Below the pieces are notes generated by a model. It saw only the letters and a program-made list of their open reading frames with translations, had not been told where the DNA came from and made no database searches. Below are positions 1-64,000 of a stretch of DNA of 64,000 bases, piece after piece. A program made the position numbers and the translations under genes. Source of the DNA: Siphonodentalium dalli (taxonomy: Eukaryota; Mollusca; Scaphopoda; Gadilida; Siphonodentaliidae); assembly GCA_032622095.1 (NCBI GenBank), contig CP136062.1:37324918-37388917 (forward strand), given 5' to 3'. The first letter of the stretch is position 1. Every line of letters starts with the position of its first letter.

Positions 1-118
1 CATTTTGAATTTGAATTCCGTCAGCGAGATACTGGTAGCCCGTTTATTCTATACACACACATATATTCATAAAACATTACGAATAGACATATTACAATTT
101 TGCTGGTGGTCGGCCGCA

Positions 119-300
119 AGCCTGAGTTTAGTGTGCCTGTCATTTGCAGAATGAGGTTCCCAGAGGGTGAATTTAGTGGTGCAATCCCACATAGAGGGCT
201 AGCATCACTAAATTCACCCTCTATGGACCTCATGCTGCTTAGGCCTCATCTTCTCTGTCATTTGCAGAATGAGGTCGCCATAGGGTGAATTTAGTGACGC
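119..300. mobile_element. CAAGCC-end hairpin element, partial
   Basis: CAAGCCTGAGTTTAGTGTGC then GAGGTTCCCAGAGGGTGAAT hairpin; duplicated at 11220-11405. Right end not found. Confidence 0.7.
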
Positions 301-553
301 TATCCCGCCACAGGTATTTGGCACAATGGACCCCACCTCCCCAAAGACATATATATTAATATTAGACAAAGTAACTATCAGATGACCCAAATTATCAAGC
401 TGTGGCTAAAATATTTGAAAATGCATTTTTATACCAAATATATTGACATCAATGTTATTGTCTTATGGTTTCCATTTGTAAATACATGTATAATGGTCGG
501 GGAAAATGATTGTAAAATGAAGATACTTGAATATTATAACACAGTGATAATAC

Positions 554-692
554 AGACAAGCCTTGAAATAGGTGTCTGTCATTTGCAGAATGAGGTCCCC
601 AGAGGGAGAATTTGGTGATGCTAGCCCACTATGCGTGGTAGCATCACTAAATTCACCCTCTGGGGACACTATTTCAAGGCTTGAGACCCACA
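554..692. mobile_element. CAAGCC-end hairpin element, small copy
   Basis: CAAGCCTTGAAATAGGTGTC to TATTTCAAGGCTTG; counterpart at 11650-11800. Right arm shortened relative to copy 2. Confidence 0.75.
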
Positions 693-884
693 TAGAACTG
701 CAAGGTGGAGTATTTTGTGTGCATGTGTATTTGGAACATGAGTATTAATATGAGTATATCTCGTTGGATGACAAATTTTATGAAGATGTGTAATGTCAGA
801 TCTCACACAACCTGAATTCAACCGATGTCAAACTATCGTAGTTGAAATCAGGCTGTCGTTGTGATTTTGGTTGACTGTAAGAGT

Positions 885-1148
885 TTAACCCTTCCGTGAC
901 TGGAGCTTTCTGAAATTTTGTGAAAACTTAGTGCCAATGCATTCTCTTATATATGCGAGTCTCCCATAGGGAGCCTCGCATATATACAAGAATACATTGG
1001 CCTAACACTATTTACTTTGACCTTGTAAGCCAGTAGATTATATTATATATGATAGGCTCCCTATGGGAGACTTTCACATATAAGAGAATGCACTGGCACA
1101 GGATTTTTAATGCTGCACCAGCGCAGCTCCCCATCATGAAAGGGTTAA
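885..1148. mobile_element. piggyBac-like MITE, TTAA-flanked
   Basis: TTAA then CCCTTCCGTGACTGGAGC; right end CATGAAAGGG then TTAA. Interior holds CATTCTCTTATATATGCGAG hairpins. Lies in duplication copy 1; counterpart at 12393-12656. Confidence 0.8.
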
Positions 1149-1953
1149 GAAAGTGAAAAATTAGAGAAATGAAAAAAAGTTTGTTTGTTTTCGTTCTGCC
1201 TATAGACATACACGGTTATGCTGTTGAGCCCCAGTCAGTGTATATTTTCAATTTTAAATTAATATATATTAAACAAATTTATTCCTGATTGAACTGAGAT
1301 TGTGTCTTGTTTTTTTTATGTCCTCATGCAGCCATATCGGCTGTTGGTGAACTGATAATGTGTCCTGAGCTTTCCAATTAATGGCAAGAAGCCATATTTT
1401 CGACTAAAACCTGAAAAGTTACCCATAATTGTGCTGTGGTTAATATCATAAGCAGACGACCGATAAATAGAAGTACAGAAGGAGACCTATTTATTGAGGG
1501 AAATGTTTAGATAATTATGACATTTTATTATCTAATTAATAACAACTTATTATCTGAACATTTCTTATGGGATAACTACTCATCAATGATGCTTCAGTAT
1601 AGAAAGGGTTAAACTATTTATCTGAACATTTCCTATGTGATAACTAATCATCAAAGATGCTTTAGTGTAGAAATGGTTAATATAGCTTTTGATCATGGGA
1701 CTAACACCCCCCCCCCCCCCCCCCCCAATTCTTTATCCACTAATTTATTACAGAGGAAATCCCACCTTCACTGTGCACATAGTATAGACGGTGGCAATTC
1801 ACTAAGAATTGAACTAATCCAATAAGGGGAATGGGAGTATTCAGGACAGTTATAACACATTTATATATCTAAATATATAATTTAATAAATTAGTCACTAC
1901 TACAATCAATATCCAAATAATACTTAAAATCATCAAAGTAGCAAAAAATATCT

Positions 1954-2179
1954 TTAACCCTTTGAGTGCCAGGTCCGATTTTTGTATCGACCCATATACC
2001 CTGTGCCAATGCATTCTCTTATATATGAGAGTCGACCATAGGTCGCCTCGCATATATAAGAGAATGCATTGGCCTAAACCCAATAAAAAAAATAAATTCA
2101 TTTTTTTATTTTTTTTAGGGCACTTTACAGACCATAAATTAGGGCCGATGAGATCGGCCCCTGGCACTAAAAGGGTTAA
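1954..2179. mobile_element. piggyBac-like MITE with a paralogous empty site
   Basis: TTAA-CCCTTTGAGTGCCAGG ... CCTGGCACTAAAAGGG-TTAA. The duplicate copy at about 15089 reads TATCTTTAAGCAATTAATC with a single TTAA and no insert, showing both the insertion and the TTAA duplication. Confidence 0.93.
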
Positions 2180-2232
2180 GCAATTAATCAAAGAAAATAT
2201 ATAAAGAAAATATGTAAAACATATTGCATATG

Positions 2233-2790
2233 GATCTGCAAGCCTGGAAATAGTGTCTGACAGAATGAGGTCCCCAGAGGGTGATGGGCAAGAGTAACCA
2301 AATTCAGTGAGGTCCCCAGAGGGTGACGGGCTAGAGTAACCAAATTCAGTGAGGTCCCCAGAGGGTGACGGGCAAGAGTAACCAAATTCAGTGCTGAGGT
2401 CCCCAGAGGGTGACGGGCAAGAGTAACCAAATTCAGTGTGGTCCCCAGAGGGTGACGGGCAAGAGTAACCAAATTCACCCTCTGGGGACCTCATTCTGCT
2501 GATGCTTCAACTGCTCGGGGGACTCGGGATAAGATTGAAGTTCCCCAGTTGAATGTTGGTGATGTTTGCCCATTAGTCACCTCGATTATGCATTTTATCT
2601 TCTGCAAATTAGGGGATATAGAAACTGTACTGAAAAAGTAACTAAAATGTTATGTTAATATGAGACTATAGATACTTCCCAGAAGATGAGGCCTAAGCAA
2701 AATGATACTAGCCAGTTGTGTAAATTCACCCTCAGGAGACCTCATTCTGCAAATTTCAGACACACTATTTCCAGGCTCATAAACCTGCCA
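2233..2790. mobile_element. CAAGCC-end element with internal 44-bp tandem units
   Basis: GCAAGCCTGGAAATAGTGTC, then five tandem units of GAGGTCCCCAGAGGGTGACG plus GGCAAGAGTAACCAAATTCA at 2268-2490, then the family's spacer and closing arm. The duplicate copy at 15168-15880 has four units. Confidence 0.85.
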
Positions 2791-2815
2791 CACACAACTA
2801 AGACTAGTATTGTAG

Positions 2816-3455
2816 CTACTAGTGCGTGAAGGTTTTTCAGTTTTTTCGGTTCAGTTTCGTTATATAATAAGTGCTAAGTGCAGCAAATAAAAGAGGTAGA
2901 ATTAAATTATATAATAAACTAGAGGACAGCCCGTCAAAAATGACAGGTGCAAGATGACCTGCAGGAACATTGTGTGAAGAATTAGTTTAAGGTGATACTA
3001 AACATTCTTTATTGCTAATTATTAGTGCCTCTAAGTCATTTGAGGACAATGCAGCTATCCCGCGACATTTCCCATTTCATGTTGCCTCTGTGCACCAATT
3101 TTCTCACATAATTTCTGAGCTGGTAATAAACGCTCTTTAATATTTTAATCATGCAATTTATCAGTCCGACATGCAGGAAAATATCATCGCTAAACTGCTG
3201 ATAATGATATAAATTAAGCTGGCAAATGGTGCACGGAGTTTGTATGGAATTTATGACGAAAGCCGCTGAAACCACATATTCGCTTTAGAGAAGGTACGCA
3301 TTAATTACATCAGTAAAAATACCGCTTTGACAATCTTTGGGAAACAGGTTATATCTAAGGTTGTCTTGTACCTATTGGCCTGAAATTTTGCATGTCGTAT
3401 TCTAAGATGTGCCTCAGGAGTTACTTAAAATGCATCACACAATCAAACCAAGTTC
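2816..3455. other. No gene seen
   Basis: AT-rich intergenic sequence; a small minus frame at 3036-3275 has no support. Confidence 0.6.
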
Positions 3456-3708
3456 TTAACCTTTCCATGACTGGAGCTTCCTGAAATTTTGCAAAAAACC
3501 TATGCCAATGTATTCTGTTATATATTCGTAGGGAGCGTCGCATATATTAGAAAATGCATTGGCCTAACAATATTTACCTTGACCTTGTAAGCCAGTGCAT
3601 TCTCTTATATATGCGAAGCTCCCTATGGCAGACTCCATATACAAGAGAATGCACTGGCACATGATCTTTAATGCTGAACCAGCACAGCTCCCATCATGAA
3701 AGGGTTAA
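3456..3708. mobile_element. piggyBac-like MITE, TTAA-flanked
   Basis: Begins TTAA-CCTTTCCATGACTGGAGC and ends CCCATCATGAAAGGG-TTAA, same family as 885-1148, about 253 bp. Confidence 0.8.
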
Positions 3709-3776
3709 CAAAGATGAAGATAAATAGGAATCACAGGATTGGCTGTAAATTCTGACAAACATCAGTCTAACAGGGA

Positions 3777-4320
3777 AGCCTGAGTTTAGTGTGTCTGTCA
3801 TTTGCAGAATGAGGTCCCCAGAGGGTGAATTTAGTGACGCTATCCCGCATAGTGGGCTAGCATCACCAAATTCACCCTCCGGGGACCTCATTCTGCATGG
3901 CCTCATCTGCTATTGGAGACATAAGACTCAGATTGAAGTTCCCAAATGGTGAATATTCTGATGTACACCCATTGGGAACCTCGATTATGCAATATGTCAT
4001 CTGCCAATTTGGGGATATAGAGAAACTAAACTAAAAAAGAAATAGAAGCTATGTGAAGAAGTTCTATAGAAGTTTGATAATAAAGAAACATTCCAGAGAA
4101 GATGAGGCCTAAGCAGAATGAGGTCCCCAGAGGGTGAATTTAGTGATGCTATCCTGCATAACGGGCTAGCATCACTAAATTCACCCTCTGGGGACCTAAT
4201 TCTGCTAAGGCCCTCAACTGCTATGGCAGACCTAGGATCAGATTGAAGTTCCCCAGTTGAAGTTGGTGATGTTCACCCATTGGGCACCTCGATTATGAAT
4301 TATATCTTCTGCAAATTAGT
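3777..4320. mobile_element. CAAGCC-end element, partial
   Basis: GAAGCCTGAGTTTAGTGTGT hairpin, family spacer, second hairpin at 4120-4205, then second spacer; no right terminus. Confidence 0.7.
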
Positions 4321-5196
4321 TGGTGTGGTAATCTTGTACTGCGCATTTGTTTGAAAGGGTTCGAAGGTATGAGAAATTTGTTATTCGTGATGATATTGAC
4401 TATAGCTATATATTTGTGTTAATTACTTTGATTAAATTGAAGGTAATTGTTGATTAGCAGTGGTGTGTGTTTTGGAACTATTTTGTTGATGGCGGTGATT
4501 AGAGTTGTGGATTTGTGGGCGTGGCTAAAGGTCGTAGCCTCTAAGAGTTCATTTCGCACAGCGTTGAGTTTAGATACTTAAAAACCGATTTCGGGGCTGA
4601 AAAATTCGATTTCCATCAAGTCATGTATGCTCTGATCGATGGAATAATCGTTTTAACACCAAACGACATAGAAACGCTTATTTGGAAAAAAACATGTCAT
4701 ACGTCAATCAACCGAGATGATGGCCAAAATGGTGCACCTATCTAGTTAATATTTTTTTTATGTATATTATATAGTTTATTTAATTCAGGCTCAAATGGCC
4801 CATATGACAGTAGTATCAATTATATGTAATACAGAATGTCTTTCCAATGTTTGAAAAGATAAGATTCATAAAATAAATCGGAATTTCATGCAAAATTGTA
4901 CTGTCAGATTCAGTCACACGTTCTCTCAGACCATACACACTCTTTATTATCAACATAGGAACAGAGCTCACAAACATCTCCATGCATACCCCATAAACTT
5001 CCTATAGGCATTGTTATAACATACAATTATGGGTGAAATTTTCCCACAAAGTACAACAATATAATGATGAAATATAAGATGAAAAAGATGGCGTTTTACA
5101 TCAAATGAGCACTTGTAAAAAAAATTCATGAGGATATTGGAACGGGAACAAATTGATCTATATTGCCTCATAATATCATCATCAAACGAACGCGAG
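4321..5196. other. No gene seen
   Basis: AT-rich intergenic sequence without recognisable repeats. Confidence 0.6.
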
Positions 5197-5450
5197 TTGA
5201 TTGATTGATTTTATTTGGTACAGAGTACCAGGGATAACACAAGAAAGTCTAGCACGCGCTGTTCGGGAGGGTCGTTTCTTGAAGTATCCATCCAGGCACA
5301 CTTTCTGACTCAGACAGGCACACTCAGCCAGTTTTGCGATTTTGTTCCATCCACCGGGATTCGAACTGACGGCCCGGTGGTCGTAGAGCAATTGTCAGTC
5401 ACTGGTGCAGAAGGGTTATTTCACTTTACCGACTGCGCTAACGGAGCTCT
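5197..5450 (-). mobile_element. tRNA-derived SINE 1
   Basis: On the minus strand a Pol III A box (TAGCGCAGTCGG, 5429-5440) and B box (GTTCGAATCCC, 5356-5366) with tRNA-like spacing for a loop-extended head, a ~150-bp body, and a tail AAAATCAATCAATCAA at 5197-5212. Confidence 0.82.
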
Positions 5451-5829
5451 CTATAATGATGTTGATGGCTAAATATGGGGAATTTACTTGTACATGTGTC
5501 AGTAATTATTAAATTGAGTACCGGTATATTACTGACCCCCCCCCCCCCCACATTAATAGTTACTTGTTATGTAAATTGTTTATCCTCATGCAACGTCACG
5601 TCAAATGCGTTGCATGTATACCTTGGTTAATAAACTGCTTTACTCGTATTTAAATGAGGGAAAAATAGTTGGACTCTCAAGTTTATCTAAACTACAGTCC
5701 ATAGGTAAAACATAGGTTCGAACGGAAGCAATTGATTTTAAAATTGATTTCAGTTTTGTCATCATTCTGCTTTTCTAATAAATTGGTTATTGTAAACGTC
5801 ATCCAATTTAGAAAATTATAAGTGGGTTA

Positions 5830-7136
5830 TAAGTTGCACTTTTTTAGTACAGTGTGCGTGGCACTTTTTGGTACATTGTGCGCTATAACTGGGCGAGGCA
5901 CATTTTGTACAGTGTGCGTTATAAGTGAGAGTGGCACTTTTTGGTACAGTGTGCATAATAAGTGGGCGTTTTCAAAGTGGGCGATGACAAAAACAAATTT
6001 CAGCGCCACGCTTCGCTCGGACTACGTAATGAAGATGCGCAAACTTTGACTCGCAAAGTAACCCGGCCAACGGAGAGGTAGCGTGCGGGTGGGTTCAGAC
6101 TTTTGGAAAATCCCTCCGTAAATGGCTGTATTTGAGTGCGGCATCACCAAGCTATTTTTGGTATCGTATGTTGGCGGACGACAATTTTTTTTTTCATTGC
6201 CTCGCTTTGCTCTGACTATGTAGTGAAGATGCGCAAACTTTGACCACTGTACTCTCAAAGTAACCCGGCCATCAGAGAGATATAGTGTGCGGGTGGGTTC
6301 AGACTTTTGGAAAATTCCTCCGTAAATGGCTGTATTTGAGTGCTGCATCACTAAGCTATTTTTGTTATAGTATGTTAGCGGACAAAAAAAAATAAGTGGG
6401 TGTGGCACTTTTTGGTACAATTTGTGTCATAATTGAGCATGGCATTTTTAGGTACAGTGCGTTAAAAGCGGGCGTTGCACTTTTTAGTACACTTTTTGGT
6501 ACAGTGTGCGTTAAAATTGGGCGCGACACTTTTTGGTACAGTGTGCGTTAAAAGTGCGCATGGCACTTTCTGGTACATTGTGCGTTAAAAGTGGGCCTGG
6601 GACCTTTTAGTACACTTTTTGGTACACTGCATTAAAAGTGGGCGTGGCACTTTTTAGTACATTTTAGTACAGTGTGCGTTAAAAGTGGACGTGGCAATTT
6701 TTGGTACACTTTCTGGTACAGTGTGTGTTAAAAGTGGGCGTGGCACTTTTTAGTACACATTTTAGTACAGTGTGCATTAAAAGTGGGCGTGGCAATTTTG
6801 GTACACTTTTTGGTACAGTGTGCGCTAAAAGTGGGCGTGGCACTTTTTGGGACACTACACTTTTTTTGTACAGTGTGCATTAAAAGTGGGCGTGGCACTT
6901 TTTGGTACACTTTTTGGTACAGTGTGCGTTAAAAGTGTGCGTGGCACTATTTGGTACAGTGTGCGTTAAAAGTTAGCGTGGTACTTTTTGGTACAGTGTA
7001 CGTCAAATGTGGGCGTGGCACTTTTTGGTACAATGTGCGTTAAAAGTGGGCGTGGTACTTTTTGGTACATTGTGTGTTAAAAGTGGGCGTGGCACTTTTT
7101 GGTACAATGTGCGTTAAAAGTGGGCGTGGCACTTTT
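5830..7136 (+). repeat. Minisatellite array, plus orientation
   Basis: Units of ~37-60 bp built from GTGCGTTAAAAGTGGGCGTG and GCACTTTTTGGTACA, with optional extra GGTACACTTTTT steps. Interrupted at 6010-6380 by two copies of a ~190-bp unit (GTAACCCGGCCA, TTCAGACTTTTGGAAAAT). Confidence 0.93.
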
Positions 7137-7515
7137 ACGCCCACTTTTAACGCACACTGTACCAAAAAGTGCCACGCCCACATTTAACGCACACTGTACC
7201 AAAAAGTGTACCAAAAAGTGCCACACCCACTTTTAGCGCACACTGTACCAAAAAGTGCCACTCCCACTTTTAGCGCACACTGTACCAAAAAGTGCCACGC
7301 CCACTTTTAGCGCACACTGTACCAATAAGTGTACCAAAAAGTGTACAAAAAAGTGCCACGCCCACTTTTAGAGCACACTGTACCAAAAAGTGCCACGCCA
7401 ACATTTTACGCACACTGTACCAAAAAGTGTATCAAAAAGTGCCACGCCCACTTTTAGCGCACACTGTACCAAAAAGTGTACCAAAAAGTGCCACGCCCAC
7501 TTTTAGCGGCACACT
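7137..7515 (-). repeat. Minisatellite array, inverted continuation
   Basis: The same unit in reverse (GTACCAAAAAGTGCCACGCC), starting exactly where the plus array ends; the junction at ~7136 is a perfect palindrome centre. Confidence 0.93.
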
Positions 7516-7539
7516 TTAGGACAAGAAAAACTTCAAATA

Positions 7540-7667
7540 CAGGAATGCTCTAATTAATCGACTCCTTTAACCACATGAATGGCAACAAGCCATATTTCCG
7601 ACTAAATCCTGAAAAGTTACCCATAATTCTGCTGTGGTTAAGAAGTCGATTGTTTTGGGCATTACTG
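7540..7667. mobile_element. Pogo-like MITE, internally deleted
   Basis: TA-CAGGAATGCTCTAATTAATC ... GGGCATTACTG-TA; most of the left arm is missing, leaving the GGCAACAAGCCATATTTCC arm. Confidence 0.8.
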
Positions 7668-7909
7668 TAGGAACCCACATTTGACTACCGGTATTATATA
7701 GTAAATATAACAACACATATAAACTGACAATTACTCAGTCCTTCCCATGAGGAAAACACAGCGAGAGCATTTATTTGCTCCCGCAATTCAGAATGAAAGT
7801 GTCAATGACACTGTAGCTCAACTTAGGTAGGGGAATAATTTAATGGTTGACAGTAAATGGAGGAATAGGAAAGGTGCTAATTGAAATGTCTAAGTAAGAC
7901 TAGATGTAC

Positions 7910-10290
7910 ATGTCAATATCAACATTCATGACAGGTTTCATAATGATCGGATCAGGGATGTGGTGATTATGGTGTGCCAAAGGATTTAGTGATGCAAAGA
8001 GTAAATTCTAAAATGGCCACCGGCAGCCATGTTTTTTTCCGAATTACCCCAAAATGACCTGTTCCCATCTACAGCCTTTACAAATCTCATAATGATCTGA
8101 TCAAAGATACGACCTGTAGCCTGTGCCAAAGGATTTAGTCATGCAAAGAGTAAAATCCAAGATGACTGCTGGCCTGACCTGTGGCCCGTGCTGATAGATT
8201 GAATTTTGAAAACAAAGATGGCTGCTGGCGGCCATGTTTTTTGTCCGATTGACCCAAAAATGACTCGTTTCCCATCTACATGTCAATATTAACATCCATG
8301 ACAAATTTCATGATGATCAGACTAAAGGTACGACCTGTAGCCCGTGCTAAAGGATTTTGTCATACAAAGAGTAAATCCAAGATGGCTGCTGGCGGCCATG
8401 TTTTTGGGCCGAATGAACCCAAAATTACTCGTTCCCATCTACATGTCAATATTAACATCCATGACAAATTTCATGATGATCAGACGAACAATGCGACCTG
8501 TGGCCCGTGCTAATGGATTGAATTTTGAAAACAAAGATGGCCACTGGCGGCCATGTTTTTTGTCCAAAGGACCCCAAAATGACTTGTTCCCATCTACATT
8601 CCAATTTCAACAGCCATGACACATTTCATGATGATCAGACTAAAGGTACGACCTGTAGCCCATGCTAAAGGATTTAGTCATACTAAGAGTAAAATCCAAG
8701 ATGGCTGCTGGCGGCCATGTTTTTTGCCCGATTGACCCCAAAATAACTCGTTCCCATCTACATTCCAATTTCAACAGCCATGACAAATTTCATGATGATC
8801 AGGCTAAAGGTACGACCTGTAGCCCGTGCTAAAGGATTTAGTCATACAAAGAGTAAAATCCAAGATGGCTGCTGGCGGCCATGTTTTTTGCCCAAATGAC
8901 CCAAAAATGACTCGTTCCCATCTACATGTCATTTGTTAACATCCATGACAAATTTTATGATGATCAGACTAAAGGTACGACCTGTAGCCCGTGCTAAAGG
9001 ATTTAGTCATACAAAGAGTAAAATCGAAGATGGCTGCTGGCGGCCATGTTTTTGGGCCGAATGAACCCAAAATTACTCGTTCCCATCTACATGTCAATAT
9101 TAACATCCATGACGAATTTCATGATGATCAGACGAACAATTTGACTTGTGGCCCGTGCTAATGGATTGAATTTTGAAAACAAAGATGGCTGCTGGCGGCC
9201 ATGTTTTTTGTCCAATTGACCCAAAAATGACTCGTTCCCATCTACATTCCAATTTCAACAGCCATGACAAATTTCATGATGATCAGACTAAAGGTACGAC
9301 CTGTAGCCCGTGCTAAAGGATTTAGTCATACAAAGAGTAGAATCCAAGATGGCTGCTGGCGGCCATGTTTTTTGGACGAATGACCCAAAAATTACTCGTT
9401 CCCATCTACATGTCATTGTTAACATCCATGACAAATTTTATGATGATACGATCAATGGTACGATCTGTAGCCTGTGCTAAAGGATTTAGTCATGCAAAGA
9501 GTAAAATCCAAGATGGCTGCTGGCGGCCATGTTTTTTGGCTGAATGACCCCAAAATTACTCATTCCCATCTACATGTCAATATTAACATCCATGACAAAT
9601 TTCATGACGATCAGACGAACAGTACGGCATGTAGCCGTGTTAATGGATTGAATTTTGAAATCCAAGAATGCCGCTGGCGGCCATGTTTTTTTTCCGAATG
9701 CCCCCAAAATGACTCGTTCCCATCTACATTCCAATTTCAATAGCCATGACAAATTTCATGATGATCAGACTAAAGGTACGACCTGTAGCCCGTGCTAAAG
9801 GATTTAGTCATACAAAGAGTAAAATCCAAGATGGCTGCTGGCGGCCATGTTTTTTGCCCGAATGACCCAAAAATGACTCGTTTCCCATCTACATGTCATT
9901 GTTAACATCCTTGACAAATTTTATGATGATCAGACTAAAGGTACGACCTGTAGCCCGTGCTAAAGGATTTAGTCATGCAAAGAGTAAAATCCAAGATGGC
10001 TGCTGGCGGCCATGTTTTTTGGCTGAATGACCCCAAAATAACTCGTTCCCATCTACATGTCAATATTAACATCCATGACAAATTTCATAACGATCAGACG
10101 AACAGTACTGCCTGTAGCCCGTGCTAATGGATTGAATTTTGAAATCCAAGATGGCCGATGGCAGCCATGTTTTTTTTCCGAATGACCCCAAAATGACTCG
10201 TTCCCATCTACATGTCAATGTCAAGAGCTATGACAAATATATTTTATAATGATCCGATTAAAGATACGACCTGTAGCCCGTGCTAAAGGA
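7910..10290 (+). repeat. Tandem array of 155-167-bp units, about 14 copies
   Basis: Each unit has CCAAGATGGCTGCTGGCGGC, CATGTTTTT, GACTCGTTCCCATCTACAT and GATGATCAGAC. Two unit subtypes alternate (GTCATACAAAGAGTAAAATC or GGATTGAATTTTGAAAAC). It ends in a tail at 10290-10380 with a GGACGACGGATACC run and a GCTCAAACTTTAC / GTAAAGTTGAGC hairpin, so it is probably an amplified retroposon 3' region. Confidence 0.93.
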
Positions 10291-10380
10291 AATTGTTGAC
10301 GCATCACACACGCACACACGGACGACGGATACCAAGCCATGGCAATAGCTCAAACTTTACAAAGTAAAGTTGAGCTAAAA
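10290..10380 (+). mobile_element. Retroposon-like 3' tail with hairpin
   Basis: CACACACGGACGACGGATAC, then GCAATAGCTCAAACTTTAC pairing with GTAAAGTTGAGC and ending AAAA. Tails of this form are frequent in molluscan genomes as far as I recall. Confidence 0.6.
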
Positions 10381-10773
10381 ATGGTGTAATATTGCACCCA
10401 TAATACAATCGCTTTTGTCAAACAAAATGTCATTGTACAATAGAACTATGTCCAGTTACACTTTCATATGCCCATAATTGAACTGAGACGGGAAAGGATC
10501 TAAATAAATCTTAAATAGTTCAATATTGAATCAATGATTGCAGTCACCAATTTTGACAAGAGGGGCGAGTGCGAATTTTAGTACGCGTGAATTATAAGCG
10601 CATACGGGTGCGAGAGCAATTGCTCCCATCTCCTGGGAAGGACTGATTATTGATTTTAGCTTCTGAGAATTTCCCCACTATTCTGACCTATTCGATTTCT
10701 CTACCCAATCATAATTAAGTAGGTCAATTTGACTTAAACCATTCAGAATAATATAATCAGGCTTGTGAAAGTA
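10381..10773. other. No gene seen
   Basis: Intergenic; nothing recognisable. Confidence 0.6.
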
Positions 10774-10976
10774 CAGTAATGCTCTAATTAATCGACCTCT
10801 TAACGACGGCAGAATTATGGGTAACTTTTCAGGAAATATGGCTTGTTGCCATTCATCGGAAAGCTCTCGGCGAGAGCTTTCCGATGAATGGCAACAAGCC
10901 ATATTTCCGACTAAATCCTGAAAAGTTACCCATAATTCTGATGTCGTTAAGAGGTCGATTAATTAGAGCATTACTG
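10774..10976. mobile_element. Pogo/Tigger-like palindromic MITE, complete
   Basis: TA-flanked, starting CAGTAATGCTCTAATTAATC and ending in its complement. Almost perfect hairpin with arms of ~100 bp meeting at AAGCTCTCGGCGAGAGCTT. TA duplication and CAGT ends fit Tc1/mariner-pogo elements. Confidence 0.88.
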
Positions 10977-11219
10977 TAACCCATTGTGTATAGAATACAT
11001 TGTTATCACTGAGTTTAGATTCTGGGCCTCAAGCACACATTTTCACATTTCCTAAATATGTTTTCCCCAATTGCTATATACATTGAATATGCCTGCTCAC
11101 GACATTTTGAATTTGAATTCCGTCAGCGAAATGCTGGTAGCCCGTTTATTCTATACACACACATATATTCATAAAACATTACGAATAGACATATTACAAT
11201 TTTGCTGGTGGTCGGATGC

Positions 11220-11405
11220 AAGCCTGAGTTTAGTGTGCCTGTCATTTGCAGAATGAGGTTTCCAGAGGGTGAATTTAGTGGCGCAATCCCACATAGAGGG
11301 CTAGCATCACTAATTTCACCCTCTTGGGACCTCATACTGCTTAGGCCATATCTTCTGTCATTTGCAGAATGAGGTCGCCATAGGGTGAATTTAGTGACGC
11401 TATCC
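11220..11405. mobile_element. CAAGCC-end hairpin element, copy of 119-300
   Basis: Part of duplication copy 2; same hairpin with a few substitutions. Confidence 0.7.
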
Positions 11406-11651
11406 TGCCACAGGTATTTGGCACAATGGACCCCACCTCCCCAAAGACATATATATTAGACAAAGTAACTATTCGATGACCCAAATTATCAAGTTGTGGC
11501 TAAAATATTTGAAAATGCATTTTTATACCAAATATATTGACATCAATGTTATTGTCTTATGGTTTCCATTTGTAAATACATGTATAATGGTCGGGGCAAA
11601 TGATTGTAAAATGAAGATACTTGAATATTATAACACAGTGATAATACAGAC

Positions 11652-11800
11652 AAGCCTTGAAATAGGGTGTCTGTCATTTGCAGAATGAGGTCCCCAGAGG
11701 GTGAATTTGGTGATGCTAGCCTGCTATGCGTGGTAGCATCACTAAATTCACCCTCTGAGGACCTCATTCTGCAAATGACAGACACACTATTTCAAGGCTT
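11652..11800. mobile_element. CAAGCC-end hairpin element, copy of 554-692
   Basis: CAAGCCTTGAAATAGGGTGT to CACTATTTCAAGGCTTG with both arms complete. Confidence 0.78.
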
Positions 11801-12009
11801 GAGACCCACATAGAACTAACTGCAAGGTGGAGTATTTTGTGTGCATGTGTATTTGGAACATGAGTATTAATATGAGTATATCTCGTTGGATGACAAATTT
11901 ATGAAGATGTGTAATGTCAGATCTCACACAACCTGAATTCAACCGATGTCAAACTATCGTAGTTGAAATCAGGCTGTCATTGTGATTGTGGTTGACTGTA
12001 AGAGTTTAA

Positions 12010-12392
12010 CCCTTTACCCAACAGAATGGCCCTGTGCCAATGCATTCTCTTATTTATGCGAGTCGACCATAGGTCGCCTCGCATATATAAGAGAATGCAT
12101 TGGCTTAACACATTAAAAATTATAAAATTGTTAAAGAATGTAAGAAAAAATGGTAAAAAGTGTTAAAAGGCCAATGCATTTAGGCCAATGCATTCTCTTA
12201 TATATGCGAGGCGACCTATGGTCGACTCGCATATATAAGAGAATGCATTGGCACAGGGCATAACTGTAACTATCACAATGTGGTCAAGGAGCCGGTTCCA
12301 ATGATATCCATATTTGTATGGTTCTATTGAGACAGACCGAAGATATTTTAGGCTGTTGAAGCTTTATTTGGCCGGTTTGTTGGGTAAAGAGT
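12010..12392. mobile_element. TTAA-associated element, absent from duplication copy 1
   Basis: Starts CCCTTTACCCAACAG and ends TGTTGGGTAAAGAGT between TTAA copies; GAGTTTAA is repeated on both sides. Copy 1 at 881-888 has the unfilled site. Interior carries two hairpins of CCAATGCATTCTCTTAT sequence (12036-12104 and 12183-12252). Confidence 0.85.
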
Positions 12393-12656
12393 TTAACCCT
12401 TCCGTGACTGGAGCTTTCTGAAATTTTTTGAAAACTTAGTGCCAATGCATTCTCTTATATATGAGAGTCTCCCATAGGGAGCCTCTCATATATACAAGAA
12501 TACATTGGCCTAACACTATTTACTTTGACCTTGTAAGCCAGTAGATTATATTATATATGATAGGCTCCCTATGGGAGACTTTCACATATAAGAGAATGCA
12601 CTGGCACAGGATTTTTAATGCTGCACCAGCGCAGCTCCCCATCATGAAAGGGTTAA
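12393..12656. mobile_element. piggyBac-like MITE, duplicate of 885-1148
   Basis: Same ends and interior as the 885 element; its left TTAA is shared with the end of the neighbouring 12010 insertion. Confidence 0.8.
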
Positions 12657-13029
12657 GAAAGTGAAAAATTAGAGAAATGAAAAAAAGTTTGTTTGTTTTC
12701 GTTCTGCCTATAGACATACACGGTTATGCTGTTGAGCCCCAGTCAGTGTATATTTTCAATTTTAAATTAATATATATTAAACAAATTTATTCCTGATTGA
12801 ACTGAGATTGTGTCTTGTTTTTTATGTCCTCATGCAGCCATATCGGCTGTTGGTGAACTGAGAATGTGTCCTGAGAGCTTTCCAATGAATGGCAACAAGC
12901 CATATTTCCGACTAAAACCTGAAAAGTTACCCATAATTGTACATGTGCTGTGGTTAATATAATAAGCAGACGACCGATAAATAGAAGTACAGAAGGAGTC
13001 CTATTTATTGAGGGAAATGTTTAGATAAT

Positions 13030-13845
13030 TAGGATACTTCTTTGTTGATTTGATATTAGGCCCAATATCAGGCCGAGGTAACCTCATATCAGCCTGAGAG
13101 TGAAGGTCGAAGGCTGATATGAGGTTACCGATATCAGGCCAATAATATCAAACCAACCAAGTGATATCCTATTTACCAATTAGATTGCCTCTTAGTAACT
13201 GACTGTTTCATATGAGTGACATCGAAAAAATTAATACCTACATGTTATTTTATAGCAGCAAAGTAGATTTTTGGCATGTCGTAAATCAATATTACTTGGA
13301 TTGGAGATGTCACAAATCGATATCACTCGGTTTAAAGGTACTCAATACGATCAGAGGGTCCCCATCTCAACAGATTCCAACAACAACAATCCGATCAGAG
13401 GTCCTATATTACTATTTCTTTGGCTTTGGGGGTAAAAAATATTTGATTCGAGGAACCCATCAAACAAAGCTCAGAGTTATTAGATATTGATTTTTGAAAT
13501 TTGTTATTTTCTCGAGATGAGTACTAATAATTGCCCTCAACTTCGTAATCTACTCGAGATGTGTACACAAACACTATTCAAACAGACAAGGATGGATAAC
13601 TCTAAATTCAAGTGGTAATAATAACGCAATTTTGACTGTTCTGGGACAGAAAGAATAGAAATAACGAAACTTCAAATATCGATATCTGATCACCCTGAGC
13701 GTTGATTGGTCGGTTCCTCGACTCGAATCAATTATTTTTTACCCCCATAGCCAAAGAAATAGTAATATAGGACCCTCTGATCGGATTGAGTGCCTTTAAG
13801 TGCGATATTAGCCTTGTTCGATAACATGCTACTCTAGACAAAAAT
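13030..13845. mobile_element. Inserted foldback element, present only in duplication copy 2
   Basis: Interrupts the segmental duplication: copy 1 reads straight through at about 1510-1540. It begins with an inverted repeat of CCGATATCAGGCC-type sequence and carries the GAGTCGAGGAACC repeat in both orientations (13365-13490 and 13690-13800). A 92-residue open frame at 13212-13490 has no recognisable similarity and overlaps the repeat. Confidence 0.65.
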
Positions 13846-13857
13846 GTCATATCTAAT

Positions 13858-14818
13858 TAATAACAACTTATTATCTGAACATTTCTTATGGGATAACTAC
13901 TCATCAATGATGCTTTAGTACAGAAAGGGTTAAACTTATTATCTGAACATTTCCTATGGGATAACTACTCATCAATGATGCTTTAGTATAGAAAGGGTTA
14001 AACTTATTATCTGAACATTTCTTATGGTATAACCACTCACCAATGATGCTTTAGTATAGAAAGGGTTAAACTTATTATCTGAACATTTCTTATGGGATAA
14101 CTACTCATCAATGATGCTTTAGTATAGAAAGGGTTAAACTAATTATCTGAACATTTCTTATGGTATAACTACTCATCAATGATGCTTTAGTACAGAAAGG
14201 GTTAAACTTATTATCTGAACATTTCTTATGGGATAACTACTCATCAATGATGCTTTAGTATAGAAAGGGTTAAACTTATTATCTGAACATTTCTTATGGT
14301 ATAACTACTCATCAATGATGCTTTAGTATAGAAAGGGTTAAACTTATTATCTGAACATTTCTTATGGGATAACTACTCATCAATGATGCTTTAGTATAGA
14401 AAGGGTTAAACTAATTATCTGAACATTTCTTATGGTATAACTACTCATCAATGATGCTTTAGTACAGAAAGGGTTAAACTTATTATCTGAACATTTCTTA
14501 TGGTATAACTACTCATCAATGATGCTTTAGTACAGAAAGGGTTAAACTAATTATCTGAACATTTCTTATGGGATAACTACTCATCAATGATGCTTTAGTA
14601 TAGAAAGGGTTGAACTAATTATCTGAACATTTCTTATGGGATAACTACTCATCAATGATGCTTTAGTATAGAAATGGTTAAACTAATTATCTGAACATTT
14701 CTTATGGGATAACTACTCATCAATGATGCTTTAGTGTAGAAATGGTTAAACTAATTATCTGAACATTTCCTATGGTATAACTACTCATCAATGATGCTTT
14801 AGTGTAGAAATGGTTAAT
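13858..14818 (+). repeat. Tandem array, ~63-bp unit, about 15 copies
   Basis: Unit contains GAACATTTCTTATGGGATAA and CATCAATGATGCTTTAGTA then AGAAAGGGTTAAAC. Units alternate between GGGATAAC and GGTATAAC variants in a higher-order pattern. Two to three units only in copy 1 (1545-1690). Confidence 0.95.
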
Positions 14819-15167
14819 ATAGCTTTTGATCATGGGACTAACACCCCCCCCCCCCCCCCCTCGATACTTTATCCACTGATTTATCATACAGAGGAAATCC
14901 CACCTTCACTGTGCACATAGTATAGACGGTGGCATGTCACTAAGAACCCTAATCCAATAAGGGGAATGGGAGTATTCAGAACAGTTAAAACACATTTATA
15001 TATCTAAATATATAATTTAATAAATTAGTCACTACTACAAACAATATCCAAATAATACTTAAAATCATCAAAGTAGCAAAAAATATCTTTAAGCAATTAA
15101 TCAAAGAAAATATAAAGAAAATATGTAAAAAATATCGCAGTGGTCTACATGTATATCCAATGGATCT

Positions 15168-15880
15168 GCAAGCCTGGAAATAGTGTCTGACACATGCAGA
15201 ATGAGGTCCCCAGAGGGTGACGGGCAAGAGTAACCAAATTCAGTGAGGTCCCCAGAGGGTGACGGGCAAGAGTAACCAAATTCAGTGAGGTCCCCAGAGG
15301 GTGACGGGCAAGAGTAACCAAATTCAGTGAGGCCCCCAGAGGGTGACGGGCAAGAGTAACCAAATTCAGTGCTGTGGACTTCATTCTGCTCATGGCCTCA
15401 ATTGCTTATGGGAGACCTACAGTAATGCCCTAAGTAATCGACTCCTTAAACACACAAGAATTTTGGGTAATTTTTTAGGATTTAGTCGGAAATATGGCTT
15501 GTTGCCATTCATCGGAAAGCTCTGTGAGATCCTGAAAAATTACCCATAATTCTGTGGTTAAGGTATCGATTATTTAGGGCATTACTGTAGGATAAGATTG
15601 AAGGTCCCCATTTGAAGTTGGTAATGTTCACCCATTAGTCGCCTCGATTATGCATTTTATCTTCTGCAAATTAGGGAATGAAGAAACTGAACAGAAGGGA
15701 AAAAGTAACTAAAATGCAATGTTAATTTGAGAATAAAGATTCTTCCCAGAAGATGAGGCCTGAGCAAAATGAGGTCCCCAGAGGGTGCATTTGGTGATAC
15801 TAGCCCACTGTGCAGGGCAGAATCACAAAACTCACCCTCCGTTGACCTCATTCTGCAAATGTCAGACACACCATATCCAG
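15168..15880. mobile_element. CAAGCC-end element with tandem units and inserted MITE
   Basis: Counterpart of 2233-2790, with four 42-bp units (15203-15375), a pogo-like MITE at 15420-15587, and the closing arm near 15835-15878. Confidence 0.83.
15420..15587. mobile_element. Pogo-like MITE in duplication copy 2 only
   Basis: TA-CAGTAATGCCCTAAGTAATC ... GGGCATTACTG-TA, with a deletion around the centre. Absent from the equivalent place in copy 1 (near 2540). Confidence 0.85.
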
Positions 15881-15929
15881 ACTTGTAGGCCTGCCACATA
15901 CAACTAATACTAGTATCGTCTCAACTATG

Positions 15930-16120
15930 TTCAATTGTCAATATTTACATCTCGATTCGGGACGCAACTATCGGCAGATAAACTAACACACATGATTTCG
16001 CCATCGAGAGTCATTGTGCACATTTAATTAATATATAGGAATGACGGTGTGTGTTGTCAATTAGGATTAATATTGGTAAAAAATATCTAATTTGAGCAAG
16101 ATTATTTTCAATATCTATTT
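15930..16120 (+). repeat. Dispersed repeat, left copy
   Basis: CAATTGTCAATATTTACATC, GGGACGCAACTATC, GAATGACGGTGTGTGTTGTC; same as 63820-64000. The 3.5-kb element is inserted at its right end. Confidence 0.85.
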
Positions 16121-17026
16121 CAGGGCCTGGAACCTACGTCACCGGAAGGGTAACCCTACATCAAAATAACTAAATAAAGTTCGACTCGCTACTTCGACAT
16201 CGTTTTTTAAATAAATACAATCGATTTCGATGTAATATTATAAGCAAAGGAGCTATGCCACCTGCAAATCTCGACAAATACAGAAACCGAAAATCGGAAA
16301 GAATTGCTTATAATGAGAATTTCGCATTCGCAATTCAAAATCGCGTCCGATTTCCTATTTTCGTGCAGGTGTTAACGCCAACATTTCATGTTCTCCGCGC
16401 CCTAAACTCATTTTAAAACCGTATACATTGAGTTTCGGGATATTATAAATGTTAAAATTTGAATCAATAACAAAAAAATAACTTTCCCGTGGTTTGTTTG
16501 TAAATTTCTTAAGACACAAAGAATTTGTATGAATTTGTCTATTAATGGTAACGCCCACATCGCGTTAACGCTCACATAATATTGGCCTGTTTGCACTCAG
16601 AATTGAGTCACCATCCGTATAATCCGGTAGATGAACTATTAACGATCGTGTTCACATATACACACTCAGTTAAATGCGTTACTATACACAAATGGCTGTT
16701 ATAGAGATGCCAATATACTATTTGATAATACTATATATAAACACGAGCATAAATTCATGGCATAATCATTGTTTTTACGTTCTCGTTGTATATTCGTTAG
16801 TTTAATTAAGTGTATCTACTGTCATTCGTTCTCTTATTCCATATTCATTGTAGTACTACTTTGTTATTCCATTCTATTTCCGTCGGTTAAATCCATGTTA
16901 ATATGTTCATATTTCCAGTTTCGTCTGATAGTTGTCGTTAAAACATTATCATGCAATAAAGATTTCTTTAATTATATTCTATTACTAACATTCATTGTTT
17001 ACCCATGTTTATTGATAATGAATTGA

Positions 17027-17230
17027 ATGTGTTATTCGGTCCAGGAACCTTCGTTACATGTCAAACAATCTGGTCACGCATCAATTATATTCGCAATCCA
17101 AAACCAAAACATCGGGATATATGTAACGGATAAATACATTTTCAAACACCCTGTCCCACCATCAGTCAATAATCATAAAGTATGGTTAGGTACTCAAGTC
17201 CCAAAAACTAATTGGTCACATATATATTAA
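17027..17230 (+). CDS. Possible small open frame upstream of the basic protein
   Basis: After a plausible acceptor (GGTCCAG) the frame reads QEPSLHVKQSGHASIIFAIQ and continues for about 60 residues to TAA, ending PKTNWSHIY. Composition is less AT-driven than neighbouring frames. No family recognised and no ATG fixed to it; could be chance. Confidence 0.2.
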   Translation: MCYSVQEPSLHVKQSGHASIIFAIQNQNIGIYVTDKYIFKHPVPPSVNNHKVWLGTQVPKTNWSHIY

Positions 17231-17415
17231 CTATAGCAGGTTATATAGTGAATTGTGAACATAATATGGTTCCTGTGGCTGGATATTCATTTAGTTTGGT
17301 TATGTTTAACATTATATATTAAATTTTCTTATATAAACTGGATAGTCCGTTTATTGAATACTTTTGCAGACAAAAATGATATATACAAGGAAAAAACCAA
17401 CTTAAAGTTGAATAG

Positions 17416-17859
17416 AAGAAAAAATACAACAAAAAGAGGCACGTTGTGTCGTCTAAGAGAAGAGGACAACTTATATTCTCGCCAGCGACCAAGCGTCGGA
17501 GAATATGTATACGACCGAATGTGAGTCCAGTGTGTTCGAGATTTATATATAACACTCCAGAAAAACTCAGAACTCCGCGAACCCCAAGATCAGACAGGAA
17601 GAGGGTTAAACGGTCTCCAACATCGACTAAAAAGAAGACTCGCGTCCGGTTGTTCCCTGTTGAGAGTGATCCGGAGAACGAAATGATTAGTCTTATCCCA
17701 ATCGTGTTGAAAGAACTAAGTCGGTGTGATCTTCAAGATGTGCCGCTGGAATTTTTCAAGCTTGTTACTATTTATTTGGCTTCGGGGGTAAATAATATTT
17801 TATTCGAGTCGAGGAACCCACCAATCAAAGCTCAGAATGGTCAGATATCGATTTTTTAA
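17416..17859 (+). CDS. Unrecognised basic protein fragment inside the 3.5-kb element
   Basis: Open from 17416 to a TAA after 17857, with no ATG near the start, so it would need an upstream exon. A possible acceptor TTTTGCAG lies at about 17362-17369. The first ~115 codons have sensible composition: SSKRRGQLIFSPATKRRR, TPRTPRSDRKRVKRSP, then an acidic/hydrophobic part ENEMISLIPIVLKEL and LQDVPLEFFKLV. From about 17770 the frame runs into a repeat shared with 13400-13480 and 20960-21040, so its last ~30 residues are probably not original. I do not recognise the family. It may be a captured exon or the remnant of a transposon-encoded DNA-binding protein. Confidence 0.35.
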   Translation, partial: KKKYNKKRHVVSSKRRGQLIFSPATKRRRICIRPNVSPVCSRFIYNTPEKLRTPRTPRSDRKRVKRSPTSTKKKTRVRLFPVESDPENEMISLIPIVLKELSRCDLQDVPLEFFKLVTIYLASGVNNILFESRNPPIKAQNGQISIF

Positions 17860-18190
17860 ATCTATTATTTTTCACCACCTGGAATATTTAGTGGCCCAGT
17901 AAAAGTCGACGAGTAGACTGCCTCGGACCAAATTTGCGGATGAAGATGGTTAACTCGAAAATCAAGTAGCTTTTTTGTCAGATATTTGACAAACCGACAA
18001 AATGTTGAAAAATAACAGGTTTAGGCCAATTTTATACTATATTTGACTGTAGTTAGCATTAGTTTTGGTTGTTTAACCGATTCTGATCACTGAAGCGGGC
18101 ATTTAAAAAAATATTTGTTGTTGGAATCTGATGATATGAGGGACCATCGAATCGGATTGATTAGCTTTAACTTTGATTTTAGGATAACTT
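17770..18190 (+). repeat. Dispersed repeat with GAGTCGAGGAACC core, copy 1
   Basis: Shares GGGGGTAAATAATATTTTAT, GAGTCGAGGAACCCACCAAT and later TTGTTGGAATCTGAT with 13365-13800 (self-inverted) and, in reverse orientation, with 20685-21080. Interrupts the basic frame of the 3.5-kb element. Confidence 0.75.
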
Positions 18191-19835
18191 ATTAACCTGA
18201 TCGTTTACAGAATACATCTTCTACTCAAATTACTTATATGTTTATATAATATTAGATTATATATATTAGATTGTTATTATTATCGGGAGTTTATTGAAAA
18301 TGGCGTAGGCCTATAGTACCCCTTAATTAGTTTTAAGTTGTTCTATTTACTTATCAAATATCAACGAGCGAGTTAGATCATGACACGAATCTCTACTATA
18401 TGGCGAACGGGCGGTAGCCATAGTAGAGATTCATGGCATGATCTACGAGCGAGTATGAATGGTTGCCCGCAAAACAAATTTCAATAATAATTAAATACAT
18501 GTGAATTTAATGCTACTTCCCTCGCTAAGATCCCCCGAAGATTCCCGCTAACATCCTCCGGAAAAGGGAGGGATATCATGAATAGCACAGAACATAACAC
18601 GGCGTTAGAATAACGTTGCGTTTGTCTCTGGGGGAAATCAGTCAGAACTAACTGACTAACACCACGACATTCAAAAACTATTTTAGAGTAGGGTTCATAA
18701 AAACTGTGCGAAGTGTTTCAGTTTGACGATGTTGTGTAACTACTACGAGAGTGCGACTTTGCGAGCTTGTGATTTTAATTAATTTCTATTAATTAACAGT
18801 TTTTCCTTTTATTAATTTCAGAAACATTTGAATTTGAAACAAAAATTGAATAATACAACTTAAAAGCTCCTTCCTGGTTCAACTCAAGCAGTGGCGATAT
18901 TGCGATTTATTCATTTATCAAACGTTGGTTTATTTTAGCCTATAATTATATATGATGCATCAACCAGAATGACATTTTTTCTTATTCCCTATAATAATAT
19001 TGATATATAAAGGTCATATAATTACTTATTATTTTATTCATTTATGTCTTGTGATAGTAATTCCGCGAAAAACGTATTAATTAGCCTGCCATAATACAAG
19101 TGAAGCAGTCTACTTTTGAGCCGATGTATACAGATTCGCCTCGGCAATATTCGGGGGATCTTAGCAAGGGAAGAATTACACTCTTGCGCTTCCATAAGTT
19201 CCATTAACTGTGAGGCATACACTACTCACTGGTCCTAAAACTAATTGTGATATTCGGCAATTGAAAGAATTCAGCCAAATTGCCGATTTTGGAATCAAAT
19301 GTTGATTATATGTAGGCGTTACCATTTATGTCACAATTCCAGTTTTAAAAGCCAATGTAAGCGTTACCATTTCAAAACTCTGAAACATGCCTCGAAAATT
19401 GGTGACGGAAACCACCTGAACGCGATAATCTTTACAACCGTTACATATATATCTCGGTATAGATGACTGTGAGCTAGCAAACAATGTTTTACAGCTCATA
19501 AGCAATGATTTTTTTAGTGGTTTATGTACATAGTTTGCAAAAACGATAAATACCCACTTCGAGTCGCACCGAGCAGCCGGCATTTTTCGGTGAAAAACTT
19601 TGTTTTATGACGTAGGTTCCAGGCCCTGTATTTGATCACCCTACCAGAGTGTTTCATATCACTTTAATTTTGGCTCTGATGTATAAAACATATTAAAGCC
19701 ACCGATCATCCTAATTGGGAAATAAATACCCCCCCCCCCCCCCCCCCTCACTGATCTGAATAGTAAATTGCTTGAGAAACAATAAATTAACATTGGATGG
19801 CCTAACTTGTCATATTGCATCATTACTCAGAAACC

Positions 19836-19943
19836 TCATGTTGGAATGTCTTGGTCAGCAGTCACTGCATCTTCTCCTTCTGTTGTCACAACCATGCCGG
19901 TCTCATCCACAGAAGCATCGTACAGACAGACACTCTGTGAATC
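19836..19943 (-). CDS. FCSK: FCSK exon O, last coding exon (residues 671-705, stop)
   Basis: The acceptor CCCTTCACAG precedes [20 protein letters not shown] and [15 protein letters not shown], then TGA at 19836-19838. The short exon was found by looking for the terminal beta strand (VDxxGM/L) that closes animal FCSK after the GHMP motif 3 region. Phase 0 matches exon N. No clear AATAAA was seen on this strand in the ~200 bp before the 3.5-kb element begins, so the 3' UTR end is undefined. Confidence 0.85.
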   Translation of the reverse strand, partial: DSQSVCLYDASVDETGMVVTTEGEDAVTADQDIPT

Positions 19944-22900
19944 CTGTGAAGGGAAGGTGTTATATATATGTGTTCGAAAAACAGAAAAATACGGAAGAAT
20001 TAAAAACATTCAATAATAAATTATGTATTGTTCTTGAACCCTTTACCCAACAGAAGGGCCCTGTGCCAATGCATTCTCTAACATATGCGAGTCGACCATA
20101 GGTCGCCTCGCATATATAAGAGAATGCATTGGCTTAACACATTAAAAATTATAAAATTGTTAAAGAATGTAAGAAAAAATGGTAAAAAGTGTTAAAAAAG
20201 GTTTTTTTTAGGCCAATGTATTCTCTTATATATGCGAGGCGACCTATCGTCGACTCGCATATATAAGAGAATGCATTGGCACAGGGCATAACTGTAACTA
20301 TCACAATGTGGTCAAGGAGCCGGTTCCAATGATATCCATATTTGTATGGTTCTATTGAGACAGACCGAAGATATTTTAGGCTGTTGAAGCTTTATTTGGC
20401 CGGTTTTGGCCGGTTTGTTGTACAATACATACCGATTACGTCAACAATGTCAATGGCGACGTCAACTATAACATAAAATTTCTTCACTAAATTATGAGGT
20501 ATATCCTACATTAAGCGCTCATTTGTTCAATAAATAAAACAATATCAACCTAAATTTTAGTATATTTCAAGCTACAATCATCAGAGTGTGCAATAAACAT
20601 AGAACAACGCAGCTTTGTGAACATGTTAACGTTATTGCACTCATTTGTCGTCCCGCGAGGTAAAACTCGAACCTCCATATAATCAGATTCCAACAACATC
20701 AACATTTTTAGAAATGCCGCTTCAGTTATCAGAATCGATTAGTTGCGCAAAAAAATGCTAACCATGCCAGAAACGTGTTATTTATGAATATGTTGTTTGA
20801 TGAAATTTGGCCTTATTATCAACAGAAAGCCTCTTGATTTTAGAGTTATCCATCTTCATCCGCAATTTGGTCCGAGACCGTTGGCTCGTCGACTGTTTAC
20901 TGGGCCACTATTAAGTCTCGATGGTGAAAAATAATAGATTTCAAAATTTGATATCTAATAACTCTGAGCTTTGATAGGTGGGTTCCTCGACTCGAATCAA
21001 ATCATGTTTACCCCCGAATCCAAATAAATAGTAATTGAGGGGCGCTTACTCGGATTATGCATCTTTAACTTAAAATCTGTGTGTTTGAAATTAAGGATAA
21101 CAAAAATGTGATAAATATCAGTCCTGATTCAATATATATGTTTAGTATCTTTGGTGAACATGGGACTAAAATTAATATTTTATCTATAATATCTCGCACT
21201 ATCTTTAGCCAGGAGTTGTGTGTGAGACAAATTCCATTGCTACAGTAATGCTCTAATTAAACGACTCCTTAACTTTTCAGGATTTAGTCGGAAATATGGC
21301 TTGTTGCCATTCATTGGAAAGCTCTCCCCGAGAGCTTTCCGATGAATGGCAACAAGCCATATTTCCGAGTGGTTAAGAGGTTGATTAATTACAGCATTAC
21401 TGCTATATCCCTAAAAATTATTGAAATTAGTATACCATTACTACCTCCATTTTCTCTATATCCTCTTTGACTTTTGTTCGGTCAAATCTGTTCTTGAGTA
21501 GAGCGTACACGAAGCCGCCTCCCCCTGCACCCGCCACGCAGCATCCATACACGTACGGACGGAGAATGTTCATAAGGTCAGCAATGAGCTTCGGTTCACA
21601 TCCAGGCGCCATCACCTTCTTCAGCCTCCAGTACAGATCAAAGCAGAGCCCGACTGTTTCAAAATCACCTGAAGGCAGGAAAAACCATTTGCAGAATGAG
21701 GTCTCCGGAGGGTGAATTTAGTGATGCTATCCCGCACAGTGAATTATCTATAGTCTCAAATTAACATTGTAAAAAGTCTGCAAATAGTGTGTCTGTAATT
21801 TGCAGAATGAGGTACCAAGAGGGTGAATTTGGTGATGCTATCCCACACAGTGGGCTAGCATCACTAAATTCACCCTCTAGGGACCTCATTTTTCTTAGGC
21901 TTCATGTACTGGGAGTATATAGTCTAAAATTACATTTTCCCTACTGTTCAGTTTCTATATCCCCTAATTTGCAGAAGATAGAATGCATAATTGAGGTGAC
22001 TAATGGGTGAACATCACCAACTTCAAACGGGGAACTTCAATCTGATCCAAGGTCTCCCATAGCAGTTGATACCTAAGCAGAAAGAAGTTCCCAGAGAGTG
22101 AATTTGAGAGCCATGCGGGATACATCACTAAATTCACCCCCTGTGGACCCCATTTTGTAAATGTCAGATACACTATATCCAGGCTTGCCAACAAGAGTCC
22201 GCCAGGCATGGCATAATATTAGGGCCCTGCGAATCGGAACTTTTCCACATATTCAAATTCTGATATCGAATCAGGAAGCTGATATCGATATTGCACCGGT
22301 ACATAGTGTATAAGACTTCAAAGTTATTCCCGAATTGAGTTCCTATATGGCACCGGGGAATGTTCAGTGTATAGAGCATTTTGAAAGAAGATTGCATTAT
22401 ATGTGCAATTCTACGCTTGTATAATATATATATAGTAATGCCCTAATTAATCGACTCCATAACCACAGCAGAATTATGGGTAACTTTTCAGGATTTGTTC
22501 GGAAATATGGCTTGTTGCCATTCATCGGAAAGCTCTCGCCGAGAGCTTTCCGATGAATGGCAACAAGCCATATTTCCGACTAAATCCTGAAAAGTTACCC
22601 ATAATTATACTGTGGTTATGGAGTCGATTAATTAGGGCATTACTGTACAGTGCAGTCTTGCACTATGTTCAAGGTACCTACCTTTCACTAATGAGTTTGA
22701 ACACTTGTGTGCCAATTTGACCAGTTTGTCTTCTGTCACGACTATTTCAGGATTTCTGGCATACCAATTTCTCACTACTTCCTGGAAGTATAAGTAGGAT
22801 GAAACCAAATTACCACTAACTTACTGCTGCTGGTCGGTGTAGTAACATTTTACACAATCTTTCATGTGTCATAAACCAATCACAGACCAAACAAATAGTA

Positions 22901-25900
22901 AAAGGGCTGCTTCATTGAAAAGACACTTTGACACAAAAATTATATTATGTAAACACCACATGTAATCCTTCCACCTGTCGATACTATAAAATGTAGTAAG
23001 AATAACTACATATTGATGCATATATGGCAAATTTTGGTACACCGAAAAAAATCACAACTTTTGTACCCTGTTGTTACGTCGGGTACATTGGGTGCAACCA
23101 TAAGTAACCATTTGTACCCATGGGCCTGAAAGTAGTTCCGGGAATATGTTTTCTAATTTGTACCCAATGTCACTTTGGGATTTCTGAGAAAAAAAGAAAA
23201 AAAAGTAACAAACGTAACATTATCTAATATGTAAAGTAACCATGTGTACCCTATATACCATGGGCTGTAAAGTAGTTCAGGAAAATTATTTTCTAATTTG
23301 TACCCAATGTAACCAGGTACCTTGGGATTTCTAAGAAAACAAAAATAAAAGTAACAAATGTATTACATTAACTGGCAGGTAAAGTAAAAAGTTGTAAGCT
23401 ATGTACCAATGGATTGTAAATTAGTTTCAAAAATATGTTTTCTAAGTTTCTAAATTTGTGCTTATGAAATGTACCCAATGTGCCCTACGTAACAACAGGG
23501 TACAACAGTTCTGATATTTTGCTGCGTACCAAAATTAGACATATCTATATTGATGGGGTGTTAGAATAACTACATCTTGATGAGGGGGTGTAAGCTTTTC
23601 TAAACCTTATAAGCGACCACTAATTGTGAGGCTCTCCTGAAATGAATGGTAGTGAGTCAACAATAGTTTAAACTTAATAGTGGAGTTGAAAAGTCACTTG
23701 CCAACACTTTTGCCAAATGAAAATATTTTTTGCCAAATGATAACTATTTTTGCATTTGTCAACTTTGGCAAACAGCAGTGCGAACCCAGTATAGAAGTGA
23801 AGTGTATTTGGAGGGCTAACCTGGAGTAAGTTTCTGGCTAGTCTCGTCTTCCCCGTGTAAATAAGGATGAGTTTATCATTAAACTCCTTCATTATCTCCG
23901 CACTTATTTCAAGAGGTAAACATTCCACTTTAAGAGGAAGTTCGGCGGCTGATGTACCCAGGTTAATCCCACCCATCAAACCACCGATCTGGTCCTGCCA
24001 GCCACCGCCCGTCGTCAGTAACTGCTCAAGATAGAGAATCTGAAATAAAAATATCACATTTAAATTCCTAACATTTTCTATTTCATTCCTTCCTCACTGA
24101 GAGCTTTCCGATGAATGGCAACAAGCCATATTTCTGACTAAATCCTGAAAAATTACCCTTAATTCTGCTGTGGTTAAGGAGTCGATTATTTAGGGCATTA
24201 CTGTAATTGTGCACCTGATTTTGGATACACTTTGTACAAGACCAGTTTTATTATGGAACTCAAACAGTACTTACACAGTGTACAAGACTAGTTTTATCAC
24301 AAGTTTGTCCAGAGGCCCGGAGTAATGTTTCCATGACAGCACCAGCTAAGATACTGCTGGTCCCAAGGCCGGATCCGTAAGGTAGATTGGACCATGTCTG
24401 TAACTCAAAACCTCCACCGTAGTTATCCGTTAGCTGAGTCTGGAGTGATGTCGAGGAATTTAGATTGACGATGTTGGCACATATAAAGGCAGCTTTCAGT
24501 AAGGCACCTGTCAATGAAAATTACATTTTCATTAGAAAATACTTAATCCCTAATAAGACACTTGAATACTCAACTATATTGCATCTTAATTTCTATTCAC
24601 AAGGGGGATCTATGACACACTATGTAAATTTTATTATTTCGGTACGCAATAGCTTAAGTATGTTTTTGAACGTTACTCTTAAAACCGAAAGCGAGATCAC
24701 TAGTAAATTTAGATCATGTGTCATGTAGGCATTTAAATAGCTTTCATAGTTCACTTCTCCTTTTGTGCAAATGTCAGACATGCTACATACAGACATGGGG
24801 ATACCCCAACACACTATATGACCTTGACTAGATTATGAATGGGGTAACCATATTATAATATTAGACAAACAATGTAAAGAAACAAAAAATTGAGACGGGA
24901 AAAGCGAGGCAATAGCTTGATGTCATCTTATTTATATAATTTGTGTTTCTGCAAAGCAGGCTGTCATCATCAAATTCACCCTCTGGGAACCTCATTATGC
25001 TTTAAGCCCTTAACTTCTACGGGAGACCTGGGATAAGATTGAAGTTCCCCAGTTGAAGTTGGTGATTTTCACCCATTAATCACCTCCATTATTCATTTTA
25101 TCTTTGTTATAGAAACTGAACAGAAGGGCAAAAGTAACTAAAACAATGTTATTTGAGACTATAGATACTTCCCAGAAGATGAGGACTAAGCAGAATGAGG
25201 TCCCGAGACGGTGAATTTGGTGTCGAAGGAGGATTGGAAATAATATTAGATTCCAATGACAGAGCAGAAGATGGCAGGATGAATAGTATCCATAAATACT
25301 GTGATGCTAGCCCACTGTGCAGGGTAGCATTACTAAATTCACCCACTGGGGACCTCATTCTGCAAATGTCAGACAAACTATAGCCAGCAATTGAAGAACT
25401 AACTATTACCTGGTGATGTAGGTATATATTACCTGGTGATGTAGGTATATATTACCTGGTGATGTAGGTATACAGTAATCTATTACCTGGTGATGTAGGT
25501 TTAGAGTAATCTATTACCTGGTGATGTAGGTATACAGTAATCTATTACCTGGTGATGTAGGTATATATTACCTGGTGATGTAGGTATATATTACCTGGTG
25601 ATGTAGGTATACAGGTAATCTATTACCTGGTCCTGGTGATGTAGGTATACAGTAATCTATTACCTGGTGATGTAGGTATATATTACCTGGTGATGTAGGT
25701 ATAAAGTAATCTATTACCTGGTCCTGGTGATGTAGGTACACAGTAATCTATTACCTGGTGATGTAAGTATATATTACCTGGTGATGTAGGTATAAAGTAA
25801 TCTATTACCTGGTGATGTAGGTATATATTACCTGGTGATGTAGGTATATATTACCTGGTGATGTAGGTATATATTACCTGGTGATGTAGGTATATATTAC

Positions 25901-28900
25901 CTGGTGATGTAGGTATATATTACCTGGTGATGTAGGTATACAGTAATCTATTACCTGGTGATGTAGGTATACAGTAATATATTACCTGGTGATGTAGGTA
26001 TATATTACCTGGTGATGTAGGTATATATTACCTGGTGATGTAGGTATATATTACCTGGTGATGTAGGTATGCAGTAATTACCTGGTGATGTAGGTATATA
26101 TTACCTGGTGATGTAGGTATATATTACCTGGTGATGTAGGTATATATTACCTGGTGATGTAGGTATACAGTAATATATTACCTGGTGATGTAGGTATATA
26201 TTACCAGGTGATGTAGGTATATATTACCTGGTGATGTAGGTATATATTACCTGGTGATGTAGGTATATATTACCTGGTGATGTAGGTATACAGTAATCTA
26301 TTACCTGGTGATGTAGGTATACAGTAATCTATTACCTGGTGATGTAGGTATACAGTAATTACCTGGTGATGTAGGTATATATTACCTGGTGATGTAGGTA
26401 TATATTACCTGGTGATGTAGGTATATATTACCTGGTGATGTAGGTATACAGTAATATATTACCTGGTGATGTAGGTATATATTACCCGGTGATGTAGGTA
26501 TATATTACCAGGTGATGTAGGTATATATTACCTGGGGATGTAGGTATATATTACCTGGTGATGTAGGTATATATTACCTGGTGATGTAGGTATACAGTAA
26601 TCTATTACCTGGTGATGTAGGTATACAGTAATCTATTACCTGGTGATGTAGGTATACAGTAATCTATTACCTGGTGATGTAGGTATACAGTACTCTTAGG
26701 GCCCTGCGAACCTTATAATTTAGGTCGAACCGAACCTTGAAACCGAATCATCGTCTTGGTTTCGAATCGAACCGAATCTCGAACCTCGAACCCAATTACC
26801 GACCGTGTCATTGAAGAGAGTCCAAGCGACGTACTCATAATACTAGTAGCCAGTTAGAACGTATGTGGATCATTATAATAGTACAATCAACGTGTTATAT
26901 ACAAATTTATCGTATACGATATAAGATAATTACATGTTGAAGAATTATTTTATATTGGAGATGAATGACAATCCGATAAAACGTTGATTTTATGTTCCGT
27001 TTATGTCCATACATTATATTACATAACCCCGATTAAAACAAATATCCGATTATCATTCTCCGTATATACCCGCGTCCGCTCACTGAGCATCACTCATGAC
27101 AAATCATAACTTATGACTTATTCTAACAGTAAGTGAGACAGATGTCTGATTGAATCATCGGTCAAGCTTCCAATAGTAAATATGTACAATGTAAACAACG
27201 CGATAAACGACGCATTGAACTCCTAACACACTGACATCATGAACGCGCCACGTGGCATAACTCGGTAACTATTAACAGACTCGTCAATCTGTAACTGCGA
27301 CAACACATGACAAAGATCAAAGCGTGCCGACGTCGCGTTGTAGCAATTCAGTGTCATAAGACAAAGCACATCGGGTTACATAATCATGTCAATCATTTAT
27401 GCTGATAAACAATGGCCACACCTTCTCCTCACTGTGATTGGTTGACTCCAATTGTTGACACAGAAGGCTGCCGGAAATACCTATTCACTTTCAGCCAGTT
27501 TACGGAATTCAAAAAAGCTTGTTCGATCTGTATTCATCAATAATCATAACTTATTGTTTCGTTTGTTAGGTATAATTATGTCTATTAGTAAAGTTATATG
27601 GAGAATAAAACAAACTTTGACGAGGTAGAACTTTGACTGAGATAGAAATGTTATAGTTTTACTAATTAATTATCACGAATTTGACATGTCCGACTGTACC
27701 GTTTAGCGGGAGCGGAATAAAGTTATGCCAAAAGACCCGTTCAATGAAATATCACCCAGTTACCCCGCCCGAGTAATGATCAAAGTAATTATGTCCAATG
27801 TAAACATAAAATCATAGTATCACACAGTTGTATGTAAACCAATTAATATACGGTATATAATCAATAAACAATTCCCAGTACGCAAAATTTGCCCATTTTG
27901 CGGGACTAAAGAAAAGGTTCGATATAAACGAATCCCGTCTAAGGTTTCGAACCGGACCGAATCATCACGGCGGTTTCGAACCGAACCGAACCTCGAACGG
28001 TTCGCAGGGCCCTAAGTACTCTATTACCTGGTGATGTAGGTATATATTACCTGGTGATGTAGGTATATATTACCTGGTGATGTAGGTATATATTACCTGG
28101 TGATGTAGGTATATATTACCTGGTGATGTAGGTATACAGTAATCTATTACCTGGTGATGTAGGTGTACAGTAATCTATTACCTGGTGATGTAGGTATACA
28201 GTAATCTATTACCTGGTGATGTAGGTATACAGTAATCTATTACCTGGTGATGTAGGTATATATTACCTGGTGATGTAGGTATAAAGTAATCTATTACCTG
28301 GTGATGTAGGTATATATTACCTGGTGATGTAGGTATATATTACCTGGTGATGTAGGTATATATTACCTGGTGATGTAGGTATATATGACCTGGTGATGTA
28401 GGTATATATTACCTGGTGATGTAGGTGTACAGTAATTACCTGGTGATGTATGTATATATTACCTGGTGATGTAGGTGTACAGTAATTACCTGGTGATGTA
28501 TGTATATATTACCTGGTGATGTAGGTATACAGTAATCCATTACCTGCTAATATAGGTGTACAGTAATTACCTGGTGATGTAGGTATACAGTAATCACATA
28601 AATCTTTTGTTTCCTTGCATATGACCTGAGTTTCTTCACCATTCTGACCAGATATCTGCAGTATTATCTCTGGCCTGTCAAAATAAATAGAATTCTCTTT
28701 TCAGACTGAAAAGTGTGCCTTGGTTCCACCACAGATGCTGCAAGGATTTATATCACAGGTGGAGAAAAATGGCAAGCACTCAGATGCTGCGGTGCTGCGA
28801 TGTTAGACCCTTCTCTACTAGTTGAAGTGCTGTATAGGTCTCTACTACTCTAGTGTGAAAAAAATTAGCTAAAAACGCAAAGGGTTATATATATTTCATT

Positions 28901-31900
28901 CTCCTAATATTAATTGATAGATGCATTTCCAGACAGGGGACTTTGATTCCTATTTATTATTTCATACCCAGGAAATATAATATTTATAAATAATATTACT
29001 TTTTCCTTAAGGGAAGCCCGAAACTGAACTATATGGATGGATTACGTCTCCGGCCTTGTGTCAATCAGGAGGGTTAAAATTTTATTGCTGTGCCGACCCA
29101 CTCACACCCGTGTCCAGATTAGTCTCGCATGAATACACCCGCATTCTATCTATTGTCTAGTCAGTTTTTTATTTCCGACTTAATCATGAGATTTGCGAGT
29201 CGCGGGGTTGGGAATGGCACCACCATGGGAGGGATCTATGATAGTTCAGTTTCGGGCTTCCCTTAAGGAAAAAGTAATATTATTTATAAATATTATATTT
29301 TTCCGCCAAGGAGAAGCCCTCAACTGAACTATATGGATTAGAATGCAAGCCCAGGAGGAGGCACGAGCAATAAAGTTAATTAATATCCAAATTCGATGGG
29401 AATGTACTCTTCCGAAACAGGATTCATGTAAATGTGATTTAGTCATGAATCAGATATGATTATGTTACGTGAAAGAGCTCCCAATTCAGATTACGACATT
29501 GCTCAAATGTGTACCGCCCCCCCCCCCCCCCCCTTGTTTTTGGAATAAACATCCCAGGTAGTGCCATATAATTCATGCTAGCGAGACAACCGAGCAAGTA
29601 TAACTTTGCTTCATCCTATTCCCTTTGTTATCTTCTTCGCTCTCTCGACAGTTCACATTATGAACTGATGTCACATGCAGCCATTGTGTATGCCATAAGA
29701 TATCAGAATGCTTATGATACACCAGGGAGCAAATTAACTGGAATCGCATCGCGATTTGCTACTGAAATGTGGATACCGGTAATAGCGAGGAATTTTTTAT
29801 ACATGTATGATGTTATAAAAATGGTATCTAATCATGTCAATGTGAGATTATTTGCTAATCAAATATCGAAAGTAAATTGCTCCCTGTGATACACAAACCA
29901 GATATAAAAATGATATGCTGCAGATATCATAGCTCCAGCCTCGTATAATGTAGAGAGCAGGGAACGCCATCATGATCCAAGGTAGCATTGCATACCAGTA
30001 TATATGGGATTAGAGAACACCCCTGAGGACTTGATGAACAAGCATAGAAGCATCAGTGATCTATGATGGCGCACATAACGAGTGTCGGGTACATTTCGAA
30101 ATGATCAAATTTAGCAGAATGATCAAAATTGCAAAATGACCGGTGAAGGAGTGGCCTGGAGGTATCCCGAAGGTATTACGATTCCAGGAGATTGGACCCC
30201 ATCGTGTGGAGATGTGGGCCACTGCACTGTGGGGAAGAGATAGAAGGCTGGTTGGTGCAGCTCTTGGAGGCACACAACAAGTCTTCCCCACCCAGAACAT
30301 TCAGCCTTTCTTTCCTACCGGCGAAGGAGTGGCCTGGAGGTATCCCGAAGGTATTACGATTCCAGGGGATTGGACCCCATCTTGTGGAGATGTGGGCCAC
30401 TGCACCATGGGGAAGAGTTAGAAGGCTGGTTGGTGCAGCACTTGGAGGCACGCAACAACAAGTCTTCCCCACCCAGAACATACAGCCTTTCTTTCCTACC
30501 GGTGGAGGAGTGGCCTAGAGGTAACCCGAAGGTGTACGATTCCAGGGGAGTGACTGGACCCCATCTGTGGAGATGTGGGCCACTGCACCGTGGGGAAGAG
30601 GCAGAAGGCTGGAGCAGCTCTTGGAGGCACGCAACAACTCTTCACTTCCCCAGAACATCCTCCAAAGGCTACAGTGCAGGATCTTTCCTGACTGAGATAA
30701 ATACTTGTACTTATCGCAAATTGTTGAATTAAATGAAGCAATATAAGATATCAACCTGTATCCTCATCCTGTACAAAATCACTTACCAGCGGAACATCAG
30801 AATCCTCGTCCGACAGTGTGCCTGGTGACCCACTGTCGACCCGCGATTCTTGCTCATCGTCGTCAAACCTGCCGACGCCACGCGATGCAGAGAGGCATGT
30901 CAAGATCGACGCCAGCCAACAGAATGGGCTGCATCAGGTTGGGATACCAGACTGTGGAAGAGGCCTACTCTGAAATGATTCGACGTAAGACAAATGCTCT
31001 TGCATTTGGGATAAGTAGCTATGTCCTGTCCAAGGTCACCCCCTCAAAGTCTGGGGCACGAGCAATGGCAAATGTATAATAAGCTGTACCCCCAAGGCCA
31101 GAGGGAATTAGTTCCGATGAGCCATTCGATCAGAGGAAGCCCCTTCCATGGAATCCCCCAAATGCAGTTGGTCCTGACCAAACTGGAATAAATGTCGATG
31201 ACATACCACTATGATCACATGACGGCGGAGGAGCAGGCCCGGATGTATCCCGAAGGTATTACGATTCCAGGGGATCGACTGGACCCCATCTTGTAATGAT
31301 GTGGGCCACTGCACCATGGGGAAGAGTCAGAAGGCCATTTGGCTGGTGCGCTATGTCTATGAGAGCAAGAGCGTCACGTGACAACGAGTCTTCCCCACCC
31401 AGAACAGCCGCCATAGGCTACTCCCAGGTGCCCAATAATTGTGATGACCTATAAACAGATCTTCGTGGCATGAATCCAGGCCGAAATCAAATACTGATAG
31501 AAATTTCACTCTATGTGGAATAATAGTAGATCGATGTGAATTGTCTCGAAATTTAATAATCGTATTGCCACTACCATTAGGCACCTGAGAGAAAGGTGCT
31601 GGAGCAATCGCCCGAGAAGATTGGTTTCCCGAATCAACCACTTGCAGCACCCGCCTACCATTGGTTCACACTGCCGTAGCAGGACCGGGTGGGGCCTGAA
31701 CTGGTCCTGCCCGAGGTAAAGACTGGTACGGTTGCTCAAAGTAGGTAATCATTGACTAATATGCCCTCACCCAACTATAACAAGTAATACACCCGTGAAT
31801 GAGCAACCCGCACTGTGTGGCCAGCAAATTCGAATCACGTTCGACTGCAAGACATGCTGTTAGTTATAACAAAGCAAGGTTAATAGACATAATACAATAC

Positions 31901-34900
31901 AATCTGTAGGTTATTGAGTAGAAAGTAAGGTTAATATAATTACGTTATACCCCTGGCCACGTGATCTTACCTGCTATGACAGGTAAGATACTGTCTTTTC
32001 TCGTATATGAGGACGATGAGTTCCGAATGCACATAGGCAAGAACTAGGCGGTTTCCGTTAGGCAAGAGCGCTTACAGCGGACGTGAAGATACGAATGCCT
32101 TCATTTTCGTCATGATTGTATCGAATCGTTTTGTCACATAATCAGTGGATATGTGACAATAGACGAAGAGCCATGTCTTGGCCGCATCGGAAATATATTG
32201 GCAGTAGATGTGCGCAATATAAACGCTGTGCATGTAAGCTCGCCTTAGACATGTAACAATACAAATGCACTTAATGCAGTCCTTTCTGATATTCTGCGCA
32301 ATATAAATGTGTTGCATGTAACTGTGCATCATACACGAGTGAAAGCTATTTGGCAGAATATCGTTTTGATATATGTGGAAATAGAAGTTAGTGAGCCAAG
32401 TGATGGTCTCTACTGGAAAGACTATTGGCAGTGAATCTGGAGCACGTGACAATATGTATTCTTTCTATTTCGCTGTTTGCCGTTATCATTCACTGATGAA
32501 ACTGCAAAGTATGTCAGTATTGGGATGAAAACTGTTCACCATATGTAAGCATACTAGTAGTCAGTTCTGACAGCATACATGAGGCCCTGATACCATATGA
32601 TTGTCATGTACAATGTATGGAACTATTACGGCGTGCAATACATTATTGCAAGCTCGCCAATGCCGAGGCATATTAGATCCTACGGTAAGATGGCATTGAG
32701 GCACTTAAACCATAATATGTCAATGGGACCGAGAAGTTGAATGTATCGACAAACACTAATGTCTGAGGATAAAAGGTCAGATGTGTCAAGTTGGTGACAT
32801 CTGCTGATCACAGTCGTTACATCACAAAGATTGTCAATTCTAAGTGCCAACGGCGGATGTTATGAAGGAGAAACATCAATCGAATGAAAATTCAGTGAGA
32901 TGCTGGCAAGCCAATAAATCGTTGCAACACCCTGACCATGTTGTGAACAAGGTGTGCCATATTGAAGACGAAGCTTTCCCTTATTGGCCAAGTTCCCATT
33001 GGAGATGGTTACTCTCCACAAGTAGGCCAGTGGTCTCACTTCAAGTCGAACATCCAAGATGGCTCCAAAATGTTCTTACCATGGGTAGAATCACCATTGT
33101 TTAAGTAAAGTGAGCCAAGTGTAGCTGTTTCTCTTTGAGTGTCAGGCTACAAAGTTTTCACTTCATTGCAGTTGGTGATCAATATTTCGTAGTAACCCAA
33201 ACTGTACATACATGGATGTAAAGAATGCAACACAATATTTAGATCGTCAGACAACACATCAATTTGAAGTGTGGTTATATATGTGATAACGAATACCATC
33301 CCCCTGTTACGGAGTGTTAGTAACTATTGTACTGATGATACAATGAGTTATATGATATTTAATCGTGATAGACAAGGCAGAATTTTCTAAATACCTTGAA
33401 GTCGCTGTAATGTTTTATTACATTTGCCATGTGTCTAACAAGACCACACGCTCATACATACTGGCGGGCGTACATTCGCAGGTATTGATCGTTAAAATAA
33501 TGTTACAGATCGCTCAGTCGAAAGAAATGTGAATTGTCATCTGGAGTGATAACAAGTACTATCTTTCGTATTTATTCATGTAAATTATTACAAAGGAGGA
33601 TATGGCTGTCCTGTGCAACTTTCTGCGAATTAACAGAGCAGTGCCATGTATGATTTGGCAGTATACATTATGATACAAAGCAACGGAACTTACGAAATAA
33701 CCGAAGCGAGTCGACGGAAACTTATGTAAAGTGAAACACGTGTAGCACGAAATTAGGAGATATCGCATACCGTACTACATTGCGTCCTCAATTGTAAGTC
33801 ATGATAGTCATCACGCCGTATGTGTGGCACAATATGCACTATGTGGTTTTGCCACAAGTAAGCTATGTGCATCTTTAGTCATTGTCAAGATGGCCATCTT
33901 AATTCCAATTGTTGTTGTTGTTGTTGTTGTTGGCATCATAATCATCTGTAGCTGATTAATGTCACTGGTGCATTAACTGCTGGTGCTGTATTCACTAGGT
34001 GCTATACTCTGTATTGTTGAAAGATAAAAGCCGTCTTGAGGAAAACAAAAAACACGGAAACAAATTACGGATACAGTGAAACGAAAAAAGTTCCCGTTTC
34101 GGATGTGAGAAATATTAATTAACTATCGGGTACAATAAATTGCAAGTTTGTAATATCAACAATAAATATTGAGTCGATAAACTCGCAACACAGAAAGATA
34201 CAACCTTGAGAAAATAGAAACGATCCTGTCCTGGCGAGGAGGAATAAAAACTGACTAGACAATAGATAGAATGCGGGTGTATTCATGCGAGACTAATCTG
34301 GACACGGGTGTGAGTGGGTCGGCACAGCAATAAAATTTTAACCCTCCTGATTGACACAAGGCCGGAGACGTAATCCATCCATATAGTTCAGTTGAGGGCT
34401 TCTCCTTGGCGGAAAAACTATATAGATTGTGTAGCGGAAGAGATAATCCACCTTTATCAATTTTTATAATTTTTTCTAACATTCTATAACAATTTTTATA
34501 ATTTTTTCTTATATTCTTTAACAATTTTATCATTGTTTTTTTATCATTTTTTCTTACATTCTTTATAAAATTTTCTTAAATTCTTTAACAATTTTTATTA
34601 TTTTTTACCATTATCTCTTATTAACAATTTATTTTTTTCATTTTTTTCTTGCACTCTTTAACAATTATAAATAATTATATAAAATTTGTTAGGTCAATGC
34701 ATTCTCTTATATATGCGAGGCTACCTATGGACGACTCACATATATATAAGAGAATGCATTGGAACAGGGTTTTTCAACAAATTAGGAAGCTCCCGTCATG
34801 AAAAGTTTAAATTTATTTGTTGAATATTCCTCCAAATGATTCAATGGGAAAATATAAATACTCATCAGCATCACATCTATTTATTTGTTCAAACGTCAAA

Positions 34901-37900
34901 TTTAAACATAGATACGTCAGAACAAGTAATGTATGGTCACATATACAATTTCGGAGGCAGTACTTTGTACTTTTACAATGTAATAGTAGATCCGATCTCT
35001 GTCAATATTTGCCCCCTGTTCAGACTGATACGCTTCCCAACTCTCGATGCTCCCACAGACAAGGTGGTTAGGTTGTGGATAAGATCATCGCCGTCTGGAC
35101 TTGAAGAGGTTGGTGCGAATTGAACCACGACATGGGACGAAAATCAGGACCGATTTTCAAACTTGATCTGAGTTGAGCGACATCTCAGTGTGCCATTCCA
35201 ATCGACACATGACCATTTTGAGATGAAATGAGAATTTGTCCACACTCACTGAAGCAAGCATACAGTAATGCCCAATTATTCGACTGCTTAACCACAGCAG
35301 AATTATGTGTAATTTTTCAGGATTTAGTCGGAAATATGGCTTGTTGCCATTCACAGGAAAGCTCTCGGGAGAGCTTTCCGATGAATGGCAACAAGCCATA
35401 TTTCCGACTAAATCCTGAATAGTTACTGTATTTGAAGCAATTAAAACTCATACTGAGGCAGGGCCTCCATACAGCTATGCTCTCATTAAGCGACCTGTTT
35501 AACGAGGTTATGGCCCGGTACTTACCGCGGTGATACCACCAAAATACCGCGGTTATCATTTGTACCGTGGTGGAGGGCGGTTGACCCGCAGTACTGGTAC
35601 AGTATTTTTACTGTTGGTTACCGCAGGTCACCGTGTTATTGGTGTTCGTTACCGCCGTACACCGCGTTATTTTTTTCGTGACTGCGTTCAATTTACCGCT
35701 AACGGCCATCCACCGCGGAGAGAGAACACGTCTGAAACAAGGCGTCATATGGTGGGTAAATGATTATGGATAACTTCTGTATTGAATGAATACCTGTAAG
35801 CTGCACATAATTATGTATACGTAATGAATATAAATGAATAATAATGCAATCGGAGTACATATGGGCAAAGTACAAAGTCAGGTTTACATGTAACATATTA
35901 CAAATTTACACGTTTAATCTCATGTCATGTATATATGTGAAATATTTTTACCAGTAAATCAGATTATTAGAATATGTTTTAACCACGTCGGCGGTTTTTG
36001 AACTCAGCTATAGTTGCTTATGGCGATTACGCAAAGCATCATGGAGTAATAGTTTTGTTGTTAGCATCTATCTTACATATCATCAAATGATTTACGCACC
36101 CGATTCCTATACCGGTTTCCACTCATGCCGCGTCATGCGGAATTTTTTGTTTGTGTTTCCGAAATCTAAATTTCTTACAAAATTGGAGAAGTAAATCAGC
36201 CATTTATCTGAATTTGGTCAAAACCAACGAGGACGGTGAAGGCCAGGGCGGCGTTCATTGCAGATATATTTCATATTTGTTCAAATCGTCATCAACGGAA
36301 GGAATATTTAAAAATCTATAGTTTTGTTCATATGCCAAACATAATCGGCATGTAAATAGTATATTGTCGTCAAGACGTACGATTGTACGCATGCGTGAAA
36401 TAGTAAAGCAATGTACAAACATTTGCACCTCAAGATTTCTTGTCGGTGGGAATAAATGTATAATTAAGAAAGCGTGGCACATGTCATGCAGCAAAGTTGT
36501 TATCACTGTCAATGTGCGCGACAAAAGACACACACAAAACACCAAACATGGAAAGACACAACATTGTTTGATGTGAAATTGCAACATTGGTGATGGCATG
36601 CACTTGTGCGTTCTCGGTGTTCACAGTATAAATTATATTCCTATCTAATCGGAAGAAAAACATGCACAGCGTTGGAAAGTGGAAAAGTTTACCTCTAAAT
36701 ATGTTTGTTTGGTTATATACAGAGGTTAACATTGGAACATAATTAATGTAAGTGGTAGTTTATTCCCGATATGGTAGCAATAAAGAGCGTTTGTGTCACT
36801 TTTGTTTCACAAATATTTATAAATAGCTATTACGGGCAAAATATTTTAAAGATCGAATGAGCCTTGTCTGTTTAAAGCCACATGGCGGTTTGCTTTCCAA
36901 AATACACATAATATTATTCGCAATACCAAAATAGATCGATAAATATCTGTGCGTTCTCTGTGTTCGCAGTATAAATTTCTACGAGCATTATGTAAGCTAA
37001 ACGGACGCACTGAAGTAATGAAAATACAAGTGTCCAAAACACAAAACAGCCATTCGCGCGTCCCGTGTGTAGTTTTACTGATAGCACCATCAACAAAACA
37101 CAAATATTTATTTCACCCATTGAGGCCAGTTATAAAAAGACATGACAACATCTTATATTAACAGTCTACCAGCTGGAGTATGACGTAATCAGTGACATGT
37201 CCTTTTGCACATAATGTATTTGTTTTCCCTGGATATACGGCAGTTCCACTTTGTGTCTTTTATTGCTAAGACAGTAATTCCCTTTATACGAATAAATGGT
37301 GCTTGTGATTTGAAGTTAATGAATGTCAATAAAGTTAACAATATTTATTTTGGGTACTATTTAAATTATAGTTATCATTCAATTTGGGGATCACATACAT
37401 CTGAACATTGATATAAACTATAGACTATAGATACAGGATTTACTGAGCTGTCTAAAATGGCCAAAATCATTTGTTCCCTTCCCGATAACCCACACTGCTT
37501 ACAAATAGTGTCATCTATGGGAATTTTGGGCAATAAAACAACGAGACTAGAAGTGTTATTATAATATTATAATATTCACATTTAATTGAAAAATTACTTT
37601 CTCAAAGTAACTTATAGGCCTACTTACCTTTATATAATCTGGAAGCTTGGTATATTTCCCGATACTCGGCTTTCATCTATTTCAATATTTTAATAATACA
37701 CTTCATGGTACACAATCATGGATGGAGATCGCGAGAACGGCCGTCCTATTTTGAAAGATTGACGGTCAGACATCAAATCCCGTCATTAACCTTGTTACAA
37801 AAACGCTACCGCATAGCGGTAATGTCACCATGTTTGTGCGGTGCATTACTGCGTGGCACTGCGGTACCAACATCCGTTACCGCTTGCAGTGCGGTGGTAC

Positions 37901-40900
37901 CGCGATGTCCGCGTGGTAGTGCAACCGCGAATCGGCGGTATGTCGCGGTACTGCACCGCGGTATTAACGCATGAACACCTCGTTAAAACAGGTCGCTTAC
38001 TTTGAGCAGTGCTGTATATCTGATAGATATGATGACGATATAAATTTTTCGAGAAAACAATGAGAAATAGTATGTCTGTCATTTACAGAATGAGGTACCC
38101 AGAGGGTGAATTTAGTGACGCTATCCCAAATTCACCCTCTGGGGACCTTGTCCTGTTAGGCCTCAACTGCTATGGGAGATCTAGGATCAGATTAAATTTC
38201 TCCAGGGAAGTTGGTGATGTTCCCCCATTAGTCACCTCAATTGTGCATTTTAACTTCTGCAAATCAGGGGATATAGAAACTGAACAGAAGGGAAAAAGTA
38301 ACTAAAAACAATGTTAATTTGAGACAATAGATACTTCCCAGAAGATGAGGCCTAAGCAGAATGAGGTTATTAGAGGGTGAAATTGGTGATTCTAGGAGAG
38401 AAAGGTGAGAGATATTTTTATGACTTACTGCTCAATTCTTCTTGCCTTGGCACCAACTGGTCTCTGAAAAAATAACAATTATTAAATGGACATGGCTCAT
38501 TCGAGATTCCACATTTTGTCTACGTAATTTGGAAGGAGGTATAAGATAGGTTGACAAATACATGAAATATTGATAAACCAGCTTCATGTGCTCTGAAAAA
38601 TACTTTCCATGGCACAGCCATATTCCAGCTGTTTTAAGTTTTTCGTCATAAGTGAAACAAATGCTCTTTAATTTCTACCATATCAGGAATAGACTAACAT
38701 GGAACGCGCTTTTCAATGGAATCCTATTAGGGCCACTTGCTAATGGCGCTTTTGTCGCTTTCGGCGCGTGCCGAAACATACCCTAATGGCGCACTTTTTG
38801 TCGCTTCCGGTGCGCGCCATTAGGGAGTGGACCTAATAGTATGCCTAATGGCGAAAATACACCTAATAATATTCGCTTTTGAATTTCTCCCGGGATCGAA
38901 ATAGTTTGATAAAAACTTGACCTACCTTTCTACAGGTATTACTTTTCCCAGAAAGACGAATTGAAGTCATAAATATACAACTGTGGACACGCTGTTCGGG
39001 TCCCAAACAAACAACCATGTGCACGGCATGGAACAGAAAAGTATGGAATCCTATTAGGGCCACTTCCTAATGGCGCTTTCGGCGCACGCCAAAAGCGACA
39101 AAAAGTGCGCCATTAGTATCACGCCGAAAGCGACAAAATGTGACCCGTTACCGGCGTGCCGAAACATGCGCTAATATCGCACATTTTGTCGCAAAAAAGT
39201 GCGCCGAAAGCGACAAATAGTGCGCCGTAACGGCGCATATTTTGTCGCTTTCGGCGTGTTACTAATGGCGCACTTTTTGTCGCTTTTGGCGCGCGCCGAA
39301 AGCGCCATTAGGAAGTGGCCCTAATAGGATTCCATACTTTTCTGTTCCATGCCGTGCACATGGTTGTTTGTTTGGGACCCGAACAGCGTGTCCACAGTTG
39401 TATATTTATGACTTCAATTCGTCTTTCTGGGAAAAGTAATACCTGTAGAAAGGTAGGTCAAGTTTTTATCAAACTATTTCGATCCCGGGAGAAATTCAAA
39501 AGCGAATATTATTAGGTGTATTTTCGAGCGCAAACCGCCAAGTGGTTTTAATTATTAACAGGTCACGATCAAATTCACGGCTATTTGGAAGTAAAACAAT
39601 ATACAAGTGCAAAAGTGATCGCAATTTAAAGATGGACTATCTCTTTTTATAACAAATTTTAGGTAGTTTCCTGGTTAGGAAATATGACATATGAGTTGGA
39701 AATCCCTGCCCGGAAACGATTCTGTCCATTAATATTGATTATATTTCGATATTATCTATTATAAAATTACAAATATGGTATCAATTAATGGGCCATATAT
39801 TTGTTACTATATATAGAACTTTTGGATAGAGACCTCCAGCATGGTGCTCTATTAAATATTAAGTGCGATTCAAGTAGACAAGATCTAGAGCATAACATAT
39901 ACTTATTATCAATAATTAAAATAACTAAAAACTACAAATATAAAAGACGGTCGTGAATATCAGAGACCATTATTGAATGGCACAGAGTTATTTTATAGGA
40001 AAACAAATTCCAAATAAAATCAATATTAATTGATAAGACATGTTTCCAGACAAGGGTCTTCGATTCATATCTATTATTTATACCCAGGAAACTATAACTC
40101 ATGTTGCAGAAGAGATAACCCATCTTTAAACAAATTTGCCGCCGAATAATTCAACGCACAGGACAGACTGATACATGTAATAATGATGAAGAACTAACTT
40201 CGTTGAATATATATCTCTATACATACCAAGCCATTGATGAGAATAGAGACAATCGCTACTGCTCCTGAGTGTTCGTACGTGATGGGCGGAGTATCTGACC
40301 ATCCACCTGAGATGTCGATTCGGGCCGGACACTCGGCAGTTACCCACATCCCTACTGCTGGTTTCGGTGATGGTTTTGTGTAGAAGAACTGGGATCAGGA
40401 AAATACAATTTCAGGTAATAAAACAAAATGACTGTAACAAGGAAAAACAATATGTATGAATCGAGAAAAGTGTCCATGACAACGAAGCATACAATAGGTT
40501 GTAGCTCTGTTAACCTCGACTCAAATCGAATTTAGTGAACTCGGTTGATAAATTCCGTATAAAATAGAAACTCAGGTGAGATCCTCTAATTATAAACTCA
40601 CGTTTTTAGCTGACATAACAGCTTTCCTAATAAGGATCTGAGCAGCACCCTCGTAATGTCGTGCAGCTCTCACCAGTTTGTCCGGCCGATCTAACCATTT
40701 CTGTCTTTCGTTCTTCAGAGCTTCTATTCCGCTCACAACATCAGCATGCTGAAGAGAAATTAATTAAAGGTTAACCCTTTCATGATGGGGAAAGAGCTGG
40801 TGCAGCATTAATGATCCTGTGCCAGTGCATTTTCTTATATATTGTTCCTGAAACTTTTGCCAATGTATCGTCTTATATATGCGAGGGAGCATCACATATA

Positions 40901-43900
40901 TAAAAGAACGCATTGGCCTAACAATATTTATCTTGACCTTGTAAGCCAGTGAATTCTCTTATATATGCGAGGCTTCCTATGGGAGACATGAGTATATAAG
41001 AGAATACACTATCACAGGGTCTTTAATGATGCACCAGCGCAACTCCCATCATAAAAGGGTTAAAATAAATATAAACAAGTGCATCCCGGGGTATCATTTG
41101 CGAAGGTTGTTTCTCGCGAAGGTTTATTAATTTTCTCAGGTGATTTAATTTCTTAACCCTTTCATGATGGAAGTTGCGCTGGTGCAGAATTAAAGACCCT
41201 GTGCCAGTGCATTCTTTTATATATGCGAGTTGCCCATAGGGAATCTCACATATAAGAGAATGCACTGGCTTACGAGGTCAAGGTAAATATTCTTAGGCCA
41301 ATGTTTTCTCTTATATATGCAAGGCTGCCTATGGGAGACTCCCATATGTAAGAGAATGCACTGGCACAGGGTTTTAGCAAAATTTGAGGAAGCTCCCGTC
41401 ATGGAAGGGTTAAAATGGACTGAAAAAAACTGGACAGAACCTGTTGCATGAGGGATATCCCTCATCCCATTGTTGTTCATGAATATACCGAAGATAAATC
41501 ACATGAACGGAAAGAACCAGTTCCACGTTAATATCCCTTCCTTGGTGGTGGTTCCTAAGCATACCAAAGATCATAGAAATCCGACCAATGAGAACTAAGA
41601 TAGAGAGATCCAGATGGACAGACACACGGATGAAACTCATTTCAATATTCCGGCTACACTTTGTTAATATAGTTAATACAAAGTAATCACTGGGAACAAG
41701 CCTGCACATAGCGTGTCTGTCATTTGCAGAATGAGGTCCCCAGAGAGTGAATTTAGTGATGCTATCCCGCATAGCGGGCTCTAAGGCCCTCAACTACTAT
41801 GGCAGACCTAGAATCAGATTGAAGTTCCCCAGTTGAAGTTGGTGATGTTCACCCATTGAGCACCTCGATTATGAATTATATCTTCTGCAAATTAGGGGAT
41901 ATAGAAACTTCCTAGAAGGGAAATGTAAATAAAAACAATCTTAATTTGATACTATAAATACTTCCCAGAAGATGAGGCCTAAGCAGAATGAGGTCTCCAG
42001 AGGGTGAATTTGGTGATTCTATCCCGCACAGCTCTGGGGACCTCATTCTGCAAATGACAGACACGCTATTTGCAGGCTTGACAACAGGATGTTAATTTTA
42101 ACTCAAAAGAGAGACATTCAGGTATCAAATAACCATGTACCCCATGGTGTTGCCAGAGATAATGATTTTCTTCCCACAATGATTGGCCTATAACCTCAAG
42201 TTTGGTGTGGTTTCCATCAGATTATTTAAATCCATCGGCACATCCTGCAGCTCAATTTTATTGAAGAAATGTTTCTAAAACTTACGGGTATGTTCAGGAT
42301 CAATCCTATAAATGGGAACTAACGATTTTCGATCAAAAACATGGCTGCTGTAGTTTACATATGAGCAAATGTTGCCGTACACGTTTGTAAACCCAGCAAC
42401 CGGTTCCAAATGTGTCGTATATTTCTGCACCAAAATCTTCCATATATGTTCTGGTTGACCTCTGGTATTTCTTAAACATTCAAACTTTCCGCATTAATTA
42501 TCACTCTGTTGACTGTAATGCATGGCAGTAACCCCTCGCCAAGTTGAGCTATAGTGTCGTTGAAACTTCGTGTGTTGTGTGGGCCTGTTCTGTACAAATT
42601 GTACACTATATTAACTAACTTAATTGCCTTAGTAAAATGACTAACTTTCGATTAACGCAACTCAATCGTGAATGTTGGCTAATGCAAAGTAATCATCCTA
42701 TCCAGGGTTCGCGCTGCCACTTGCCAATGGCAAAAAAAATTCACATTTGGCAAGTGAATTTTTAATTGCTCGAGAAGGTTGAAAATTATCGGTCAATCAA
42801 TACCATTCATTTTAGGAAACTATTACGATAGTAGTGGTAGTAGGAGGGCGCGAAGCGCCCAGGATGGTCGAAAAGATCGAGAGATTTTCTCCTTCACCCT
42901 CAATTTGATGTTTTGGTGTTGTTTTGCATGACAAAAGCCCACCAAAAGTCTCACCATGTCTGACCGTGGCAAATTATTGATTGGGTAGGGCCCACGAGCT
43001 TTAATAAGGGGTGGAGGGTGCCCAAGGAGTCCCTGACGAGGTTGATATCGTTGATGATGCTGCTGAGCGAGCCTGGAGTGGTGCGCTGAAATGGAGAACG
43101 GGGCCCCCGTTGTTAGTATGTATATATTACGATAGAATTATATTGGTGGTGTTTTATATGGTTTTGGAAAAGTTAACACCTCCAATAAGATGCAGTTAAT
43201 CTAGTAACATTATTATCAATGGGTGAAGGGATTACCAATATTTAGTGTGATGGTGGTGTTTACATAGCTAATCCTATTGTGATGTTTATTGTTCGGTGAT
43301 TGGTTTATTGTTGTATGATAAACCACAATAGAGATGCGAGCATAATTATTAACTAACTGCTTTCCTATGAATATCAAACGTCGTTCAAACCTCGAGTGTC
43401 GAAACATAAAACTCAATCAAGGTATACGTAGCAGAAAATGATACTATCAGGGATAACATTTGACAAATTCTAATAGAATTTTGCGAAAAATATTTTCATT
43501 TGGCAAATTATTTGGCAAAAGTAAATTTCGGTCCAGCGTGGAACTTGCACCTATCGCTTGAATGTCGAGTGAACTTAGAAAACATTACAGTTGGTTAAAA
43601 CTGCCACTGCAAAGGTTACTGGTAATTCATATACCCTGATGTTTCACAGTGCAAGAGCAACAATAAGTTTATAAATACATGGAATACTTAATACATGATG
43701 AAAGATTTATTGAAATGATAAAAGTGGCCGTCTCAAAAATAAAAATCAGGTTCCAATTTGTTTGAACAACAAATAACATTCCTTGTTAGTTTTAACTGAT
43801 ATGGTACAAGCCTGAGTTTAGTGTGCCTGTCATTTGCAGAATGAGGTCCCCAGAGGGTGAATTTAGTGCGCTATCCAGCATAGCAGGCTAGTATCACCAG

Positions 43901-46900
43901 TCACCCTCTGGGGACCTCATCTGCTATGGGAGACAGACTCAGATTGAAGTTCCCAAATGGTGAATATTGTGATGTTCACCCATTGGGAACCTCGATTATG
44001 CAATATGTTGTCTGTCAATTTGAGGATATAGAGAAACTAAACTAAAAAATAAATAAAATCTGTGTGAAGAAGTTTCTCTCGAAATTTGATAATAAAGAAA
44101 CTTTCCAAAGATGAGGCCTAAGCACAATGAGGTCCCCAAAGTGTGAGTTTGGTGATGCTAGCCCCCTATGTGGGATAGCATCACTAAATTCACCCTCTAG
44201 GGACCTCATTCTGCAAATGACAGGCACACTAAAATCAGGCTTGATATGGCTAAATGAAAATTAAATGCCTTGAAATAGGGTGTCTGTCATTTGCAGAATG
44301 AGGTCCCCAGAGGGTGAATTTAGTGATGCTACCCTGCATAGCGGGCTAGCATCACCAAATTCACCCTCTGGGAACCTCATTCTGCTGAGGTGTAAGCAGA
44401 ATGAGGTCCCCAGAGGGTGAATTTGGTGATGCTAGCCCGCTATGCGGGATAGCATCACTAAATTCAACCTCTGGGGACCTCATTCTGCAAATGACAGGCA
44501 CACTATTTCAAGGCTTGCCCACCGGTGAGGGTCGAGGCACCCTTCTGTTCTGACAGACACCCTATTTCAAGGCTTGAAAGTTGGAAGACGATAATAAATT
44601 CTTCCACTTCCATAAGTTTTCCAAGAGTTATAGTCCATAAGTACATTACATGTACTTCATGTACTGTGGTCCGAGATTGATGCTCGTAATGGTGGCTTGT
44701 CTTGAGGAACAGGGTTAGTGTGAATATTAATTAGTGTGCACTATGATTTGGAACAGGGTTAGTGTGAATATTAATTAGTGTGCACTATGATTTTAAAAGG
44801 GGAATGTGAGGCCCGGCGACCTTGCAGGATCTGCTGAATTCAACCCAATACAAAAACCAAAATAAAATCATTAAATAATTTGGTTCAAACTACCAGGTTT
44901 AAAAAAAACTTGTTCTTCTGTTTCATGAAATAGAGAAATTTTATTACTTATATTTTTCAAATAAATTCATGTAAAGATGGTGTTCATTATCTGAACATTT
45001 CCCACCAATGAATATGAATCATTCTGTTTTTGAATTATCTGTTTTTCTGTCTGTCGTCTACTTTTATTACCTGAACACCCTCCAAATGAATAATGGACGG
45101 TTCTAATGTATACTGTTTTTACTGATTGGGATAATCCGTTCAGTATGGAAATGTTAAATGTTCCCAGTAAGTTTTATATAGATTCCAGGGTATAAAATAA
45201 TAGATATGAATCGATGACACCTGTCCGGAAAAGCTTCTATCAAATTAATATCAATTTTATTTTAAATTTCTTATGACTAAATTCACCGTGTGGGGACCTC
45301 ATTCTGCAAATAACAGACACTATTTGCAGGTTTGTTGATATGGAAACATATTGCAAGTCTCCTATAATCACTGCCAACGATGAAAACCCCAACATGTTTT
45401 GGAATAATTTTGTTCCTATTTTAGACTTATATCCTTTGTCGCCACTCAAGCGACATACAGCTACAACAAGATGTGTGCACTCGAGTGCTAGCATACCCCC
45501 ACCGTGGTAAATTCAACCGGCATTATCCGTAAACCCAACAAAAAAGATTTTTAACTTTAAAGAAAAATTCGGACTAATAATATCGATATGGTGTCACAAG
45601 AAGCTTGTACAGAAAACATTATTCAAATTGGTTCATATTTGTTAAAGTTATTAAGTCGGACAGAATTTTATAAGTCAAAATAAGTCGAAAATGAAGTGTA
45701 ATATTACGAAAAACAGTCTGAGCCAATCTCTAGCTGCATCATGTAGAGAGGGTATTGTGAGAAGCATGTATACCAAATATTATTGAAATCGGTTCATATT
45801 TGTTAAAGTTATTAAGTCGGACAGAATTTTCTAAGTCAAAATAAGTCGAAAATGAGGCGTAACTTAAAAAACAAAAAGTCGGACCGAACCGCAATTAGCA
45901 CCATGCGGAGATGCAGTCCCAAGGAGATTGCATACAAAAAATTATTGAAATCGGTTCATAGTTGTTCGAGTTATGAGGTCGGACGGACGGATGGACGGAC
46001 ACACGGACGGAGAAAGCGTGACGGGCGGACGGACGCAGTCAATCCAGTATACCCCCCATTTTCTTCGAAAGTGGGGGTATAATTATTGTATTTAGTATGT
46101 TTGTGTGAATATTACTAGAATATATACAAGCTAGGTAATCGCTATGAAGAATATTTATCCCCATTTCAAATTATCAATACATTATATTGAATCATATAAA
46201 CCACAGACAAGCGTATTCTATATATAAGTCAAACATGGACACCAGAGCCCATCACCGATAAAGCCGAGCTCTTGCTTGATTGCACCAAAATTGTTGGGAA
46301 ATGCAACTTTTCCATAAACAGTGCAAGTTAACCTATTACTCTAGTAGCTGAGGGCGTTTTGTATGCACTTTTATGTCCAGAGCAAAACTCTTCACGAATC
46401 CACTAATTGAAGGTACACGAACAATATTTGGTTGGTGACACATTTCCCATTGAGGGCGAAATGGGTCAAATGGCCACGCCCCTTTTTGCGCAAAGTACTC
46501 CCACCCGCCGTGACTATATCTCCAGAACCGTTGGACATAGGGGGTCGTGTGACCACTAAAAATGTGCAGAATGGCCACATTATGGGGGGTCAGTAATACA
46601 TTTTCATATCCAAAAGTCAATGGTTTTTAAGATAATTGCCAAAAACCAAAAAAAATCCATTTTTAAGGGCCCAATTTTGGGGTTCAGCACTTTTATCTCA
46701 AAGCTGAGCCCCCAATTCAAATTTTATTGATCTATATCCATCGGTGCCACATATAGGTATAATTTCTGTACCATTATTGGATGAGATTGACCTCCAAGAA
46801 GCTCTTGACCCTGAAAATAAGGTTTTTGGATGGAATATATTGGTCGTAGAATGAAAAACAGACATTTTCCCAATAACAAAGATGTTGAGGAAATCATCAA

Positions 46901-49900
46901 TTATACGGTATTTGATCAGTAACCTAAAACTCCTACAAAAAGGTTACCTGGTGATATGATTTGAATGTAGTTCATCTTTTGTTATCTAGATTTCATGGCC
47001 TTTGATGTGAGATGGCTGCCAAAATGGTTATAAATGGAATGACATATATCACATTAGCAATATACTTGTAAATGAGTTCAATGTGTTATTTTCTTTAAAC
47101 TTATGGGAGAACAGGGTGTTTTTATGGTATTCTAATGTTGAATTGAATTATACTCAGCCCACAAGTAGGTTTAGTAAATGTTGAGTTACTACAATTTGAT
47201 CAATCAGTATGATTCAGTAGTCGAGCAGGTTGTGTCTTTATCAGTCCCACATCAATTTTGATAGGCTGCATCACCATTTTGTATAAAGGTTCTACAATTT
47301 CCCTAACATGTACATTATTCTAGAACAAATAATGGCTAGCCTGGAGTGAGTTAGAAGAAAAATACAAGCATCAGTTGATATGCAGATATAAATACATACA
47401 AATCTACATTCTGCATGTAGCCATGCTATGCAATCCTCCCTAATGTTTCAACTTATCAAGGAAAAATGATCACATTACCAATGTCTATGATAGTCAGATG
47501 TTTTTGTAGATTTGTGGATGTTGTAGATTTGTGGATGTTGTAATGCAATATAGATCTCCATTATAGTTGCACAAATTTATTTTTCATTTCGTCCCTTTAA
47601 ATTGACTTTTATTTTTTATGTATGTATATGTGCCACTCCAAAAATGTCAGTAAAAGTACTGTAAACCGTTTGGTTTGATGTTATAGGCACAGGAGATATA
47701 TATATACTTTACATGTCAAATATTGTGAACCCTGCAGGTACGTTTATGTGTGTCAGTCGCCTTATGTGTGTGATGTACATGCAGTAACTACATGTATATT
47801 CTAGTGAAATTTATGGTCTGCACTCTGCAGTATTTCAAAAACATGCTATGGCCATGCCTACATATACATATGTACACTGATTCAAACACAATGATTGTCA
47901 GGTTATAATCTATGTTTGAGGAAAGTTACTATGTATTTTTCATTTGTGTTTCATTTGTCAATATTAATGGGTCCCAGGACTCCAGATGTTACTAGTGCAG
48001 AGCCCATTTAATTTTCATGAAACTGGTGGACTTCATGTCTATACTCCTAAATAAACATGACTCTGAGTCTTATCAGACCAAGACGGTATTGTGTAGGTTT
48101 TACTAGAATTATATTTTTCCACTGCCCTTATCACAATATATTCATTTGGCAGTATTCATCCCAAGTTTAGTGGTGATGCTAATACATTTGGTATGATATT
48201 CAGGTAGAGCAAAGCGATCTGAACGAATCGAGGATAAGCCACAATGTGTAGAAATCATTAAAAAACATATCTGTATCTGTAGTTGTTACGTCCTAGTGAC
48301 CAAGGCTGGCTTTTACAGGACGGGATCGAGTAGATCCATAATTTTTCCAGGAAGTTTTTTTGCCGAACCCGTGACTTCTCCCGCCACGGTAGGGATCTTT
48401 AACGTGCGCACATTGTTGCACACGGGACAGCCATTAGCGTCGGCTCCCGATCCGACGGTGTGCCAAGTGTAGTGTCATCCCTGGTCATGACATTACGAGA
48501 GGAGCAGAGGTACGAAGTTAGTCCAGTACGCATTTTTTCAAATTTTGTCTGAGACTCTTCGGCTTCTGGAATCTTTCTCAGATCACTGATCGTGGCATCG
48601 ATGATTGATTTGTGATGCCCGTGGTACTGGGGATGCAGATGGCAACACAAAGTCTGACCGATATTTTGTCGGATTTGAACCCTCGACCGTGTCGAAGGTG
48701 TAGCTCAGAGGTCGGCCCACAAACCAACTGAGCTATCCGCTATCCGCTTTTAATATATTTTAATAATGGGTGCTGGTTTTTACAAACTGGCCATAATTGA
48801 GATGACTATTCCTGTTGTTTACCAAACATCAGCGTACACAATAAAATTTTGAAGTATATATGTTCTTGAATGTTGCATACAGACACTGACTTTTGCACAA
48901 ATTGCTCGGGTTAGCCAAACAATGCAAAAATAACCAACTTTAGGTAAAATGATGGTACTTGACAGAATTGCTTTGACCTACAAACATATCAATCCAGCAG
49001 TACCCATCAGCATAATATAAAATTAGCAGGACCACTTAACCTGAGGTGGTATTGAAAATGAAAATATCTTTAAAATGGTAAGTTATGAGGGCTATTAGCT
49101 ATTATGAAGAATTATGTTAGTGAAATTATAGACCCTCATCTTCTCCAACCTGCAAGTGATGCAACTATCATGGCCAATCAAAACTAATGTGGGACTGACA
49201 AAGCCTCATTCTACTATTGATTGAATAGTGATCATTCCATCATTTCCTAAAACTTTTTGTGAGATGAGGTGTCCTTTTGTAAGAATTGATTACTTCTGAA
49301 ATATATACTGGTATATATGGTCATCTCCCATCTGATTACAACATGTTTTTACTATGCCCAGGTGCAATACCCATTTTAGGATCGCAACATGTGGCTGCTG
49401 CATGAAGCAAACAGCTGGTCATTCCATTTAGTAAAAGTGTTTAGCATGTTTCATATCTTGGTCACTTACTAGTAAATCAGATCAGCTGTTAAATGTTGAT
49501 AACAAATTTTGAAAACCTGTTTTGTTCAATCTGTACATTTCTGTTGATTAGAGCACAATTGTTACCTAATTTTTGGTAAAGCACACCAGTTTCCAAGGCA
49601 TGTTCAGTCATGAAGAGCTCACGTTGTGTGTCGGGATCAACACATCCTCAGCAGCAATTTCCAGCTAATCCCATTGTGTGTGGTCAATTGTGCTCTTAAG
49701 TCGATCAGAGAATTCGGATAGTTCTTTAAAAAGTGTCATACATATGCTGTGGCCTTGGTGGTATTGTATACTTGTGGTGCGTAACATGCTGAAATCGGTT
49801 TTTGGCAATTGTCTTAAACACCATTGACTTTTGGATATGAAAATGTATTACTGACCCCCCATAATGTGGATTTTCAGGGTCAAGAGCTCCTTGGAGGTCA

Positions 49901-52900
49901 ATCCCATCCGATAATGGTACAGAAATTATACCTATATGTGGCACCGATGGATATAGATCAATAAAATTCGAATTGGGGGCTCAGCTTTGAGATAAAAGTG
50001 CTGAACCCCAAAATTGGGCCCTTAAAATGGATTTTTTTTTGGTTTTTGGCAATTATCTTAAAAACCATTGACTTTTGGATATGAAAATGTATTACTGACC
50101 CCCCATAATGTGGCCATTCCGCACATTTTGAGTGGTCACACGACCCCCTTTGGCCAACGGTTCTGGAGATATAGTCACGGCGGGTGGTAGTACTTCGCGC
50201 AAAAAGGGGCGTGGCCATTTGACCCATTTCGCCCTCAATGGGAAATGTGTCACCAACCAAATATTGTTCGTGACCTTCAATTAGTGGATTCGTGAAGAGT
50301 TTTGCTCTGGACATAAAAGTGCATACAAAACGCCCTCAGCTACTAGAGTATATATAAAATCAACCTATATTTTTTAATTACGATTATTGAGTTGAATGCA
50401 AAATAAATTCTCTGAACTACTAATATCATAATAACATATAATTCCTGAATAATTCATGCGTGACCAAAAACACGTGCCACACAAACATGAATTGTACTTG
50501 AAAGAGCAGTCTGCGTTAAAATCATGACGTCATGGATTTCCACTTAACACGGAAAGTGCCAAAGATTTGAATTTGACGCATCGATAGTGTGTCTGTCTGT
50601 GTGTCTGTCTGAATAAAACATGAATAACATCCATTCCTTGAATTACAGTAATGCCCTAAATAATCGACCCCTTAACCACAGCAGAATTTTGGGTAATTTT
50701 TCAGGGGGGGGGGGGGGGGGGTCTGAATTTTTCAGGATTAAATGGCCATATTTCAGACTAAATCCAGAAAAATTACTCATAATTCTGCTGTGGTTAAGGA
50801 GTTGATCAATTAGGGCATTACTGTGATTCATTCGCAAATTTAGTCGCTAACTCATCTGGACAAATTTATTTGATTCAGACGGATGTGCAAATGTCAGACA
50901 AACTACATTCAGACTTGATGCGTGAGTGCAAAGGGTTGGAATTGAGGTATGTCATGCAACCGAGCCTGCAAATAGTGTGTCTGTCATTTACAGAATGAGG
51001 TCCCCAGAGGGTGAATTTGGTGATGCTAGCCTGCTATGCAGGGTAGCATCACTAAATTCACCCTCTGGGGACCTCATTCTGCAAATAACAGACACACTAT
51101 TTCAAGGCTTGCATGCAACCATACTTACAGTATGTACCCCCCGCAGTGTGATTGCTAGTCGAGTGGCGCTCACCACTCATGTTATATGGCGAGATTAAGT
51201 ACGAGATAAAAATCATGTTAGAATATCAACAGATATCAGAAAAAATATTCAGTTTCAGAAAAATAGAGTCTTTGTTAGTATTGAGTTTATGCTATATTAT
51301 AAAGTGTTATAGAGAGATTTGGTGGTATAGAGCTTTTCAGCACTCGTGTGGTGTGAACGTTCATCTCCTCTTCAGTAAGGACACACAAAGGCGCATCACT
51401 TATATTTACTCTTTGTTTTTCACTTTTTTCTGGTAATTTCCATGTATGTATATTCTACCTACTAGTAATGTATCAATTGTGTAACAAACATATTTAATGT
51501 GCCTGACATATGCAGAATTTGGTCCCCAGAGGGTGAATGTAATGACTCTATCCCGCTAAGTGGGCTAGCATCACCAAATTAACCCTCTGGGTGTCTCAAT
51601 CTGCTGGGCCTCATCTTCTAGGAAATAACTACAGTAATGCCCTAAATAATCAACTCCTTAACCACAGCAGATTTATGGGTAATTTTTCAGGATTTAGTCG
51701 GAAATATGGCATGTTGCCATTCATCGGAATGACTAATGGGTGAACATCACCAACTTCAACTGGGGAACTTCAATCTGATCCTAGGTCTACCATAGCAGTT
51801 GAGGGCCTAAGCAGAATGAGGTTCCCCGAGGGTGAATTTTGTGATGCTAGCCTGCTGTGCGGGATAGCATCACTAAATTCATATGCAGGTTTGCTTGAAA
51901 GTTCATTCACCTCTAATAATTGGAATGCTTTATTCCATTTCTGGTTCGCTGCAGGTCCACTTCGGAGTCCTCCCTTCCTTCCTGCCATGCAGCCCAGAAC
52001 ATCAGCAATGTTAGCTAACGCCCGTGCGATAATCTCCGCAGAATCACTAGCTAAAGCAACTGTAAAACAGAACATTGGAAATCATAAACAAGGCCTCCGT
52101 TATATGGTAATATACACAGAATTACTGGCAAAGGCAATTGTAAAACAGAACATTGGAAATCATTATCAAGGCCTCCGTTATATGGTAATATACACAGAAT
52201 TACTGGCAAAGGCAACTGTAAAACAGAACATTGGAAATCATGATCAAGGCCTCCGTTATATAGTAATATACACAGAATTACTGGCAAAGGCAACTGTAAA
52301 ACAGAACATTGGAAATCATAAACAAGGCCTCCGACATAGGGTAATATACACAGAATTACTGGCAAAGCCAAATGTAAAACAGAACATTGGAAATCATAAA
52401 CAAGGCCTCCGTTATATGGTAATATACACAGAATTACTGGCAAAGTCAACTGTAAAACAGAACATTGGAAATCATAATCAGGGCCTCCGTTATATGGTAA
52501 TATACACAGAATTACTGGCAAAGTCAATTGTAAAACAGAACATTGGAAATCATAAACAAGGCCTCCGACATAGGGTAATATACACAGAATTACTGGCAAA
52601 GCCAAATGTAAAACAGAACATTGCAAATCATAATCAAGGCCTCCGTTATATGGTAGTAAACACAGCAAAAGAAGCTATTTGATTCTCAGGCTATTGTTTT
52701 TTTAAATCAATGTGGGAGTGAGGGTTTTATTTTTATTTTATTTTATTTTTTCTGCCCATAGTTAGTATGGGTTATTACACCTTCCCAGGGAAAACTTTAT
52801 AATGTATATTAGAGCTGAAACGGTTGACCCATTCTTCTAACCGGTTAACCATCGGGGTTAGCCGGATTTCAACCGGTTAACCGCTAATTTATAGTGGACT

Positions 52901-55900
52901 TCTCTCTGACTAATTATGCAGACATTTGCTATGCTCCAGGGACAAACCTAGGTGAGAAATAGTAGCTGAAATAAAGACCTTATTCACGGCATTTAACGAT
53001 ATTCAAAAACACGTATTCACTGTTCTTTTGCTGGCTCTCGTGATGGGGAATGAGCAAGTGAAATTTGCGAATGGCAGGGGATCGCTTATTTGCAATTGCC
53101 GGTGATCAGCATGCTTGGGCATCTGTAAAACGAGTAACAATAGTATGGGTAATTGGGTATTGGTAAAACGAGTAACAAAACTATACATTAAAGATCTGTA
53201 ATATATCATTACCATCATTGGTATATCCTCCAATGAATTATAAATAAAAACTAAAACGTAATAACTCATAGCTATATATAGCACACTTCCGATTTACGCG
53301 ATTCCATTTAATAACATTTATCGTTAATTATTGCAGAGTATAGATCGATAGCCATCATCCCTTCTCAAATTTCAACACGAAATAATACCGAGTCTGAGGG
53401 GTGTCAATCAGATGACAGTTTTCACTGATTCAGTGACGTCATTGCTTTGAACTATCCCGCCTTGATACACAGTGACTGCACACATGCTCTCGTCAGAAGA
53501 TCAGAGAAAACTTCAAAGGGCCAGAATTGATTGAAGGTCGCCGACACTTCCAGACAGTTCGAGAATTGCTACTCAGTATCTGATACTACCACGTGTACCA
53601 ATTAATGCTTGCATTGCACTCTACTATCGGTGACACAGGGTTTAGTATTAGTTTTGCATCATTTAACTTAATATTTTGAGGATACCAGGGCATATTATTC
53701 ACGTTCACATTCAACTGACAGAGCGGGCTGCGGTTTCATCCGGTTAATTTTTTTCTAACCGGTTAAGTCGTTAACCGGATGCTAACCGGTTATCCTTCTA
53801 TCCATTTCAGCTCTAATGTATATAAACTGATTTAATCTGATAAACAGAATTACAATTTATGACATTGTACTACCCACTCATCATATAAGGATTACATAGA
53901 ATGATATATTATTGATATGATTTTAATATCGGCACTATCATTTTTATCAACACGCAGAACTACATATCCAATTCATATAAAAATACGGAATGTAAATACA
54001 GTCGAAACGAAAAGATAAAGTGATCTTCTAAACTGTCATAGAAAGTCTTGATTCACTTATTCTGCTGACTAATTAGAGACTGTATATGTACTGCAATGGA
54101 CAATTAGGGATCTGTGAATCAGGGATTTTGCATCGAATCGAATCTCGATATCGAATCTCCTTCCTGATATCGACATCGAATCGAATCTCGAATCGAATCA
54201 GCTAGTGATTGACATTGTTTACCAGTGTGTATTTCGGTATCTCATGACAAAAAACTGCAAAATTCACTAGATACTATATAACAATGTTAATCTCCTTAAA
54301 CATCCATTGGAACTTGCATTTTTTTTTAGGAAAATCATGACATAGGCAAGTCACTCCCAGTCTCATGGAGGGTTTGGGATATGTTGCATTGAAATTCTAT
54401 CTAGGTGTGTCATGGCGAACATGATACAAGAAGTGACAGTTGGACACTTATAAACAGTTAAATCAACATATCACAAACCCCATGGAATGGAAGTCACTTG
54501 TCTACATTATTTAATAAAGATAATAAAGATTTGACACAGCAAGTGGACATGTGTACACCGTTAATTTATATAATTGTTGTAGTCCGATACCAATGGTAGT
54601 TATCTGTTAAACTGTTCACCCCACAATAGATCAAACACATACATCACATATTCACAATAGTTGTCTTCATGGAGGGTGTCCCAGAAACAGACACAAATTA
54701 CAAGTGTTAAATGTTATCAGAAAGATTCAATGGATCGAAACTTGGTGCAACGCGCTCGATTTCCCGGGAAACATAAACTGAAAGTAGGAAATTTATAGGA
54801 ATTATGCCGGCAAATTCGTAGATAACTGGTCGCACATGATGACGTCCATTTAAGAACGTAATAGACAGATTGTTCTATATAAGGTTTCTCACCATTTCTG
54901 TTCATTCCAAGCTATGTTTTGTCACTCATAACGGCGACTGACATTGAATTTTATTCATATAATCTGAATTGGATATCTGAAGTTCTAAACATAAGGTAAT
55001 CAATTGAGTTCCGCATCTAGCGATCACGCAGCATGTATACAATTTACATACTGTCGATACAGATTACAAATATATGCGGCGATTGATCACCATCAAGGGT
55101 TGCGATCGAAGCACATAATTTGAATAATGCATGTCTGTTCTGAACGGCATACATTCAAAATTACCTACGTTGGCTAACTTGGCAACCTTGTGCTTCAATT
55201 TTTGTGAGTTCAGGTCATTTGGCATGTGTCATCTAGATGCAAAAAACGAGACTACATCAAATCGGGTGCCCGATATCGAGATCGAAACGAATCTCGAATA
55301 TTCGCAGGTCCCTATGGACGATCGACAATAAAACTTCAAATAACCATCATAAAGATGGCCAATATTTATGTATACCGCTTGTCAAACTGCTCCGGTTTTC
55401 GAAACTTCGATCGCAATAGGGTAGCAATGGGAAAAACTCTATCTTGCAGAGTTACTTACTTTCTGTGCAAATGTCGCCAAAGTCAGGTTGGTGGATGACT
55501 TATTCAATATCCAAATTCCTGCTTTTATCGAAATATTTCCACATATTTGACCAATAAACTTGGGGGTTTGGACAGCCTGTGGTGACAATATACCTGATAG
55601 TTATCATTGCCTATGGTCTTTTGTTATATACCCACACATACACCATTGTATTTAACTCCTATTCGATATTTGAAACATAACTAATTTCTGTGTGACAATT
55701 CCTATTTTCAACTTACCGGTTTACAACTACGGTGAAAATTTAAATCCAAAATCGGAATAAAATGGTCCAACGTGGGCTATTTTTTTCGATGCCGCGATGC
55801 CAGAGAATCAAAACCCTTTTATTTTTGGCCTTATACTAAAAACTGTTGCTTTTATATAATGTCCCAATCAAGAACACTCAATAACGGACATGACTCATTT

Positions 55901-58900
55901 TCGAACTCATCCAAGAGATTCATGCGATGAACCAATGATACAAATTAGGTCAAAATCGGATTACGTTTGTTAAAGTTATCGCGACATGGACTGACAGACG
56001 GATAGAGATGGATGGACGCCCACTGTCATTCATTAACCCTTTCAGTGCCAAGTCCGATTTTTGTATCAACCCATATTTCCTTGATCATTTTTCAAATTTA
56101 TTGATTATAATAATGTGATACATTGATGGAAAGAGCTCTTATTTATTGGTTGAGTTGTGTAACAAACTCTAGCTTTGATTCCCATTCATTCATTTATTGG
56201 TTGAGTTGTGTAAGAGCTCTTTCCATCAATGTATCACATTATTATAATCAATAAATTTGAAAAATGATCAAGGAAATATGGGTTGATACAAAAATCGGAC
56301 TTGGCACTGAAAGGGTTAAACCAAAGGTCAAGTTTGTTACACAACTCAACCAATAAATGAATGAATGGGAATCAAAGCTAGAGTTTGTTACACAACTCAA
56401 CCAATAAATGAATAAATGGGAATCAAAGCTAGAGTTTGTTACACAACTCAACCAATAAATAAATGAATGGGAATCAAAGCTAGAGTTTGTTACACAACTC
56501 AACCAATAAATGAATAAATGGGAATCAAAGCTAGAGTTTGTTACACAACTCAACCAATAAATGAATGAATGGGAATCAAAGCTAGAGTTTGTTACACAAC
56601 TCAACCAATAAATGGGAATCAAAGCTCGAGTTTGTTACACAACTCAACCAATAAATGAATGAATGGGAATCAAAGCTCAGGTTTGTTACACAACTCAACC
56701 AATAAATGAATGAATGGGAATCAAGTGACTACTCATTATGAGAATACTACACCTTGATCTAGTGTGTTGAGCAGACAGTCTGAGAATCCATCCACCCTGG
56801 CGCTGTTATATAAACTTCGGAAACCATAATTCCTTCTGTTGAGCAAAGTATCTGTTATCTTCTGTTGATGGACTTCATAATAGAGCTGCCTAATGAAATA
56901 CATTAATAATTAATCGACCTCTTAAACACAGCAGAATTATGGCTAACTTTTTTTTAGTGATGTAACCATGGGGGGGGGGGGAGGAGGTGGTGGCAGTACA
57001 TAAGGTCTGTATATCGCTTCCAGGTATACAGTAATGCCCAAAGTAATCAACTCCTTAACCACAGAATAATTATTGGTAACTTTTCAGGATTTAGTCGGAA
57101 ATATGGCTTGTTGCCATTCATCGGAAAGCTCTCGAGCTTTACGATGAATGGCAACAAGCCATATTTCCAACTAAATCATGAAAAGTTACCCATAATTCTG
57201 CTGTGGTTAAGAGGTCGATTAATTAGAGCATTACTGTAGAAAGGAAATTCATTATGTTCTGCCTCCAAGTCTGGATATAGCGTGTCTGTCATTTGCAGAA
57301 TGAGGTCCCCAGAGGGTGAATTTAGTGATGCTACTCCGCACAGCGGGCTATCATCACGAAATTCACCATCTGGGGACCTCATTCTGCTGAGGTGTAAGCA
57401 GAATGAGGTCCCCAGAGGGTGAATTTGGTGATGCTAGCCCGCTATGCAGGGGTAGCATCACTAAATTCACCCTCTGGGGACCTCATTCTGCTTAGGCCTA
57501 ATCTTCTGGCAAGTATCTATAGTCTCAAATTAACATTGTTTTTAATTAGTTTTTCCCTTCTGTTCAGTTTCTATATTCCCCAATTTGTAGAAGATAAAAT
57601 GCATAATCGAGGTGACTTATGGGTGAATATCACTATAACTTCAACTTGGGGAACTTCAATCTGATCCTAGGTCTACAATAGCAATTGAGGACTAAGCAGA
57701 ATAAGGTTCCCAGAGGGTGAATTTAGTGATGCTAGCCCGCTATGCGGGATAGCTTCATTAAATTCACCCTCTGGGGACCTCATTCTGCAAATGGCAGACA
57801 CAATATTTCAAGGCTTGTCCGCCTCCATTAAGAAACAGGGTATTTGATCGGTCAGAGACCCGTGCAACATATCCCATGTTTACGTCGAGTCGTCAACATA
57901 AGGGAAACCATGACCACCAAATTCATCCTCTGGGGACCTCATTCTGCATGGCCTCATCTGCTATGGGAGACCTAGACAGATATTTCAGTCCCTAGATGGT
58001 GATGTTCACTCATTCGGCACCTCGATTATGCGTTATGTCATCTGCCAATTTGGGGATATAGAGCAATTAAACTAAACTAAATAGGAAAAAAAATAAAAAT
58101 AAACTTTATAAAAATGAGGTCTAAGCAGAATGAGGTACACAGAGGGTGAATTTAGTGATGGTAGCCTGGTGTGCATGATAGCATCACTAAATTAACCCTC
58201 TGGGGTTAGTAATGTAAGATATCCATCTCAAACCTCATTGATAAAGTTTAATGTTTAACCCACAGGGAGCCTCACACAGATGGAAGCATGCACTACAGAG
58301 TGTTGTCTGCTCCAGTCTATGTGGGGCTCTCTATGGGTTGTCCAGCACCATATTTTGAGGCCTGCCCACAGTCTGGTCAAGATTTTCTTTAGTTATAACA
58401 CATTGTATACCATATTGTGTGTAGAACAACTATTTTGTAAACTTAATATTTACACCCTACTGTGGGTATACAGCTTTCTACTGTGGGTATAAATTTCTAC
58501 TGTGGGAGTAAATGTTCAAACGTAATTTCATGTATTAACCGTTTTATACCCATAGTAGAACTACTTCTTAGTTAGCAAAATAGTCCCTTTGTCACATTCA
58601 TTTAAAATTGGAAGTTGACATGATATCAATTAGATATGAGGAAAATTTCGTGCATTTCCATCAAATGTAACTTGCTAGTGTTACATGTTTTTGCAATAGG
58701 AAACGTGTGAATGATAATTACAAGTGACTGATCGCTCAGAAACAGGCTGACGTCATGACGTAAATGTATGCATCACAACACGTGACGCATATTACATATA
58801 GCATCGCGTTCGTGTCTCTCGGTGTGGATACACATTCAAAGTAAATAGCGGGGTAGTTGAATTCGCAGAACAAATAAAAAATAATAATTATGGCATAAAT

Positions 58901-61900
58901 GAAATACACGCATAATAGCCGAAAGTACAAAATTTTCACCACTCGCCAAAAGGCTCGTGGTTAAAACCACAATTCCACTATGGGTGTATTCTATACAGTT
59001 ATCCCTAATTAATCGGCTTCTTAACCACAGCAGAATTATGGGTAACTTTTCAGGATTTAGTCGGAAATATGGCTTGTTGCCATTCATCGGAAAGCTCTCG
59101 GCGAGAGCTTTCCAGTGAATGGCAACAAGCCATATTTCCGACTAAATCCTGAAAAGTTATCCATAATTCTCCTGTGGTTAAGAAGTCGATTAATTAGGGC
59201 ATTACTGTATGTATATTTTTGAAAAAAAACTACCTATTTATTTCTGCAGTAAAATTACACTGATTTGACAATGGATTTGAAAATAGCTGTGATATAGCTG
59301 ACCTTCTGGATTCTAATTCTTTCTCCAAGTCAACGAAGGAAAGGATTTCCTTGAAAGACAACCTCCAGGATGATTTCCACCTGTAAATAAACACACAGAC
59401 CTTAACCTTTATATAATGAATGGATTCTCCCATTCAGTTATAGAACTATACTTGGAATGGTCTATTATTCATTTGGAGGGGTGCTCAGGTAAAAAAGGCA
59501 GATGACAGACCAAAAACCAGATAAAATACGCAGCCTACACAATCACATAAAGTAGAACCATAAATTTTCTATGGAACACATGATTAGCACTACCAATTCA
59601 ATACATCTACTAGTATATTCATAAAGAATTTCTCTTCAGTTAATAGCATTTCCCACCGTTTGAGAAGTTTTCCATCTTCATCTTCCAGCGAACCTTGGAG
59701 CCAGAGAATATCGTTTAGCCCGATGCGGTCTGTTGCATGGAAGACTGGGAACATCTTGGCTGTCATGATAGTCTGGTCATCAGTTTCCTGCAAATAAATT
59801 TCTCCTGAGTAACTACAAAGTAAGCGAGTGCATTACTCGCCACATTAAAAACGGCATGTTAGAATGATACAAACTTTATCAGATTAGAATGACATTAGAC
59901 TTAAGAGATGGTCACACCTCTATCAATTAATATTGATTTTAGATCAATATTTTTTTATATAATGTGATATCCATGTCGGATATTTTTTCATTACTAATTT
60001 TAGAATTTCTAGATAGAGTTATGCCGCATGCTATGCCCCGAAAGAACGCAAGCAGTAAATTGTCCCAAATTGTTTGTATATCATACCAGAAAATTCAAAA
60101 TAAAATCAATACAAGAGGTTGCGCAATGGCTGCTGGGATACCCCCATGGTGAAAATTGAAATATGGGCAAGTCGGAAACCAAATTGTGAAAAAAATGTGA
60201 TGAACGAACAAATTACTTGAAAATAACGAATGACAGATGGAATTCCGACATTTTCAGATAAAGAAAGAGGGATAACTCTTGAGAATAAAATGTGAACAAT
60301 GTCAATGAACCCTCTATTGAAATCCCTCATGATGCCAAACCTCCGAACCAAATTTCATTGAGATCCGACAACACATGGTTGAGATATAAGAGTGGACAGA
60401 CGGAAATCCAACATATTCAGATGAAAAAGAGGGACAACTCTTGAACGTAAATTGAACAACGTCAATGAACCCTCTTTTGAAAGCCCTCCTGATGCCAAAC
60501 ATGCATAGAACATTTCATGGAGATCCGATAATCCATGGTGAGATATATGAGCGGACGGATGGTACAACAGACAGACGGACAGGACAGACAGACACATGTA
60601 ATCCAGTATACCCCCCCCATCTTTTGGGATGGGGGTATAATTAATTGATAGCAGCATTACCTGAAATCCAAAGTATATCTTCTAACTATTGATACCTACC
60701 ACCTCAGCACCCCACACATCCTCCTTGGAGATGCCTGTCCTGTTAAACACGACCAACCATGGGTCATTGCAGAAGGAACTCATCCCTTTGTACAGTGGCC
60801 TCTGAAAGAATTATGGAGGATGTTAATGGACTATAAATATACAAAATGACAAGAGTGTGTGAATGGGTTTGTTGAACTCCAACTGTCAAAATTATTTTCA
60901 AATGGCGTGAAGGTGAAGGCTGTTCAGGTTTGTGAGATAGGTTGGAGTAATTTCCGGATCAATTCAATGCCGGAATCTGGAAGGCAGGGCAGTCGTTGGG
61001 AGGGAAATAATTAAATAATATGCTAATAATATCCCCATTCACACATGTGTGTCGTTCTGTGTTTATTACATGCCACCCATCCTAGAATCCATGAATTGAA
61101 AAAAGATCCTTCAAAGTTTATTCAGCAACAAACAGGGCTTGTCTTGTCATATATGATGATGCTTTTATTTTATAGTTCCGCTTTCATTAGAGCTGGGACG
61201 GTTATGCGGTTAACCGGTTAACCACCAACTATGGCCGTGACCGGTCACGGATTTGCCGTGGTCGGTTAACCGTAACATCACTATTATAGTGTATGATCAC
61301 TGTGATGGTCAGCTATAACTGGCTATAAGAGGGTTAACCTGTCTCCGTCAATTAAAATGAATCCGAGATTGACGGAACAACATCAAACGCGGTGTATACG
61401 TTTTTTATACGTTTTAGCATTCGGCAAACCTCGTCAGATTCCGTCACCGTTTGCCCCCAGAGGTCACAGGTTCAGAATGCCGTTTTAGTAGAAATACAAC
61501 TGCCTTGTCAGTGCTGTTAAATAATTACACTCACTGGCTTTTGTTAAACATGCAATTAGTCGCCATTGTAACATCCTCTATGTAGACAATGGATCACGAA
61601 TAAAGCGCCGGGCTTATTGTTTTCATAATCCGATTAAATCTGAACATTGATATAAACTATAGTCAGACTATAGATAACCCACACTGCCGCTTACATAATA
61701 ACCAGGGCATTCATGACTCCAAGCATACACTTTGGGAACAAGACGGCTGTCAGTCAAGACTACTTACATAATAGTGTCATTTTAACATGGGAATGTTGTC
61801 CAATAAAACTACAAGACTTAAAGTGTTATTATAATATTTTAATATTCACATTTAATTGAAAAAATTCCCAAATAATCGGCGTTATATCGGCTTTCATCAG

Positions 61901-63655
61901 TTTTACTGTCCCGATTTCTTAGGATTTTTGGTTTGCAAAGGGCCATATCCGAGTTTAAGCCCACTTGGATTTTTGAGCTTAAATAAAACAAAGGCCCCCT
62001 GGGCCTAAACGCGGGTCAGTACGGTAATTAGATATGTGATTATGTGTGTCATGGGTGACAACTTCTTTGTATAATGGACAGGAGCCGTTCTCAAACTTAC
62101 CATGTCAGTGAGCATCACAATCATCGCCGTTCTGCATACTGGGCTTACCCACCCATAATAGTACCTATAATATGTGGTTAACCGGTTAATCACGGTTTTT
62201 TGCCGTTCATAACCGGTCACGAAAAACCCATAACCGTCCCAGCTCTAGCTTTCATGGTAAAGGCGAACGTAATTTACGTCATGGCAGGAAAAAATCCAGT
62301 TTTTTATATATAATTGCATGAGAACACAGGTATTTATTTATTAAGCCTCCCTCTCTCATCCAGTTTTCCATATATAATTACCTGAGAACACAGGTATTAT
62401 TTTTATTACACACAAGTACAGTGTTATTGCTGTTCCATATTACAAATCCTTATGAACAAACGTTCCATATGCATCTCATTGTGGTCAAATGACGTACATA
62501 ACATTTAACTGTACCATGAAACCTGAACTATAAAATAAAAGAATCATCACACATGACAAAACAAGCCTTGTATGTTCCTAAATAAACCTTGTAAGCCAAT
62601 GTAAGCCAGTATTTTTTAATGCACAGATTCTACGATGGGTGACGTGTAATAAACACAGAACGACACGTGTGTTAATGTGTTTGTTGATACAGCACATGTG
62701 CCATCACGGAAGGATACAACTCGAGGCTGCTCCTCTCATTCTATCCTTCCATGCTAGCACTCCTTCCGATCAACAAACCCATTAACACACTCATGCCGTT
62801 CTATGTATTAATCGCCTTAGTTAAAAAGATAGTGAATAGAGACAATTTTAACCCTTTCAGTGCCAAGTCCGATTTTTGTATCAACCCATATTTCCTTGAT
62901 CATTTTTCAAATTTATTGATTATAATAATGTTCTAAATTGATGGAAAGAGCTCTTATAGCTCTTTCCATCATTGTATCACATTATTATAATCAATAAATT
63001 TGAAAAATGATCAAGGAAATATGGGTTGATACAAAAATCGGACTTGGCACTGAAAGGGTTAAAGGCCCACTTAATTTTCGAGTCACCAAATAATTTTGTT
63101 ATAGTGACTTGATATACGGTTTTAATAACAAGCTATGCCATAAAATATGATTAAAATAGTATAATTCATCAACATTTTCAACGTCTCAGAAGGTGCCCTT
63201 AGAGTAATAGAAAATAGATGAAATCATAAAATCATTTCCCCAGTTATGACTCCCAGAATGCAACAGAATTCAAACTATATATTCAAACTGTATATCTAAA
63301 TATATAAAGTTATTCCCATTCCATTTAAAATAATAGACTTTCTGCAGAAATTTGAGCATAGACCTGACGTCGGTAACTCAACAAAAACAACATGTTCACA
63401 GTTTATTACATCAAATAAGTTGATAATACAATGCTTTGGAGCTACCTCTTTCAAAAGGGATATAATATGGCATAAATTTTATATTATGTGATCTGGTGAT
63501 TCGAAAATTAATTGGGCCTTTAAAGTAAAACTTACATCTAGTACATCAAATCTGCCGTGAGTGGTGAGGACGGAGGTTGTCTTTCCTAACGTCCGCAGAT
63601 GGATATGGAAGCCTTGTACGACCAAACTGTCTGCAAACTTTATGGGAGACTTCCT
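19836..63655 (-). CDS. FCSK: L-fucose kinase (fucokinase), 3' 15 coding exons
   Basis: Phosphorylates L-fucose at C1 with ATP to give fucose-1-phosphate, the first step of the cytosolic fucose salvage route to GDP-fucose. Fifteen exons on the minus strand were joined by hand: 63536-63655, 60700-60801, 59657-59787, 59234-59380, 56753-56889, 51911-52059, 40602-40748, 40227-40388, 38429-38463, 28571-28674, 24275-24507, 23821-24039, 22682-22781, 21445-21668, 19836-19943. Every intron has GT/AG ends and all phases match, giving 2118 nt (705 residues plus TGA). The GHMP-kinase signatures are present: [15 protein letters not shown] (residues 332-346), [11 protein letters not shown] (453-463) and AGAGGGGF (641-648). 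The order and spacing follow animal FCSK throughout the visible part. The N-terminal ~380 residues, the start codon and the promoter are outside the window. The frame has no stops, so the gene looks intact. Residue numbers in the exon entries refer to this partial protein. Confidence 0.95.
20035..20420. mobile_element. Element related to 12010-12392, degraded ends
   Basis: Same interior (two CATTCTCT-type hairpins, then GATATCCATATTTGTATGG and GGCCGGTTTGTTG), but the left flank is TTGA rather than TTAA and the right end lacks the closing sequence. In the last FCSK intron. Confidence 0.75.
20685..21080 (-). repeat. Dispersed repeat with GAGTCGAGGAACC core, copy 2
   Basis: Reverse-complement counterpart of 17770-18190, inside the last FCSK intron. 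Both end near a sequence naming the same TCAGATTCCAACAACA and GGGTTCCTCGACTCGAATCA blocks. Confidence 0.75.
21243..21403. mobile_element. Pogo-like MITE in last FCSK intron
   Basis: CAGTAATGCTCTAATTAAAC left end and GCATTACTG right end around a CTCCCCGAGAG centre; both arms have internal losses. Confidence 0.8.
21445..21668 (-). CDS. FCSK: FCSK exon N, GHMP C-terminal motif (residues 596-670)
   Basis: GT completes Gly596. The exon encodes [40 protein letters not shown] and [20 protein letters not shown], ending [14 protein letters not shown] and AGAGGGGF (GHMP motif 3) are diagnostic. The acceptor is GCCTTCAG. The frame reads on to a stop at 21427, but the donor GAG followed by GTAGTA plus the conserved last exon at 19836 favour splicing. 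Confidence 0.95.
21690..22190. mobile_element. CAAGCC-end element, compound
   Basis: Two starts (CATTTGCAGAATGAGGTCTC at 21690 and CTGCAAATAGTGTGTCTGTA at 21778), hairpin, reversed spacer and closing arm ending CAGGCTTG. A nested or recombined copy in intron M-N of FCSK. Confidence 0.7.
22220..22430. mobile_element. Single end of a hAT-like element
   Basis: TAGGGCCCTGCGAATCGG followed by GATATCGAATC repeats matches the ends of the 26697 and 54105 elements. No partner end is found nearby, so it looks truncated. The right limit is approximate. Confidence 0.55.
22434..22645. mobile_element. Pogo-like MITE, complete palindrome
   Basis: AGTAATGCCCTAATTAATCG to GGGCATTACTG-TA, with the AAGCTCTCGCCGAGAGCTT centre. 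Confidence 0.85.
22682..22781 (-). CDS. FCSK: FCSK exon M (residues 563-595 plus 1 nt)
   Basis: It encodes [20 protein letters not shown] and [13 protein letters not shown] plus G. The VVRNWYAR segment follows directly on NLLQ of exon L, as in animal FCSK. The acceptor is ATACTTCCAG and the donor GAAAG followed by GTAGGTAC. Confidence 0.95.
23029..23546. mobile_element. Foldback/MITE-like element in FCSK intron L-M
   Basis: AATTTTGGTAC and TTGTACCCTGTTGTTACG at the left are inverted at the right (CGTAACAACAGGGTACAA, GTACCAAAATT). The interior has three direct units with TTCTAATTTGTACCCAATG. AATAACTACAT flanks both sides. Confidence 0.65.
23695..23790. mobile_element. Fragment related to the 42713 element
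   Basis: CACTTGCCAACACTTTTGCC ... GGCAAACAGCAGTGCGAACCC; 31 bp downstream of the FCSK exon L donor. Confidence 0.5.
23821..24039 (-). CDS. FCSK: FCSK exon L (residues 490-562)
   Basis: Phase 0 to 0. It encodes [30 protein letters not shown] and later [17 protein letters not shown]. The [13 protein letters not shown] and [13 protein letters not shown] blocks are hallmarks of fucokinase and related sugar kinases. The acceptor is TTTATTTCAG and the donor CTCCAG followed by GTTAGC. The intron to exon K is 235 bp and contains half of a pogo-like MITE. Confidence 0.97.
24099..24203. mobile_element. Half of a pogo-like MITE
   Basis: Only the right arm is present (GAGAGCTTTCCGATGAATGG ... GGGCATTACTG), in the 235-bp intron between FCSK exons K and L. 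Confidence 0.8.
24275..24507 (-). CDS. FCSK: FCSK exon K, GHMP ATP-binding motif (residues 412-489)
   Basis: GT completes Gly412. The exon encodes [20 protein letters not shown], then [20 protein letters not shown], then [31 protein letters not shown] is the glycine-rich GHMP phosphate-binding loop. The acceptor is CATTGACAG and the donor CACTGT followed by GTAAGTAC, close to consensus. Confidence 0.97.
24960..25390. mobile_element. CAAGCC-end element, truncated
   Basis: Spacer plus a hairpin (25190-25380) whose loop holds ~80 bp of unrelated sequence; no outer termini. Confidence 0.65.
26697..28014. mobile_element. hAT-like non-autonomous element, 1318 bp
   Basis: Perfect 16-bp terminal inverted repeats (TAGGGCCCTGCGAACC) flanked by identical 8-bp direct repeats AGTACTCT at 26689-26696 and 28015-28022, the target-site duplication size of hAT elements. 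Subterminal regions are rich in CGAACCGAACC. No long open frame. It sits inside the exon J minisatellite. Confidence 0.93.
28544..28570 (-). other. Possible alternative 5' splice site extension of FCSK exon J
   Basis: Directly beyond the exon J donor, a second donor (GCAG followed by GTAATGG) lies 27 nt downstream. Using it would add nine codons in frame (GNYCTPILA, then the usual Gly). Donors further into the array change frame or meet TAA. Whether it is used is unknown. Confidence 0.4.
28571..28674 (-). CDS. FCSK: FCSK exon J (residues 377-411 plus 1 nt)
   Basis: The first G completes Gln377. The exon encodes [20 protein letters not shown] and [14 protein letters not shown] plus G of Gly412. 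The DYC-P--PGALLK motif that spans the next junction is conserved in FCSK. The acceptor is TTGACAG and the donor CCAG followed by GTAATTAC. The last ~32 bases plus the donor are the unit of the huge adjoining minisatellite; this exon copy is the coding end of the array. Confidence 0.93.
28972..29297. mobile_element. MITE with ~60-bp inverted ends
   Basis: Left arm AATATTACTTTTTCCTTAAG then GGAAGCCCGAAACTGAACTA; right arm the complement at 29245-29297. Its interior (29035-29165) matches the right subterminal region of the adjoining 5.1-kb element (34250-34380, inverted). Confidence 0.75.
30138..30660. repeat. 180-bp tandem repeat, three copies
   Basis: Units starting CCGGYGAAGGAGTGGCC, containing GGTATTACGATTCCAGG and GAGATGTGGGCCACTGCAC; a fourth, separated, partial unit at 31225-31410. 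High GC explains long overlapping frames on both strands. Confidence 0.92.
30816..31079 (+). CDS. Unrecognised 87-residue open frame in the 5.1-kb element
   Basis: GC-richer than its surroundings and reads [20 protein letters not shown] then [20 protein letters not shown]. No family recognised and no neighbours that extend it. Could be the remnant of an element-encoded protein or chance. Confidence 0.15.
   Translation: MCLVTHCRPAILAHRRQTCRRHAMQRGMSRSTPANRMGCIRLGYQTVEEAYSEMIRRKTNALAFGISSYVLSKVTPSKSGARAMANV
34430..34690. repeat. Low-complexity T-rich stretch
   Basis: Irregular copies of AACAATTTTTATAATTTTTTC, AT content very high; no gene. Confidence 0.8.
34690..34810. mobile_element. Partial TTAA-MITE
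   Basis: A CAATGCATTCTCTTATATAT hairpin followed by CTCCCGTCATGAAAAGTTTAA, the right half of the 40771/41153-type MITE; left end not seen. Confidence 0.55.
35263..35428. mobile_element. Pogo-like MITE, right arm shortened
   Basis: TA-CAGTAATGCCCAATTATTC, centre AAGCTCTCGGGAGAGCTTTC, right end AGTTACTG-TA. It abuts the larger related element beginning at 35472. Confidence 0.82.
35472..38014. mobile_element. 2.5-kb pogo/Tigger-like non-autonomous element
   Basis: TA-flanked inverted ends: CAGCTATGCTCTCATTAAGC then GACCTGTTTAACGAGGT on the left; CAGCACTGCTCAAAGTAAGC then GACCTGTTTTAACGAGGT on the right (reverse complement). These align with the small MITEs' ends. Both subterminal zones (35510-35700 and 37810-37970) are packed with TACCGCGGT-like repeats. 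The 2-kb interior shows no transposase frame; small open frames there are AT-driven. Confidence 0.75.
38065..38400. mobile_element. CAAGCC-end element, truncated
   Basis: TATGTCTGTCATTTACAGAA hairpin, spacer, then breaks at GAGGTTATTAGAGGGTGAAA, just downstream of the FCSK microexon donor. Confidence 0.65.
38429..38463 (-). CDS. FCSK: FCSK exon I, 35-nt microexon (residues 366-376 plus 2 nt)
   Basis: A very small exon encoding [11 protein letters not shown] plus CA, which completes Gln377 with the next exon. The acceptor is TTTTTTCAG and the donor GAGCA followed by GTAAGTCA. The RPxGAKxRR sequence is conserved in the family and joins the beta strand after motif 1 to the next segment. Without it the frame would shift. 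It is recognisable only because phase and homology agree on both sides. Confidence 0.9.
38852..39526. repeat. Near-perfect long hairpin, ~290-bp arms
   Basis: Left arm 38852-39143, right arm ~39233-39526, spacer ~90 bp of GTCGCTTTCGGCG repeats. The outer ~210 bp of the arms encode the same spurious 66-residue frame with no difference, so arm identity is essentially 100% there. The motif GGAATCCTATTAGGGCCACT also occurs at 38719, suggesting a larger composite element. Confidence 0.93.
39530..40226. other. FCSK intron H-I sequence, partly repeated
   Basis: Intronic. 40020-40110 (CATGTTTCCAGACAAGGGTC, then TATTTATACCCAGGAAA) recurs near 28920-28970 and inverted near 45180-45235, marking a low-copy dispersed repeat. 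Confidence 0.6.
40227..40388 (-). CDS. FCSK: FCSK exon H, GHMP motif 1 (residues 312-365)
   Basis: Phase 0 to 0. After a variable start ([20 protein letters not shown]) it encodes the first GHMP-kinase signature, [15 protein letters not shown], which forms part of the sugar and nucleotide pocket, and then YEHSGAV. The acceptor is GATCCCAG and the donor GGCTTG followed by GTATGT. The 213-bp intron to exon G is short. Confidence 0.96.
40602..40748 (-). CDS. FCSK: FCSK exon G (residues 263-311)
   Basis: Phase 0 to 0. It encodes [40 protein letters not shown] and RKAVMSAKN. The [21 protein letters not shown] pattern identifies FCSK. The acceptor is TCTCTTCAG and the donor AAAAAC followed by GTGAGTTT. 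A TTAA-flanked MITE lies only ~23 bp from the acceptor, and an 11-kb repeat-filled intron separates this exon from exon F. Confidence 0.95.
40771..41063. mobile_element. piggyBac-like MITE next to FCSK exon G
   Basis: TTAA-CCCTTTCATGATGGGG to CCCATCATAAAAGGG-TTAA, with inner TATATATGCGAGG hairpins. Only ~23 bp upstream of exon G on the gene's strand, so it supplies most of the branch-point region. Confidence 0.85.
41153..41413. mobile_element. piggyBac-like MITE
   Basis: TTAA-CCCTTTCATGATGGAAG to CCCGTCATGGAAGGG-TTAA, 261 bp with internal hairpins of the shared CATTCTCTTATATATGC type. Same family as 40771-41063, 90 bp away in the same intron. Confidence 0.85.
41698..42085. mobile_element. 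CAAGCC-end element, 388 bp
   Basis: CAAGCCTGCACATAGCGTGT to CACGCTATTTGCAGGCTTG, with two shortened hairpins around the spacer. No convincing target duplication. Confidence 0.75.
42090..42712. other. FCSK intron F-G, nothing recognised
   Basis: AT-rich intronic sequence. Confidence 0.6.
42713..43545. mobile_element. Possible TIR element with TTGGCAA repeats
   Basis: GGTTCGCGCTGCCACTTGCC at the left and an imperfect inverse (GGTCCAGCGTGGAAC) at the right. Subterminal TTTGGCAA repeats at both ends. A related fragment is at 23695-23790. Confidence 0.45.
43808..44242. mobile_element. CAAGCC-end element, 435 bp
   Basis: CAAGCCTGAGTTTAGTGTGC to CACACTAAAATCAGGCTTG. ATATGG follows on the right and is found just before the left end, a partial trace of the duplication. 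Confidence 0.75.
44268..44575. mobile_element. CAAGCC-end element, double hairpin
   Basis: CCTTGAAATAGGGTGTCTGT, two consecutive hairpins of GAGGTCCCCAGAGGGTGAAT, then two successive right ends (ATTTCAAGGCTTG at ~44506 and ~44562). Confidence 0.75.
44576..45274. other. FCSK intron F-G, mostly unremarkable
   Basis: Contains the 43-bp duplication and one end of the dispersed repeat seen at 40020 and 28920. Confidence 0.55.
44709..44794 (+). repeat. 43-bp tandem duplication
   Basis: Two identical units: GGAACAGGGTTAGTGTGAAT then ATTAATTAGTGTGCACTATG. Confidence 0.9.
45275..45335. mobile_element. CAAGCC-end element, right arm only
   Basis: CTAAATTCACCGTGTGGGGA, CATTCTGCAAATAACAGACA and CTATTTGCAGGTTTG. 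Confidence 0.6.
45540..46085 (+). mobile_element. Retroposon-like repeat with GGACGG tail
   Basis: Three degenerate direct units containing AAATCGGTTCATATTTGTTA and GTCGGACAGAATTTT, then a GGACGGACGGATGGACGGAC tract and a TATACCCCC / GGGGGTATA hairpin. Confidence 0.7.
46338..50349. mobile_element. 4.0-kb element with ~480-bp inverted repeats
   Basis: ACTCTAGTAGCTGAGGGCGT starts the left arm (46338-46817) and its complement ends the right arm (49871-50349); arms are nearly identical. Part of the arm is directly repeated at ~49795-49865. The 3-kb interior is mostly AT-rich unique sequence with a SINE at 48288-48748 and no transposase frame. It lies in the 11-kb FCSK intron F-G. Confidence 0.8.
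48288..48748 (-). mobile_element. tRNA-derived SINE 2
   Basis: Minus strand A box TAGCTCAGTTGG (48724-48735), B box GGTTCAAATCC (48671-48681), then a ~380-bp body with ACGTTAAAGATCCCTACCG, a kind of motif recurring in invertebrate SINE bodies. The 84-residue minus frame at 48399-48650 is incidental. Confidence 0.82.
50646..50824. mobile_element. Pogo-like MITE with poly-G centre
   Basis: TA-CAGTAATGCCCTAAATAATC to GGGCATTACTG; the normal GGCAACAAGCC centre is replaced by a G run (50705-50720). Confidence 0.82.
50961..51111. mobile_element. CAAGCC-end hairpin element, minimal copy with 8-bp duplication
   Basis: CGAGCCTGCAAATAGTGTGT ... CACACTATTTCAAGGCTTG, flanked by CATGCAAC at 50953-50960 and 51112-51119. 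Interior is one hairpin of GAGGTCCCCAGAGGGTGAAT with GATGCTAGCC-type loop. The 8-bp duplication suggests hAT-type mobilisation. Confidence 0.85.
51500..51895. mobile_element. CAAGCC-end element interrupted by a pogo-like MITE fragment
   Basis: Left hairpin at 51500-51605, MITE fragment 51632-51729, then reversed spacer and a second hairpin ending beside FCSK exon F at ~51882. Confidence 0.72.
51632..51729. mobile_element. Left half of a pogo-like MITE
   Basis: CAGTAATGCCCTAAATAATC through GGCATGTTGCCATTCATCGG, then switches abruptly to the CAAGCC-hairpin family. Confidence 0.8.
51911..52059 (-). CDS. FCSK: FCSK exon F (residues 213-262)
   Basis: TT completes Val213. The exon then encodes [40 protein letters not shown] and WNKAFQLLE. 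The LRSGPAAN block is among the most conserved in FCSK. The acceptor is TGTTTTACAG and the donor TTAGAG followed by GTGAATG. The acceptor and the first ~21 exonic bases are repeated eight times in the upstream intron, in the 78-bp array. Confidence 0.95.
52039..52675 (-). repeat. 78-bp minisatellite made of the FCSK exon F 3' splice junction
   Basis: Eight tandem copies, period 78 bp, of intron end plus exon start. On the gene's strand each reads CCAATGTTCTGTTTTACAG followed by TTGC-TT-GC-AGT-ATTCTG. The left-most copy is the real acceptor and first 21 exonic bases of exon F (TTGCTTTAGCTAGTGATTCT and one G). Because 78 is divisible by three, long spurious reading frames run through it on both strands. 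Confidence 0.95.
52810..53815. mobile_element. hAT-like non-autonomous element, 1006 bp
   Basis: Inverted ends TAGAGCTGAAA with identical 8-bp flanks ATGTATAT at 52802-52809 and 53816-53823. Subterminal repeats of AACCGGTTAACCG at both ends. No coding capacity. Lies in the FCSK intron between exons E and F. Confidence 0.93.
54105..55314. mobile_element. hAT-like non-autonomous element, 1210 bp
   Basis: Inverted ends TAGGGAYCTGYGAAT; 8-bp flanks TGGACAAT (54097-54104) and TGGACGAT (55315-55322) differ at one base. Subterminal repeats of ATCGAATCGAATCTCG. Ends resemble those of the 26697 element, so the two are related families. Confidence 0.9.
55323..56032. other. FCSK intron E-F, nothing firm
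   Basis: Intronic; 55975-56020 has GACTGACAGACGGATAGAGA, a weak retroposon-tail-like tract. Confidence 0.5.
56033..56319. mobile_element. piggyBac-like hairpin MITE with captured minisatellite unit
   Basis: TTAA-CCCTTTCAGTGCCAAGTC and its reverse complement at the right, TTAA at both ends. Arms ~105 bp match 62848-63062. Unlike that copy its loop (about 56140-56212) contains a unit of the adjoining minisatellite in opposite orientation. Confidence 0.88.
56320..56730 (-). repeat. Minisatellite, ~60-bp unit, about 7 copies
   Basis: Units carry GGGAATCAAAGCTAGAGTTT, GTTACACAACTCAACCAATA and a variable number of AATG/AATA steps. Ends about 30 bp from the FCSK exon E donor. Gives a spurious repeated frame on the minus strand. 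Confidence 0.93.
56753..56889 (-). CDS. FCSK: FCSK exon E (residues 167-212 plus 1 nt)
   Basis: The first G completes Arg167. The exon then encodes [20 protein letters not shown] and ends LLNTLDQ. The TLDQ-V junction with the next exon corresponds to a conserved TLDQV in the family. The acceptor is TTCATTAG and the donor CAAG followed by GTGTAG. A 60-bp-unit minisatellite starts about 30 bp downstream of the donor. Confidence 0.9.
56905..56960. mobile_element. Fragment of a pogo-like MITE
   Basis: ATTAATCGACCTCTTAAACA then CAGCAGAATTATGGCTAAC, without ends; adjacent to a G run at 56971-56981. Confidence 0.6.
57029..57236. mobile_element. Pogo-like MITE, complete palindrome
   Basis: TA-CAGTAATGCCCAAAGTAATC to AGAGCATTACTG-TA, centre AAGCTCTCGAGCTT. 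Confidence 0.86.
57266..57817. mobile_element. CAAGCC-end hairpin element, 552-bp copy
   Basis: Ends CAAGTCTGGATATAGCGTG and TATTTCAAGGCTTG; flanks TCTGCCTC (57258-57265) and TCCGCCTC (57818-57825) differ by one base. Contains three hairpins of the CCCCAGAGGGTGAATTT type and a 250-bp spacer (CTTCTGCAAATTAGGGG-like) shared by other copies. Confidence 0.85.
57905..58205. mobile_element. CAAGCC-end element, truncated
   Basis: Starts inside a hairpin arm (CCACCAAATTCATCCTCTGG), spacer, then a hairpin breaking off at ~58205. Confidence 0.65.
58206..58995. other. FCSK intron D-E, short repeats only
   Basis: Three imperfect TTCTACTGTGGGTATAAA units at 58455-58512; otherwise unremarkable. Confidence 0.55.
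58996..59207. mobile_element. Pogo-like MITE, complete palindrome
   Basis: TA-CAGTTATCCCTAATTAATC to GGGCATTACTG-TA, centre AAGCTCTCGGCGAGAGCTT. 26 bp downstream of the FCSK exon D donor. Confidence 0.87.
59234..59380 (-). CDS. FCSK: FCSK exon D (residues 118-166 plus 2 nt)
   Basis: It begins with the third base of Arg118 after TTTACAG, continues [20 protein letters not shown] and ends AEIN plus AG. The WRLSF motif is strongly conserved in animal FCSK. The donor is AATAG followed by GTAGTT. The intron to exon C is only 276 bp, one of the few short introns in this gene. Confidence 0.92.
59657..59787 (-). CDS. FCSK: FCSK exon C (residues 75-117 plus 2 nt)
   Basis: It starts at phase 0 after TTTGCAG and encodes [20 protein letters not shown] and then [10 protein letters not shown]. 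The MFPVFH segment and the following ILWL match the conserved end of the fucokinase region. The donor is chosen at AAACG followed by GTGGGA, because it leaves two bases that complete an arginine with the next exon and restores the WRLSF block. The open frame itself runs past this donor to a stop in the intron. Confidence 0.87.
59788..60109. other. FCSK intron B-C, left part
   Basis: AT-rich; nothing recognised. Confidence 0.55.
60110..60650 (+). mobile_element. Retroposon-like repeat, related tail
   Basis: Two ~175-bp units (AACTCTTGA, CAATGAACCCTC, TTCATTGAGATCCGA), then a GACAGACGGACAGGACAGAC tract and the same TATACCCCC...GGGGGTATAATT hairpin as at 46060. In FCSK intron B-C. Confidence 0.7.
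60700..60801 (-). CDS. FCSK: FCSK exon B (residues 41-74)
   Basis: Phase 0 to 0. It encodes [20 protein letters not shown] and then [14 protein letters not shown]. The CN-PW and DVWG residues are typical of this part of animal fucokinase. The acceptor is CTTTCAG. The donor is taken as GTG followed by GTAGGTAT; a GT three bases upstream would keep the frame and remove one valine, so this end is uncertain by 3 nt. Confidence 0.88.
60802..61179. other. FCSK intron A-B, left part
   Basis: Nothing recognised before the hAT-like element. Confidence 0.55.
61188..62247. mobile_element. hAT-like non-autonomous element, 1060 bp
   Basis: Inverted ends TAGAGCTGGGACGGTTATG with identical 8-bp flanks GCTTTCAT at 61180-61187 and 62248-62255. 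Subterminal GGTTAACCGGTTAACC repeats link it to the 52810 element. It contains no long frame and lies in intron A-B of FCSK. Confidence 0.94.
62256..62847. other. FCSK intron A-B, middle part
   Basis: A 58-bp near-duplicate (CCAGTTTTYTATATATAATT ... ACACAGGTATT) at 62298-62400; no gene. Confidence 0.55.
62848..63062. mobile_element. piggyBac-like hairpin MITE
   Basis: Near-perfect palindrome, TTAA-CCCTTTCAGTGCCAAG ... CTTGGCACTGAAAGGG-TTAA, with a short AGCTCTTATAGCTC loop. In FCSK intron A-B. Confidence 0.9.
63063..63535. other. FCSK intron A-B, right part
   Basis: AT-rich, nothing recognised. Confidence 0.55.
63536..63655 (-). CDS. FCSK: FCSK exon A (residues 1-40 of visible part)
   Basis: Internal exon, phase 0 at both ends. 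The acceptor is TTTTACAG before AGGAAG and the donor is GAT followed by GTAAGTTT. It encodes [15 protein letters not shown] and then ends THGRFDVLD, which fits the beta-rich middle of the fucokinase (PF07959-type) region. It is the most upstream exon seen; earlier exons lie to the right of the window. Confidence 0.85.
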
Positions 63656-63819
63656 CTGTAAAATAATTTAAAGACATCGTATGGACTTGGTCGAGAGAGA
63701 TAAAATTATAAGTTGGTACTCAGGTGCTATGCCAACCTGGGGAATGTATCATTCTACTAATATCACCGAAAATTTCAAATGAATCGACCATAACACTCCA
63801 CAGAAAACATCTGAACTAC

Positions 63820-64000
63820 GCTCAATTGTAATTATTTACATCTTAATACGGGACGCAACCATCAGTGATAAACTAACGCAAATGATTTCACCATCTAGAG
63901 TCACTGCATTTAATTAATATATAAGAATGACGGTGTGTTGTCAATTTGGATTAATATTTGTAAAAAAAATAACTGCTTTGAGCAAGATTATTCTCCATAT
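63820..64000 (+). repeat. Dispersed repeat, right copy (runs off window)
   Basis: Collinear with 15930-16120 with scattered substitutions. The window ends a few bases before the point where the 3.5-kb element entered the other copy. Confidence 0.85.

Follow-up and report, generated by a model that had tools for sequence, protein, structure and literature searches.

The type of array considered here is already known from published accounts, with the amphioxus 'mirages' and human IFI6 (6-16) as precedents. Turri, Cuin and Porter are said to have described, in 1995, a minisatellite with multiple splice donor sites in the human gene (also named G1P3). Two downstream repeat donors of IFI6 are reported to be used, giving extra isoforms (PMC4526556); its repeat unit likewise supplies donor sites behind a coding exon, and the gene may be regarded as a functional relative of the array described below, with the difference that 69 of our 71 donors are predicted to lead to stops. 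In amphioxus, tandem duplications resembling minisatellites have been described at exon/intron boundaries of Adh3, the globins BflGb6 and BflGb9, troponin C and PGBD5, with units of 10-72 bp in Adh3 and regular splicing reported as undisturbed (PMC3087553, PMC3902484). Internal tandem repeats at exon-intron boundaries, on average 30-bp units in four copies, have also been reported for human segmental duplications, and their part in giving young paralogues new introns has been discussed (PMC2812944); they share with our locus a minisatellite expansion that alters gene structure at such a boundary, although in few copies as compared to 71.

We analyzed a window of 64,000 nucleotides of the scaphopod Siphonodentalium dalli, whose preliminary description had assigned a gene to FCSK (L-fucose kinase); the gene lies on the reverse strand. 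An FCSK-like identity was supported: the peptide obtained by splicing exon J to exon K through the first donor matched three bacterial FKP sequences of the PDB (phmmer, E 1.3e-6 to 4e-6), with an alignment that is gap-free at the junction and to which exon J contributes only 13 residues, and Pfam recognized GHMP_kinases_N and GHMP_kinases_C in exon K and in a downstream exon, the latter being taken to belong to the same gene (Table 1). Prokaryotic relatives of the J+K peptide were sought and none was confirmed, so that the homology is anchored by the three PDB FKP sequences only. A read-through Pfam profile search across positions 28001-37998 detected no domain at E 0.01. The sole match of PF07959 in a whole-genome profile search was a separate single-frame gene on contig C5.

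Table 1. Features of the FCSK-like locus, in positions of the window.
Feature	Position	Strand	Details
Junction minisatellite	25404 to ~28594	- (gene strand)	Read directly
Exon-proximal block of the minisatellite, exon copy included	28019..28594	-	576 bp
Distal block of the minisatellite	25404..26695	-	1,292 bp
hAT-like non-autonomous DNA transposon	26697..28014	.	1,318 bp; terminal inverted repeat TAGGGCCCTGCGAACC; flanked by the 8-bp target duplication AGTACTCT
FCSK-like exon J	28571..28674	-	104 nt, ends DYCIPTSP-G; preceded by acceptor TTTTGACAG
Probable native (first) donor CAG/GTAATT	28565..28570	-	Reading frame runs on into exon K; homology extends over the junction
FCSK-like exon K, single acceptor partner	24275..24507	-	Pfam GHMP_kinases_N, 6.2e-6
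Downstream exon with GHMP_kinases_C	21454..21675	-	Pfam, 8.7e-5

The J-K intron is 4,063 bp long and opens with the array, whose 31-bp unit, GATTACTGTATACCTACATCACCAG/GTAATA, consists of the last 25 nt of exon J followed by 6 nt of intron. The proposed derivation of the array from the exon-intron border is thereby borne out, as is the place of the exon copy at one end of it, namely the 5' end on the gene strand. About 70 potential donors had been suggested to face a single acceptor, and direct reading gave 71 junction copies, exon copy counted (a 72nd site on the list, TCGGTAATT, lies inside the transposon). CAG/GTAAT is intact in 67 of them (61 with A at +6, five with T and one with G), while four are degenerate (two CTGG, one CGGG and one GGTCAT). 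The spacing between copies is most often 23 bp (41 times) or 31 bp (20 times), the two values first given, and to these 27 (five), 37 (two) and 32 bp (one) have to be added, a further spacing being the gap across the transposon. Similarly, the span of ~3.2 kb stands, but it is not all repeat, since the 1,318-bp transposon leaves 1,292 + 576 bp (~1.87 kb). The copies point both ways as to whether edge units are less homogenised than inner ones: counted over 19 nt, mismatches number 3 in copy 2 from the exon and switch between 0 and 1-3 along copies 1-8, but there are 5 in copies 60 and 63 and none in the last eight copies.

As in the amphioxus mirages, short tandem units lie across an exon-intron border and carry the exon end together with the splice signal. 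The array begins at and duplicates an authentic boundary, as supported by the FKP alignment, AG/GT signals are present in many but not all units (67/71), and all units (23, 27, 31, 32 and 37 bp) are of minisatellite size. With respect to the published amphioxus cases it differs in its 71 copies, against 6 and 3 units in two BflGb6 haplotypes, and in holding a hAT-like insertion. The array is known from one assembly (2.2 Gb in 9 contigs), and arrays this long, with units of 23-31 bp, are difficult for assemblers; nonetheless an artefact that inflated or collapsed the copy number appears very unlikely, given the variants over -14..+5 in 11 of the 71 copies, the interruption by an insertion with clean target duplication and the presence of arrays of the same type on other contigs. 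According to another reading, the J-K intron itself would be new, created by duplication of an exonic AGGT segment following the published Rogers-type model of intron gain (PMC4974935), to which the locus is similar in having AG/GT junctions in tandem copies and units that adjoin coding sequence. In the model as outlined there, donor and acceptor both derive from repeat units, whereas the acceptor of exon K (TTGACAG/GTGCC, at 24507) is no repeat unit and stands 896 bp away from the array, with unrelated intron sequence in between, which makes this origin scarcely credible.

The donor context from -14 to +5 is identical to the consensus in 60 of the 71 copies, hence sequence cannot separate most of them and position must. 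Among the 72 sites tested, the one in the transposon included, the reading frame from J into K stays open with donors 1 and 2 alone, and all the array donors after the second (69/71) are predicted to yield stops. The first donor is probably the native one, since the J-K peptide that it yields passes through the junction without a gap when aligned with bacterial FKP, and its use can be inferred from homology and reading frame. Donor 2, located at 28543 and also in frame, would add nine residues (NYCTPILAG), and a minor isoform through it is possible.

The likeliest account of the locus, to which we assign a probability of about 80%, is a tolerated minisatellite seeded at the exon J/intron border, with the exon-proximal donor in use. 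The anatomy of the units points to a tandem duplication of the border as the starting event, and unequal exchange or slippage may then have led to 71 junction copies. As exon end and donor were duplicated together, the first copy would retain the normal exon and donor and all later copies would be intronic. The spliceosome would choose the exon-proximal donor, giving the shortest exon and a protein that matches bacterial FKP, while donors past the second would lead to early stops and would hence be silent or have their products destroyed. The hAT-like transposon entered the array afterwards, and the whole would constitute tolerated intronic DNA of the mirage kind. Tuning of splice choice, competition for U1 and tolerance because the first donor wins had been offered as three options in the preliminary description; the last fits best, with only donors 1 and 2 keeping J-K open and donors otherwise nearly alike.

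The silence of downstream donors should however not be assumed, since those of human IFI6 are reported to be used. The array might regulate FCSK output, with transcripts from downstream donors destroyed by nonsense-mediated decay and array length tuning expression, a role compatible with the 67 intact donors, with the stop met by every donor after the second and with the use of two downstream donors in IFI6 (PMC4526556). We nevertheless consider it quite improbable: apart from the intact donors, explicable by homogenisation alone, the array bears no sign of selection, the repeat unit is nearly confined to this locus (68 of the 70 whole-genome matches of the repeat 18-mer with at most one mismatch, the reversed 18-mer having 0), and similar arrays are found in genes unrelated to FCSK. 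Studies of how the spliceosome picks one of several near-identical donors usually rely on few engineered copies. Exon J offers ~70 native ones, most of them alike over -14..+5, and the enzyme results almost solely from the first; RNA long reads from S. dalli would give a direct measure of how often 'first donor wins' fails.

What is new here is the recurrence of mirages within this genome, where, judging from sequence, about 10 other genes appear to contain similar arrays. A first search pattern, GTAATNNNNGTAATNNNN, was uninformative. Pfam-matching sequence (E 0.001) precedes 12 of the 42 tandem-donor arrays assessed (10 distinct of 40), and four of the 10 distinct matches exceed Pfam's own cut-off. 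Matches to TCP-1, signal peptide peptidase, amino-acid permease, NIDO, peptidase M16 and MFS end 0-5 codons before the first donor, and a MYPT1-like exon with an array is followed by an exon in frame (STQ/GVTL). The stretch of exon repeated in unit 2 is 13-45 nt long in the 11 mirages measured, a range whose lower bound is partly built in, as copies were detected by likeness to the exon end. Three rows in which the array occupies the whole sequence piece (L003, L013 and L066) were excluded. Also outside the array count are another array on C6 at 223.14 Mb, whose unit is that of L026, the block at 257.64 Mb on C1 and the remaining blocks in the domain at 231.98-232.06 Mb of C1.

The question whether minisatellites of this genome tend to be born at 5' splice junctions, through a mutational or transcription-linked process, was considered on the basis of word counts and of Pfam matches, and such a preference appears unlikely. 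Triple matches of CAGGTAAGT (1350 vs. 446) and CAGGTGAGT (687 vs. 181) exceed those of the reversed controls, and AAGGTAAGT, although rarer than its reversed word as a single site (15,064 vs. 52,574), gave 24 arrays among the 100 listed of 129 matches against 12 among the 100 listed of 197. However, triple AAGGTAAGT matches as such are below the control (129 vs. 197), and the reversed word may occur in repeat families, making it a poor control. A first single-site sample, 40 AAGGTAAGT sites at C1 0-14 Mb from the 100 listed of 15,064, contained one Pfam match (PHD), its position relative to the site not being placed. As genes may be sparse in this part of C1, 20 of the 34 genome-wide sites of the 13-mer AAGGTAAGTGCAA were sampled next; four of these 20 were counted as having a match (L117, L125, L126 and L127), or six if RT_RNaseH and Acyl-CoA_dh_N are added. 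The fraction of arrays with a match ahead of the first donor is higher than that of the pooled single sites (12/42 vs. 5/60, p 0.008), but less clearly so with duplicate arrays merged and a looser single count (10/40 vs. 7/60, p 0.07), and it is no different from the genome-wide single sites alone (4/20, p 0.35; 6/20 with the transposon RT and the unplaced match included, p 0.67), and we accordingly make no claim of a hot spot. For the 12 control arrays of the reversed word, 23 ends were taken (all but the far end of the C8 array) and 22 assessed, with matches at three ends (Extensin_2, DUF5100 and DUF7731). These look low-complexity, and the difference from the 12/42 arrays depends on them, being p 0.003 if they are excluded (0/22) and p 0.15 if they are retained (3/22).

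We propose tentatively, as a possibility on balance doubtful, that mirages form a genome-wide class rather than a lancelet oddity: 5' splice junctions of conserved genes would repeatedly, and possibly preferentially, seed minisatellites, and dozens to hundreds of introns would start with a long series of donors that hardly differ. In each of them, donor choice by position alone would then be put to a natural experiment. The loci illustrate how a minisatellite can expand over the edge of an exon and leave the reading frame intact, and they are relevant to models of how introns lengthen and how they are gained.

The transposon inside the array was absent from the preliminary description. Its terminal inverted repeats and 8-bp target site duplication are those of an element that we take to belong to the hAT superfamily, and like non-autonomous hAT elements it has short terminal repeats and an 8-bp duplication in 11/11 copies, the insert and 10 others. 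It has no transposase reading frame: a hAT transposase was not found in the 26697-28014 insert, whose longest stop-free stretch of only 65 aa makes it at most a non-autonomous member. Among 737 candidates in the genome, 40 copies (that of the array included) were scored at 98-100%, and the 8-bp duplication was perfect in 10 out of 10 copies checked from the 39 others.

The 4,063-bp intron between exons J and K interrupts a minus-strand gene for which 'FCSK-like' appears a fair name, given the matches of its predicted product to known proteins. The joined J and K peptide retrieved three bacterial L-fucokinase/fucose-1-P guanylyltransferases from the PDB sequences (9iip, 5yys, and 9iit; phmmer E values 1.3e-6 to 4e-6), in an alignment that spans query residues 23-105, 13 of them from exon J, and that is gap-free across the exon junction; Pfam detected GHMP_kinases_N within exon K and, downstream of it, GHMP_kinases_C. 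The symbol FCSK, taken from the preliminary description, is assumed here. A distinct gene carries Fucose_pyrophosphorylase (PF07959, E 5e-117) in a 529-aa single-frame stretch (G000:C5:170092350-170093660, minus strand).

Features of the window and mirage loci of the genome
Feature	Position	Strand	Remarks
Exon J	28674-28571	minus	joined to exon K in silico
Exon K	24507-24275	minus	predicted splice partner of exon J; GHMP_kinases_N
hAT-like insert	26697-28014		1,318 bp; inverted ends TAGGGCCCTGCGAACC; 8-bp duplication AGTACTCT
Other sizeable tandem array	52039-52665		78-bp unit
Other sizeable tandem array	56331-56724		51-bp unit
Other sizeable tandem array	13865-14817		68-bp unit
Other sizeable tandem array	8176-10290		~160-bp unit
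Mirage loci at exon ends (13): L002, L005, L014, L015, L018, L019, L023, L026, L037, L038, L040, L042, L043			USP47-, MYPT1-, amino-acid permease-, TCP-1-, MRP-S22-, dynein-, signal peptide peptidase-, NIDO-, peptidase M16-, carbamoyltransferase-, and MFS-like genes

Outward from exon J, the repeated unit reads on the gene strand ...GATTACTGTATACCTACATCACCAG followed by GTAAT, and the junction occurs in 71 copies, the exon's own counted, with CAG/GTAAT in 67. The array had been described as ~70 units of 23 or 31 bp over ~3.2 kb: the copy number holds and these are the commonest spacings (41 and 20 times), but spacings of 27 (5), 37 (2), and 32 bp (1) and a gap spanning a transposon also occur, and of the ~3.19-kb region 1,868 bp are repeat sequence, the 1,318-bp insert making up the rest. 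Searched in the whole genome with at most one mismatch, the 18-mer core gave 70 hits, 68 of them in this array, and its reversed control none. From 737 candidates in a genome search, 40 copies of the insert family were scored, the insert included, all at 98-100% identity, and perfect 8-bp duplications flanked 10/10 other copies checked (11/11 with the insert itself). This fits a young, non-autonomous, multicopy transposon of hAT-like type.

Splicing to exon K was simulated from 72 sites, one of which lies within the transposon and outside the 71 copies. The frame stayed open only from donor 1, the exon's own, and from donor 2, which lies 27 nt further and adds nine residues (NYCTPILAG); every other donor ran into a stop, and as 28/72 sites are in frame, frame by itself is not what closes them. 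The consensus over -14 to +5 is matched exactly by 60/71 copies, and donor 1 differs from most copies at +6 only. If donor 1 is the one used, the near-identity of the donor sequences means that position rather than strength must decide the choice. A preference for the first donor would follow from exon definition or from co-transcriptional first choice, and either could account for selection of donor 1 here.

Minisatellites duplicating an exon-intron boundary are known as mirages in amphioxus (PMC3902484), and in human IFI6 two downstream repeat units act as donors, as related by a citing paper (PMC4526556). Related cases come from human paralogues, with tandem repeats at their exon-intron boundaries (PMC2812944), and from fission yeast and potato, with tandem duplications of AGGT (PMC4974935). 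The J-K array is thus a large mirage-type example of a kind already known. No genome-wide survey of mirages was recognized in the literature searched, a weak negative given its partial coverage; what is added here is the recurrence of such arrays across conserved genes within a single large genome.

The genome was searched for exact triples of a donor word, neighbors being separated by 8-38 bases, with the word read backwards serving as control. Triples of CAGGTAAGT gave 1350 matches vs. 446 for the control and those of CAGGTGAGT 687 vs. 181, while AAGGTAAGT gave fewer than its control (129 vs. 197). From the first 100 places listed per search 44 arrays were fetched and 42 assessed by comparing the 450 bases that precede the first donor, read in three frames, with Pfam (E 0.001). 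Among the matches listed, 12/42 arrays had a Pfam domain upstream of the first donor, or 10/40 with two duplicated pairs merged (near-identical sequence served to place the second copies, L015 and L038): USP47 C-terminal, amino-acid permease (2 copies), TCP-1, MRP-S22, dynein lid, signal peptide peptidase, NIDO (2 copies), peptidase M16 middle, aspartate/ornithine carbamoyltransferase, and MFS. Four of the ten distinct matches (USP47, MRP-S22, NIDO, MFS) exceeded the Pfam curated score; the remaining six, in short exons, fell under it. The nine matches placed by direct scan end 0-15 codons before the first donor, and that of USP47 spans the entire typed exon peptide. At a further locus, an exon with no Pfam match that we take to be MYPT1-like, the frame runs on into the next exon as STQ/GVTLEDVKKAEE. 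In these 11 mirages the second unit copies 13-45 nt of the exon end, the lower figure being partly built in because copies were located by likeness to that end; unit length was not a multiple of three in 9/11, as expected if the downstream copies are intronic.

Reversed-word control arrays gave 3 Pfam matches among 22 ends, all of which look low-complexity, and arrays differed from them at p 0.15 with these kept and 0.003 without. Lone AAGGTAAGT sites had a match in 1/40 cases on C1 (0-14 Mb) and in 4/20 genome-wide, or 6/20 when two further matches are included, one to reverse transcriptase and one, unplaced, to Acyl-CoA_dh_N. Against the pooled lone sites the arrays stood at 12/42 vs. 5/60 (p 0.008) or 7/60 (p 0.03), and at 10/40 vs. 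7/60 (p 0.07) with duplicates merged; against the genome-wide lone sites alone, no difference was found (p 0.35 to 0.67). We therefore claim that arrays recur in this genome, and not that they prefer 5' splice sites.

Nine other loci (L012, L022, L027, L028, L032, L034, L036, L041, L045), left out of the count, have by eye the look of exon ends, with an open frame, in some cases an acceptor-like stretch upstream, and no assignable Pfam match (none at E 0.1 for L045). On C1, a region of ~80 kb (G000:C1:231979802-232057385) holds many blocks of a single 26-bp donor-bearing unit, CAGGTAAGTCTCGTACATACAACTAA, and may be a large satellite-like domain.
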